From positions 31,043,225 through 31,107,224 of the forward strand of contig CM026400.1 of the NCBI GenBank assembly GCA_014843695.1: a stretch of DNA of 64,000 bases, in the 5' to 3' direction. Shown here in pieces: positions 1 to 64,000 of the stretch. This DNA is from Archivesica marissinica. Its lineage: Eukaryota; Mollusca; Bivalvia; Venerida; Vesicomyidae. A program made the position numbers and the translations under genes. Numbering within the stretch: position 1 is the stretch's first letter; each line of letters opens with the position of its first letter. The notes under the pieces are model-generated. The model was not told where the DNA came from. It worked only from the letters and a program-made list of their open reading frames with translations, and made no database searches.

Positions 1-173
1 AACCTGTGTTAGTGGTCATCTCCATTAAGCAGCCAAACCTGTATTAAGCAGCAAGTTTCCAGATTCCCAATCGGTTGTTTTATTATATAGTTTACCTCTA
101 TTAAGCAGCCATCTGTGTTAAGCAGCCACTTTCTCTGACTCCTTGGACTGGCTGCTTAAGACAGGTTTGACTG
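1..173. mobile_element. TTAAGCAGCC-type MITE, copy 1 (cut by window edge)
   Basis: This is a non-coding element made of repeated TTAAGCAGCC-like words. It ends in ACAGGTTTGACTG followed by TA. Six further copies occur in this window, and the intact ones begin CAGTCAAACCTGT and are flanked by TA. The CAGT terminus plus TA duplication fits the pogo/Tc1-mariner superfamily by established knowledge; assignment to a specific family is inference. The left end lies outside the window. Confidence 0.75.
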
Positions 174-183
174 TATATCAACA

Positions 184-750
184 GACCAGCATGAAATCAT
201 ATATGTGAAGTCTAAATTGACTAATATTAGTTTGGTATTAATTACCGGTATGCATTTTCGGATGAGACTTTCAATTCTCAGTGAGAATTAAAAGTTCCGG
301 AGAGGGACATATATAAAGTGACCCACAGGCATCAAATGAAGTGGTGAGATATCTATCTCACCTGACCAGCATGAAAACATTATGTCAAGTCTAAATTTAC
401 TAATATTAGCTCGGTATTATGCATTTTCTGAGGTGACTTTCAATGCTGACGGCTTGGAGAAAAATGCTGAAGCTGTGAGAATTGAAAGTTCCAGTCAGGG
501 AAGTGACCCACAGGCATCATATGAAGTGGTGAGATATCTATCTCACCTGACCAGCATGAAAACATTATGCTAAGTCTAAATTTAGCAATATTAGCTCAGT
601 ATTATGCATTTTCTGAGGTGACTTTCAATTCTCACGGCTTGGGGGGAAATATTGATGCTGTGAGAATTGAAAGTTCCGGCCAGGGACCTATCTAAAGTGA
701 CCCACAGGCATCATATGAGGTGGTGAGATATCTATCTCACCTGACCAGCA
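184..750. repeat. ~185-bp tandem repeat, three copies
   Basis: Units start with GACCAGCATGAAA at about 184, 364 and 549, and a last partial start lies at 743. Each unit has an inverted pair, CTTTCAATTCTCA facing TGAGAATTGAAAG, so it could fold into a hairpin. Units end with AGATATCTATCTCACCT. The array stops exactly where a LINE reverse-transcriptase fragment begins. The 63-codon open frame inside it has no coding support. Confidence 0.8.
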
Positions 751-1041
751 TTCGACAGTTTAAATCATAATTTCCTCTACAAATGTCTAAATCATTTTAA
801 TTTTGGAGACTCCTTCATCTCTTGGATAAAAATGTTTTACAATAATATAAACAGTATAATCATTAGCAATGGTTATTTAACAGAAGCTTTACCTATACAA
901 AGAGGCGTAAGACAAGGCTGCCCATTATCATCGTATCTATTTATTATCTGTATGGAACTTTTGTCACACCAAATTACTATTGATAATGATATAAAGGGAA
1001 TCACCATAAATAACAGAGAAATAAAACAAACTTTATTTGCT
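751..1041 (+). mobile_element. LINE reverse-transcriptase fragment (L1-like)
   Basis: The frame is open from 751 into the assembly gap, without a start codon of its own; the first ATG is at 832 but the homology begins upstream of it. Visible motifs are FDSLNHNFL, FISWIKMFYNNI, IQRGVRQGCPLS and a terminal TLFA. The last should be followed by the catalytic Asp-Asp, but that lies in the gap. The GVRQGCPLS block is the conserved motif just before the active site in non-LTR retrotransposon RTs. The 5' part of the element is absent, because the segment abuts a tandem repeat. It is a fragment, probably dead. Confidence 0.9.
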
Positions 1042-2041
1042 NNNNNNNNNNNNNNNNNNNNNNNNNNNNNNNNNNNNNNNNNNNNNNNNNNNNNNNNNNN
1101 NNNNNNNNNNNNNNNNNNNNNNNNNNNNNNNNNNNNNNNNNNNNNNNNNNNNNNNNNNNNNNNNNNNNNNNNNNNNNNNNNNNNNNNNNNNNNNNNNNNN
1201 NNNNNNNNNNNNNNNNNNNNNNNNNNNNNNNNNNNNNNNNNNNNNNNNNNNNNNNNNNNNNNNNNNNNNNNNNNNNNNNNNNNNNNNNNNNNNNNNNNNN
1301 NNNNNNNNNNNNNNNNNNNNNNNNNNNNNNNNNNNNNNNNNNNNNNNNNNNNNNNNNNNNNNNNNNNNNNNNNNNNNNNNNNNNNNNNNNNNNNNNNNNN
1401 NNNNNNNNNNNNNNNNNNNNNNNNNNNNNNNNNNNNNNNNNNNNNNNNNNNNNNNNNNNNNNNNNNNNNNNNNNNNNNNNNNNNNNNNNNNNNNNNNNNN
1501 NNNNNNNNNNNNNNNNNNNNNNNNNNNNNNNNNNNNNNNNNNNNNNNNNNNNNNNNNNNNNNNNNNNNNNNNNNNNNNNNNNNNNNNNNNNNNNNNNNNN
1601 NNNNNNNNNNNNNNNNNNNNNNNNNNNNNNNNNNNNNNNNNNNNNNNNNNNNNNNNNNNNNNNNNNNNNNNNNNNNNNNNNNNNNNNNNNNNNNNNNNNN
1701 NNNNNNNNNNNNNNNNNNNNNNNNNNNNNNNNNNNNNNNNNNNNNNNNNNNNNNNNNNNNNNNNNNNNNNNNNNNNNNNNNNNNNNNNNNNNNNNNNNNN
1801 NNNNNNNNNNNNNNNNNNNNNNNNNNNNNNNNNNNNNNNNNNNNNNNNNNNNNNNNNNNNNNNNNNNNNNNNNNNNNNNNNNNNNNNNNNNNNNNNNNNN
1901 NNNNNNNNNNNNNNNNNNNNNNNNNNNNNNNNNNNNNNNNNNNNNNNNNNNNNNNNNNNNNNNNNNNNNNNNNNNNNNNNNNNNNNNNNNNNNNNNNNNN
2001 NNNNNNNNNNNNNNNNNNNNNNNNNNNNNNNNNNNNNNNNN
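1042..2041. other. assembly gap (1000 N)
   Basis: A run of exactly 1000 N, a conventional placeholder length. The true distance between the LINE fragment and the first exon of the EDF1 gene is therefore unknown, and the promoter of that gene may be missing or misplaced. Confidence 0.99.
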
Positions 2042-2127
2042 ATCTGCATTTCTCAACACAAATAGGTTTGCGTAAAACTTGATTTAATCCTATCTTGAGG
2101 GACAGTTCATACTATAATATTGAAAAA

Positions 2128-2205
2128 ATGGCCGAATCTTCATGGGATGATGTTACGTACATTAGGAAAAGACAGCCGAAGAGTGGAACATTGAAAACAC
2201 AGCAG
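2128..2205 (+). CDS. EDF1: EDF1 exon 1 (start codon, phase 0 end)
   Basis: The exon encodes 26 residues beginning [16 protein letters not shown], against human MAESDWDTVTVLRKKG. Exon 1 of the human gene, as I recall it, also supplies 26 residues ending in Lys-Gln. The donor is CAG|GTTAAA at 2206. Without splicing, the frame ends five codons later at TAA. The start is the first ATG after the gap and is preceded by an A-rich context. No other start is possible, because homology begins at this Met. Confidence 0.95.
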
Positions 2206-5200
2206 GTTAAACATCGTGTCTAATTAGAGTGGTGTTCGGATGCTATTGCTTACTTCCATGTCATGTTGTTTATGTTTCATGTCATACGTGATTTTTTCGT
2301 GGAATATTTATCAATTGTATTGTCTTATAATCTTCGTTTATAGACATGTGAAATAGTCCGCTTTATATAGGTTATATACATGTATGAAACAGAAATTAAA
2401 ATAATTTTATTAATAAATTTAGACGGGTGGCCCTAGTTCTCGAGTTACTAAGACTTTAATAAGTGTGGCGTCCGTGGTCCAATGGTAGAGCGTCGGATTT
2501 GGAATCGAATGGTCCGGGTTCAATACTCAGTCAGGCCACGTATGTAGTGTCATTGAGCAAGGCCCCTCGCACACATTGCTTAGTACTGGTTAACCGCTAT
2601 GGTCGGTTAAGCATGCCTATGAAAACATGTCTAGGTCCCCTTGACATTAATGGAACATACATACAAATAAGCACTAGCTCATTAATCAACACTTACATTT
2701 CCGCATATGTTTTGTCTTCATTTAACATACTGTTTTAAGTTATGTTTTAGACAACATTGATTATTTTCTATACGAGACAGCCATGTTTTGTTTACAATAT
2801 TCTTGTTGTCACATGGCACAGATGGATCTGTAGTCCAGTGGTAACATGCTGGACTGGTAATCCAGAGATCGCAGGTTCGATCCCCCGTCTGACCCTAATT
2901 TGTTTACAATATTCTTGAGGTATTGCTATGAGGCCCTGGATAGTGAACATTGCTATAACGGAACATACAACAACAAACAGAAATGTTTGTATTGTTAATC
3001 AACCACTTGTGGCTACTGTAAATAAGTTATTAATGAGATCTTTGCAATATAATACAGCTTACACACCAGGACGTGCAATATACACAGCTTACACACCAGG
3101 ACGTGCAATATATACAGCTTACACGCCAGGACGTGCAATATATACAGCTTACATGCCAGGACGTGCAATATATACAGCTTACACACCAGGACGTGCAATA
3201 TATACAGCTTACACACCAGGACGTGCAATATATACAGCTTACACACCAGGACGTGCAATATACACAGCTTACACACCAGGACGTGCAATATATACAGCTT
3301 ACACACCAGGACGTGCAATATATACAGCTTACACACCAGGATGTGCAATATATACAGCTTACACACCAGGACGTGCAATATATACAGCTTACACACCAGG
3401 ACGTGCAATATATACAGCTTACACACCAGGACGTGCAATATATACAGCTTACACACCAGGACGTGCAATCAGTTTCATACCCTGGTAGTAATTGTGAACA
3501 AATCCTTTGCTACAACATTTGTTCTGGTTGTTCTACAAAGTGGTAATGCAGGGTTCCCCTCTGTCTGAATGTTTGTCTGCGCCACTTCTATCGCCAATTG
3601 AAAAACACTGGAGCCAATTTAAAAAACGTGGAGCCAACTAAGAGCCATATAGTTCACAAATAAATATTTGAAGCCATGTATTTGACAAAACATGTGCCAA
3701 AGAGAGAGGGGGTGAAGTCAGGGTCCCTATGGCGACTATTTTGCCCCAGTCGAGACCTGATCTCTAGCTATGTTTTCAACATCTGATTGTTTACAAGATA
3801 TGACAAGTAGCTTGTTTTGTTTTTTAGGCATTGAATTCTGCACAGAGGCAAGGAGTTCCAATTGATACAGAAAAAAAGTGTAAGTCAAATTTAACTTGAA
3901 TATCCATAATTTATAGCTCGATCCACTGTCTGACCCTAATATAATTAACAGTCTTTCAGATGTGACTTTATAATGAAATAACATAGAAATGTAAGTGAAG
4001 TATACCACATACTGTCAAACATGTTAGTTACCGGCAGTGAAAACGAGTCAGTATTTTCACTGCTTTCCGAGCATGGAAGATTTTATTTTTTATTTTACCA
4101 ATATAACACGTGAAAGAAGATAAAAATTACCCGTAATAAAATGGTGTGGCATCCGTGGTCCAGTGGTAGAGCATCGGATTTGGAATTGAACGGTCCCAGG
4201 TTCGATACTCGGTCAGGCCACATATGTATTGTCATAGAGCAAGGCACCTCACACACATTGCTTAGTAATGGTTAACCACTTAGGTCGGCTAAGCCTGCCC
4301 AGGAAAACATGTCTAGGTCCCCGCAAGGGGTTTGACGTTAATGGAACATACATACATACAGAGTATAATACCACAATTATTTCGGCTGTTGTCTTGGTAG
4401 CTAAACGTATAAAATATATTAATAATATAGCCGTTTAAATACGAATGTATATATTATAACCTAAAATTATAATGCTTTGCAGCTTAATTCAAGAATGCTA
4501 CAAGTAAATACCAATGAAGGTATATTTTCAATTTTAATTATATAATAAATGGAAAATTCTTGAATAACTTATTTTCATATTACCACTCGTGGAATATTCA
4601 TTTTTATACCATTCGATGACAATAATACCTGTCTGTGAGATGGTACGGTGGTTGCCAGAACGGACAGGTGGGTTTTCTCTGGTTTCCTCCCACACGAATG
4701 ACCACATTTACGCTTTCATCTGCACTATTGAGAGTGATTAAGATAAGTTGTTAAAGCTTGTTTCGCAATCGTTGTAAGATAAATAAAGTTTAACCTGTAT
4801 GTATAGAAGACTGTTTAGTATACTGTACGTACCAATGGCGATAGGAGAACAGGATTTACCCTAACCATTTATCGGTATTTAGTGTGTGTACCGATGGCGA
4901 TAGGAGAACAGGATTTACCCTAACCATTTATCGATATTTAGTGTGTGTGTACCGATGGCGATAGGAGAACAGGATTTACCCTAACCATTTATCGATATTT
5001 AGTGTGTGTGTGTACCGATGGCGATAGGAGAACAGGATTTACCCTAACCATTTATTTGTATTTATTGTGTGTACCGATGGCGATAGGAGAACAGGATTTA
5101 CCCGATGACCATTTATTTGTATTTAGTGTGAGTACCGATGGCGAGAGGAGAACAGGATTTACCCAAGCCATTTATTTGTATTTAATGTATGTACCGATGG

Positions 5201-8200
5201 CGATAGGAGAACAGGATTTACCCAAACCATTTATTTGTATTTAGTGTGTGTACCGATGGCAATAGGAGAACAGGATTTACCCGATGACCATTTATTTGTA
5301 TTTAGTGTGTGTACCGATGGCGAGAGGAGAACAGGATTTACCCAAGCCATTTATTTGTATTTAATGTATGTACCGATGGCGATAGGAGAACAGGATTTAC
5401 CCAAACCATTTATTTGTATTTAGTGTGTGTACCGATGGCAATAGGAGAACAGGATTTACCCAAGCCATTTATTTGTATTTAATGTATGTACCGATGGCGA
5501 TAGGAGAACAGGATTTACCCAAACCATTTATTTGTATTTAGTGTGTGTACCGATGGCAATAGGAGAACAGGATTTACCCAAGCCATTTATTTGTATTTAG
5601 TGTGTGTACCGATGGCGAGAGGAGAACAGGATTTACCCAAGCCATTTATTTGTATTTAATGTATGTACCGATGGCGATAGGAGAACAGGATTTACCCTAG
5701 CCATTTATTTGTATTTAGTGTGTGTACCGATGGCGATAGGAGAACAGGATTTACCCAAGACCATTTATTTGTATTTAGTGTGTGTACCGATGGCAATAGG
5801 AGAACAGGATTTACCCAAACCATTTATTTGTATTTAGTGTGTGTACCGATGGCAATAGGAGAACAGGATTTACCCGATGACCATTTATTTGTATTTAGTG
5901 TGTGTACCGATGGCGAGAGGAGAACAGGATTTACCCAAGCCATTTATTTGTATTTAGTGTATGTACCGATGGCAATAGGAGAACAGGATTTACCCAAGCC
6001 ATTTATTTGTATTTAGTGTGTGTACCGATGGCGAGAGGAGAACAGGATTTACCCTAACCATTTATCGATATTTAGTGTGTGTGTGTGTGTACCGATGGCG
6101 ATAGGAGAACAGGACTTACCCTAACCATTTATCGATATTTAGTGTGTGTACCGATGGCGATAGGAGAACAGGATTTAACCGATGACCATTTATTTGTATT
6201 TAGTGTGTGTACCGATGGCGAGAGGAGAACAGGATTTACCCAAGCCATTTATTTGTATTTAGTATGTGCACCGCACCGATGGCGATAGGAGAACAGGATT
6301 TACCCAAACCATTTATCGGTATTTAGTGTATGTACCGATGGCGATAGGAGAACAAGATTAACCCGATGACCATTTATCGGTATTTAGTGTGTGTACCGAT
6401 GGCGAGAGGAGAACAGGATTTACCCTAACCATTTATCAGTATTTAGTGTGTGTACCGATGGCGATAGGCGAACAGGATTTACCCTAACCATTTATTTGTA
6501 TTAGTTGCAGGAGGACAGAATAAACAACATTCAGCTGCCAAAAACACGGCGAAGTTGGACCGCGAAACGGAGGAACTGCACCATATGCACGTGCAACTTG
6601 ATGTCTCTAAGCTCATACAGCAGGCCCGCCAGGCTAAGGGATGGACGCAGAAAGACCTTGCTACTGTACGTTGGTTTGTTTAATCGGCTCATGGTGAACT
6701 GAAGATATGTGTGGTGCGTCTAGCCTCTGACATGTCATATAGATGGTGCATCTATCCTCTGACATGTCATATAGATGGTGCATCTATCCTCTGATATGTC
6801 ATATAGTTTAAACAATATTTTATTTCAATGAATATACATAGTATAATGATCACAATAAGAAAATACATGTAGGATTGAGGAGAAAGCAACTTGCTTATAT
6901 GGCTACCTCTTTCCTACATCTAGCCTCCGACATGTCATATAGATGGTGCATCTAGCCTCTGACATGTCATATAGGTGGTGCATCTAGCCTCTGACATGTC
7001 ATATAGATGGTGCATCTAACCTCTGACATGTCATATAGATGGTGCATCTAGCCTCTAACATGTCATATAGATGGTGCATCTAGCCTCTGCCATGTCATAT
7101 AGGTGGTGCATCTAGCCTCTGCCATGTCATATAGGTGGTGCATCTAACCTCTGACATGTCATATAGATGGTGCATCTAGCCTCTGACATGTCATATAGAT
7201 GGTGCATCTAGCCTCTGACATGTCATATAGATGGTGCATCTAGCCTCTGACATGTCATATAGATGGTGCATCTAGCCTCTGACATGTCATATAGATGGTG
7301 CATCTAGCCTCTGCCATGTCATATAGATGGTGCATCTAGCCTCTGACATGTCATATAGATGGTGCATCTAGCCTCTGACATGTCATATAGGTGGTGCATC
7401 TAGCCTCTGACATGTCATATATATGGTGCATCTAGCCTCTGACATGTCATATAGATGGTGCATCTAGCCTCTGACATGTCATATAGATGGTGCATCTAGC
7501 CTCTGACATGTCATATAGATGGTGCATCTAGCCTCTGACATGTCATATATATGGTGCATCTATCCTCTGACATGTCATATAGATGGTGCATCTAGCCTCT
7601 GACATGTCATATAGATGGTGCATCTAGCCTCTGACATGTCATATAGATGGTGCGTCTAGCCACAAATTTAGTTTCAATATCATTTGTAATAGTTTATACA
7701 TATTTATTTTAGCTCGATTGCGAAACAAGTTATTTCGACTTATATTAATCACTCTCGAGACCTCATTCCTGATGGAATCCATCACCACGAGGGAGAGAGA
7801 AGAGGCAACGTGGAATTTAAAAAATGCCTTGCCTATGGGCACAAATCATTTGTAATAATTAGTACTCTCAGAGTTTTTGTCCTACACTTGTGAAAATTAT
7901 ACCATCAGAAGGGAAATTTAATTCTACAAAAGATTTACATTGACATATTTTTTATTACATTATCAGAAAGTATTGCAAATTAGCATTGAATCAGATAGGT
8001 ATCTATTATTCAATATTTTCCAATAATCTATATGGAGATGGTGTCATAGATATTGATTATTGGTAATGTAGTACAGTGTACATATTTCTCATCAGCTGTA
8101 TGGAGATAAAATGAGCTAATGGCCTCTTTTGTTATGGAGTAAAGGGTTAAGTGGATCTCCAGCTGTTCTTTGTGGAGGAAGACCCCTTGTGCCACACCTA

Positions 8201-11200
8201 GCCGTGGGCACGGGCAGGCATCCAGGTAGCAACACCAACCTTCCGCAAGCGTGATAGATACATGTAGTAGGAAGACTCCTTGTGCCACACCTAGCCGTAG
8301 GCACGGGTGGGCATCCAGGTAGCAACACCAACCTTCCGCAAGCGTGATAGATACATGTAGTAGGAAGACCCCTTGTGCCATACCTAGCCGTGGGCACGGG
8401 CGGGCATCCAGGTAGCAACACCAACCTTCCGCAAGCGTGATAGATACATGTAGTAGGAAGACTCCTTGTGCCACACCTAGCCGTAGGCACGGGCATCCAG
8501 GTAGCAACACCAACCTTCCGCAAGCGTGATAGATACATGTAGTAGGAAGACTCCTTGTGCCACACCTAGCCGTAGGCACGGGCATCCAGGTAGCAACACC
8601 AACCTTCCGCAAGCGTGATAGATACATGTAGTAGGAAGACTCCTTGTGCCACACCTAGCCGTAGGCACGGGCATCCAGATAGCAACACCAACCTTCCGCA
8701 AGCATGATAGATACATGTAGTAGGAAGACCCCTTGTGCCACACCTAGCCGTGGGCACGGGCGGGCATCCAGGTAGCAACACCAACCTTCCGCAAGCGTGA
8801 TAGATACATGTAGTAGGAAGACCCCTTGTGCCACACCTAGCCGTGGGCACGGGCATCCAGGTAGCAACACCAACCTTCCGCAAGCGTGATAGATACATGT
8901 AGTAGGAAGACTCCTTGTGCCACACCTAGCCGTAGGCACGGGCATCCAGGTAGCAACACCAACCTTCCGCAAGCGTGATAGATACATGTAGTAGGAAGAC
9001 TCCTTGTGCCACACCTAGCCGTAGGCACGGGCATCCAGGTAGCAACACCAACCTTCCGCAAGCGTGATAGATACATGTAGTAGGAAGACTCCTTGTGCCA
9101 CACCTAGCCGTAGGCACGGGCATCCAGGTAGCAACACCAACCTTCCGCAAGCGTGATAGATACATGTAGTAGGAAGACTCCTTGTGCCACACCTAGCCGT
9201 AGGCACGGGCATCCAGGTAGCAACACCAACCTTCCGCAAGCGTGATAGATACATGTAGTAGGAAGACTCCTTGTGCCACACCTAGCCGTAGGCACGGGCA
9301 TCCAGGTAGCAACACCAACCTTCCGCAAGCGTGATAGATACATGTAGTAGGAAGACTCCTTGTGCCACACCTAGCCGTAGGCACGGGCATCCAGATAGCA
9401 ACACCAACCTTCCGCAAGCGTGATAGATACATGTAGTAGGAAGACTCCTTGTGCCACACCTAGCCGTAGGCACGGGTGGGCATCCAGGTAGCAACACCAA
9501 CCTTCCGCAAGCGTGATAGATACATGTAGTAGGAAGACTCCTTGTGCCACACCTAGCCGTAGGCACGGGTGGGCATCCAGGTAGCAACACCAACCTTCCG
9601 CAAGCGTGATAGATACATGTAGTAGGAAGACTCCTTGTGCCACACCTAGCCGTAGGCACGGGTGGGCATCCAGGTAGCAACACCAACCTTCCGCAAGCGT
9701 GATAGATACATGTAGTAGGAAGACTCCTTGTGCCACACCTAGCCGTAGGCACGGGTGGGCATCCAGGTAGCAACACCAACCTTCCGCAAGCGTGATAGAT
9801 ACATGTAGCTTCTTAACTTGAAAGAATTCGGCACCCTCAGTGCCGAACCTACAGCAGTGAGGGAGGGGCAAGTGATTTGAAGTCAACGACCATGGTCACT
9901 ATGCCACTGACGCCTCCTACACAACAATTTATACATGGAACTTATCACGTTTACTATGTACATATGTACATGTAACCTGGAACTTAGCACGTTTACTATG
10001 TACATGTAACATGAAACTTAGCACGTTTACTATGTAACATGAAACTTAGCACGTTTACTATGTAACATGGAACTTAGCACGTTTACTATGTAACATGGAA
10101 CTTAGCACGTTTACTATGTAACATGGAACTTAGCACGTTTACTATGTAACATGGAACTTAGCACGTTTACTATGTACATGTAACATGAAACTTAGCACGT
10201 TTACTATGTAACATGGAACTTAGCACGTTTACTATGTAGCATGGAACTTAGCACGTTTACTATGTACATGTAACATGAAACTTAGCACGTTTACTATGTA
10301 ACATGGAACTTAGCACGTTTACTATGTAACATGAAACTTAGCACGTTTACTATGTAACATGGAACTTAGCACGTTTACTATGTAACATGGAACTTAGCAC
10401 GTTTACTATGTACATGTAACATGGAACTTAGCACGTTTACTATGTAACATGGAACTTAGCACGTTTACTATGTAACATGGAACTTAGCACGTTTACTATG
10501 TACATGTAACATGGAACTTAGCACGTTTACTATGTAACATGGAACTTAGCACGTTTACTATGTAACATGGAACTTAGCACGTTTACTATGTAACATGAAA
10601 CTTAGCACGTTTACTATGCACATATGTACATGTAACATGGAACTTAGCACGTTTACTATGCACATATGTACATGGAACATGGAACTTAGCACGTTTACTA
10701 TGCACATATGTACATGTAACATGGAACTTAGCACGTTTACTATGTAACATGGAACTTAGCACGTTTACTATGTAACATGGAACTTAGCACGTTTACTATG
10801 TAACATGGAACTTAGCACGTTTACTATGTAACATGGAACTTAGCACGTTTACTATGTAACATGGAACTTAGCACGTTTACTATGTAACATGGAACTTAGC
10901 ACGTTTACTATGTAACATGGAACTTAGCACGTTTACTATGTACATGTAACATGGAACTTAGCACGTTTACTATGTAACATGGAACTTAGCACGTTTACTA
11001 TGTAACATGGAACTTAGCACGTTTACTATGTAACATGGAACTTAGCACGTTTACTATGTAACATGGAACTTAGCACGTTTACTATGTAACATGGAACTTA
11101 GCACGTTTACTATGTAACATGGAACTTAGCACGTTTACTATGTAACATGGAACTTAGCACGTTTACTATGTAACATGGAACTTAGCACGTTTACTATGTA

Positions 11201-14200
11201 ACATGGAACTTAGCACGTTTACTATGTAACATGGAACTTAGCACGTTTACTATGTAACATGGAACTTAGCACGTTTACTATGTACATTTTGATAGACAGT
11301 ATCTCTATTATAATGCAGAATAGTCCCGAGTGTTTAAGTTTGTATCCTGTATCAGCCGCATGTCAGGGCGTTCACTAGACTTTGAAACTCAAGAGTCAAT
11401 GACCCTTGAGGTCAAAATCTCAAGAGTCAAACAGGAATTTTCAAGAGTTAAATATATGCATGTTGGTACTTTACGTACATGTAATTGTTGTAGTTTCGTG
11501 CTACCACTGTTAGCGAAGGGATTTTTCTTTTTAGCATCTCTACACTAAGTACAATACAACAGAATCTGATCATCAGTTTGTTTCATTTCCAGCCACTCAA
11601 ATTCATTAAGCCACTCAGACCTGAATTTTCTGAATGCGACGTGTGTTAGGATTTCACTGTGTATTATAACAATGACCCTACGTATGTACTGCGTATGATA
11701 TACCAGTTACATCGGTAATAGTAGAGTGTTTTCTAGAGCGGAATGACAGGGCGCCCCGCCATGCCTGTTTTGCCCCGCTCGTTAATTAAATGTTATTATA
11801 TATATGCCTCAACAGGTGAGTGCCTTCATGCGGGCGGGGCGGACCTATACCTATACACTATACAGGTAGCGGACCCTTCAGGCGGGCGGACCTATACAAC
11901 TTGGTCGTCCCTCTTCACAAATATGTACTGCCTTACTGTCTCTTTGATCAATCACCGTAAGTCAGCAAACTTTTCTAGGGGTTAACCCCCAAAATACCTA
12001 GTCCCGCACCTCAAAATACACCCTGTCCCTTTTTTGGACCCACCTTACCCTTTTTTCCCCACTCTGGAATAAACCCTAGTAAAAGTTATTGTTTTCTTGG
12101 AAGTGGCAAGTGTGCATTATACACAGAGGGAACATTTCCATCTGTAAAATTTCCATCTGTAAAATTTCCATCTGTAAAATTTCCCTCTGTATAATGCACA
12201 CCATTGCCACACAAGAAAACATTAACGTTTTAAACTTTATTTATTTTACAACGATTGCGAAGCAAGTTCTAACAACTTATATTAATCACTTTCGTTGATG
12301 CGGATGAAAGCATAAATGTGGTCATTAACATTTACTAATGTAACTGGTGTATATGATACACAGNNNNNNNNNNNNNNNNNNNNNNNNNNNNNNNNNNNNN
12401 NNNNNNNNNNNNNNNNNNNNNNNNNNNNNNNNNNNNNNNNNNNNNNNNNNNNNNNNNNNNNNNNNNNNNNNNNNNNNNNNNNNNNNNNNNNNNNNNNNNN
12501 NNNNNNNNNNNNNNNNNNNNNNNNNNNNNNNNNNNNNNNNNNNNNNNNNNNNNNNNNNNNNNNNNNNNNNNNNNNNNNNNNNNNNNNNNNNNNNNNNNNN
12601 NNNNNNNNNNNNNNNNNNNNNNNNNNNNNNNNNNNNNNNNNNNNNNNNNNNNNNNNNNNNNNNNNNNNNNNNNNNNNNNNNNNNNNNNNNNNNNNNNNNN
12701 NNNNNNNNNNNNNNNNNNNNNNNNNNNNNNNNNNNNNNNNNNNNNNNNNNNNNNNNNNNNNNNNNNNNNNNNNNNNNNNNNNNNNNNNNNNNNNNNNNNN
12801 NNNNNNNNNNNNNNNNNNNNNNNNNNNNNNNNNNNNNNNNNNNNNNNNNNNNNNNNNNNNNNNNNNNNNNNNNNNNNNNNNNNNNNNNNNNNNNNNNNNN
12901 NNNNNNNNNNNNNNNNNNNNNNNNNNNNNNNNNNNNNNNNNNNNNNNNNNNNNNNNNNNNNNNNNNNNNNNNNNNNNNNNNNNNNNNNNNNNNNNNNNNN
13001 NNNNNNNNNNNNNNNNNNNNNNNNNNNNNNNNNNNNNNNNNNNNNNNNNNNNNNNNNNNNNNNNNNNNNNNNNNNNNNNNNNNNNNNNNNNNNNNNNNNN
13101 NNNNNNNNNNNNNNNNNNNNNNNNNNNNNNNNNNNNNNNNNNNNNNNNNNNNNNNNNNNNNNNNNNNNNNNNNNNNNNNNNNNNNNNNNNNNNNNNNNNN
13201 NNNNNNNNNNNNNNNNNNNNNNNNNNNNNNNNNNNNNNNNNNNNNNNNNNNNNNNNNNNNNNNNNNNNNNNNNNNNNNNNNNNNNNNNNNNNNNNNNNNN
13301 NNNNNNNNNNNNNNNNNNNNNNNNNNNNNNNNNNNNNNNNNNNNNNNNNNNNNNNNNNNNNNNAACTTAGCACGTTTACTATGTAACATGGAACTTAGCA
13401 CGTTTACTATGTAACATGGAACTTAGCACGTTTACTATGTACATGTAACATGGAACTTAGCACGTTTACTATGTAACATGGAACTTAGCACGTTTACTAT
13501 GTAACATGGAACTTAGCACGTTTACTATGTACATGTAACATGGAACTTAGCACGTTTACTATGTAACATGGAACTTAGCACGTTTACTATGTAACATGGA
13601 ACTTAGCACGTTTACTATGTAACATGAAACTTAGCACGTTTACTATGCACATATGTACATGTAACATGGAACTTAGCACGTTTACTATGCACATATGTAC
13701 ATGGAACATGGAACTTAGCACGTTTACTATGCACATATGTACATGTAACATGGAACTTAGCACGTTTACTATGTAACATGGAACTTAGCACGTTTACTAT
13801 GTAACATGGAACTTAGCACGTTTACTATGTAACATGGAACTTAGCACGTTTACTATGTAACATGGAACTTAGCACGTTTACTATGTAACATGGAACTTAG
13901 CACGTTTACTATGTAACATGGAACTTAGCACGTTTACTATGTACATGTAACATGGAACTTAGCACGTTTACTATGTAACATGGAACTTAGCACGTTTACT
14001 ATGTAGCATGGAACTTAGCACGTTTACTATGTACATGTAACATGGAACTTAGCACGTTTACTATGTAACATGGAACTTAGCACGTTTACTATGTAACATG
14101 AAACTTAGCACGTTTACTATGTAACATGGAACTTAGCACGTTTACTATGTAACATGGAACTTAGCACGTTTACTATGTACATGTAACATGGAACTTAGCA

Positions 14201-17200
14201 CGTTTACTATGTAACATGGAACTTAGCACGTTTACTATGTAACATGGAACTTAGCACGTTTACTATGTAACATGGAACTTAGCACGTTTACTATGTAACA
14301 TGGAACTTAGCACGTTTACTATGTACATTTTGATAGACAGTATCTCTATTATAATGCAGAATAGTCCCGAGTGTTTAAGTTTGTATCCTGTATCAGCCGC
14401 ATGTCAGGGCGTTCACTAGACTTTGAAACTCAAGAGTCAATGACCCTTGAGGTCAAAATCTCAAGAGTCAAACAGGAATTTTCAAGAGTTAAATATATGC
14501 ATGTTGGTACTTTACGTACATGTAATTGTTGTAGTTTCGTGCTACCACTGTTAGCGAAGGGATTTTTCTTTTTAGCATCTCTACACTAAGTACAATACAA
14601 CAGAATCTGATCATCAGTTTGTTTCATTTCCAGCCACTCAAATTCATTAAGCCACTCAGACCTGAATTTTCTGAATGCGACGTGTGTTAGGATTTCACTG
14701 TGTATTATAACAATGACCCTACGTATGTACTGCGTATGATATACCAGTTACATCGGTAATAGTAGAGTGTTTTCTAGAGCGGAATGACAGGGCGCCCCGC
14801 CATGCCTGTTTTGCCCCGCTCGTTAATTAAATGTTATTATATATATGCCTCAACAGGTGAGTGCCTTCATGCGGGCGGGGCGGACCTATACCTATACACT
14901 ATACAGGTAGCGGACCCTTCAGGCGGGCGGACCTATACAACTTGGTCGTCCCTCTTCACAAATATGTACTGCCTTACTGTCTCTTTGATCAATCACCGTA
15001 AGTCAGCAAACTTTTCTAGGGGTTAACCCCCAAAATACCTAGTCCCGCACCTCAAAATACACCCTGTCCCTTTTTTGGACCCACCTTACCCTTTTTTCCC
15101 CACTCTGGAATAAACCCTAGTAAAAGTTATTGTTTTCTTGGAAGTGGCAAGTGTGCATTATACACAGAGGGAACATTTCCATCTGTAAAATTTCCATCTG
15201 TAAAATTTCCATCTGTAAAATTTCCCTCTGTATAATGCACACCATTGCCACACAAGAAAACATTAACGTTTTAAACTTTATTTATTTTACAACGATTGCG
15301 AAGCAAGTTCTAACAACTTATATTAATCACTTTCGTTGATGCGGATGAAAGCATAAATGTGGTCATTAACATTTACTAATGTAACTGGTGTATATGATAC
15401 ACAGTACGCAAAGAGTTCCCGGAAATCTAGTTAATCCGGTCTCCCTTTTTACTGTAGAAAATAAATGAAAAACAACAAGTGATAAACGAATATGAGTCTG
15501 GAAAGGCAATACCGAACAACCAGATCATGTCAAAGTTGGAACGTAACTTGGGTAAGTAAAGTTTCCTTCCTTCAGTTGTACTGTAACTTGGGAAAGGAAA
15601 TGTTCTTCAGGAGGAATGTAACTTGGGTAAGTAAAGTTTCCGTCCTTCAGTTGTACTGTAACTTGGGAAAGGAAATGTTCTTCAGGAGGAATGTAACTTG
15701 GGTAAGTAAAGTTTCCTTCCTTCAGTTGTACTGTATCTTGGGAAAGGAAATGTTCTTCAGGAGGAATGTAACTTGGGTAAGTAAAGTTTCCGTCCTTCAG
15801 TTGTACTGTATCTTTGGAAAGGAAATGTTCTTCAGGAGGAATGTAACTTGGGTAAGTAAAGTTTCCGTCCTTCAGTTGTACTGTATCTTGGGAAAGGAAA
15901 TGTTCTTCAGGAGGAATGTAACTTGGGTAAGTAAAGTTTCCTTCCTTCAGTTGTACTGTAACTTGGGAAAGGAAATGTTCTTCAGGAGGAATGTAACTTG
16001 GGAAAGGAAATGTTCTTCAGGAGGAATGTAACTTGGGTAAGTAAAGTTTCCTTCTTTCAGTTGTACTGTAACTTGGGAAAGGAAATGTTCCTTTCTTCAG
16101 GAGGAATGTAATGCGGGTAAGTAGATTCCTTCCTTTAGTTGTAGCGTAACTTGGGTAAGTAGATTTCCTTCGTTTAGTTGTAACATAACTTAGGTAAGTA
16201 GATTTCCTTCCTTTAGTTGTAACATAACTTAGGTAAGTAGATTTCCTTCCTTTAGTTGTAACGTAACTTGGGTAAGTAGATTTACTTCCTTTAGTTGTAA
16301 CGTAACTTGGGTAAGTAGATTTACTTCCTTTAGTTGTAATGTAACTTGGGTAAGTATATTTTGCTTCCTTCAGTTGTAACGTAACTTGGGTAAGTATATT
16401 TTACAGTCTAACCTCTAAATGACTGTGGTATGTATAGAAATATACAGTCTAACCTCTAAATGACTGGTATATATAGAGATATACAGTCTAACCTCTAAAT
16501 GACTGGTATATATAGAGATATACAGTCTAACCTCTAAATGACTGGTATATATAGAGATATACAGTCTAACCTCTAAATGACTGGTATATATAGAGATATA
16601 CAGTCTAACCTCTAAATGACTGGTATATATAGAGATATACAGTCTAACCTCTAAATGACTGGTATATATAGAGATACAGTCTAACCTCTAAATGACTGGT
16701 ATATATAGAGATATACAGTCTAACCTCTAAATGACTGGTATATATAGAGATATACAGTCTAACCTCTAAATGACTGGTATATATAGAGATATACAGTCTA
16801 ACCTCTAAATGACTGGTATATATAGAGATATACAGTCTAACCTCTAAATGACTGGTGTATATATAGAGATATACAGTCTAACCTCTAAATGACTGTGGTA
16901 TGTATAGAGATATACAGTCTAACCTCTAAATGACTGTGGTATGTATAGAGATATACAGTCTAACCTCTAAATGACTGTGGTATGTATAGAGATATACAGT
17001 CTAACCTCTAAATGACTGTGGTATGTATAGAGATATACAGTCTAACCTCTAAATGACTGGTATATATAGAGATATACAGTCTAACCTCTAAATGACTGGT
17101 GTATATAGAGATATACAGTCTAACCTCTAAATGACTGGTATATATAGAGATATACAGTCTAACCTCTAAATGACTGGTATATATAGAGATATACAGTCTA

Positions 17201-20200
17201 ACCTCTAAATGACTGGTATATATAGAGATATACAGTCTAACCTCTAAATGACTGGTATATATAGAGATATACAGTCTAACCTCTAAATGACTGGTATATA
17301 TAGAGATATACAGTCTAACCTCTAAATGACTGGTATATATAGAGATATACAGTCTAACCTCTAAATGACTGGTATATATAAAGATATACAGTCTAACCTC
17401 TAAATGACTGGTGTATATATAGAGATATACAGTCTAACCTCTAAATGACTGTGGTATGTATAGAGATACAGTCTAACCTCTAAATGACTGTGGTATGTAT
17501 AGAGATACAGTCTAACCTCTAAATGACTGTGGTATGTATAGAGATATACAGTCTAACCTCTAAATGACTGTGGTATGTATAGAGATATACAGTCTAACCT
17601 CTAAATGACTGGTATGTATAGAGATACAGTCTAACCTCTAAATGACTGTGGTATGTATAGAGATATACAGTCTAACCTCTAAATGACTGGTATGTATAGA
17701 GATACAGTCTAACCTCTAAATGACTGTGGTATGTATAGAGATATACAGTCTAACCTCTAAATGACTGTTGTATGTATAGAGATACAGTCTAACCTCTAAA
17801 TGACTGTGGTATGTATAGAGAGATACAGTCTAACCTCTAAATGACTGTGGTATGTATAGAGATACAGTCTAACCTCTAAATGACTGTGGTATGTATAGAG
17901 ATACAGTCTAACCTCTAAATGACTGTGGTATATATAGAGATATACAGTAACCTCTAAATGACTGGTATATATAGAGATATACAGTCTAACCTCTAAATGA
18001 CTGTGGTATGTATAGAGATATACAGTCTAACCTCTAAATGACTGTGGTATGTATAGAGATACAGTCTAACCTCTAAACGACTGTGGTATATATAGAGATA
18101 TACAGTAACCTCTAAATGACTGGTATATATAGAGATATACAGTCTAACCTCTAAATGACTGTGGTATGTATAGAGATACAGTCTAACCTCTAAACGACTG
18201 TGGTATGTATAGAGATACAGTCTAACCTCTAAACGACTGTGGTATGTATAGAGATACAGCCAGCCAAGGGAATCACAGGAAATGGCTGCTTAGTAGAGGT
18301 GAAATGTATAAGAAAGTAACATATTTGGAATCTGACAAACTGGCTGCTTAATACAGGTTGGCTGCTGAACGGAGGTGACCACTAACAGATTTGATTGTAA
18401 AGTCAAACCTGTCTTAAGCAGCCAGCCAAGGGACTCACAGAATGTGGTTGCTTAGCACAGGTGGCTGCTTAATAGAGGTCTAATGTATAATAGAACAGCA
18501 TATTGTGAATCTAGAAACTGGCTGCTTAATACTGGTTGGCTGCTTAATGGAGGTGACCACTAACACAGATTTGACTGTAGTATTATTATAATGACTTTGT
18601 TATTAATTAAGTGATTTTATATTGACCTTGTTATTGAGATGAAGCCAGCCATATGGCCTCAGTCCGTGGTCTAGCATGACAGGCTGAATCCAAATAATAA
18701 GGTCCAAATATGAAATCACTTAATTAAAGCAAAATTATTACATCGTATGAAATAAAAGATATTTGAAAAATTCAAATTTTACGTATGGGTAGTAGCAATG
18801 CTGCTACACATTCTAACATTATACTTTGTATGCTTATGTTCATTTGGTAAACAGTGTTTTTTTGCGATAAAACAAACTCGAAACCGAAAGTAGGACTTTC
18901 CGAGTCGATAGTCTTTCATGTTCAAAATGTATACGTTGTTTTCTACATCCTCTGTTGTTTCACGCATGCGCGCTGTGCGTGTTTACATTCCTTGTGTTGA
19001 TAAACAAATTCGCGTATACGACGGTTTAAATTTATTGGAATTGTATCGTTTCTGAGCGACTATTTCGATTTTTGTAAACACACACATTAGTATTTATATT
19101 TTACCCAAAACATCCTTTATTACGATGTAATGCTGCTTTAACCCATTCAACACCAAGTAACTGACATGGACTGGTCCATGATATTTTTAGACCAATAAAT
19201 TAATAACAAAATTACATTTGGATCAGTTCATTTATCAAAATGGGTAATTTTTTTTCTAAAAATAGTTATATTACTGAAAAAAGTGCAGATCCTGATGAGA
19301 CGGCTCGTCACGAGCCGGCTCATCTGGATCTACACTTTTTTTGTAAGCCAATTTAGAGGTCTGTGGTGTTGAAAGGGTTAATGAACATTTTTTATTAATT
19401 GACTATAGAATATTTCCAAGAGTAACAACAATTAATTCTAAGAAAGCAGGCAATCTCATACAGGGCGAGTCCCAACAACCAATCAGATTTCGGCATTTAG
19501 TTCCATATTGGCCGTGCTAGCTCCATAGTAGACGAGCTAAGCAATGATATAGGCAAGCTCACGCTCGTTATGGACAAGGAAACGACTCAAGTTGCAGATA
19601 ATATTCAATAGTTAATTAACCCATTTCATTCTGGATACTGTTCAAACAGTATTTGCAAAGAACATAGAGCCAGATCAACCGCCACGAAACGTGCTGTCTG
19701 ATCAGGCTCTATGCTGTTTGCTATTCAGATGATCTTGCTAAGACACTTGGCTATGTAGCAAACAACATAGATCCTGATCAGCACGCAGCGTTACGCTGCG
19801 GCTGATCTGGATCTATGTTGTTTGCAAAAGCCTTTAAATGTATCCAGAATGAAATGGGTTAATAAAATAATATATTTGTGGGAAAGGAAACACTTTGCAC
19901 GCTAGCTGAAGATAAAATCACTTTTGCAAACAGCATAGAGTCAGATCAGACTGTTTGCTATTCGGATAGTGGAGCTGAAGCACTTGGCTGAATAGCAAAC
20001 AACATAGATCCTGATCAGACGTGGCCGTGTCTCATTTATATGAAAAAGTTGGCAGTTTCTTACGAAGGTTGAGGCACACAAGTACTGGTTAACCGCTGGA
20101 GCCTGCCCAGGAAAGGTGTTGTTAAGTAAACTGCCCGCTGACGATATAGCCCGAAATGGTGCTGATTGATGCAGGCTTAAAACCCGAAATATAACATAAT

Positions 20201-20329
20201 ATAACATATAATTTTTCGTAAACTAGTTTAATTTATTATTATCGTATTTTTTATTTTCTTCATTTTACAGGCGTTAGGTTGAGGGGGAAGGACAGGGGAC
20301 AGGTTCTCGGACCACCCACAAAGAAGTAG
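2128..20329 (+). CDS. EDF1: EDF1/MBF1 transcriptional coactivator, whole five-exon gene
   Basis: Five exons (2128-2205, 3828-3879, 6505-6665, 15458-15551, 20271-20329) join to 444 nt, 147 residues plus stop; human EDF1 has 148. All introns are GT-AG. Known role of the family: a conserved coactivator that bridges TBP and activators such as bZIP proteins and nuclear receptors, binds calmodulin, and associates with stalled or collided ribosomes. The N-terminal MBF1 domain covers about residues 1-72. A Cro/C1-type helix-turn-helix covers about 80-133 and includes GWTQKDLAT and the [10 protein letters not shown] turn. The C-tail [11 protein letters not shown] ends in basic residues. Introns of 1.6, 2.6, 8.8 and 4.7 kb all contain minisatellites, and the third also contains a gap and a probable false duplication. 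Confidence 0.97.
2463..2668 (+). mobile_element. tRNA-derived SINE, family S3, copy 1
   Basis: The head GTGTGGCGTCCGTGGTCC plus a downstream GGGTTCAATAC resembles pol III A and B boxes of a tRNA. The body matches the copy at 4144-4361, including AGCAAGGC, GGTCGG and AAAACATGTCTAGGTCCC, and ends in a CATACATA-type tail. It lies in EDF1 intron 1. Confidence 0.8.
2788..2917 (+). mobile_element. tRNA-Thr-like head (S2 SINE) between 18-bp direct repeats
   Basis: Bases 2819-2895 have tRNA form. A CTGGA/TCCAG stem surrounds a loop CTGGTAA whose anticodon would be GGU (Thr), followed by a B box GCAGGTTCGATCC. The same head starts the S2 SINE at 42637. TTGTTTACAATATTCTTG occurs on both sides (2788-2805 and 2900-2917), a likely target-site duplication from LINE-mediated insertion. 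No SINE body follows. It is more likely a retroposed or truncated copy than a working tRNA gene, because the acceptor stem carries a mismatch. Confidence 0.7.
3053..3470. repeat. 30-bp minisatellite, ~14 copies
   Basis: The core is CTTACACACCAGGACGTGCA and the period is exactly 30. Because 30 is a multiple of three, each frame repeats one decapeptide. Open frames on both strands (for example 2928-3488) are by-products. Few substitutions (ATG/ACG, TAT/TAC) separate units. It lies in EDF1 intron 1, about 360 bp before exon 2. Confidence 0.95.
3560..3755. repeat. dispersed repeat fragment upstream of EDF1 exon 2
   Basis: The block GTGAAGTCAGGGTCCCTA and its flank (about 3700-3755) recurs inverted at about 26360-26420 (GGCGAAATTGTCGCCCTAGG region). 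The 5' part has AAAACACTGGAGCC-like words repeated twice. Type unknown; probably an old transposon remnant. Confidence 0.5.
3828..3879 (+). CDS. EDF1: EDF1 exon 2 (52 nt)
   Basis: The acceptor is a run of T then TAG at 3825-3827; the donor is GTAAGT at 3880. The exon encodes [17 protein letters not shown] and the first base of the next codon (human AILAAQRRGEDVETSKK). The residual T joins TT of exon 3 to give Phe, where human has Trp. This pairing decides which of several AGs is the acceptor of exon 3: the GCAG five bases downstream would create TGA. Confidence 0.95.
4144..4361 (+). mobile_element. tRNA-derived SINE, family S3, copy 2
   Basis: The head is GTGTGGCATCCGTGGTCCAG, with a B-box-like CAGGTTCGATACTCGG. 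The body shares AGCAAGGCACCTC and CATGTCTAGGTCCC with the 2463 copy, plus a CGCAAGGGG block missing there. It ends in a CATACATACA tail. It lies in EDF1 intron 2. Confidence 0.8.
4636..4795 (+). mobile_element. SINE 3' part, family S4
   Basis: It contains GGACAGGTGGGTTTTCTC, CCTCCCACACGAATGACC and a 3' end GTTTCGCAATCGTTGTAA followed by AATAAAGTTTA. Related copies are at 12229, 15270, 26976 and 47355-48015. It ends about 15 bp before the 59-bp minisatellite starts. Confidence 0.7.
4811..6504. repeat. EDF1: ~59-bp minisatellite ending on the exon 3 acceptor, ~28 copies
   Basis: Core words are CCGATGGCGATAGGAGAACA, then GGATTTACCC, then CTAACCATTTATTTGTATT and TAG. Period varies 59-65 because a short GT run changes length. 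Units near both ends keep the branch-point-like CTAAC; many middle ones read CAAAC or CAAGC. The last unit ends TTTGTATTAG, which is the 3' splice site of exon 3. So the array incorporates the whole 3' end of the intron. Short open frames inside (62-99 codons) are repeat translations. Confidence 0.95.
6481..6504 (+). promoter_or_regulatory. EDF1: EDF1 intron 2 branch point and 3' splice site inside a repeat unit
   Basis: CCCTAACC supplies a good branch-point match (CTAAC) about 18 nt before the TAG at 6502-6504. The frame of EDF1 requires this AG: joining at 6505 gives Phe-Ala-Gly-Gly-Gln-Asn. Equivalent CTAAC plus TTTAG blocks occur in many units upstream. Confidence 0.85.
6505..6665 (+). 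CDS. EDF1: EDF1 exon 3
   Basis: TT completes a Phe codon, then 53 codons follow: [53 protein letters not shown]. It spans the end of the MBF1 domain and the first two helices of the helix-turn-helix (human [33 protein letters not shown]). The donor is ACT|GTACGT at 6666, phase 0. This is the best-conserved exon of the gene. Confidence 0.98.
6710..7661. repeat. 32-bp minisatellite with a 110-bp interruption, ~26 copies
   Basis: The core is GGTGCATCTAGCCTCTGACA then TGTCATATAGAT. It begins 45 bp after the exon 3 donor. Units 6807-6915 are replaced by an unrelated AT-rich segment (AATATTTTATTTCAATG to GCAACTTGCTTATATGG) that looks like an inserted SINE tail. Variants (TATCC, TAACC, GCCATG, TATATATG) are scattered. 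EDF1 intron 3. Confidence 0.95.
7690..7842 (-). mobile_element. S1 SINE, 5'-truncated
   Basis: Reverse strand. It includes the family 3' end (AGCTCGATTGCGAAACAAG as read on +), the CTCGAGACCTCATTCC block and GGCAACGTGGAATTTAAA. It lacks the tRNA-like head. EDF1 intron 3. About 310 bp of AT-rich sequence with nothing recognisable separates it from the next array. Confidence 0.8.
8177..9808. repeat. 89/93-bp minisatellite, ~18 copies
   Basis: Core words are CACACCTAGCCGTAGGCACG, GCATCCAGGTAGCAACACC and GATAGATACATGTAGTAGG. Two unit lengths differ by a 4-bp GGTG/GGCG insertion before GCATCC. 93-bp units sit at both ends and once in the middle, while 89-bp units fill the inner block. Since 89 is not a multiple of three, the overlapping 88-codon reverse frames are repeat artefacts. 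EDF1 intron 3. Confidence 0.95.
9829..9917 (-). mobile_element. S5 SINE head fragment
   Basis: Read on the reverse strand it starts GGAGGCGTCAGTGGCATAG and includes ACTTCAAATCACTTGCCCC and a GTAGGTTCGGCACTG B-box-like segment. Similar heads are at 49147, 49732, 53448 and 55181. Confidence 0.55.
9932..11286. repeat. 28-bp minisatellite, first block, ~47 copies
   Basis: The core is CATGGAACTTAGCACGTTTA then CTATGTAA. Variant units gain ACATGT (34 bp) or a longer ACATATGTACATG insert. The pattern of variants from about 10335 to 10930 matches that after the gap at 13364 with a constant offset of 3029, then differs. Confidence 0.95.
12091..12220. mobile_element. foldback element with internal 15-bp repeats
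   Basis: Arms GTTTTCTTGGAAGTGGCAAG + TGTGCATTATACACAGAGGG and their near-perfect reverse complement (ending CACACAAGAAAAC) enclose four CATCTGTAAAATTTC-like units. The length is about 130 bp and there is no coding capacity. The second copy is at 15132-15261. Confidence 0.75.
12229..12335 (-). mobile_element. S4 SINE fragment
   Basis: Reverse-strand 3' end of family S4: TAAACTTTATTTATTTTACA, ACGATTGCGAAGCAAG and GATGCGGATGAAAGC on +. It is repeated at 15270-15376 as part of the duplicated segment. Confidence 0.7.
12364..13363. other. assembly gap (1000 N) inside EDF1 intron 3
   Basis: Exactly 1000 N. The sequence before it (11287-12363) reappears intact after it, and the 28-bp array resumes immediately on the right side. 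Confidence 0.99.
13364..14327. repeat. 28-bp minisatellite, second block, ~33 copies
   Basis: Same unit as 9932-11286. The left half shows the same order of variant units as the first block, including the three consecutive ACATATGTACATG variants. The right half has a different order (TGTAGCATGG and additional 34-bp units), as expected of two alleles of one variable array. Confidence 0.95.
14328..15404. repeat. 1.08-kb segment, second copy, continuing into exon 4
   Basis: Identical by eye to 11287-12363. This copy continues without a break into TACGCAAAGAG and then EDF1 exon 4, so it is the one placed correctly next to the gene. It includes the second foldback element (15132-15261) and the second S4 fragment. 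Confidence 0.9.
15458..15551 (+). CDS. EDF1: EDF1 exon 4
   Basis: The acceptor is CTTTTTACTGTAG at 15457; the donor is TTGG|GTAAGT at 15552, phase 1. It encodes [20 protein letters not shown] then [11 protein letters not shown] plus the first G of a Gly codon (human [32 protein letters not shown]). It is the second half of the helix-turn-helix. If the donor is not used, the frame reads Leu-Gly-Lys-stop within three codons, so correct choice of the first donor is required. Confidence 0.98.
15541..16400. repeat. EDF1: 75/39-bp minisatellite carrying splice donor and acceptor signals
   Basis: The array begins within exon 4 (CGTAACTTGG) and copies the donor. GTAAGT recurs about 15 times, at 75-bp spacing up to about 15927 and at 39-bp spacing from 16155 to 16390. 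Each 39-bp unit reads TTCCTTCCTTTAG, a 16-nt TTGTAACGTAACTTGG, then GTAAGTA. The 75-bp unit is a dimer in which the second donor is altered to GAAAGG. The 179-codon frame from 15492 is not in the EDF1 frame and is a repeat artefact. Confidence 0.95.
16402..18257. repeat. ~39-bp minisatellite, ~48 copies
   Basis: The core is TACAGTCTAACCTCTAAATG then ACTGGTATATATAGAGATA. There are two main variants, GGTATATATAGAG and GTGGTATGTATAGAG, in blocks, with some units lacking AT or CT. It starts straight after the donor array and fuses at its right end with a TTAAGCAGCC MITE at the shared ACAG. EDF1 intron 4. Confidence 0.95.
18258..18397. mobile_element. TTAAGCAGCC MITE, copy 2 (left end lost)
   Basis: It starts at CCAGCCAAGGGAATCACAGG, without the CAGTCAAACCTGTCTTAAG terminus, where the preceding minisatellite ends. 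The right end is ACTAACAGATTTGATTG, followed by TA. Confidence 0.8.
18400..18577. mobile_element. TTAAGCAGCC MITE, copy 3
   Basis: It begins AAGTCAAACCTGTCTTAAGC (first base changed from C to A) directly after the TA that ends copy 2, and ends CAGATTTGACTG plus TA. Two copies thus sit head-to-tail sharing one TA. Confidence 0.85.
18580..19137. other. unique AT-rich intron sequence
   Basis: EDF1 intron 4. Nothing coding is recognised. A CACGCATGCGCGCTGTGCG patch at about 18961-18980 resembles an NRF1-type site. The 62-codon reverse frame at 18779-18967 has no supporting feature. Confidence 0.5.
19138..19381. mobile_element. TTAA-flanked MITE (piggyBac-like), copy 1
   Basis: TTAA CCCATTCAACACCAAG at the left and CTGTGGTGTTGAAAGGG TTAA at the right form imperfect inverted ends. 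There is an internal hairpin around GACGGCTCGTCACGAGCC. TTAA target sites with CCC termini are typical of piggyBac elements (established); the family call is inference. About 234 bp of unrecognised sequence follows to the next element. Confidence 0.75.
19616..19862. mobile_element. TTAA-flanked MITE (piggyBac-like), copy 2
   Basis: The inverted ends are perfect over at least 20 bp: TTAACCCATTTCATTCTGGA and its complement at 19843-19862. Inside are nested hairpins built of CATAGAGCCAGATCA, GATCAGGCTCTATG and AACAACATAGATCCTGATCA words. Confidence 0.85.
19922..20020. mobile_element. fragment related to the 19616 MITE
   Basis: It shares GCAAACAGCATAGAGTCAGA, TGTTTGCTATTCGGAT and TAGCAAACAACATAGATCC with the previous element's interior, but both TTAA ends are missing. 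Confidence 0.65.
20020..20195 (+). mobile_element. S6 SINE, 5'-truncated
   Basis: It matches the reverse complement of 63785-64000: CGTGTCTCATTTATATG, GTTGGCAGTTTCTTACG, AGTACTGGTTAACCGCTGGA, GGTGTTGTTAAGTAAACTGC and a TATAGCCCGAAATGGTGC block. The tRNA-like head is absent. Confidence 0.75.
20271..20329 (+). CDS. EDF1: EDF1 exon 5 and stop codon
   Basis: The acceptor is CTTCATTTTACAG at 20270. GC completes the split Gly codon; then [18 protein letters not shown] and TAG (human LKLRGKDIGKPIEKGPRAK). It is the C-terminal tail after the helix-turn-helix. The basic LRGKD motif is conserved, while the last ten residues are divergent as is usual in the family. Confidence 0.96.
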
Positions 20330-20748
20330 CTAGTCTGCTCAGTTACCATGGAAACCAGGCAGTGTACCATGGCAACACATTTTCATTTTGCATTATTGTA
20401 TTTTCGTTATAGTAAGATTGAAATGAACTACTATAAAAAGAGAGAATTAAAATGTTAGTAAATTGTGTATATACGTCAATAATGAACTTTTATGCGGAAT
20501 GCATTGAGATATTGTTATTTGTTCCACTGACAAAACATGTTACCGTAAATTTGATATATTATCAAGTGACAAACAAAATGTCTGCAAATGTACAAAATGG
20601 CCGCCCCATGATAAACCAAACATAGTGCTTACAAAAAACATGGATCAGAAATCACTAGATGTCGATATAAAGTAGGAACTTAACCGTAGTCCAATATGCT
20701 GTCTAGTTTTAGTTTGTCTGTAATCTCCAGTGATGCTAATTAAGAATG
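20330..20748 (+). other. EDF1: EDF1 3' UTR and downstream spacer
   Basis: AT-rich, with ACCATGGAAACCAGG / ACCATGGCAACAC words just after the stop. No other gene is seen. The transcript probably ends soon after the ATTAAA at 20446; the 22-bp array starts about 300 bp beyond. Confidence 0.6.
20446..20451 (+). terminator. EDF1: candidate poly(A) signal ATTAAA for EDF1
   Basis: ATTAAA lies 117 bp after the stop codon. It is followed by GTTAGTAAATTGTGTATAT, a plausible GU-rich downstream element. No AATAAA occurs between the stop and this site. Confidence 0.55.
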
Positions 20749-23700
20749 AAACATCTCACGGATGTAACAAAGCATCTCACGGATGTAACAAAGCATCTCA
20801 CGGATGTATCAAGGCATCTCACGGATGTATCAAGGCATCTCACGGATGTATCAAGGCATCTCACGGATGTATCAAGGCATCTCACGGATGTATCAAGGCA
20901 TCTCACGGATGTATCAGGGCATCTCACGGATGTATCAAAGCATCTCACGGATATAACAAAGCATCTCACGGATGTAACAAGGCATCTCGCAGGATGTAAC
21001 AAGGCATCTCACGGATGTAACAAGGCATCTCGCAGGATGTAACACGGCATCTCACGGATGTAACAAAGCATCTCACGGATGTAACAAAGCATCTCACGGA
21101 TGTAACAAAGCATCTCACAGATGTAACAAAGCATCTCACAGGATGTACCAAAGCATCTCACGGATGTAACAAAGCATCTCACGGATGTAACAAAGCATCT
21201 CACAGGATGTACCAAAGCATCTCACAGGATGTATCAAAACATCTCACAGGATGTATCAAAACATCTCACAGGATGTAACAAAGCATCTCACAGGATGTAC
21301 CAAAGCATCTCACAGGATGTATCAAAGCATCTCACAGGATGTAACAAAGCATCTCACAGGATGTAACAAAGCATCTCACAACAAAGCATCTCACGGATGT
21401 ATCAAAGCATCTCACACAAAGCATCTCACGGATGTACAAAGCATCTCACAGGATGTATCAAAGCATCTCACACAAAGCATCTCACGGATGTATCAAAGCA
21501 TCTCACAGGATGTACCAAAGCATCTCACAGGATGTATCAAAGCATCTCACAGGATGTATCAAAGCATCTCACAGGATGTATCAAAGCATCTCACAGGATG
21601 TACCAAAGCATCTCACAGGATGTATCAAAGCATCTCACAGGATGTACCAAAGCATCTCACAGGATGTATCAAAGCATCTCACAGGATGTATCAAAGCATC
21701 TCACAGGATGTATCAAAGCATCTCACAGGATGTATCAAAGCATCTCACAGGATGTACCAAAGCATCTCACAGGATGTATCAAAGCATCTCACAGGATGTA
21801 TCAAAGCATCTCACAGGATGTATCAAAGCATCTCACAGGATGTACCAAAGCATCTCACAGGATGTATCAAAGCATCTCACAACAAAGCATCTCACAGGAT
21901 GTATCAAAGCATCTCACAGGATGTACCAAAGCATCTCACAGGATGTACCAAAGCATCTCACAGGATGTATCAAAGCATCTCACAGGATGTACCAAAGCAT
22001 CTCACAGGATGTACCAAAGCATCTCACAGGATGTATCAAAGCATCTCACAGGATGTACCAAAGCATCTCACAGGATGTATCAAAGCATCTCACAGGATGT
22101 ATCAAAGCATCTCACAGGATGTATCAAAGCATCTCACAGGATGTACCAAAGCATCTCACAGGATGTACCAAAGCATCTCACAGGATGTATCAAAGCATCT
22201 CACAGGATGTACCAAAGCATCTCACAGGATGTATCAAAGCATCTCACACCAAAGCATCTCACGGATGTATCAAAGCATCTCACAGGATGTATCAAAGCAT
22301 CTCACAACAAAGCATCTCACGGATGTATCAAAGCATCTCACAACAAAGCATCTCACGGATGTATCAAAGCATCTCACAGGATGTATCAAAGCATCTCACA
22401 ACAAAGCATCTCACGGATGTATCAAAGCATCTCACAGGATGTACCAAAGCATCTCACAGGATGTATCAAAGCATCTCACAGGATGTACCAAAGCATCTCA
22501 CAGGATGTACCAAAGCATCTCACAGGATGTACAAAGCATCTCACAGGATGTATCAAAGCATCTCACAGGATGTACCAAAGCATCTCACGGATGTATCAAA
22601 GCATCTCACAGGATGTACCAAAGCATCTCACAGGATGTACCAAAGCATCTCACACCAAAGCATCTCACAGGATGTATCAAAGCATCTCACAGGATGTACC
22701 AAAGCATCTCACAGGATGTATCAAAGCATCTCACAGGATGTATCAAAGCATCTCACAGGATGTATCAAAGCATCTCACACCAAAGCATCTCACAGGATGT
22801 ATCAAAGCATCTCACAGGATGTACCAAAGCATCTCACAGGATGTACCAAAGCATCTCACAGGATGTAACAAAGCATCTCACAGGATGTAACAAAGCATCT
22901 CACAGGATGTACCAAAGCATCTCACAGGATGTACCAAAGCATCTCACAGGATGTATCAAAGCATCTCACACCAAAGCATCTCACGGATGTATCAAAGCAT
23001 CTCACAGGATGTATCAAAGCATCTCACAACAAAGCATCTCACGGATGTATCAAAGCATCTCACAACAAAGCATCTCACGGATGTATCAAAGCATCTCACA
23101 GGATGTATCAAAGCATCTCACAACAAAGCATCTCACGGATGTATCAAAGCATCTCACAGGATGTACCAAAGCATCTCACAGGATGTATCAAAGCATCTCA
23201 CAGGATGTACCAAAGCATCTCACAGGATGTACCAAAGCATCTCACAGGATGTATCAAAGCATCTCACAGGATGTATCAAAGCATCTCACAGGATGTACCA
23301 AAGCATCTCACAGGATGTATCAAAGCATCTCACAGGATGTACCAAAGCATCTCACAGGATGTATCAAAGCATCTCACAGGATGTATCAAAGCATCTCACA
23401 GGATGTATCAAAGCATCTCACAGGATGTACCAAAGCATCTCACAGGATGTACCAAAGCATCTCACACCAAAGCATCTCACAGGATGTATCAAAGCATCTC
23501 ACAGGATGTACCAAAGCATCTCACAGGATGTACCAAAGCATCTCACACCAAAGCATCTCACAGGATGTATCAAAGCATCTCACAGGATGTACCAAAGCAT
23601 CTCACAGGATGTACCAAAGCATCTCACAGGATGTACCAAAGCATCTCACAGGATGTACCAAAGCATCTCACAGGATGTACCAAAGCATCTCACACCAAAG

Positions 23701-24239
23701 CATCTCACAGGATGTACCAAAGCATCTCACAGGATGTACCAAAGCATCTCACAGGATGTACCAAAGCATCTCACAGGATGTACCAAAGCATCTCACAGGA
23801 TGTACCAAAGCATCTCACAGGATGTACCAAAGCATCTCACACAAAGCATCTCACAGGATGTATCAAAGCATCTCACAGGATGTATCAAAGCATCTCACAG
23901 GATGTATCAAAGCATCTCACAGGATGTATCAAAACATCTCACGGATGTATCAAAGCATCTCACAGGATGTACCAAAGCATCTCACAGGATGTACCAAAGC
24001 ATCTCACAGGATGTACCAAAGCATCTCACAGGATGTATCAAAGCATCTCACAGGATGTACCAAAGCATCTCACAGGATGTATCAAAGCATCTCACAGGAT
24101 GTATCAAAGCATCTCACAGGATGTACCAAAGCATCTCACAGGATGTACCAAAGCATCTCACAGGATGTACCAAAGCATCTCACAGGATGTATCAAAGCAT
24201 CTCACAGGATGTATCAAAACATCTGATGTACCAAAGCAA
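20749..24239. repeat. 22/21-bp minisatellite, ~160 copies, open in three forward frames
   Basis: Main unit ACAGGATGTATCAAAGCATC + TC (22 bp). The left end is built of 21-bp units with ACGGATGTAAC. Shortened 15-bp units (CACAACAAAGCATCTC) are interspersed. No stop occurs in any forward frame of the unit, and 22 is not divisible by three, so each frame cycles through the same 22-residue peptide; the longest frame is 991 codons (21251-24226). I treat it as non-coding because no start context, signal or unique domain exists. Confidence 0.95.
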
Positions 24240-24263
24240 AGGGCATAAATTTTTCAGTAGATC

Positions 24264-24320
24264 GTGATTAATATAAGTTGTAAGATCTTGTTTCGCAATC
24301 GAGCTAAAATAAATTTGTTT
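24264..24320 (+). mobile_element. S1 SINE 3' end fragment
   Basis: GTGATTAATATAAGTTGTAA and GTTTCGCAATCGAGC followed by AAAATAAATTTG, the common 3' end of family S1. No body is present. Confidence 0.7.
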
Positions 24321-25124
24321 CAAATAATTAGCAGTTCCGATAATACTGTAAAGTGGAGACACGGATCTGCATGGGCAGTCTTCATTAGCAGGTGTTCCTG
24401 GTCCTGTAACACCAGGTGCCAAAAAAACATTGTGTTTTGTGTCTGTGGCATGTTGTGCAAAGGAAACAACGATAAAAACAGAGGAAAACACTTAATAAGA
24501 CCTATCTACTTTTATGGAGTATTCAGGGGAGGTAACTGACCGATCATTAGCACTATGTTGTTGGTCATGTTTATGGGACAGCTCCGGTGTATTTGGATTG
24601 TATTTATATTTTCATTAGTTTTACTTCTTTTTTTCCTTTTACTTTCTATTCTATCACAACAAGTATAAACTGTATAAATGATAATAAATGAGAAAATAAA
24701 AGGATATGTGTTCGTTTCAGTGAGTTATCGAACTATATTTCACAAAATGAACATTTAGAAAAATAAATCTAACTAAAACATGCTGTTATAGAATTTTCAA
24801 AATCGCACTGCAAATAACGAAGTTTTGACAAGTTATTTATCTCGGATAGAAAATGAGGCGGCCATCTTGGTTAGTAGTTTCATTATCTTGGCTAACAGGA
24901 AGTCGCATAAATATTCAAAATGGCTGCTATTTTGAACAATATTTCAAGTTTTTAAATTCAAGCTCTATTTCACTACATGATGTCGTCCAATTTATTAAAA
25001 CACTGAAAGAGCAACGTGTAATTTTACAGTAAAATAAAAAGTGGTTTTGCATCCCGACGAAGGCCACAGGGCCGAAAATTTTATATAGAGCTATATTATA
25101 TTTAGTCTCAATATTATCACGAGT
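24321..25124. other. AT-rich intergenic sequence
   Basis: No gene or repeat family is recognised. There is a T/C-rich stretch (24620-24660) and a GCGGCCATCTTGG word (YY1-like) at about 24861. Frames of 80-99 codons here lack any supporting features. Confidence 0.4.
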
Positions 25125-25990
25125 TGAGTGAAATATACGACCATTCACTGAATAACTTTCTATATTCATGAGTGAAATATACGATCATTCACTTAAAAAC
25201 TTTCTATGTTCATGAGTGAAATATACGATCATTCACTTAATAACTTTCTATATTCATGAGTGAAATATACGATCATTCACTTAATAACTTTCTATATTAA
25301 TCAGTGAAATATACGATCATTCACTTAAAAACTTTCTATATTAATCAGTGAAATATATGATCATTCACTTAATAACTTTCTATATTCATGAGTGAAATAT
25401 ATGATCATTCACTTAAAAACTTTCTATGTTCATGAGTGAAATATACGATCATTCACTTAATAACTTTCTATATTAATCAGTGAAATATACGATCATTCAC
25501 TTAATAACTTTCTATATTCATGAGTGAAATATATGATCATTCACTTAATAACTTTCTATATTAATCAGTGAAATATACGATCATTCACTTAATAACTTTC
25601 TATATTAATCAGTGAAATATATGATCATTCACTTAATAACTTTCTATATTCATCATTGAAATATACGATCATTCACTTAATAACTTTCTATATTCATGAG
25701 TGAAATATATGATCATTCACTTAATAACTTTCTATATTAATCAGTGAAATATACGATCGTTCACTTAATAACTTTCTATATTAATCAGTGAAATATACGA
25801 TCATTCACTTAATAACTTTCTATATTAATCAGTGAAATATACGATCATTCACTTAATAACTTTCTATTCTCATCAGTGAAATATACGATCATTCACTTAA
25901 TAACTTTCTATATTAATCAGTGAAATATACGATCATTCACTTAATAACTTTCTATATTCATCAGTGAAATATTACTCGAGCATTCACTTT
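25125..25990. repeat. 44-bp minisatellite, ~20 copies
   Basis: The core is GTGAAATATACGATCATTCA then CTTAATAACTTTCTATATT. Units alternate CATGAGT and AATCAGT at the junction. GTGAA and TTCAC flanking an internal TGATCA give a weak palindrome in many units. Confidence 0.95.
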
Positions 25991-26047
25991 TAAAACAAAT
26001 ATTATTTTTAAGTATTTTTATGATAGAAAATGATGCAACCGTGTACT

Positions 26048-26279
26048 GGAAGTCGTGATAGCACAGTGGATGCGCGTTTGCTTCAGGTGCGAAAGGTCTG
26101 GAGTTCGAGCCCCGCTGGAGCCGTTACGATTGTGCCCTTAGGCAAGGCATTTAAATTCCACGTTGCCTCTTCTCTCGCCCTCGTGGCGATGGATTCCATC
26201 AGGAATGAGGTCTCGAGAGTGATTAAATAATTAAGTTATAAGAACTTGTTTCGCAATCGAGCTAATATAAATTTGTATT
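26048..26279 (+). mobile_element. S1 SINE, near full length
   Basis: The tRNA-like head GGAAGTCGTGATAGCACAG and TGGATGCGCG are A-box region; GGAGTTCGAGCCCC is the B box. The body is GTTACGATTGTGCCCTTAGG, GGCAAGGCATTTAAATTCC, TCTCGAGAGTGATTAAATAA, and the 3' end is TTGTTTCGCAATCGAGC. It is the reference for the other S1 copies listed. Confidence 0.85.
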
Positions 26280-26975
26280 GTGCTAAATGGCGCTAGAATG
26301 TCGCGTTTGGACGACTGTACATGATGTCGTAAGGACAAAGGGATCATTCTAGAGGGCGAAATTGTCGCCCTAGGGACCCTGACTTCGCCCTCTGGGGGCT
26401 CCACTTTTCCCTAAATTTTTTTAATATATTTTTGGTTTTTACGATTTTCAAACTAAATTGTGTCTAATAAGATACACTGGCCCATTATAAAGCACTTCTT
26501 CTATTCAAATGTTGTATTTAAAGGTTGTACTGTGCATTTTAACCCTATTTTGCAGAAGTTTATTAAAGAACACCATTTAAGGAAGCGATCGTGCGAATTC
26601 TCACTTCTCCCAAAAATTCTGACCTAGAATGAACCCTGGGACATCACCGACAGCTTGAGCCTGAAAACGTTCGCGTTGACAACATTTCAGCGGCTAGGTA
26701 CCACACCTGCAAAGCAATGAGAAATCAAATGTGTTTTTCCACTGCTTTTAACCGGTGGAATAACATTTTATTTCGCTATTAAATTATTATATTTCATCGA
26801 AAAGCATAAAATATATCAACATATGGGTACAGTTGCTGCAGGTTTGCCTGTCTTATAGAGAATGGGAATATTCATAAGGCATTGTCTAATGTTGAACCGT
26901 ATAAACTGTTCAGTAATCCACTCTCGCTTCTCACCAAATGCTACCTTAGTTTGATCCTCAGGGACCGAGAAACAT
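26280..26975. other. unrecognised intergenic sequence with an old repeat
   Basis: The part at 26360-26420 (TCGCCCTAGGGACCCTGAC) is shared, inverted, with 3700-3755. The rest has no coding support; the small frames at 26816-27079 overlap a SINE. Confidence 0.4.
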
Positions 26976-27345
26976 GTCATATGGTAATATTGTGGTTGCC
27001 AGATCGGACAGGTGGGCTTTCTATGGGTACTATGGTTTCCTCCCACACGAATTATCGCATACAGTTAAACCTGTCTTAAGCAGCCAGCCAATGGAATTGG
27101 AGAAAGTGGCTGCTTAGCACAGGTGGCTGCTTAATAGATGACACATGTATAACAAAGTAACATTTTGGGAATCTGAAAACTGGCTGCTTAATGTATGTTG
27201 GCTGCTTAATAGAGGTCAAACGTATAACAAAGTAATATATTGGTAATCTGAAAACTGGCTGCTTAATAGATGCGACCACTAACACAGGTTTGATTGTATA
27301 TGCGTTCGAAAGTGATTAAGATAAGTTGTTAAAAACTTGTTTTTA
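26976..27345 (+). mobile_element. S4 SINE split by a MITE insertion
   Basis: The left part ends CACACGAATTATCGCA at 27059. The right part resumes TGCGTTCGAAAGTGATTAAG at 27299-27318 and runs to the S4 3' end (GATAAGTTGTTAAAAACTTG). The 235-bp TTAAGCAGCC MITE sits between them. Confidence 0.8.
27062..27296. mobile_element. TTAAGCAGCC MITE, copy 4, inserted in a SINE
   Basis: Left end CAGTTAAACCTGTCTTAAGC, right end ACACAGGTTTGATTG, TA on both sides. It is longer than other copies because one GCTTAATAGA...AACTGGCT segment is doubled internally. Insertion into the S4 SINE dates it as younger than that SINE. Confidence 0.9.
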
Positions 27346-27478
27346 GAATCTAGTAAAATGACAAAATTTAACTGTTCAGTAAATGTAAATTTCTTCCACT
27401 CAGTTTCAAATACTTGTCCAAATTTGCGTGACGTAAATAATGTGTGCAGTGTATTATTACGTGGCTTGTTTCATATTG

Positions 27479-28606
27479 GCCTAGGTATTGGTCCGAGGTA
27501 ACTTGATAGCAGCATAGGTATCGATCCGAGGTAACTTGATATCAGCATAGGTATCGATCTGAGGTAACTTGATATCAGCATAGGTATTAACCCGAGGTAA
27601 CTTGGTATCGGCCTAGGTATCGATCCGAGGTAACTTGATATCAGCTGAGGTAACTTGATATCAGTCTAGGTATCGACCCGAGGTAACTTGATATCAGCAT
27701 AGGTATTGACCCAAGGTAACTTCATATCGACCCAAGGTAACTTGATATCAGCCTAGGTATTAACCCGAGATAACTTGGTATCGGCATAGGTATCGACCCA
27801 AGGTAACTTGATATCAGCTGAGGTAACTTGATATCAGCATAGGTATCGACCCGAGGTAACTTGATACCAGCCTATGTATCGATCCGAGGTAACTTGATAT
27901 TAGTCTAGGTATTGACCCGAGGTAACTTGATATCAGCTGAGGTAACTTGATATCAGCATAGGTATCGACCCGAGGTAACTTGATATCAGCATAGGTATCG
28001 ACCCGAGGTAACTTGATATCAGCATAGGTATCGACCCGAGGTAACTTGATATCAGCATAGCTATCGACCCGAGGTAACTTGATATCGGCCTAGATATTGA
28101 CAAGAGGTAACTTGATATCAGCATAGGTATCGGTCCGAGGTAACTTGATATCAGCATAGGTATCGACCCGAGGTAGCTTGATATCGACCTAGATATTAAC
28201 AAGAGGTAACTTGATATCAGCCTAGGTATCGATCCGAGATAACTTGATATCAGCTGAGGTAACTTGATATCAGCATAGGTATCGACCCGAGGTAACTTGA
28301 TATCAGCATAGGTATCGACCCGAGGTAACTTGATATCAGCATAGGTATCGGTCCGAGGTAACTTGATATCGGCCTAGATATTAACCCAAGGTAACTTGAT
28401 ATCAGCATAGGTATCGGTGCGAGGTAACTTGATATCAGCATAGGTATCGACCCGAGGTAACTTGATATCAGCATAGGTATCGGTCCGAGGTAACTTGATA
28501 TCGGCCTAGATATTAACCCAAGGTAACTTGATATCAGCATAGGTATCGACCCGAGGTAACTTGATATCAGCATAGGTATCGACCCGAGGTATATTGATAT
28601 CAGCCT
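27479..28606. repeat. 33-bp minisatellite, ~34 copies
   Basis: The core is CGACCCGAGGTAACTTGATA then TCAGCATAGGTAT. As 33 is a multiple of three, one reverse frame repeats an 11-residue peptide (frames at 27933-28202 and 28250-28636), which is an artefact. Many units vary at CCTAG/CATAG and CGACCC/CGGTCC, and some are shortened to TCAGCTGAGG. Confidence 0.95.
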
Positions 28607-28648
28607 GAGACCAAAGTCATGTTCTCTGCTATCCATTTATCAGGAATA

Positions 28649-28821
28649 CAGTCAAACTTGTGTTAGTGGTCACTTTCATTAAGCAGCCAACCTGTATTAC
28701 GCAGCCAGATACCCAATATGTTGTTTTATTATATATTTGACCCCTAGTAAGCAGCCACCAGTGCTAAGCAGACACTTCCTGTGTGTCCCTTGTTTGACTG
28801 CTTAAGAGACAGGTTTAACTG
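28649..28821. mobile_element. TTAAGCAGCC MITE, copy 5
   Basis: CAGTCAAACTTGTGTTAGTG at the left, AGACAGGTTTAACTG at the right, TA flanks. Same orientation as copy 1. Confidence 0.9.
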
Positions 28822-28942
28822 TAAATCACAATTACTGAATTAGATACATGAAAACTATTGAAATATTAACACAACTACAAACATCTGTCAAATTTGACAT
28901 AACAGAGATGCTACAGGAAGTAAACAAACTAGCACCGTATTG

Positions 28943-31900
28943 TACTGCCTGCACTATAGAACCAGTTGTATAATGTATGGAATGGATACTGCCTGCACTA
29001 TAGAACCAGTTGTATAATGTATGAAATTGCTACTGCCTGCACTATAGAACCAGGTGTATAATGTATGGAATGGCTACTGCCCGCACTATAGAACCAGGTG
29101 TATAATGTATGGAATGGCTACTGCCTGCACTATAGAACCAGGTGTATAATGTATGGAATTGATACTGCCTGCACTAGAGAACCAGTTGTATAATGTATGG
29201 AATGGATACTGCCTGCACTATAGAACCAGTTGTATAATGTATGGAATGGATACTGCCTGCACTATAGAACCAGTTGTATAATGTATGGAATGGCTGCTGC
29301 CTGCACTATAGAACCAGGTGTATAATGTATGGAATGGATACTGCCTGCACTATAGAACCAGTTGTATAATGTATGGAATGGCTACTGCCTGCACTATAGA
29401 ACCAGGTGTATAATGTATGGAATGGATACTGCCTGCACTATAGAACCAGTTGTATAATGTATGGAATGGATACTGCCTGCACTATAGAACCAGTTGTATA
29501 ATGTATGGAATGGATACTGCCCGCACTGTAGAACCAGGTGTAAAATGTATGGAATGGATACTGCCCGCACTATAGAACCAGTTGTATAATGTATGGAATG
29601 GATACTGCCTGCACTATAGAACCAGTTGTATAATGTATGGAATGGCTACTGCCTGCACTATAGAACCAGTTGTATAATGTATGGAATGGCTACTGCCTGC
29701 ACTATAGAACCAGGTGTATAATGTATGGAATGGATACTGCCTGCACTATAGAACCAGGTGTATACTGTATGGAATGGATACTGCCTGCACTATAGAATCA
29801 GGTGTATAATGTATGGAATGGCTACTGTCTGCACTATAGAACCAGGTGTATAATGAATGGAATGGATACTGCCTGCACTATAGAACCAGTTGTATAATGT
29901 ATGGAATTGATACTGCCTGCACTATAGAACCAGTTGTATAATGTATGGAATGGATACTGCCCGCACTATAGAACCAGTTGTAAAATGTATGGAATGGATA
30001 ATGCCTGCACTATAGAACCAGTTGTAAAATGGATACTGCCTGCACTATAGAACCAGTTGTATAATGTATGGAATGGATACTGCCTGCACTATAGAACCAG
30101 TTGTATAATGTATGGAATGGATACTGCCTGCACTATAGAACCAGTTGTATAATGTATGGAATGGATACTGCCTGCACTATAGAACCAGTTGTATAATGTA
30201 TGGAATGGATACTGCCTGCACTATAGAACCAGTTGTATAATGTATGGAATGGATACTGCCTGCACTATAGAACCAGTTGTATAATGTATGGAATGGATAC
30301 TGCCTGCACTATAGAACCAGTTGTATAATGTATGGAATGGATACTGCCTGCACTATAGAACCAGTTGTATAATGTATGGAATGGATACTGCCTGCACTAT
30401 AGAACCAGTTGTATAATGTATGGAATGGATACTGCCTGCACTATAGAACCAGTTGTATAATGTATGGAATGGATACTGCCCGCACTGTAGAACCAGGTGT
30501 AAAATGTATGGAATGGATACTGCCTGCACTATAGAACCAGTTGTATAATGTATGGAATGGATACTGCCTGCACTATAGAACCAGTTGTATAATGTATGGA
30601 ACGGCTACTGCCTGCACTATAGAACCAGTTGTATAATGTATGGAATGGATACTGCCCGCACTATAGAACCAGTTGTAAAATGTATGGAATGGATAATGCC
30701 TGCACTATAGAACCAGTTGTAAAATGTATACTGCCTGCACTATAGAACCAGTTGTATAATGTATGGAATGGCTACTGCCTGCACTATAGAACCAGTTGTA
30801 TAATGTATGGAATGGATACTGCCTGCACTATAGAACCAGTTGTAAAATGTATGGAATGGATACTGCCTGTACTATAGAACAAGTTATAAAATGTATGGAA
30901 TGGATACTGCCTGCACTATAGAACAAGTTGTAAAATGTATGGAATGGATACTGCCTGCACTATAGAACCAGTTGTATAATGTATGGAATGATACTGCCTG
31001 CACTATAGAACAAGTTGTAAAATGTATGGAATGGCTACTGCCTGCACTATAGAACCAGTTGTATAATGTATGGAATGGCTACTGCCTGCACTATAGAACC
31101 AGTTGTATAATGTATAGAATGGATACTGCCTGCACTATAGAACCAATTGTAACATGTATGGAATGGATACTGCCTGCACTATAGAACCAGTTGTAAAATG
31201 TATGGAATGGCTACTGCCTGCACTATAGAACCAGTTGTATAATGTATGGAATGGCTACTGCCTGCACTATAGAACCAGGTGTATAATGTATGGAATGGAT
31301 ACTGCCTGCACTATAGAACCAGTTGTATAATGTATGGAATGGATACTGCCTGCACTATAGAACCAGTTGTAAAATGTATGGAATGGATACTGCCTGCACT
31401 ATAGAACCAGGTGTATAATGTATGGAATGGATACTGCCTGCACTATAGAACCAGTTGTAAAATGTATGGAATGGCTACTGTCTGCACTATAGAACAAGGT
31501 GTAAAATGTATGGAATGGATACTGCCTGCACTATAGAACAAGTTGTATAATGTATGAATGGCTACTGCCTGCACTATAGAACCAGTTGTATAATGTATGG
31601 AATGGATACTGCCTGCACTATAGAACCAGTTGTATAATGTATGGAATGGATACTGCCTGCACTATAGAACCAGGTGTATAATGTATGGAATGGATACTGC
31701 CTGCACTATAGAACCAGTTGTAAAATGTATGGAATGGCTACTGTCTGCACTATAGAACCAGGTGTATAATGTATGGAATGGCTACTGTCTGCACTATAGA
31801 ACCAGGTGTATAATGTATGGAATGGATACTGCCTGCACTATAGAACCAGGTGTATAATGTATGGAATGGATACTGCCTGCACTATAGAACCAGTTGTAAC

Positions 31901-34900
31901 ATGTATGGAATGGATACTGCCTGCACTATAGAACCAGTTGTAAAATGTATGGAATGGCTACTGCTGCACTATAGAACATGTATAATGTATGGAATGGATG
32001 CTGCCTGCACTATAGAACCAGTTGTATAATGTATGGAATGGTACTGCCTGCACTATAGAACCAGTTGTATAATGTATGGAATGGCTACTGCCTGCACTAT
32101 AGAACCAGGTGTATAATGTATGGAATGGATACTGCCTGCACTATAGAACCAGTTGTATAATGTATGGAATGGATACTGCCTGCACTATAGAACCAGTTGT
32201 ATAATGTATGGAATGGATACTGCCTGCACTATAGAACCAGTTGTATAATGTATGGAATGGATACTGCCTGCACTATAGAACCAGTTGTATAATGTATGGA
32301 ATGGATACTGCCTGCACTATAGAACCAGTTGTATAATGTATGGAATGGATACTGCCTGCACTATAGAACCAGTTGTATAATGTATGGAATGGCTACTGCC
32401 TGCACTATAGAACCAGTTGTATAATGTATGGAATGGATACTGCCCGCACTATAGAACCAGTTGTAAAATGTATGGAATGGATAATGCCTGCACTATAGAA
32501 CCAGTTGTAAAATGGATACTGCCTGCACTATAGAACCAGTTGTATGGTTGTGTGTTGGTTGTTAATGTATGGAATGGATACTGCCTGCACTATATAACCA
32601 GGTGTATAATGTATGGAATGGATACTGCCTGCACTATAGAACCAGTTGTATAATGTATGGAATGGATACTGCCCGCACTGTAGAACCAGGTGTAAAATGT
32701 ATGGAATGGATACTGCCTGCACTATAGAACCAGTTGTATAATGTATGGAATGGATACTGCCTGCACTATAGAACCAGTTGTATAATGTATGGAATGGCTA
32801 CTGCCTGCACTATAGAACCAGTTGTATAATGTATGGAATGGATACTGCCTGCACTATAGAACCAGTTGTATAATGTATGGAATGGATAATGCCTGCACTA
32901 TAGAACCAGTTGTATAATGGATACTGCCTGCACTATAGAACCAGTTGTATAATGTATGGAATGGATACTGCCTGCACTATAGAACCAGGTGTATAATGTA
33001 TGGAATGGATACTGCCTGCACTATAGAACCAGTTGTATAATGTGGTGGTTGTGCACTATAGAACCAGTTGTATAATGTATGGAATGGTACTGCCTGCATT
33101 ATAGAACAGTTGTATAATGTATGGAATGGATACTGCCTGCACTATAGAACAAGTTGTAAAATGTATGGAATGGATACTGCCTGCACTATAGAACCATGTG
33201 TATAATGTATGGAATGGCTACTGTCTGCACTATAGAACCAGGTGTAGAATGTATGGAATGGATACTGCCTGCACTATAGAACAAGTTGTAAAATGTATGG
33301 AATGGCTACTGTCTGCACTATAGAACCAGGTGTATAATGTATGGAATGGATACTGCCTGCACTATAGAACCAGGTGTATAATGTATGGAATGGATACTGC
33401 CTGCACTATAGAACCAGTTGTAACATGTATGGAATGGATATTGCCTGCACTATAGAACCAGTTGTAAAATGTATGGAATGGATAATGCCTGCACTATAGA
33501 ACCAGTTGTAAAATGGATACTGCCTGCACTATAGAACCAGTTGTATAATGTATGGAATGGCTACTGCCTGCACTATAGAACCAGTTGTATAATGTATGGA
33601 ATGGATACTGCCTGCACTATAGAACCAGTTGTAAAATGTATGGAATGGATAATGCCTGCACTATAGAACCAGTTGTAAAATGGATACTGCCTGCACTATA
33701 GAACCAGTTGTATAATGTATGGAATGGCTACTGCCTGCACTATAGAACCAGTTGTATAATGTATGGAATGGATACTGCCTGCACTATAGAACCAGTTGTA
33801 AAATGTATGGAATGGATAATGCCTGCACTATAGAACCAGTTGTAAAATGGATACTGCCTGCACTATAGAACCAGTTGTATAATGTATGGAATGGCTACTG
33901 CCTGCACTATAGAACCAGTTGTATAATGTATGGAATGGATACTGCCTGCACTATAGAACCAGTTGTAAAATGTATGGAATGGATACTGCCTGCACTATAG
34001 AACCAGTTGTATAATGTATGGAATGGCTACTGCCTGCACTATAGAACCAATTGTAACATGTATGGAATGGATACTGCCTGCATTATAGAACCAGTTGTAT
34101 AATGTATGGAATGGCTACTGCCTGCACTATAGAACCAGTTGTATAATGTATGGAATGGATACTGCCTGCACTATAGAACCAGTGGTATAATGTATGGAAT
34201 GGATACTGCCTGCACTATAGAACCAGTTGTAACATGTATGGAATGGCTACTGCCCGCACTATAGAACCAGTTGTATAATGTATGGAATGGCTACTGCCTG
34301 CACTATAGAACCAGGTGTATAATGTATGGAATGGATACTGCCTGCACTATAGAACCAGTTGTAAAATTTATGTAATGGCTACTGCCTGCACTATAGAACC
34401 AGGTGTATAATGTATGGAATGGCTACTGCCTGCACTATAGAACCAGTTGTATAATGTATGGAATGGCTACTGTCTGCACTATAGAACCAGGTGTATAATG
34501 TATGGAATGGCTACTGCCAGCACTATATAACCAGGTGTATAATGTATGGACTGGATACTGCCCGCACTATAGAACCAGTTGTATAATGTATGGAATGGCT
34601 ACTGCCTGCACTATAGAACCAGGTGTATAATGTATGGAATGGATACTGCCTGCACTATAGAACCTGGTGTATAATGTATGGAATGGCTACTGCCTGCACT
34701 ATAGAACCAGGTGTATAATGTATGGAATTGATACTGCCTGCACTATAGAACCAGTTGTAAAATGTATGGAATGGATACTGCCTGCACTATAGAACAAGTT
34801 ATAACATGTATGGAATGGATACTGCCTGCACTATAGAACCAATTGTAACATGTATGGAATGGCTACTGCCTGCACTATAGAACCAATTGTAACATGTATG

Positions 34901-35679
34901 GAATGGCTACTGCCTGCACTATAGAACAACTTGTAAAATGTATGGAATGGCTACTGCCTGCACTATAGAACCAGTTGTATAATGTATGGAATGGCTACTG
35001 CCTGCACTATAGAACCAGGTGTATAATGTATGGAATGGATACTGCCTGCACTATAGAACCAGTTGTATAATGTATGGAATGGATACTGCCTGCACTATAG
35101 AACCAGTTGTATTATGTATGGAATGGATACTGCCTGCACTATAGAACCAGGTGTATAATGTATGGAATGGATACTGCCTGCACTATAGAACCAGTTGTAT
35201 AATGTATGGAATGGATACTGCCTGCACTATAGAACCAGTTGTAAAATGTATGGAATGGATACTGCCTGCACTATAGAACCAGGTGTATAATGTATGGAAT
35301 GGATACTGCCTGCACTATAGAACCAGTTGTAAAATGTATGGAATGGCTACTGTCTGCACTATAGAACAAGGTGTAAAATGTATGGAATGGATACTGCCTG
35401 CACTATAGAACAAGTTGTATAATGTATGGAATGGCTACTGCCTGCACTATAGAACCAGTTGTATAATGTATGGAATGGCTACTGCCTGCACTATAGAACC
35501 AGGTGTATAATGTATGGAATGGATACTGCCTGCACTATAGAACCAGTTGTATAATGTATGGAATGGATACTGCCTGCACTATAGAACCAGTTGTAAAATG
35601 TATGGAATGGCTACTGCCTGCACTATAGAACCAGGTGTATAATGTATGGAATGGCTACTGCCTGCACTATAGAACCAGT
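28943..35679. repeat. 44-bp minisatellite, ~153 copies (6.7 kb)
   Basis: The core is ACTGCCTGCACTATAGAACC then AGTTGTATAATGTATGGAAT and GGAT. Common variants are GGTGTATAATG, TTGTAAAATG, GGCTACTG and ACAAGTT. Shortened units and a TGTGTGTTGGTTGTT interruption occur near 32540. A run of nearly identical units at 30040-30480 suggests recent local amplification. It is the longest array in the window. Confidence 0.97.
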
Positions 35680-35830
35680 CCATACGTATCCCGCAATACC
35701 AAATGTAGCCAATCTCACTGACAGCACTATACACAATACAATGTATGGAATCAAACCTGTCTGTACTATAGACCAATACAATGTATGGAATCAATACCTG
35801 TCTATACTATGTATACAAATGTATCCAATC
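35680..35830. repeat. transitional units between the 44-bp and 41-bp arrays
   Basis: Units here combine features of both arrays. For example ATGTATGGAATCAAACCTGT joins the left array's TGTATGGAAT to the right array's CAAACCTGT, followed by CTGTACTATAGACCAATAC. Confidence 0.85.
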
Positions 35831-38787
35831 AAACTGTCCTTACTATCACACAATTACAAATGTATCCAATCAAACCTGTCCATACTATCACAATACAAAT
35901 GTATCCAATCAAACCTGTCCATACTATCACGCAATACAAATGTATCCAATCAAACCTGTCCATACTATCACACAATACAACTGTATCCAATCAAACCTGC
36001 CCATATTATCATAATACATATGTATCCAATCAAACCTGTCCATACTATCACACAATACAAATGTATCCAATCAAACCTGTCCATACTATCACACAATACA
36101 AATGTATCCAATCAAACCTGTCCATACTATCACACAATACAATGTATCCAATCAAACCTGCCCATACTAACACAATACAAATGTATCCATTGAACCTGCC
36201 ATTCTATCACACATACAATGTATCCATCAACTGTCTACTATACACAGTAAATGTATGAATCATCCTGCCAATACTATCACACAATACAAATGTATCCAAT
36301 CAAACCTGCCCATACTATCATAATACAAATGTATCCAATCAATATGTCCATACTATAACACAATACAAATGTATCCAATCAAACCTGTCCATACTATCAT
36401 AATACAAATGTATCCAATCAAACCTGTCCATACTATCACACAATACAAATGTATCCAATCAAACCTGTCCATACTATCATAATACAAATGTATCCAATCA
36501 AACTGTCCATACTATAACACTACAATGTATCCAATCAAACCTTCCATACTATCAATACAAATGTATCCAATCAAACCTGTCCATACTATCACACAATACA
36601 AATGTATCCAATCAAACCTGTCCATACTATAACACAATACAAATGTATCCAATCAAACCTGTCCATACTATCACACAATACAAATGTATCCAATCAAACC
36701 TGTCCATACTATCACACAATACAAATGTATCCAATCAAACCTGCCCATACTATCACACAATACAAATGTATCCAATCAAACCTGTCCATACTATCACACA
36801 ATACAAATGTATCCAATCAAACCTGTCCATACTATCACAATACAAATGTATCCAATCAAACCTATCCATACTATCACACAATACAACTGTATCCAATCAA
36901 ACCTGCCCATACTATCACACAATACAACTGTATCCAATCAAACCTGTCCATACTATCACGCAATACAAATGTATCCAATCAAACCTGTCCATACTATCAC
37001 ACAATACAAATGTATCCAATCAAACCTGCCCATACTATCATAATACAAATGTATCCAATCAAACCTGTCCATACTATCACACAATACAAATGTATCCAAT
37101 CAAACCTGTCCATACTATCACACAATACAACTGTATCCAATCAAACCTGCCCATACTATCATAATACAAATGTATCCAATCAAACCTGTCCATACTATCA
37201 CGCAATACAAATGTATCCAATCAAACCTGCCCATACTATCACAATACAAATGTATCCAATCAAACCTGTCCATACTATCACACAATACAAATGTATCCAA
37301 TCAAACCTGTCCATACTATCACACAATACAAATGTATCCAATCAAACCTGTCCATACTATCACACAATACAAATGTATCCAATCAAACCTGTCCATACTA
37401 TCACACAATACAAATGTATCCAATCAAACCTGTCCATACTATCACACAATACAAATGTATCCAATCAAACCTGTCCATACTATCACACAATACAAATGTA
37501 TCCAATCAAACCTGTCCATACTATCACACAATACAAATGTATCCAATCAAACCTGTCCATACTATCACACAATACAAATGTATCCAATCAAACCTGTCCA
37601 TACTATCACACAATACAAATGTATCCAATCAAACCTGTCCATTCTATCACACAATACAAATGTATCCAATCAAACCTGTCCATACTATCACACAATACAA
37701 ATGTATCCAATCAAACCTGTCCATACTATCACACAATACAAATGTATCCAATCAAACCTGTCCATACTATCCCACAATACAAATGTATCCAATCAAACCT
37801 GTCCATACTATCACACAATACAAATGTATCCAATCAAACCTGCCCATACTATCACACAATACAAATGTATCCAATCAAACCTGTCCATACTATCACACAA
37901 TACAAATGTATCCAATCAAACCTGCCCATACTATCACAATACAAATGTATCCAATCAAACCTATCCATACTATCACACAATACAACTGTATCCAATCAAA
38001 CCTGCCCATACTATCACACAATACAACTGTATCCAATCAAACCTGTCCATACTATCACGCAATACAAATGTATCCAATCAAACCTGTCCATACTATCACA
38101 CAATACAAATGTATCCAATCAAACCTGCCCATACTATCATAATACAAATGTATCCAATCAAACCTGTCCATACTATCACACAATACAAATGTATCCAATC
38201 AAACCTGTCCATACTATCACACAATACAACTGTATCCAATCAAACCTGCCCATACTATCATAATACAAATGTATCCAATCAAACCTGTCCATACTATCAC
38301 ACAATACAAATGTATCCAATCAAACCTGTCCATACTATCATAATACAAATGTATCCAATCAAACCTGCCTTCTATCATATACAAATGTATCCAATCAAAC
38401 CTGTCCATACTATCACACAATACAAATGTATCCAATCAAACCTGCCCATACTATCACACAATACAATGTTTGTTTTATGTATCCAATCAAATCTGTCCAT
38501 ACTATCACACAATACAAATGTATCCAATCAAACCTGTCCATACTATCACACAATACAAATGTATCCAATCAAACCTGTCCATACTATCACACAATACAAC
38601 TGTATCCAATCAAACCTGTCCATACTATCACACAATACAAATGTATCCAATCAAACCTGTCCATACTATCACACAATATAACTGTATCCAATCAAACCTG
38701 TCCATACTATCACGCAATACAAATGTATCCAATCAGACATGTCCATACTATCATAATACAAATGTATCCAATCAAACCTGCCCATAC
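35816..38787. repeat. 41-bp minisatellite, ~72 copies, running into a gap
   Basis: The core is AAATGTATCCAATCAAACCT then GTCCATACTATCACACAATAC. Forward frames of up to 553 codons are repeat artefacts. Unit variants (TAATAC, CAACTG, CTGCCC) recur in the same order several times: the variant strings at about 36840-37160 and 37930-38250 agree, which points to higher-order copying of blocks of about 1.1 kb. The array is cut by N at 38788. Confidence 0.97.
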
Positions 38788-39787
38788 NNNNNNNNNNNNN
38801 NNNNNNNNNNNNNNNNNNNNNNNNNNNNNNNNNNNNNNNNNNNNNNNNNNNNNNNNNNNNNNNNNNNNNNNNNNNNNNNNNNNNNNNNNNNNNNNNNNNN
38901 NNNNNNNNNNNNNNNNNNNNNNNNNNNNNNNNNNNNNNNNNNNNNNNNNNNNNNNNNNNNNNNNNNNNNNNNNNNNNNNNNNNNNNNNNNNNNNNNNNNN
39001 NNNNNNNNNNNNNNNNNNNNNNNNNNNNNNNNNNNNNNNNNNNNNNNNNNNNNNNNNNNNNNNNNNNNNNNNNNNNNNNNNNNNNNNNNNNNNNNNNNNN
39101 NNNNNNNNNNNNNNNNNNNNNNNNNNNNNNNNNNNNNNNNNNNNNNNNNNNNNNNNNNNNNNNNNNNNNNNNNNNNNNNNNNNNNNNNNNNNNNNNNNNN
39201 NNNNNNNNNNNNNNNNNNNNNNNNNNNNNNNNNNNNNNNNNNNNNNNNNNNNNNNNNNNNNNNNNNNNNNNNNNNNNNNNNNNNNNNNNNNNNNNNNNNN
39301 NNNNNNNNNNNNNNNNNNNNNNNNNNNNNNNNNNNNNNNNNNNNNNNNNNNNNNNNNNNNNNNNNNNNNNNNNNNNNNNNNNNNNNNNNNNNNNNNNNNN
39401 NNNNNNNNNNNNNNNNNNNNNNNNNNNNNNNNNNNNNNNNNNNNNNNNNNNNNNNNNNNNNNNNNNNNNNNNNNNNNNNNNNNNNNNNNNNNNNNNNNNN
39501 NNNNNNNNNNNNNNNNNNNNNNNNNNNNNNNNNNNNNNNNNNNNNNNNNNNNNNNNNNNNNNNNNNNNNNNNNNNNNNNNNNNNNNNNNNNNNNNNNNNN
39601 NNNNNNNNNNNNNNNNNNNNNNNNNNNNNNNNNNNNNNNNNNNNNNNNNNNNNNNNNNNNNNNNNNNNNNNNNNNNNNNNNNNNNNNNNNNNNNNNNNNN
39701 NNNNNNNNNNNNNNNNNNNNNNNNNNNNNNNNNNNNNNNNNNNNNNNNNNNNNNNNNNNNNNNNNNNNNNNNNNNNNNNNNNNNNNN
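38788..39787. other. assembly gap (1000 N)
   Basis: Exactly 1000 N between the 41-bp array and a different 59-bp array. The true length of both arrays is unknown. Confidence 0.99.
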
Positions 39788-40075
39788 TTATGACGTGCTG
39801 TTCGAGCCCGTTAGTGATCCATGTGTACATTACCACATAAAGGCATTTATGACGTGCTGTTCGAGCCCGTTAGCGATCCATGTCTACATTACCACATAAA
39901 GGCATTTATGACGTGCTGTTCGAGCCCGTTAGCGATCCATGTGTACATTACCACATAAAGGCATTTATGACGTGCTGTTCGAGCCCGTTAGTGATCCATG
40001 TCTACATTACCACATAAAGGCATTTATGGCGTGCTGTTCGAGCCCGTTAGTGATCCATGTGTACATTACCACATG
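39788..40075. repeat. 59-bp minisatellite, ~5 copies
   Basis: Units start TTATGACGTGCTGTTCGAGC then CCGTTAGTGATCCATGTGT. Positions 39788, 39847, 39906, 39965 and 40024 give an exact period of 59. GTTCGAGCCCG is B-box-like, so the unit could derive from a tRNA-type SINE. Confidence 0.95.
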
Positions 40076-40114
40076 TAGCGACACTGATCAAACGTAAATG
40101 CAGTAAACATGTGT

Positions 40115-40735
40115 GTTCCATTCAGTGTACGACACATTTTTAAGGACTTGGTTGCCCATTGGGCAACCATAATTTTGATCTGGTTGCCCAGGATTTTGAC
40201 GTGTTTGTCCAGTATTTTTCTTCAATTTTCGGTGCGGTTCACTAAAAGACTGCGCTAAACCTAAATTTAAATAACTAAATTTATAAACATCAAGTTCACA
40301 ACACAACGCTCCATCAACGCGCAAAATCATAGCATCGGAAATAATAAAAGTAATTGAAATGGTCTGGATTTCGCAGTTTGTTGTGCTCGCCGTTTTACCG
40401 TTGGTTCTCGGCATTCGGCAAACACCGCAATTAAAAGCTGGTACACATTGACAAACTGTTTCCCGGCCACTATATGATATACCTCTGTAATCGGGAACCG
40501 GCATAATACGTCATCAATTAAAATATGCGGAGCATAGAAATCTTGACCGCGGAGTCAACATTTTTGGCTTAGCGAAATATTTGTTTTATAATATTTAACG
40601 GGGTTTTCCGGGCAACTATTTTGGCATTTTTGGGGTTTCCCGGTGGGCAACTGCTTTTCAAACTTAGTTGCCCGCCGAGATATTTCAGTTGCCCGCGGGC
40701 TCCGGGCATAGGATTTGTCGTACACTGGTTCCATT
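40115..40735. mobile_element. hAT-like miniature element with 8-bp target duplication
   Basis: The element is 40123-40727 (605 bp), starting CAGTGTACGACACAT and ending ATTTGTCGTACACTG. GTTCCATT is repeated exactly on both sides (40115-40122, 40728-40735). CAGTG ends with an 8-bp duplication are the hallmark of hAT transposons (established). Interior stretches with TTGCCC/GGGCAA words extend the inverted ends. The 138-codon reverse frame (40088-40504) spans the element end and shows no transposase motif that I recognise, so it is probably non-autonomous. Confidence 0.9.
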
Positions 40736-40924
40736 ATATTATATTAAACACGTGTATTTGAATTGATTTACGTGGACTTTGATTTCCGCTATATTCCCAT
40801 TTATCTAACTTAGTGGAATAATGGCATATATGTGTTCATCTGTTGCGCTTTACGATACACCCACCCACTCATCTCAGACTATATAGCGGCGAATATAACT
40901 TTCGCATATTAAAAATGATATTAT

Positions 40925-41092
40925 TAAACCGAGGTCTCGTTTACATCGTGTACGTAAAAGAACCAGATGATACTCTGAAATGGGTCTCTGTCTGTATCAT
41001 TGCACTATCCTCCAACAATCTAAAATGACTAATCTCTTCAGGAGGCGTCGCTCATATGGGCAACCGGTAGCGATGATAAATAAACGTAATAC
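40925..41092 (+). mobile_element. S2 SINE, 5'-truncated
   Basis: AACCGAGGTCTCGTTTACAT, GTACGTAAAAGAACCAGATG, GGGTCTCTGTCTGTATCATT and CATATGGGCAACCGGTAGCG match the body of the full S2 copy at 42637. The tRNA-Thr-like head is missing. Confidence 0.85.
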
Positions 41093-41393
41093 ACACGCGC
41101 ATATTATTACATGGACATAAACAATGAAATATGAAACCAAAACGTTCACATCTATTGGAATCACAGAACTACAGCACAACATATGTTTATATCATTATGG
41201 GGTTGGTTTATGCAAATTTATACAAGTATGTCATTATGTCGTGCAACGCCAATCAAATCACAGCTGTCGTAATTGCGCATGCGCTCAAGTGTCATGCTAC
41301 TTGGAATAATATAACAACTAATTCCGGGAAATAAGGCCTTCGATTTGATGCATTTATCTTTATTGTGTGTATATAATTTGTTGTAAAGTATAC

Positions 41394-41525
41394 GTTATTT
41401 GGTTGACAGGGTATACGAGTATATATTGCCGACAAGGGGTAATCCCCGAGCCGCATCCGAGGTGAATAGCACCCCTGGATGCAGGGCACTATATTCTCGT
41501 ATACCCGGCCAACACACCAAATAAC
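41394..41525. mobile_element. 132-bp inverted-repeat element
   Basis: GTTATTTGGT + GGGTATACGAGTATATA at the left pair with TATATTCTCGTATACCC + ACCAAATAAC at the right. A central GAGCCGCATCCGAGG region is unpaired. The element is non-coding and its superfamily is unclear. Confidence 0.75.
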
Positions 41526-42636
41526 AATTGTATTACTCTGAAAGATAGTGTAAACACTGTTTTAGTCATTTATATAGTCAAAGGATAGTCAGAGAGTAAA
41601 TATTATCATGTTTACCCCGTCAACTGCCTCGATTTAGTAAGTTCACGAATGGGTCATTTTTACGCTGACACCGGTAAGTACAGATATGGGATAGCATAAC
41701 TGTTCCATAGACATTCATATCGTATTTCGATGTTCGTTTTGTCGTTTGCTAAGCAATTCAACACATTCAGAATGTTGCAAAATGTTGAAAAATTACCTCC
41801 ATATTTCGTTAGACTTCTTGTACAGATGCATTGCGCATCATCCAATCGTATGCGCAGTTTCCGGTTAAATTTTAAACGAATATACCCTGGCCAGCCCGGA
41901 GCTATGAAAATATATTCACGGCGATATTATCCAATCAAAATACTGGAAACTGCATTTCAAGAAGCTTAATAAATTATATTCACTACGAATATGTTTAAAC
42001 CAATAAGAAATGGTTTTCAGATTCGATGTCATATTGACTGCTTAATTGGCATTGCTTCTACAAGTACCATACATCTTCCAAATTTCTAATTAAACATGTT
42101 AATCATTGACGTAAACTATCAGTAGTAATGTTTAGTTTAGTTTAATCATATGTTATTGCATTCTATATATACAGTGTACAATACAAAACAAATGAACAAA
42201 CTTGTATAACTATCCATAATGCATGATTCGTGGCATTGTTTGCTCAAGGATTGTCATTATATGTTGAAGCAAATGGGTTGGGCCACAAGTTTTAACAACA
42301 TTAGTTACGGCCCTCCCCAAAAGACTATATTGTAATTAACAAAGAGACTGAATACAAGAGTTGTGCTAGTACTTTACTAAATTTAATGATACTAATAGAA
42401 AAAGGGGAAAATGATTAAGAGAATAAGCAACATTTTAGATAATAAGTAGTAATGCTACCAATATGGTCTTCATAATAGACGGTTAGCTTACATTTACAAT
42501 TATAAACATCAATTGTCGACAGTATGGACATCGTAATAAAATGTGTATGTTTAAATGTGTGATAGAATATTAATGTACTAATATAATGTGCATAGATAGC
42601 TAATCATTATCGCTTTATTTTGGGTACAGACCCCCA
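41526..42636. other. unique AT-rich intergenic sequence
   Basis: No gene, tandem repeat or recognisable mobile element. Several 60-79-codon frames (for example 41730-41969) have no signal peptide, domain or splice context. Confidence 0.4.
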
Positions 42637-42931
42637 CAGACGGATCTGTAGTCCAGTGGTAACACGCTGGACTGGTAATCCAGGGATCGCAGGTTCGATC
42701 CCCCGTCTGACCCTAATACAATTAACAGTCTTTCAGATGGGAAGTTAAACCAAGGTCTCGTGTCGGTGCTTTACACCGTGCACGTAAAAGAACCAGAGGA
42801 GACTCTGTAATGGGTCTCTGTCTGTATCATTGCACTCTCCTCCAACAATCTAAAATGACTAATATCTTCAGGAGGCGTCGTTCATATGGGCAACCGGTAG
42901 CGACGATAAATAAACGTACACACACATACAG
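42637..42931 (+). mobile_element. S2 SINE, full length, tRNA-Thr-like head
   Basis: Head 42637-42713: CAGACGG pairs with CCGTCTG as the acceptor stem, the anticodon loop CTGGTAA would give GGU, and GCAGGTTCGATCC is the B box. The body follows (AACAGTCTTTCAGATGGG, GGTCTCGTGTCGGTGC, CTCCTCCAACAATCTAAAAT, CATATGGGCAACCGG) and ends AATAAACGTACACACACA. The head could fold as a tRNA, but continuity with the body marks it as a SINE. Confidence 0.85.
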
Positions 42932-43059
42932 ACCCCCAACCCCACCAACCCCGCCTCGTAATAATATTAATTTCAATGTTCATTTGACCGTACACTGAAA
43001 CCAAACTATTAAAATGGTTACCTTTCATTTGGAAGCAGAACGTACACATGTTACTAACC

Positions 43060-43111
43060 TGTTGATATTCACAACTGTATATTTGCAAATATACAGTTGT
43101 GAATATCAACA
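43060..43111. repeat. perfect 52-bp palindrome
   Basis: The left arm TGTTGATATTCACAACTGTA + TATTTG is followed at once by its exact reverse complement, with no loop (centre TTTGCAAA). Nothing outside the arms pairs. Confidence 0.95.
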
Positions 43112-43739
43112 TGCTAATTAGTATGTTGTCGTATGATATGTTGCTGCCATAAAACACATCACATGCTGTTTATCTGATCACAAAGAATTGATGGCAACTC
43201 GTGTACAAAAGACCCGGAATCCGCGTCATTCCATTTGCGATATTAGGACACATAATTGCTCTCCATTTGTGGTATTAGGACACATACTTGCATTCGTACT
43301 TATTCACCTACGTGTTCAAAGTGAGGAATGTTTGTCATCAGCAATGTATGTACATAATGGACGTATTCCTCTAACGTGAATATATATCACGATACGAACA
43401 ACACGTGGGTAGCAAATGCGTTATGTAATAGGCCTCATTAAAACGCAATGGACATAATTGCACGAAATGGATCGAATAGGAGATGACAATTCATTAAGTT
43501 GTGCCATCGACCTCGTCATAAAACCATGCTCTCAGAATAGGGTCTCACCAATTGGGATTGCTTCATCTATGTATGCTTTCATATTTTAAAAGTAAAGTCT
43601 CATCTATGTACATGCATATAATGCAAACATAAAAATGTAAACATGGTACATAGCCATTCTGAGTGGAATTACAAGAGACGCATGACAATGTATCACAGTA
43701 TTATATTCACAGCATATTATTAGCTTATCTAACCGTTTA
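43112..43739. other. unique sequence, no feature seen
   Basis: AT-rich with one 63-codon frame (43188-43379) lacking support. No repeat family is recognised. Confidence 0.4.
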
Positions 43740-43930
43740 CAGTCTACATCCGTTATGTCGAATTCCGTCAGACCGAACAAAATACTTCGACATAACCGAA
43801 GTTTGATTTAACGGAATTCGATATAAACATATCTAGATTTATGTAAAATGAGAGTGTCTGACACGGGACTTTGATCCGACTTAACCGGATAATTCGACAT
43901 AACCGACTTTGATATAACGGATGTAGACTG
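43740..43930. mobile_element. pogo-type MITE, 191 bp
   Basis: CAGTCTACATCCGTTATGTC at the left and GATATAACGGATGTAGACTG at the right, TA on each side. Inside are further TTCGACATAACCGA-like words in both orientations. The termini resemble those of pogo/Tigger-derived MITEs (inference from CAGT + TA). About 330 bp of AT-rich spacer follows. Confidence 0.9.
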
Positions 43931-44263
43931 TATTTACATCCTAAAGCAGATCAAAACAGTTGCTAATGTCAATATAAATACTATTTAAAACATAAAAAGG
44001 GGATAAAACACTGAAATGAAAAGAACCCCTAATGCGCAATTATGAACAGAACAACATTTTATTATCAGACGTGTACATAATCATATAATAATACAGACTC
44101 ATATAATATATTTACATCACGTGACTGGTTAGATACATATTCAAGTGTGTTTATTGTATTAGTAACAAAGGATGAACATTATATTTCAGCAGAATATAAA
44201 TTATTAAGAATTTTTTTAAAATATCCGTTATCATCCATGATCAGATCTAGAATGACGTAATTA

Positions 44264-45558
44264 GCAGGTGCTTCTTGCATTCTATTTATAGACTACAAAG
44301 GTCTATATAATTCGAGGTGCTTCTTGCATTCTATTTATAGACTACAAAGGTCTATGTAATTCGAGGTGCTTCTTGCAGTCTATTTATAGACTACAAAGGT
44401 CTATGTAATTCGAGGTGCTTCTTGCATTCTATTTATAGACTACAAAGGTCTATGTAATTCGAGGTGCTTCTTGCAGTCTATTTATAGACTACAAAGGTCT
44501 ATGTAATTCCAGTTACTTCTTGTAGTCTAGTATAGACTACAAAGGTCTATGTAATTCGAGGTGCTTCTTGCAGTCTATTTATAGACTACAAAGGTCTATA
44601 TAATTCGAGGTGCTTCTTGCAGTCTACTATAGACTACACAGGTCTATGTAAGTCCAGTTACTTCTTGTAGTCTATTATAGACTACACAGGTCTATGTAAG
44701 TCCAGTTGCTTCTTGTAGTCTATTATAGACTACAAAGGTCTATGTAAGTCCAGTTGCTTCTTGTAGTCTATTATAGACTACACAGCTCTATGTAAGTCCA
44801 GTTACTTCTTGTAGTCTATTATAGACTACAAAGGTCTATGTAAGTCCAGTTGCTTCTTGTAGTCTATTATAGACTACACAGCTCTATGTAAGTCCAGTTA
44901 CTTCTTGTAGTCTATTATAGACTACAAAGGTCTATGTAAGTCCAGTTGCTTCTTGTAGTCTATTATAGACTACACAGCTCTATGTAAGTCCAGTTACTTC
45001 TTGTAGTCTATTATAGACTACAAAGGTCTATGTAAGTCCAGTTGCTTCTTGTAGTCTATTATAGACTACACAGCTCTATGTAAGTCCAGTTACTTCTTGT
45101 AGTCTATTATAGACTACAAAGGTCTATGTAAGTCCAGTTGCTTCTTGTAGTCTAGTATAGACTACAAAGGTCTATGTATGTTTTTTGCAGTCTAGTATAG
45201 ACTACAAAGGTCTATGTAATTCCAGTTACTTCTTGCAGTCTAGTATAGACTACAAAGGTCTATGTAATTCCAGTTACTTCTTGCAGTCTAGTATAGACTA
45301 CAAAGGTCTATGTAAGTCCAGTTACTTCTTGCAGTCTAGTATAGACTACAAAGGTCTATGTAATTCCAGTTACTTCTTGCAGTCTAGTATAGACTACAAA
45401 GGTCTATGTAATTGTTACTTCTTGCAGTCTAGTATAGACTACAAAGGTCTATGTAAGTCCAGTTACTTCTTGCAGTCTAGTATAGACTACAAAGGTCTAT
45501 GTAAGTCCAGTTACTTCTTGCAGTCTAGTATAGACTACAAAGGTCTATGTAAGTCCAG
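44264..45558. repeat. ~50-bp hairpin minisatellite, ~26 copies
   Basis: Each unit holds GTAGTCTATTATAGACTAC, a near-perfect inverted repeat, followed by AAAGGTCTATGTAAGTCC and AGTTACTTCTTG. From about 44640 to 45140 two unit types alternate, AAAGGTCTA...GTTGCT and CAGCTCTA...GTTACT, so the real period there is about 100 bp. The left end uses TTCGAGGTGCTTCTTGC units and the right end GCAGTCTAGTATAGAC units. The 129-codon frame at 45185 is an artefact. Confidence 0.95.
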
Positions 45559-45759
45559 GTGTGAATCGGATTAATTACCAATCTCAATACAAAAGGCATT
45601 GCTGTGCCTTTGGCGGTGATGCCAATGCTACCGAGCATCCGCTGGCTTCACCTAACATTTCGAAGTTAATTGTTTTATTATAGTTTTGATATGTTTATTC
45701 GGGGCAACGCCTCCAAACGTATATTAGTCATTCTCGTTTTGGGGTAGCCTCGGAACAGG

Positions 45760-45900
45760 CGTTGATATATGTTGCCTGGTCGAATAAATATATTTTAACA
45801 CTGAGACCATTAATTGGGCCGTATTGAGTTTCTGATGATATCAACGTCATTTTGCCAGAAGTTAAAAGGTGAACTATCGACATACTGGCACCCAGGCTAG
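45760..45900 (+). repeat. dispersed repeat with CGTTGATAT ends, copy 1
   Basis: It starts CGTTGATATATGTTGCCTGG, includes ACCATTAATTGGGCCGT and GATATCAACG, and runs on to CACCCAGGCTAG. The inverted relative is at 58466-58592. A 20-bp array starts right after its end. The region 45559-45760 has nothing else recognisable. Confidence 0.65.
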
Positions 45901-45904
45901 ATGT

Positions 45905-46264
45905 CATATACCAGCGCGGGGTTTCATATACCAGCGCGGGGTTTCATATACCAGCGCGGGGTTTCATATACCAGCGCGCGGTTTCATATACCAGCGCGGG
46001 GTTTCATATACCAGCGCGGGGTTTCATATACCAGCGCGGGGTTTCATATACCAGCGCGGGGTTTCATATACCAGCGCGGGGTTTCATATACCAGCGCGGG
46101 GTTTCATATACCAGCGCGGGGTTTCATATACCAGCGCGGGGTTTCATATACCAGCGCGGGGCTTCATGCACCAGCGCGGGGTTTCATATACCAGCGCGGG
46201 GTTTCATATACCAGCGCGGGGTTTCATGCACCAGCGCGGGGTTTCATATACCAGCGCGGGGTTT
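45905..46264. repeat. 20-bp minisatellite, 18 copies
   Basis: Unit CATATACCAGCGCGGGGTTT, period exactly 20. Only a few changes are seen: one GCGCGCGG unit and three units with CATGCACC. High identity implies recent expansion or homogenisation. Two forward frames of 129-141 codons are repeat artefacts. Confidence 0.97.
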
Positions 46265-47354
46265 GCATCTGTCCGAGTGGTATTATCTGATTAAGCATTG
46301 GTTTCCTATAAACATAACATGAACTGTGTTGCGACGCTATATCACAATATCCTAAAATTATTTATATTTCCATTCAAATATAGACAAGCATTGGGAACTG
46401 ATTGCCGTAGGTCTGCTGTTGAATAGGAAGTAGTGAGTTTATGCGCTGAACTGAAACACAATACCACAGCATTCATGTATTTTCAAACTCTAGTAAGTCA
46501 ATATGACCCATGAGATGCAACATTAGACATACAAACTATTGACACATAGTGGTGCGAATTATGTGGAGAAAGCAAAGCTTGCAATACAACATGATTATAT
46601 AATGAACGTATTATAATATCCCGGTACATACGTCTCATTACATATTATTTAATGCCCGTATTTCAAAAGCTTTATAAATAATTACTCTCAATTTTCGAAT
46701 TATTTCATAATTACCGCCTGTAAATAGTTCTTTATTTATATACATAGTTGGTCTTTTCCAAACAATAGTTATTAATACATTTCATTCTTATGTCTTTATA
46801 TATTGAACATTCTGGTAACACATGTATGGTATTCATCTTCTATAACATTACATAGAAGACTATTTGCTGCAGTTGTAAAATACCGGTTTCGATGAAGGCA
46901 GGTTTTCTGATATAAAATACTTCGTTGGTATGACACATACTGTTCATGATGTCATAACTTTATATGACGTCACAATTTCGTAATTACCAGTGAAACATAA
47001 ACACTGCATAATTATACTGACGAAATATCGGCCCTGTCGAAATTACCGGCCATTGCTGAGCATTTTCTATCATCAAATGGTATGCGTTGTGATTTTGTGC
47101 CATCTTCCAGATTCTGCTATGTGATACTACATATATATGTATAGACGAATTCACATAACAAATCCGAAATCCTCGAAGGACTAACAAACTCGTCTGGTGA
47201 TGTTATTTAATGTATCAGCATAATTCTGCTAACATATAATACCCTGGTTACCAACATTTAGTTCGCAGTGGACAGAATTACTTTAAGCTTTTAGCGTTCA
47301 GTTAAATCCACATATCACGATATAAATGTATGTTTCTGTATATTTCGCAATGCA
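46265..47354. other. unique AT-rich intergenic sequence
   Basis: No gene or repeat recognised. The 67-codon reverse frame at 46984-47187 shows no supporting motif. Confidence 0.4.
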
Positions 47355-48015
47355 TTAAACTTTATTTATTTTACAACGATTGCGAAGCAAGTTTTAACAA
47401 CTTATATTAATCTCTCTCGTTGGCGCGGATGAAAGGGTATATTTGGTCTTTAGTGTGGGAGGAATGCAAGTTTTAACAACTTATATTATTAATCTCTCTC
47501 GTTGGCGCAGATGAAAGCGTATATTTGGTCTTTAGTGTGGGGGAATGCAAGTTTTAACAACTTATATAAATCACTCACGTTGGCGCAGATGAATATGTGG
47601 TCTTTGCATATACAGACAAAATTCCGAGACTTCTTAGAATCTGTATTTAAATCTCGCCATGGAAACTGGGTTTTATTGTTTCTGGTTGCATATGTCTGTG
47701 AACAGGATAGCACTAAAGGTTGTTGGTGGACATTGATGAAACTCTGGGGCTATATCGATGGTTGATCTATGTGGAAATGGTTGGAATTTGGGAGAAATCG
47801 GTCAAGACCTTTTAAGTTTAAACTTTATTTATTTTTACAACGATTGCGAAGCAAGTTCTAACAACTTATATTAATCATTCTCGTTGGCGCGGATGAAAGC
47901 GTATATGTTGTCATTTGTGTGGGAGGAAACCGGAGTACCCGGAGAAAACCCACCTGTGCGATCTGGCGAATCCGGATTGCATCGGTGAGAAGCGAGCGCG
48001 CTAACCACCTTTTGT
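47355..48015 (-). mobile_element. cluster of S4 SINE 3' ends
   Basis: GCAAGTTTTAACAACTTATA with CTCTCGTTGGCGCGGATGAA is repeated about every 80 bp at 47388, 47468 and 47547, a tandem of one SINE segment. A longer S4 copy lies at 47818-48015 and extends into CCCGGAGAAAACCCACCTG. The frame at 47502-47765 runs through these pieces and is not credible as a gene. Confidence 0.75.
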
Positions 48016-48251
48016 CAGGCCAGTCGAATGGTCCATTCCGTTTGACTTCAATAGTAAGCTACACATGCTCATAACTTGAACACGAAGCACGATACGCACG
48101 TAGTTTCAATAGAGCACATGTAGGGACTCATATAACCTTTCAAATAAGTTACACCTCGTGACCTTGAGGTTGACCCTTCAATGTCATGTGAAATCAAACA
48201 TTTGCTCTTGTGTCAAATAATATGACATACATTGTACACGAATATTGTTTT

Positions 48252-48482
48252 GGAAGTCGTGATAGCGAAGTGGATGCGCGTTCACTTCATGTGCGAAAGG
48301 TCCGGAGTTCGAGCCCCACTGGAACCGTTACGATTGTGCCCTTAGGCAAGGCATTTAAATGCCACGTTGCCTCTTCTCTCTCCCTCGTGGCGATGGATTC
48401 CATCAGGAATGAGGTCTCGAGAGTGATTAATATAAGTTTAAATTACTTGTTTCGCAATCGAGCTAAAATAAATTTGTATAAA
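48252..48482 (+). mobile_element. S1 SINE, near full length
   Basis: Head GGAAGTCGTGATAGCGAAG, B box GGAGTTCGAGCCCC, body GGCAAGGCATTTAAATGCC, 3' end TTGTTTCGCAATCGAGC. Upstream (48040-48240) a TGACCTTGAGGTTGACCC word holds two nuclear-receptor-like half sites. Confidence 0.85.
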
Positions 48483-49146
48483 CTAAACTAATATTGTTTT
48501 GCTATAGTAAGCTGGATGAACACGTATGGATATATCTCTTTAAGACTCGACTAGGAAGTTCTACCGAATGTTTGAAGAAATTTAAACAATTATGACAATT
48601 TGGATATGATTCGGATATGACTTCATTCGGATATTAATTCAGACGAACTATTCTAGCTACATCCATGCATCATCAAGATTGCTTAAAGTCATTGCTATTA
48701 TACGTTCGCTATGTGCGGGGGTGGTGCGGTGGTCGAATTAGTGTCGAACAATTGTCTAGACTACAAAACTAAACATCGTGGGTTGGATGGATCCCCGACC
48801 AGAGATTATCGAACTAGATTTTTGTAAACCCGTGGACCTGTCAAGCTGGACGTCAGAAAAATAACCATACACAATATTTACTAATGTATTACCGTCGAAC
48901 ATCTTTTCAGATTAGGAAATGACAATTGTTGACGGATAAACAGTGACAACGTACAGACAAATCGGAAATTATGGTGTCATTCCGAACATAATTAGCTAAT
49001 GCGCACGAAATCTCCAATTATCCAAAGTCACAGATGACATGTCACGTGATCTCTAGCGGGCATTTATACATAAAAGAGGTCATCATGTGAGATATCGTGT
49101 ATAATATTAGTGGATTTTTATTGACCTTTCAATAAACCTAAATGCA
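48483..49146. other. unique intergenic sequence
   Basis: No gene, array or mobile element recognised. Confidence 0.4.
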
Positions 49147-49366
49147 GTCCTCCATGACTTAGTGGTTAAGATTGATACACACTTGCACCTCACCCCTATG
49201 CGTTCGAACACCACTACTATCCAGCTGAAGGGCACTCGTACAATGCACATGTCCATCGGTGTCTGACATAGTGCTCAAATGGGTACCCGGGGTCAGTCTC
49301 CACAAAGCTAGGGGGTCGCCATTTAGCATATGCTGTCAGCGTAACTTTAAACCCCAAAAACAAACA
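49147..49366 (+). mobile_element. S5-related SINE, diverged
   Basis: The head CCTCCATGACTTAGTGGTTA resembles a Leu/Ser-type tRNA start, and GCGTTCGAACACC is the B box. The 3' end GTAACTTTAAACCCCAAAAA + CAAAC matches the S5 copy at 49732. Confidence 0.65.
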
Positions 49367-49382
49367 GATGCAACTTAAATGT

Positions 49383-49711
49383 GAAACAACAACAACAATA
49401 ATTTATTGCATAAAACATAGTCATATGCTTATAGCAAATACACAATATATATGAGTAGACAGTCATGAACAAATACAACTAATTTTAATTGTGTAATGAA
49501 GTTACTTTCTTAGTAAATTTGCAAAGTAAATAAATTTGGACAGTTTTAATAATAATTCTTTTGATTCGGCTGTTAAAAGGTTGGTCAATTTTTGTAACGT
49601 AGGCCAGGTATAGTAATATCTTTTAAAATATTTGTGTCTTAAGTCAGTATATTTAGAAACGCAACAGATGGTCGTAAACATTGTTGTGTTGGTTAAGTAC
49701 CATGTGCACAT
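49383..49711 (-). mobile_element. LINE 3' end (C-terminal ORF2 fragment)
   Basis: The reverse frame 49502-49711 reads LRHKYFKRYYYTWPTLQKL, then ESKELLLKLSKFIYFANLLR and stop. This matches the extreme C-terminus of L1-like ORF2 proteins in pattern (LRxKYxxxYY, then LxKxIYxAxxLR). A (TTG)n-type tail lies at 49385-49402. The 5' end is truncated. Confidence 0.75.
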
Positions 49712-49731
49712 GCATACTTGGATAAGTAAGA

Positions 49732-49990
49732 AACCTCCATGACCGAGTGGTTCAAATTACCTGTCCTTCACGGTTGTAGGTTCGACTCTCACTCTGGCTG
49801 CCTATTATCGTCATGTGAGGTAGTTATTCCGCTGACTTACAGAGGGGCGGTGATTCTACCCGGGTGCTCGTGTCGTGTCTCGGGAGGGGCGGGGTGGGGC
49901 TCTGGGTCTTCCTCCACCAATAATAGCCGGACAGTCGCCCAATGACCTACATTGTTGGTGCGACTTTAACCCCTTCCCCATAAACAAACC
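49732..49990 (+). mobile_element. S5 SINE, full length
   Basis: Head ACCTCCATGACCGAGTGGTT, B box GTAGGTTCGACTCTCAC, then CCGCTGACTTACAGAGGGGC, GGTGATTCTACCCGGGTGCT and a 3' end GCGACTTTAACCCC...AAACAAAC. The GATTCTACCCGGGTGC segment is the source type of the 83-bp array at 53513. Confidence 0.8.
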
Positions 49991-50040
49991 AGTTCCCCAC
50001 GCAATTTAGCCTGTTACGGAAGACAACCTGTCGCCATGTT

Positions 50041-50519
50041 TGATGGTCGTTATAGACAGGTTTGGCTTTCGTTATAGAAATGTTTGGCTGTCGTTATAGA
50101 AATGTTTGGTGGTCGTTATAGACAGGTTTGATGGTCGTTATAGACAGGTTTGGTTGTCGTTATAGACAGGGTTGATGGTCGTTATAGGCAGGGTTGGTGG
50201 TCGTTATAGACAGAGTCCATGGTCGTTATAGACAGGTTTGGTTGTCGTTATAGACAGGGTTGGTGGTCGTTATAGACAGGGTTGATGGTCGTTATAGACA
50301 GGGTTGGTGGTCGTTATAGACAGGGTTGATGGTTGTTATAGACAGGTTTGACTGTCGTTATAGACAGGTTTGGCTGGCGTTATAGACAGGGTTGACGGTC
50401 GTTATAGACAGGTTTGACTGTCGTTATAGACAGGTTTGGCTGTCGTTATAGAAATGTGTGGTGGTCGTTATAGACAGGGTTGATGGTCGTTATAGAAAGG
50501 TTTGGCTGTCGTTATATAC
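50041..50519. repeat. 22-bp minisatellite, ~21 copies
   Basis: The core is GGTCGTTATAGACAGGTTTG then AT. Variants are CTGTCGTTATAG, GAAATGTTTGG and AGGGTTG. Period 22 is well kept. Confidence 0.95.
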
Positions 50520-50932
50520 ATATAACAAACTACCCACACTCGGGCACGAATGGTATTAATTAAAAGTATAATTTATTACCTTAGAATAAGTGGCATTGTG
50601 ACAATGCTTTGACATGGATGTGACAATGTTGCACGGCAAGATAAGTGTTTGCGTTGTCAATACCCAAATGAGCATTCCATTCGTTTTAGTGTTTCCCGGT
50701 GTGTGTTCGGTGACAAATCAATCAACATCGATCATTTAATTCACGTCTCATTTTACAATACCCGCCCTGTCATTCGTATGTATTGACTGGCTAGTCGGCA
50801 TTGTTTATCCATTATGGCACCATTCAATGCAATCTCCTGATTTACCATGAAGTTAAAAGCAAAGTTAATTAAAAATCAGCAGCACAGGCACTTCATGTCC
50901 TATAATGTTAAAAACTAGACCAAGTCAAATAG
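50520..50932. other. intergenic sequence, no feature seen
   Basis: Mixed-composition spacer without repeats or coding signals. Confidence 0.4.
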
Positions 50933-51032
50933 TGGAAGTAATGATAGCGCAGTTCACTTCAGGTGCGAAAGAACCGGAGTTCGCGCCCGTTACGATTGTG
51001 CTCTTAGCCAAGGTATTTAAATTCCACGTTGC

Positions 51033-51070
<38 letters not shown>

Positions 51071-51160
51071 TCGTGATTCCATCAGGAATGAGGTCTCGAG
51101 AGTGATTACTCTAAGTTGTAAGAACTTGTTTCGCAATCGAGCTAAAATAATTTTATATAA
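50933..51160 (+). mobile_element. S1 SINE with expanded (CT)n
   Basis: Diverged head (TGGAAGTAATGATAGCGCAG). The CTCTCTCTCC of the family has grown to a CT microsatellite at about 51035-51068. The 3' part AGGAATGAGGTCTCGAGAG and TTTCGCAATCGAGC is intact. Shows a microsatellite seeded inside a SINE. Confidence 0.85.
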
Positions 51161-51470
51161 ACTTAGTCAAATAGTTTATTTTCGTATCGTCATACGTAAC
51201 GCTTTATATAAAAGAATTATTATCAAACAGATAAATGTGCATACGACGTGCTGGGGCCTTAGCAGAGACACAAGTGGCGGTAAAATATATACAAATGTAT
51301 TTTCTAATAAAATTCTGAAAGCCTAAAAACGTGTACCCATGTTTTTTAACACCTTTATATGTACTTACTACAACTATTTTAAAAATAAATTATTACATCA
51401 AATCAGATTTCAGCCCATGTTATATTAAATATTATATGTAAATACATGTAGTAGTTTTTGTAAGATGCTT

Positions 51471-51707
51471 TACGTTTATTTATCGTCGCTACCGGTTGTA
51501 CATATGAGCGGCGACGCCTCCTGCATAGATTAATCATTTTAGATTGTTGGAGGATAGTGCAATGATACAGACAGAGACCCATTCCAGGGTCTCCTCTGGT
51601 TCTTTTACCTCGGTTTAAAGTCCCATCTGAAAGACTGTTCATTTTATTAGGGTCAGACGTGGGATCGAACCCGCGATACCTGTATTACCAGTCCAACGTG
51701 TTAACCA
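51471..51707 (-). mobile_element. S2 SINE, reverse copy
   Basis: On the + strand it reads TACGTTTATTTATCGTCGCT, ACCGGTTGTACATATGAGCG, GGTTCTTTTACCTCGG, then TCGAACCCGCGATACC and ATTACCAGTCCAACGTG, the inverted Thr-like head. The last part of the head is lost. Confidence 0.85.
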
Positions 51708-51818
51708 AGGTTTGTAAGGTTTTCTTACGCGCTAGTTTTATTTGGCCGAATATAATTATGTAAATATACTGCTAGATACGTTTATGAATCTCATTGAATA
51801 GCCGTACATTGGTCGTAG

Positions 51819-52045
51819 AAGTCGTGATAGCGCAGTGGTAGGGCGTTCGCTTCACTGATGTGCTAAATTCTCGGAGTTCGCGCCCAGCTGTAGCCGTTAC
51901 GCCTGTGCCTTTAAATTCCACATCGCTTCTTCTCTCTCCCTCGTGGCGATATATTCCATCATAAATAAGGTCTCGAGAGTGATTAATATATAATATATAA
52001 GAACATGTTTCGCAATCGAGCTAACGTAAATGTGTATAAACTAGC
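51819..52045 (+). mobile_element. S1 SINE, near full length, diverged
   Basis: GAAGTCGTGATAGCGCAGTG + GTAGGGCGTTCGCTTC preserves a good A box; the B box region GGAGTTCGCGCCC is changed. The TTAGGCAAGGC block is deleted. 3' end TGTTTCGCAATCGAGC. The region 52046-52350 has no feature. Confidence 0.8.
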
Positions 52046-52352
52046 AGTACATCAGTCAACATTCGACTTGATATGTTGGCGAACAATTCCCAACTCTGAG
52101 ATGTAATGTTACCCATTTGGCCTCAAATATAAAACAAAATTAACCGTGTGGGTTACATGGCGGTGGCCAGGCGTCTACGGGCGAGCGATCTTTGCGTTCG
52201 GGCGGGCGGTCGATCGAGTGGGCTGGCATACTTATTCTTCAAACAATACGCGGGGCTCTCACTTTGTTTTGTTTGTTCCAGTTTGATCAGCTTTTATCAT
52301 TTCAGTTAATTGAGAAAATGACGTCATTGTGCTATGTTACAAAATATATGTA

Positions 52353-52518
52353 CAGTCAAACCTGTGTTAGTGGTCATATCTGTTAAGCAGCCAACCTGTA
52401 TTAAGCAGCCAGTTTCCTTATTCCCAATAATGGTGTTTTATTACATATGTTCCACCTATTAAGCAGCCGCTCCCTTTCTGTGATTCCCTTGGCTGGCTGC
52501 TTAAGACAAGTTTGACTG
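52353..52518. mobile_element. TTAAGCAGCC MITE, copy 6
   Basis: CAGTCAAACCTGTGTTAGTG at the left, GACAAGTTTGACTG at the right, TA on both sides. Same orientation as copies 1 and 5. Confidence 0.92.
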
Positions 52519-52620
52519 TATGTGTCTATAAGTTAGTTGATCTATTCCAGCATCTGATTCATGCATGCATGTACATATATATCATTGTCTAATGGATTAC
52601 ATATGTAATACAACCATGTA

Positions 52621-52750
52621 CAGTCAAACCTGTCTTAAGCAGCCAGCCAAAGGAATCACAGAAAGTGGCTGCTTAGCACAGGTGGCTGCTTAATAGAGGT
52701 CAAATGTATAATAAAACAACATATTGAGAATCTGGAAACTGGCTGCTATG
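52621..52750. mobile_element. TTAAGCAGCC MITE, copy 7, right end missing
   Basis: It starts CAGTCAAACCTGTCTTAAGC after TA and proceeds normally to GGAAACTGGCTGCT. There it is interrupted by a TTAA-flanked element, after which no MITE sequence resumes. Confidence 0.88.
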
Positions 52751-53109
52751 TTAACCCTTTCCTTCATAGAGATTTAGGCTAATATACTATTATATCTCCA
52801 TACAAACGACAGCCATTTAGCTATCATGCAGTGGATAAGTAGTCGCCATATCTATCCCACCTCCATAGATATTACTGGGACTTCATAGAGATTTAGGTTA
52901 ATATACTATTATACCTCCATACAAACGACAGCCAGTTAGCTATCATGCAGTGGATAAGTAGTCGCCATATCTATCCAACCTCCATATATATTACTGGAAC
53001 TACATGAGATTCTGAGCTTTATTATGAACATTGGTTTGGCTACTACATTGTCCATGTATGTCGTATTGGTAATGGCGTCAAGAGGTGTTTCTATGAGGGA
53101 AAGGGTTAA
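52751..53109. mobile_element. TTAA-flanked MITE (piggyBac-like), copy 3, with internal duplication
   Basis: TTAACCCTTTCCTTCATAGA at the left and CTATGAGGGAAAGGGTTAA at the right. Inside, a ~117-bp segment (TTCATAGAGATTTAGG to CCTCCATAGATATTACTGG) is present twice in tandem. The short reverse frame at 52936-53181 runs out of the element. Confidence 0.85.
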
Positions 53110-53233
53110 TGGGAACAAAACATAAATTGACAACCGAAAATGGGGTATCAATCCCCCTAACCCGTCGAACCGCCACTGCAATTAATAATCATAAAACATG
53201 AATGTAACAAGTGATCACGCTTTATCTTTACAG

Positions 53234-53403
53234 AACACAGACACAATTTAAAAACATGAAGCAGAGTTCCATTGTACTACTGATCGCCATAGCAACTTAC
53301 TGCATTCTAACAACGCACACATTTTACATTAGCGACGAGGACAATATAGCCGCGAATCCACAATACAGAGATGTGTTAGATCTAGACTCGGAGGACAATG
53401 CAG
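53234..53403 (+). CDS. peptide precursor exon 1 (signal peptide)
   Basis: The acceptor CTTTATCTTTACAG precedes 53234, so a non-coding 5' exon probably exists upstream. ATG is at 53256: the first in-frame Met after the acceptor and immediately before a hydrophobic core IVLLIAIATYCIL. An ATG at 53211 in the same frame lies before the acceptor and is less likely. The donor is GCAG|GTGAGA at 53404, phase 1. If unspliced, the frame continues only ten codons to RQKRCF and stop, which I regard as intron. Confidence 0.75.
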
Positions 53404-56400
53404 GTGAGATAATAAGACAGAAGCGGTGTTTCTGATAAACCGATGTACAGGGACCTCCGTGGCGGAGTTGTTACGGTCGCTGACTGCAAATCACTTGCCC
53501 CTCGCCGCTGCTTGTTCAAATCCCACTGTGTGTCTCGAGATAATTCGCTATGCAGCTGGCTTGTATAAGGTCAGTGGTTCTACCCGGGTGCAAATCCCAC
53601 TGGGTGTCTCGAGATAATTCGTGGGAAGAAGCTATGCAGCTGGCTTGTATAAGGTCAGTGGTTCTACCCGGGTGCAAATCCCACTGGGTGTCTCGAGATA
53701 ATTCGTGGGAAGAAGCTATGCAGCTGGCTTGTATACGGTCAGTGGTTCTACCCGGGTGCAAATCCCACTGGGTGTCTCGAGATACACGTGGGAAGAAGCT
53801 ATGCAGCTGGCTTGTATACGGTCAGTGGTTCTACCCGGGTGCAAATCCCACTGGGTGTCTCGAGATACACGTGGGAAGAAGCTATGCAGCTGGCTTGTAT
53901 ACGGTCAGTGGTTCTACCCGGGTGCAAATCCCACTGGTGTCTCGAGATACACGTGGGAAGAAGCTATGCAGCTGGCTTGTATACGGTCAGTGGTTCTACC
54001 CGGGTGCAAATCCCACTGGGTGTCTCGAGATAATTCGTGGGAAGAAGCTATGCAGCTGGCTTGTATACGGTCAGTGGTTCTACCCGGGTGCAAATCCCAC
54101 TGGGTGTCTCGAGATAATTCGTGGGAAGAAGCTATGCAGCTGGCTTGTATAAGGTCAGTGGTTCTACCCGGGTGCAAATCCCACTGGGTGTCTCGAGATA
54201 ATTCGTGGGAAGAAGCTATGCAGCTGGCTTGTATAAGGTCAGTGGTTCTACCCTGGTGCAAATCCCACTGGGTGTCTCGAGATAATTCGTGGGAAGAAGC
54301 TATGCAGCTGGCTTGTATAAGGTCAGTGGTTCTACCCGGGTGCAAATCCCACTGGGTGTCTCGAGATAATTCGTGGGAAGAAGCTATGCAGCTGGCTTGT
54401 ATACGGTCAGTGGTTCTACCCGGATGTCCATTCGTGCCACCAATAGCACTGCTGGAGAATCCCCATATAACATACACTGAACCGAATTTCTAAACGTCCA
54501 CCTGATGTTGTATAACAGTTGAAGACAATCAACAAGTAAAGACCATAGTAGAATGCCGTCTGTTGAAATGTCGTGCAACCTGGAAACATGATGGAAATGA
54601 TTTAGAATGATATTAAAATATGACATTGCATGATTCATTACAAAATGTACTTGAAATATCGAATTTAATTACAACGCTGAACATACTTGTCTGATAGAAG
54701 TGCCTGTATCAAGCATACCGACGGCTCGCCCGCTTTCCTCAATGGTCATTCTCGCAATATGTTCTGTTTTTTCGGTTACGGGTCGCACATAGAATAAATT
54801 GCAATCAAATTGAGCACTCACCATGCCGTGCACGTGGTCCTCATGCCAACACTTACAATTCCAACCTTCCGTTCCGCTTGGTCAGCCATGACAATAAATT
54901 GGTGTTTTCTTAATGTACATTGATAGAGTATGGTGGATAACAATAGACTACCAATATTTGGACTAATACACAGACCAGTTACCCTAAACTCACAATTTAT
55001 TAGGTGGACGTTTAGAAATTCGGTTCAGTGTAAGCTTAATAATAATAGTAATAATAATAAAGAGTTTATTTTACGAGGGAGCTTACATAACACATGACTA
55101 ATACAAATAAGGCCCTCGACATTAAATGGATTATATCTGATAAAATCTACTATTTTATTGTACATATGTATACAATATTCCTCCATGGTTGAGTGGTTAC
55201 TGTCGTCCACTTCGAATCACTTGCCTGTCACCGTTATATTTTAGAATCGCCCCTTTCGGGTTGCCGAAATCTTTCAATCAATTACGCCATCTAGCGAAAC
55301 GCTGGTGGTGTCCATCGGTCGGCGTAATTGACTGTAACAATGCTGGCACATGTACTTGGTCCTTCCATCCACACTGGTTCCTTCCTCCATCCACACTGGG
55401 TCCTTCCTCCATCCGCACTGTGTACTTCCTCCATCCACACTGGGTCCTTCCTCCATCCGCACTGTGTACTTCCTCCATCCACACTGGGTCCTTCCTCCAT
55501 TCACACTGGGTCCTTCCTCCATCCACAATGGGTCCTTCCTCCATCCGCACTGTGTACTTCCTCCATCCGCACTGTGTACTTCCTCCATCCGCACTGGGTC
55601 CTTCCTCCATCCGCACTGTGTACTTCCTCCATCCGCACTGGTTCCTTCCTCCATCCACACTGGGTCCTTCCTCCATCCACACTGTGTACTTCCTCCATCC
55701 ACACTGGTTCCTTCCTCCATCCGCACTGTGTACTTCCTCCATCCGCACTGGGTCCTTCCTCCATCCGCACTGTGTACTTCCTCCATCCACACTGGGTCCT
55801 TCCTCCATCCGCACTGTGTACTTCCTCCATCCGCACTGGGTCCTTCCTCCATCCGCACTGTGCACTTCCTCCATCCACACTGGGTCCTTCCTCCATCCGC
55901 ACTGTGTACTTCCTCCATCCGCACTGGGTCCTTCCTCCATCCACACTGGGTCCTTCCTCCATCCACACTGTGTACTTCCTCCATCCACACTGGGTCCTTC
56001 CTCCATCCGCACTGTGTACTTCCTCCATCCACACTGGGTCCTTCCTCCATCCACACTGGGTCCTTCCTCCATCCACACTGGGTCCTTCCTCCATCCACAC
56101 TGGGTCCTTCCTCAATCCACACTGGGTTTTCCTCCATCCACACTGGCTACTTCCTCCATCCACACTGGGTCCTTCCTCCATCCACAATGGGTCCTTCCTC
56201 CATCCACACTGGGTACTTCATCCATCCACACTGGTCCTTCCTCCATCCACAATGGGTCCTTTCTCCATCCACACTGTGTACTTCCTCCATCCACACTGGG
56301 TACTTCCTCCATCCAAACTGGGTATTGCCTCCATCCACACTGGGTCCTTCCTCCATCCACACTGGGTCCTTCCTCCATCCAAACTGGGTACTGCCTCCAT

Positions 56401-59400
56401 CCACACTGGGTCCTTCCTCCATCCGCACTGGGTCCTTCCTCCATCCACACTGGGTCCTTCCTCCATCCACACTGGGTCCTTCCTCCATCCGCACTGTGTA
56501 CTTCCTCCATCCGCACTGGGTCCTTCCTCCATCCGCACTGTGTACTTCCTCCATCCGCACTGGTTCCTTCCTCCATCCACACTGGGTCCTTCCTCCATCC
56601 ACACTGTGTACTTCCTCCATCCACACTGGTTCCTTCCCTCCGCACTGTGTACTTCTTCCATCCGCACTGGGTCCTTCCTCCATCCGCACTGTATACTTCC
56701 TCCATCCACACTGGGTCCTTCCTCCATCCGCACTGTGTACTTCCTCCATCCTCACTGGGTCCTTCCTCCATCCGCACTGTGTACTTCCTCCATCCGCACT
56801 GGGTCCTTCCTCCATCCGCACTGTGTACTTCCTCCATCCGCACTGGGTCCTTCCTCCATCCACACTGGGTCCTTCCTCCATCCACACTGTGTACTTCCTC
56901 CATCCACACTGGGTCCTTCCTCCATCCGCACTGTGTACTTCCTCCATCCACACTGGGTCCTTCCTCCATCCACACTGGGTCCTTCCTCCATCCACACTGG
57001 GTCCTTCCTCCATCCACACTGGGTCCTTCCCTCCATCCACACTGGGTCCTTCCTCCATCCACACTGGGTCCTTCCTCCATCCACACTGGGTCCTTCCTCC
57101 ATCCACACTGGGTCCTTCCTCCATCCACACTGGGTCCTTCCTTCATCCACACTGTGTACTTCCTCCATCCACACTGTGTACTTCCTACATCCACACTGTG
57201 TACTTCCTCCATCCACACTGGGTTCTTCCTTCATCCACACTGTGTACTTCCTCCATCCACACTGTGTACTTCCTACATCCACACTGGGTCCTTCCTCCAT
57301 CCACACTGTGTACTTCCTACATCCGCACTGGGTCCTTCCTCTATCCACACTGGGTCCTTCCTCCATCCACACTGGGTCCTTCCTCCATCCACACTGGGTT
57401 CTTCCTTCATCCACACTGTGTACTTCCTACATCCACACTGTGTACTTCCTACATCCACACTGGGTCCTTCCTCCATCCACACTGGGTCCTTCCTACATCC
57501 ACACTGGGTACTTCCTACATCCACTGCTGGAAACTCGTAGTAACAAATTGTAACACGTACATTACATCAAGTGTTTACGTTTCTAGAGTTCAATGAGATC
57601 TTTTGATCGACCCCTCGTCCACCATAGTGTGTATCATGGCAAGAGGTTAATCTGAGATCTGAGTAATCAGGACATTGGAACAAAGAGTGGTATTTGGATT
57701 CAATTACGTCGCATTTACAGAATATACATATTTCAGGTCTACGGAAATTATTGTTAAAGAAACTAAGATTTCGGGAAATTTTGGAAGAGCACATGAAACC
57801 TCCAGGGGAAATACTTGAGGCAACAGATGAAGACATCAATTCTAAAGCCAGACATAGAGGTAAATGGATTCGGTTTGCTAGCATGTACTAGGCCGCCGGT
57901 AATCGGACATATCTATAAATAACTACAATCGTCACAAGGTCAAGTTGTAAACATAGCAAACCGCAACATTTCTGATACGGCATGCGTTACCGTAATCTGC
58001 ATAATTTAGATAAAGCATAGCTGTGTACTTCAGTAGATACTAATAACACCATTGTGGTAGATTCAAGCAAGTTCTGCCGTAATGTTTGTGACACCATTTT
58101 AATTAAATTTTTATCTTAGTGGATGTTGGGCACGTGAGTTCATCAATACAAATTCACTGGGCAAAATGGTCTATGCGCGTTCGCTTCAGGTGCGAAAGGT
58201 CCGGAGTTCGAGCCCCACTGGAGCCGTTACGATTGTGCCCTTAGGCAAGGCATTTAAATTCCACATTGCCTCTTCTCTCTCCCTCACGGCGATGGATTCC
58301 ATCAGGAATGAGGTCTCGAGAGTGATTTATATAAGTTGAAATAACTTGTTTCGCAATCGAGCTAAAATAAATTTGTATAAACTAAAATGGTCTACATGGT
58401 ATTTCGACAAAAACTTGTGTTTAGTCTGAAAATGCCAAAACAATGTCTAAATGTACTGAATCTTTAGCCTGGGTTCCAGTCTGTCAATTTTTCACAAATT
58501 TACTTCTGGTGTTGATATTATCATACTCAGCACGGCCCAATTAATGGTGTTAACATATATTTATATGACTGACCAGGCAAAATATATCAACGTCTTTAGG
58601 CTACTGAATCTTATGAAAGTATTATTTCCTACGACGGATAGAGGACATGGTCGAACAGATTGTACATAGAACATGTAACAAACCTTTGTATCATTACCTT
58701 GAATGTGGTCACGTGATTAACCCTCTGTGGAAGTCGTGCTAGCGTAGTGGTAGCGCGTTCGCTTCCGATGTGAGAAACCCGGAGTTCGAGCCCAACTGGA
58801 GCCGTTACGACTGTGCCCTTCGGAAAGACATTTAAAGTCCACATTGCCTCTTCTCTCTCCCTCGTGGCGATGTATTCCATAAGGAATGAGATCTCGAGAG
58901 TGATTAATCTAATGTTGTAAAAACATATTTGGCAATTATGAAAATGGAGCCTCCGTGTTGAAAAGGAAACGGTGTCCATCTTGGTTTAAACAGTATTTAT
59001 TCCAATAAATTTACATGTATAACACAAACAATGTTACAAATTACATACATTGTGAATGGTTTGGATTGGAAAACAAGTTTTCAGAAAACTTATATTAATT
59101 CCTCTCCAACTTAGCCGGGTTGTTGCGAGTCTGATCCCCGTCGGAACCACGACGGCGGTGTCCTTAGGCAACACACATACGGCATGTACATTGCCTCTTA
59201 TCCCTCCATCATGGCGATGACGTATCAAAGAGCAATGCATTCAATGTATCTTATTTCCTATGAAAGTTTTACTGGTTACTGTTTACATGTTTCATTATGC
59301 TAGTTCAATGTTTTAATTTGTTGAGGGTCTCATGGTAGATTGACTTAATTGTTCAAATGCGTTCTCTCGTTAAATAAAGTCTTTATTATTATTAATATTA

Positions 59401-60266
59401 TTATTATAATGTAGTAAAACTAAATGTGTATGAACTAACGCTCTGTGCTGAGATTCCTTATCGTGGCTTCGGCCGCCGGCTGTAGCTTATCGATATTCTT
59501 TATTTCAAACCTTTCGGACGAGACTAGGGCTTGGTCCAGCGTAATGTGATTTGCACGGGCACGTAAATACCCAGTGATGTCGCATCGGATCACATTTTAG
59601 CGACCACTCACTCTTTGTTGAACCCGGTCATTATTGTAATTCAATATATATATTACAATAATGACCGGGTTCAACAAAGAGTGAGTGGTCGGTAAAATGT
59701 GACCCGTATAGACTGTACAGGTGACTGTTTATGAAGAAAAAGAAGAAAATTGTATTGCCTTTAAAGTGTATATATTTTCGGATATATTCTACATTCGGAC
59801 ACAGTATTATTTACGAGATTTATGAATTGCTTTCAGCATAGGATATATAGGATATATATATAGACTGTACAGGTGACTGTTTATGAAGAAAAAGAAGAGA
59901 AGAAGAACATTGTATTGCCTTTAAAGTTTGATAAAGTGTACATATGTTCGGATATATTCTACATTCGGACACAGTATTATTTATGAGATTTATGAATTGC
60001 TTTCAGCATAGAATGCGAAATATAAATGCTAGTGAATACATAGTGTTCTAATGTAATACTTGTGAATATATGGCAACGAGCCCTTTTCATTAATCTATAT
60101 TTACTTTATGATAATTTCAGCGGCGAAGCGACACAAGATGGAAGATTTAATGTCACGAGTACAAGCTTATCTCAGCCACATGAAAGAGCGCCAAATCAAA
60201 GAGTCCATGTCCCTACCAAGCCTACGGTTCGGACGGTCTGGTATCAACTGGAAAGACCTAAAATAA
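53256..60266 (+). CDS. candidate secreted peptide precursor, three coding exons
   Basis: Exons 53234-53403, 57737-57859 and 60121-60266 join in frame (all junctions phase 1) to 138 residues. Residues 1-22 form a signal peptide (MKQSSIVLLIAIATYCIL start). An acidic stretch (SDEDN...DLDSEDN) follows. The middle exon gives a basic/helical segment, then ARHR and AAKR processing sites. A helix-like HKMEDLMSRVQAYLSHMKER ends in SLPSLRFGR, where Gly-Arg would yield an amidated Leu-Arg-Phe, followed by a 9-residue tail SGINWKDLK. This is the layout of a neuropeptide prohormone. I do not recognise the family, and the middle exon could be skipped without a frame change. Confidence 0.72.
53448..53540 (+). 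mobile_element. S5 SINE head
   Basis: GGGACCTCCGTGGCGGAGTT, then AAATCACTTGCCCC and TTCAAATCCCACTGTG. The copy dissolves into the 83-bp tandem array, which repeats its interior. Confidence 0.75.
53513..54424. repeat. ~83-bp minisatellite derived from an S5 SINE, 11 copies
   Basis: Unit words: GCTATGCAGCTGGCTTGTAT, GGTCAGTGGTTCTACCCGGG, TGCAAATCCCACTGGGTGTC, TCGAGATAATTCGTGGGAAG. Two spacer forms alternate in blocks (ATAATTCGTGGG and ATACACGTGGG). The CAAATCCCACTG part equals the B-box region of the adjoining SINE. Frames up to 262 codons are artefacts. It lies in intron 1 of the peptide gene. Confidence 0.93.
54475..55030 (-). mobile_element. Tc1/mariner-like element, 556 bp, decayed
   Basis: Perfect 29-bp inverted ends start CACTGAACCGAATTTCTAAA, with TA on both sides (54473-54474, 55031-55032). 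On the reverse strand from 54749, a 26-codon piece reads MTIEESGRAVGMLDTGTSIR + QVCSAL then stop, and a second piece further on reads VARHFNRRHSTM. Together they resemble the N-terminal paired-like helix-turn-helix of Tc1 transposases. The catalytic domain is deleted, so the copy is non-autonomous. It lies in intron 1 of the peptide gene. Confidence 0.88.
55181..55262 (+). mobile_element. S5 SINE head fragment
   Basis: CCTCCATGGTTGAGTGGTTA then CTTCGAATCACTTGCC and AGAATCGCCCCTTTCGGG. It is preceded at 55036-55060 by an (AAT)n tract, probably the tail of a reverse-strand retroelement. Confidence 0.6.
55355..57526. repeat. 22-bp minisatellite, ~98 copies, open on both strands
   Basis: Unit TCCTCCATCCACACTGGGTC + CT. 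Variants are CCGCACTG, CTGTGTAC, CTGGTTC and TCCTACATCC; a few units gain or lose a base. Long frames (783, 748 and 741 codons on +, up to 368 on -) exist because the unit has no stop on either strand in any phase. The C/T-rich strand bias is strong. In intron 1 of the peptide gene; not considered coding. Confidence 0.96.
57598..57735 (-). mobile_element. LINE C-terminal zinc-ribbon fragment
   Basis: The reverse frame reads PEICIFCKCDVIESKYHSLF then QCPDYSDLR. The C-x2-C...H-x4-C pattern ending CPxYxxLR is typical of the ORF2 C-terminus of L1-like LINEs. Its reverse complement provides the pyrimidine-AG acceptor of the exon at 57737. Confidence 0.8.
57737..57859 (+). CDS. peptide precursor exon 2 (possible cassette exon)
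   Basis: Acceptor CATATTTCAG at 57736, donor AGAG|GTAAAT at 57860, length 123 (a multiple of three), phase 1 on both sides. It encodes GLRKLLLKKLRFREILEEHM, KPPGEILEATDEDINSK and ARHR. The frame is open and fits exon 1 and exon 3 exactly. It is less certain than the flanking exons because the acceptor is inside an antisense LINE; the exon may be recent or optional. Confidence 0.6.
57860..58171. other. intron sequence, no feature seen
   Basis: Intron 2 of the peptide gene. AT-rich, without repeat families. Confidence 0.45.
58172..58383 (+). mobile_element. S1 SINE lacking the first ~20 bp
   Basis: It starts TATGCGCGTTCGCTTCAGGT and keeps B box, body and 3' end (TTGTTTCGCAATCGAGC). It is very close to the copies at 26048 and 48252, so relatively young. 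Confidence 0.85.
58466..58592 (-). repeat. dispersed repeat with CGTTGATAT ends, copy 2
   Basis: Inverted relative of 45760-45900: AGCCTGGGTTCCAGTCTGTC, TACTTCTGGTGTTGATATTA, GGCCCAATTAATGGTGTTA and AATATATCAACG. Confidence 0.65.
58730..58930 (+). mobile_element. S1 SINE, older subfamily
   Basis: Head GGAAGTCGTGCTAGCGTAGT + GGTAGCGCGTTCGC, B box GGAGTTCGAGCCCAAC. The 3' end is diverged (ACATATTTGGCAATTATG). Confidence 0.8.
59034..59240 (-). mobile_element. diverged S1-like SINE
   Basis: Reverse orientation. GGTTTGGATTGGAAAACAAG, AACTTATATTAATTCCTCTC and GTCCTTAGGCAACACACA on + are recognisable equivalents of the family. Strongly mutated. The next 345 bp hold a retroelement-like tail, CTCGTTAAATAAAGTC + (TTA)n, at about 59366-59410. 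Confidence 0.55.
59588..59704. repeat. 117-bp foldback with 53-bp arms
   Basis: Arms 59588-59640 and 59652-59704 are reverse complements with only a couple of mismatches; the inner 40 bp are perfect (CGACCACTCACTCTTTGTTG + AACCCGGTCATTATTGTAAT). The loop is 11 bp. Probably a MITE of foldback type. Confidence 0.92.
59707..60012. repeat. ~150-bp tandem duplication
   Basis: TATAGACTGTACAGGTGACT to GAATTGCTTTCAGCATAGGA occurs at 59707-59845 and again at 59859-60012. The copies differ by a GAAGAGAA insertion and a few bases. It starts right beside the foldback element. Confidence 0.88.
60121..60266 (+). CDS. peptide precursor exon 3 (predicted mature peptide, stop)
   Basis: Acceptor GATAATTTCAG at 60120, phase 1. 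It encodes AAKRHKMEDLMSRVQAYLSH, MKERQIKESMSLPSLRFGRS and GINWKDLK, then TAA at 60264. Lys-Arg starts the candidate mature region and Phe-Gly-Arg ends it. The competing 73-codon frame from 60062 begins in the intron and has no such features. Confidence 0.75.
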
Positions 60267-60504
60267 CTGTGATAAAAATATAATTATTTAAATGTGAAGT
60301 CCAACTATATTTAAATGTGAAATTCAAACTAGTCGTTATTTATTTCAATATTATTGATGACGTTTACTTTGACGTGTTTCTCAGCTGTGTAAGGAATGGT
60401 GTGTGCTATCAGATTATGCTCCAGATTTATTTATAGTAGTTTTATTCCGTAACATCATTGGCTCGGCATTTTGTATGTATGTGTAAAGGAGGAATGCTCC
60501 GTGC

Positions 60505-60510
60505 AATAAA
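60505..60510 (+). terminator. poly(A) signal AATAAA of the peptide gene
   Basis: AATAAA lies 239 bp after the stop and is followed at once by ACCGTGTTGAGTGAGTTACG, a GU-rich downstream element. The 3' UTR before it has several ATTTA words. This supports 60121 as the start of a terminal exon. Confidence 0.75.
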
Positions 60511-60667
60511 ACCGTGTTGAGTGAGTTACGTCATAACTTACGTCATTTTACTAGCATTTTTGTAGTTTTGTGACGTCATTTAGGCACTCTTAAAAATAAC
60601 ACCAACTATTTTTAGATATTTTGGTCATGTTAGAGTCGAAATAATATATGTAATTTTGTTATTTACA

Positions 60668-60800
60668 GTCGAATAAAACACGGTGTGTCGCTAAGAGCGC
60701 AGGAATTAACTACTTAGACCTGCGACCTGCGACCTGCGACCTGCGTGGATTATTCCTATACGTCAGCACTCCACACCTTGTTTTATTCGCCAATAAATAA
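60668..60800. mobile_element. short inverted-repeat element
   Basis: GTCGAATAAAACACGGTGTG faces CACACCTTGTTTTATTCGCC. Between them is a short ACCTGCG triplet (three tandem CGACCTG). Non-coding. Confidence 0.55.
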
Positions 60801-60987
60801 CTGCAAGACACATATTATTTCTTAATTAAAAGTGTATTTATTATATATAAATTGTTGAGATGATTGCAAGGAAAATAAACTAATTTAAAAGAAAGATACT
60901 TTTAGTAAACTTTTGTACCGAGTACCTCAATGTGAAGACGACCTTTACAGTGGCGAGGACATGTGGCGAGTCTTTGTTACTTAATAA

Positions 60988-61485
60988 GTTGTAGTAAAGA
61001 ACCTTGTTTTAGTTGTAAACCTTGTTGCAGTTAAAAACTTTGTTGTAGTTAAGAACCTGGTTGTAGTTAAGAACCTTGTTGTAGTTTAGAACCTTGTTGT
61101 AGTTAAGAACCTTGTTTTAGTTGTAAACCTTCTGGTAGTTAAGAACCTTGTTGTAGTTAAGAACCTTGTTGTAGTTAAGAACCTTGTTTTAGTTTAGAAC
61201 CTTGTTTTAGTTTAGAACCTTGTTTTAGTTTGGAACCTTCTGGTAGTTAAGAATCTTGTTGTAGTTAAGAACCTTGTTTTAGTTGTAAACCTTGTTGTAG
61301 TTAAGAACAGTGTTGTAGTTAAGAACCTTGCTTTAATTAAGAACATTGTTGTAGTTAAGAACCTTGCTTTAATTAAGAACATTGTTGTAGTTAAGAACCT
61401 TGCTTTAATTAAGAACCTTGTTTTAGTTAAGAACCTTGCTTTAATTAAGAACATTGTTGTAGTTAAGAACCTTTTTGTAGTTCTG
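60988..61485. repeat. 19-bp minisatellite, ~26 copies
   Basis: Unit GTTGTAGTTAAGAACCTTG. Variants are TTTTAGTTTAG, TTTAATTAAG, GTTGTAAACC and CTTCTGGTAG. The 80-codon reverse frame is an artefact. Confidence 0.95.
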
Positions 61486-61489
61486 GTTC

Positions 61490-61725
61490 ATTTACGTGCA
61501 CAGTGTAAAGCACCGGCACGAGACCTCGGTTGAAAATCGCATCCGACAGACTGTATTAAAAGAGTATTATCGATCGAACCTGTGATCCCTGAATTCCAAA
61601 GATAAGTTTATTTACCATCGCTACCGGTTGCCCATATGAGCGACGAGCAGTTTGCCTAACAACACCTTTCCTGGGCAGGCTCCAGCGGTTAACCAGTATT
61701 TGGTCCACACACCTCCGTAAGTGCA
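61490..61725 (-). mobile_element. mosaic of S2 and S6 SINE pieces
   Basis: GTAAAGCACCGGCACGAGAC and CGATCGAACCTGTGATCC come from S2, then ACCATCGCTACCGGTTGCCC (S2 3' end), then GGGCAGGCTCCAGCGGTTAA + CCAGTATTTGG (S6). Pieces are not in the order of any intact copy. Confidence 0.65.
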
Positions 61726-61772
61726 TGATATGGAATGAGTTTAGCATGATCTGTAATTTATTATTTTTTATT

Positions 61773-62003
61773 AATACAAATTTATTTTAGCTCGATTGCG
61801 AAACAAGTTATTTCAACTTATATTAATCACCCTCGAGACCTCATTCCTGATGGAATCCATCGCCACGAGGGAGAGAGAAGAGGCAACGTGGAATTTAAAT
61901 GCCTTGCCTAAGGGCACAATCGTAACGGCTCCAGCGGGGCTCGAACACCGGACCTTTCGCACCTGAAGTGAACGCGCATCCACTGCGATATCACGCTGTA
62001 ATT
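61773..62003 (-). mobile_element. S1 SINE, reverse copy, near full length
   Basis: On + it reads TTTTAGCTCGATTGCGAAAC, CCTCGAGACCTCATTCCTG, GGCAACGTGGAATTTAAATG, GGGGCTCGAACACCGGACC and GCGCATCCACTGCGATATCA. Confidence 0.88.
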
Positions 62004-62274
62004 TATGCAAACTATCAATCTGAAGCCATGGACGTGTCAAATACTTTCAATGATTACTGACCAGCCTAGTGCTAGCATAGTTGCCCCGCTTGAATAAAGA
62101 CATACACTTTTTGTTTTCTTTCAGCTATAGTACAGACGCTTTTAAATTTTTTTTTAGAACATTCTGATACACCATAGGCTTGCCACTATACATACACAAA
62201 TAGTTTAGGCCATATCCAAGCATGTTTCCACGCACATGACAGCCCATCACTATCAGTATCAGAGCACTACATAC
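62004..62274. other. spacer, no feature seen
   Basis: No repeat or coding signal, apart from a short T run at 62146-62155. Confidence 0.4.
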
Positions 62275-62793
62275 ATACCCCAGGCGTCTGTGACTAGATG
62301 TATATGTAACGTGTAAGATATACATAAAGATCCCAGGCGTCAGTGACTAGAAGTACGTAACGTGTAAGATATACATAAAGACCCCAGGCGTCAGTGACTA
62401 GAAGTACGTAACGTGTAATATATACATAAAGACCCCAGGCGTCTGTGACTAGATGTATACGTAACGTGTAAGATATACATAAAGACCCCAGGCGTCTGTA
62501 ACTAGATGTATGTAACGTGTATGATATACATAAAGACCCCAGGCGTCTGTGACTAGATGTACGTAACGTGTAAGATATACATAAAGACCCCAGGCGTCTG
62601 TGACTAGATGTATGTAACGTGTAAGATATACATAAAGACCCCAGGCGTCTGTGACTAGATGTATGTAACGTGTATGATATACATAAAGATCCCAGGCGTC
62701 TGTAACTAGATGTGTACGTAACGTGTAAGATATACATAAATACCCCAGGCGTCTGTGACTAGATGTATACGTAACGTGTAAGATATACATAAA
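62275..62793. repeat. ~53-bp minisatellite, ~10 copies
   Basis: Core words are AAGACCCCAGGCGTCTGTGA, CTAGATGTATACGTAACG and TGTAAGATATACATA. Unit length varies by loss of TA or GTAT. Reverse frames of 134-147 codons are artefacts. Confidence 0.95.
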
Positions 62794-62881
62794 GATGATG
62801 CATTGTACTTGGATATCTCGCTGGTGCTCAATTGCTCCCTGGACACTTAACAACCAGGGTAATAATGTATATTCTGCTGAT

Positions 62882-63028
62882 TACGGCACGTTATATACGG
62901 CACGTTATATATGGCACGTTATGTACGGCACGTTATATACGGCACGTTATGTACGGCACGTTATATACGGCACGTTATATTGGGACGTTATATAAGGCAC
63001 GTTATATACGGCACGTTATATTGGGACG
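62882..63028. repeat. 14-bp minisatellite, ~11 copies
   Basis: Unit TATACGGCACGTTA with TATATGG and TTGGGACG variants. Confidence 0.93.
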
Positions 63029-63236
63029 GCTATATATGATGATTTGCATTCAACATTGCACAAATGTTGCTAAAATTAAACATTTTAACATTTTTTTAAA
63101 ACAAATTCCTAATCGGCCGAAAAAGTGGTGTGGCCATGTACGATATTGCTCCATAGTGGAGCCTCTACAAACATGAAAGGGATAAACACGGAGGTACAAC
63201 ATGTGTTATAGTACACTCATTCGAGGATGCGTAGCG
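63029..63236. other. spacer, no feature seen
   Basis: No repeat family or gene recognised. A short T/A-rich stretch lies at about 63085-63105. Confidence 0.4.
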
Positions 63237-63582
63237 GCTGCATGCTAGTATATTGCCAAGTTTCGGCTGGGGGAGGTGTGGTTTCACGTCCGACAGATAA
63301 TAAAAGACTGCATGCTAGTATATTGCCAAGTTTCGGATGTGGGAGGTGTGGTTTCACGTCCGACAGATAATAAAATACTGCATGCTAGTATGTTGCCAAG
63401 TTTCGGATGGGGGGGGGGTTTCACGTCCGACATATAATAAAAGAGTGCATGCTAGTATGTTGCCAAGTTTCGGATGGGGGGGGGGGCGGGTTCACGTCCG
63501 ACAGATAATAAAAGAGTGCATGCTAGTATTGTGCCAAGTTTCGGATGGGGGAGGTGTGGTTTCACGTCCGACAGATAATAAA
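63237..63582. repeat. ~70-bp minisatellite, 5 copies, with G runs
   Basis: Units start CTGCATGCTAGTATATTGCC and contain AAGTTTCGGATGGGGGAGG and TTCACGTCCGACAGATAA. The guanine run grows to 9-11 G in the third and fourth units (about 63410 and 63476), where the GGTGTGG part is shortened. The 103-codon frame is an artefact. Confidence 0.93.
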
Positions 63583-63784
63583 GAATATCCACGCGGTCCA
63601 TGGGACAAGGGAAGTCGTTCAACTAGAGAAACACGGATATACTTTTAATAAACCGACAACTCGTCAGCATTCATGTCGACAACTTCCTGGCACGTGCTGC
63701 CTAATCTGTAGAGCGCGAAGTTCTTTTCTGTTGGCAGACTGATAGCGTGAGATGCCGAGCCGTCTGATCTGAAAATATTGTAAT

Positions 63785-64000
63785 TTATTGGTATGTTATG
63801 TTATATTTCGTGTTTTACGCCTGCATGTGCACCATTTCGGGCTATATCGCCGGCGGGCAGTTTACTTAACAACACCATTCATGGGCAGGCTCCAGCAGTT
63901 AACCAGTACTTGGGTGCACCAATCTCCGTAAGAAACTGCCAACGTTTTCATATAAATGAGACACGACCTGAGCGGGGCTCGAACCCGTGACCATCAGAGA
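63785..64000 (-). mobile_element. S6 SINE, reverse copy, cut by window end
   Basis: On + it reads TTATATTTCGTGTTTTACGC, TTTCGGGCTATATCGCC, GGGCAGGCTCCAGCAGTTAA, AAGAAACTGCCAACG and the inverted B box GGGGCTCGAACCCGTGACC. The tRNA-like head continues beyond the window. Pairs with 20020-20195. Confidence 0.8.

Follow-up and report, generated by a model that had tools for sequence, protein, structure and literature searches.

How the spliceosome chooses among identical neighboring splice sites has mostly been addressed by duplicating such sites artificially. A natural case of intron gain through tandem duplication is said to exist in the potato RdRp gene, and a splice-donor minisatellite was reportedly described in human IFI6 (G1P3, 6-16) by Turri et al. 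in 1995. According to the accessible part of one account, two downstream repeat donors of IFI6 are used, giving three mRNAs that encode different isoforms (PMC4526556). In amphioxus, tandem copies of exon-intron boundaries known as “mirages” occur in Adh3, the globins BflGb6 and BflGb9, TnC and PGBD5; they lie on the donor or the acceptor side, many of their units (10-160 bp) carry splice signals, the units evolve in concert, and regular splicing is undisturbed by them in the available portions of the two reports (PMC3087553, PMC3902484). Internal tandem repeats at exon-intron boundaries, which may create introns, are described in the accessible text of a study of human segmental duplications (PMC2812944), and a model of intron gain by tandem duplication (Rogers) is cited in the available part of PMC3087553. 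In the literature on bivalve, mollusk and clam minisatellites, covered here largely outside subscription journals, no boundary minisatellite was recognized, and the accessible text of a cone snail paper names minisatellites only in the title of a reference (PMC3862624).

The window analyzed here, a 64,000-nucleotide stretch of the clam Archivesica marissinica (C15:31043225-31107224 of a 1.54-Gb assembly), contains five exons that join into a 444-nt reading frame encoding a 147-aa protein, EDF1:

2128..2205, + strand: EDF1 coding exon 1, from exon assembly and bivalve EDF1 proteins
3828..3879, + strand: EDF1 exon 2, from exon assembly
6505..6665, + strand: EDF1 exon 3, its acceptor set by the conserved KKFAGGQNK
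15458..15551, + strand: EDF1 exon 4 (94 nt), its final 18 nt forming the first part of the array described below
20271..20329, + strand: EDF1 exon 5 with the normal stop, from exon assembly and bivalve EDF1 proteins

The gene had been named EDF1 in the first-pass annotation, and this is borne out by the Pfam domains that together span the protein, MBF1 (PF08523, 92.1 bits, 2.9e-26) and HTH_3 (PF01381, 55.1 bits). Among the best 120 of 1285 matches in a protein search, the EDF1 of Mercenaria mercenaria is the closest (90% identity over 147 aa), and that of Ruditapes philippinarum is 87% identical, which points to a venerid-like host. Another exon 3 acceptor, TTGCAG/GAGG, was ruled out because it brings a stop at the exon 2 junction and loses the conserved KKFAGG. 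When the genome was searched with the protein, four matches were returned, namely exons 1, 3 and 4 at this locus, the short exons 2 and 5 being absent from the matches, and a second exon 1 at C15:17874143-17874226 (residues 1-28, 93% protein identity) that is accompanied by no match to other exons. No full EDF1 gene besides the one in the window was found in the assembly, and splicing at this locus must therefore work. No convincing second gene was seen by eye among stop-to-stop frames of at least 70 aa outside the arrays, and RNA family matches in the window are limited to two, both tRNA-Thr-like. A short frame at 53256-53435, starting with MKQSSIVLLIAIATYCILTT and ending in IIRQKRCF and a stop, resembles a small secreted precursor that includes a basic cleavage site.

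The boundary between exon 4 and intron 4 lies within a tandem array that has two phases:

15534..16401, + strand: boundary array of 23 units with 15 donors, from TRF and unit-by-unit reading
15534..16098, + strand: 75-bp dimer phase with 7 donors, in which GTAAGT and GAAAGG units alternate, with one extra GAAAGG at 16002
16099..16401, + strand: eight units of ~39 bp, all GTAAGT, with 8 donors, from unit reading

Each unit consists of 18 nt of exon-like and 17-22 nt of intron-like sequence, and the array starts 18 nt inside exon 4, at AGTTGGAACGTAACTTGG, which encodes K-LERNLG. Donors 1-8 begin at 15552, 15627, 15702, 15777, 15852, 15927, 16037 and 16117, and donors 9-15 at 16155, 16194, 16233, 16272, 16311, 16350 and 16390; the other eight of the 23 units carry GAAAGG in this place (15592, 15667, 15742, 15817, 15892, 15967, 16002 and 16077). 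TRF detects the 75-bp phase at 15538-16010 with 97% matches, and tandem copies of such similarity are not a product of chance. Of the 18 exonic letters, 15-17 are retained in the seven rightmost units and 12-15 in the other fifteen copies, the exon-like part being 17/18 identical to exon 4 in three of the ~39-bp units. A change in the exon-like part of those seven rightmost units converts the exon 4 Glu codon to a stop, so that exchange between array and exon would presumably be harmful. A 171-base query made of exon end and array matched the genome at 11 places, all of them at EDF1 and none at another locus. An unrelated 39-bp array of 47 copies (16402..18256, + strand; TRF) adjoins the boundary array without a spacer at 16401/16402, both having in part a 39-bp period.

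Most of this anatomy had been anticipated. Some 15 tandem copies of the donor, beginning inside exon 4, had been placed at 15541..16400, and they are present as 15 GTAAGT in 23 units with 18 coding nt in the first, but the array starts at 15534 and its TRF end is 16401. An acceptor had been assigned to each unit, and all 23 units, those of the 75-bp phase included, do have an AG 18 nt before the donor position, mostly after a pyrimidine run; the formal 16-nt micro-exon that follows is thus present in every downstream unit, again with those of the 75-bp phase. The pyrimidine-TTTAG said to lie 23 nt after each donor is found at that distance in five of the seven ~39-bp units that have a further unit behind them, the range being 22-24 nt and one unit reading TTCAG. 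Likewise, GAAAGG replaces every second donor of the 75-bp units except that the alternation breaks once, where GAAAGG stands at both 15967 and 16002, 35 bp apart; the unit at 16002 appears to be a recombinant of the two kinds of unit.

The end of exon 4 is also informative about where the array came from. In an alignment of 17 EDF1 proteins, in which the clam row covers exon 1 only and clam exon 4 was compared by eye, KLERNLG is intact in 8 (among them Mercenaria, Ruditapes, Mya and Dreissena), altered only at the N in 8, and altered at two residues in one. Since this coding segment is conserved across bivalves, the exon is the source and the array units are the copies, as had been proposed. 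Both substitutions (+2 and +6) are common to all eight GAAAGG units, seven of which are 35 nt long, and this suggests that one mutated unit was spread by turnover; its amplification within the 75-bp dimer looks like the simplest history. The proposal that decoys are being lost here by selection was rejected, as it needs repeated losses where one amplified mutant suffices, and perfect GTAAGT persists in 14 of the 22 non-first units; moreover, four myosin boundary arrays considered below have kept GT or AG in 23 of the 24 copies found. A constraint on the donors was also considered and set aside, GTAAGT being invariant in 15/15 non-mutated units but with too few independent changes for such a conclusion.

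The consequences of donor choice for the protein follow from two adjoining features:

15552..15557, + strand: first donor GTAAGT, the sole donor giving the 147-aa EDF1, from translation of the joined exons
15557..15559, + strand: in-frame TAA, reached immediately when the first donor is skipped, from translation

Translation from donors 2-15 gives an identical 130-aa product ending in KLERNLGK and a stop in 14/14 cases, with the stop 67-830 nt before the last junction. Two earlier statements are hereby confirmed, that use of a later donor retains GGT AAG TAA and stops translation immediately and that only the first donor gives EDF1; in-frame isoforms of the IFI6 kind do not arise from any of the 14 downstream donors. 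The predicted pairing with U1 (RNAduplex) is -11.9 kcal/mol for the first donor and for nine others, and -12.1 to -13.0 kcal/mol for the remaining five, so that the donors are indeed equal, as had been supposed, or slightly stronger than the first. The eight GAAAGG sites reach -3.8 to -5.0 kcal/mol, and the donors of exons 1-3 are weaker than the first donor of exon 4, at -5.6, -6.4 and -1.2 kcal/mol. Because the first donor is no stronger than its copies, position and not strength must discriminate between them.

A second array lies against the acceptor of exon 3:

4829..6504, + strand: intron 2 array, 28 units of ~59 bp (TRF 4829-6502)

Most of its units end in an acceptor-like sequence, CCATTTAT..TATTTAG, and the last one supplies the inferred exon 3 acceptor (AG at 6503-6504). 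TAG is kept in 22 of the 27 upstream units, and a branch-point-like CTAAC is present in 8 of all 28; use of any of these 22 TAG would result in a premature stop, at 44-123 aa versus 147. The 24-mer spanning the exon 3 acceptor has 0 copies, whereas that of the exon 4 donor has 7 and is the only scorer among the eight boundaries of EDF1. As exonic sequence is absent from the intron 2 unit, this is an abutting acceptor array rather than a boundary-spanning one. Within intron 3, the flanks of a 1000-N gap (10335-12363 and 13364-15404) match each other in a 2,047-bp alignment at 98.7%, with 2 mismatches plus gaps. The left stretch stops at the position equivalent to 15404, which is ~53 bp before exon 4 begins. 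This duplication is probably an unmerged contig overlap, in which case intron 3 of EDF1 is shorter than assembled.

Together, these features make it likely that the exon 4 array is a minisatellite of the mirage type, a known though seldom reported kind of repeat, in which a boundary segment was duplicated and amplified, exon 4 is defined by its innermost pair of splice sites, and the later donors are mostly passive. A segment across the boundary, ~18 nt of exon and 21 nt of intron, would have undergone tandem duplication, after which the usual turnover of minisatellites through slippage, unequal exchange and homogenization would have multiplied the copies. At each new unit junction, intron pyrimidines would meet an exonic AG and form an acceptor-like site. 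The spliceosome would define exon 4 by the innermost pair (94 nt) and so use the first donor, with the later donors mostly silent inside the intron; any use of them would give an early-stop transcript, and mis-spliced transcripts would decay. We infer first-donor use, this decay, the exon-definition rule and the turnover steps from the arrangement of the sites. One rule of innermost pairing fits both arrays of the gene, given that the innermost donor of exon 4 yields the conserved protein and the last acceptor copy before exon 3 is the true site. Some experiments with duplicated sites reportedly favored the intron-proximal donor, which counts against first-donor use, and the use of downstream repeat donors in human IFI6 means that the passivity of the EDF1 copies is not guaranteed.

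It could be instead that the array has a role in regulation, the competition among 15 donors producing early-stop, degraded transcripts and the length of the array or the supply of splicing factors setting EDF1 dosage. The 14 later donors are all as strong as the first or slightly stronger, their shared stop lies 67-830 nt upstream of the last junction and hence beyond the usual limit of 50-55 nt, and truncation would likewise follow from use of the 22 upstream copies of the exon 3 acceptor. However, most boundary duplications that break the frame would look the same, and stops are also met in the arrays of other genes described below (L065, L074, L077, L051 and L083). Tandem GGTAAGT is not over-represented genome-wide (60,545 triple matches versus 82,718 for the reversed pattern, counted with overlaps within arrays), and amphioxus mirages are reported, in the accessible text, without disturbance of splicing (PMC3087553, PMC3902484). 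Regulated unproductive splicing is thus considered improbable. The 15 near-perfect U1 sites just inside the intron might also serve as a platform for U1 that guards this 4.7-kb intron against premature polyadenylation or makes exon 4 easier to recognize, but donor-like triples are not enriched in the genome and the other intron arrays of EDF1 lack GTAAGT on the coding strand, which leaves such a function very unlikely.

The AG that precedes every donor position, mostly behind a pyrimidine run, could conceivably make the units real 16-nt micro-exons or steps in recursive splicing. A recursive splice site joins an acceptor directly to a donor, leaving an exon of zero length; here 16 nt separate the AG from the donor. 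Neighboring 39-bp units would leave introns of 22-24 nt, which to our knowledge are too short for animal spliceosomes, and a 16-nt exon breaks the frame: each of the 22 downstream units, included singly, leads to a stop at 131-135 aa (the exon's own copy was added as a check). This reading is scarcely credible, and a fabrication of the array by the assembly deserves equally little weight. The scaffold gap does end only 2.2 kb upstream, and its flanks are duplicated in the alignment given above, but the array lies within a single N-free stretch, the variation among its units is structured, and boundary arrays of a similar kind are present on other contigs. The mirage-type minisatellite remains the preferred account.

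Tandem arrays are abundant in this genome, making up 54% of the window, 58% of the EDF1 introns and 37% of four other 10-kb stretches, and their relation to splice sites was surveyed at exons of the myosin head family (74 matches). The first set comprised 24 of 30 loci, with L071 (incomplete) and the paralogous duplicates L054, L055, L057, L060 and L061 left out, and the second comprised 22 of the 44 other matches, with flanks of 600 nt versus 1500 nt in the first. An array was counted as touching a splice site if it starts from 70 nt before to 20 nt after it, a rule fixed after the first set had been seen and applied unchanged to the second. In the first set, arrays touch 5/24 donors (0.87 expected for random intron positions, P 0.001) and 2/24 acceptors (1.18 expected, P 0.33); in the second, they touch 5/22 donors (1.91 expected, P 0.025) and 8/22 acceptors (2.03 expected, P 2e-5). 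Across both sets 20 of 92 splice sites, partly heuristic in their placement, are touched versus 6.0 expected, an excess of ~3-fold. A script chose the splice sites in the 56 surveyed exons, and checking by eye, which did not extend to every site, showed at least three to be mis-picked: the likely true acceptor of L074 lies 13 nt past the end of the array, the likely true donor of L089 lies ~22 nt upstream and is not flush under the 20-nt rule, and the true donor of L100 is the first copy. Without the L089 donor and the L074 acceptor, 9 donors and 9 acceptors are touched (Poisson P 0.002 and 0.006). Two myosin exon matches 240 bp apart at C5:100289375-100289707 both cover profile positions 122-152 and are perhaps alternative exons.

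A stricter test required the 24-mer across a boundary (12 + 12) to recur at least twice, with at most 5 mismatches, in 580 nt of flanking intron. It is positive at 3 of 46 myosin donors, with 6 copies at L065 (5 keep GT), 3 at L074 (3 with GT) and 4 at L077 (4 with GT), and it flags 2 of 46 acceptors, L083 (11 copies, 11 with AG) and L074, the latter being set aside because it rests on the wrongly picked site. At L083 (1-624, reverse complement), the start of a myosin exon and its acceptor are copied in 48-bp units, and an in-frame stop is present in every unit that was read. At L051, TRF and then reading by eye revealed a decayed boundary array with 96-bp units, and read-through at L065, L074, L077 and L051 meets a stop after 3-9 codons. 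Among CCT chaperonin genes, chosen as a housekeeping check, ten exons from the first twelve of 57 matches were examined with 250-nt flanks, one long match and one with its neighbor's profile range being left out; the script flagged 0/9 donors and 0/10 acceptors. By eye, the exon end NILNKLRQSHAQ and its donor recur in ~42-bp units at the CCT locus L100 (415-694), with CAAGGTA in four places, the true donor included. Script and eye together yield six boundary arrays, five in myosin and one in CCT genes, in the 56 surveyed exons (112 edges).

Recurrence of 24-mers from the middle of exons was found in 0 of 92 tests, and that of intronic 24-mers at 17% of positions (308/1800, first set). The boundaries fall between these levels, which argues that splice sites as such do not attract arrays; we infer that arrays are tolerated up to splice sites and purged inside exons. 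The idea that donor arrays form a selected class in the genome was rejected, triple GGTAAGT at short spacing being rarer than its reverse. Elsewhere in the window, a 48-bp array at 44271-45558 contains GTAAGT in 15 places and is not beside any recognized exon. The balance of this evidence tips slightly toward boundary-spanning minisatellites being a genome-wide feature of the clam, present at several percent of splice sites, in housekeeping genes too, arising where minisatellites touch exons and tolerated through exon definition by the innermost pair. If so, hundreds of genes would carry 3-30 identical competing splice sites, a natural experiment, and the clam genome would be a breeding ground for new introns and unproductive isoforms. 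EDF1 itself presents the spliceosome with 15 equal donors at exon 4 and ~23 acceptor copies at exon 3, a design that recurs in other clam genes with different copy numbers and unit lengths. These arrays would establish that mirages are not confined to amphioxus, and would indicate how frequently duplicated boundaries provide the material for new introns.

Read from its sequence, the EDF1 array fits a mirage-type minisatellite in three features, which it shares with amphioxus mirages as far as those are described in the accessible reports: the unit spans the boundary (12-17 of 18 exon letters retained in 22 copies), the splice signals are kept (GTAAGT in 15/23, AG in 23/23), and turnover is concerted (97% matches in the 75-bp dimer phase). 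Unlike the amphioxus cases, it resides in a bivalve, has 23 units with 15 intact donors, and is accompanied by a second array on the acceptor side of another exon. As in the available account of IFI6, a minisatellite supplies multiple donors to the transcript, but in the human gene the downstream repeats give isoforms, whereas the later donors of EDF1 all stop translation. The repeats in human segmental duplications, in the part of that study at hand, are likewise minisatellite expansions at an exon-intron boundary; those differ among recent paralogs, whereas the EDF1 array is found in one gene copy. As in the cited model of intron gain, tandem duplication creates a new acceptor-donor pair, although no new intron is evident in EDF1 and the copies lie inside intron 4. 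What the clam adds to these systems is a bivalve host, a high copy number, and the recurrence of boundary arrays within one genome.
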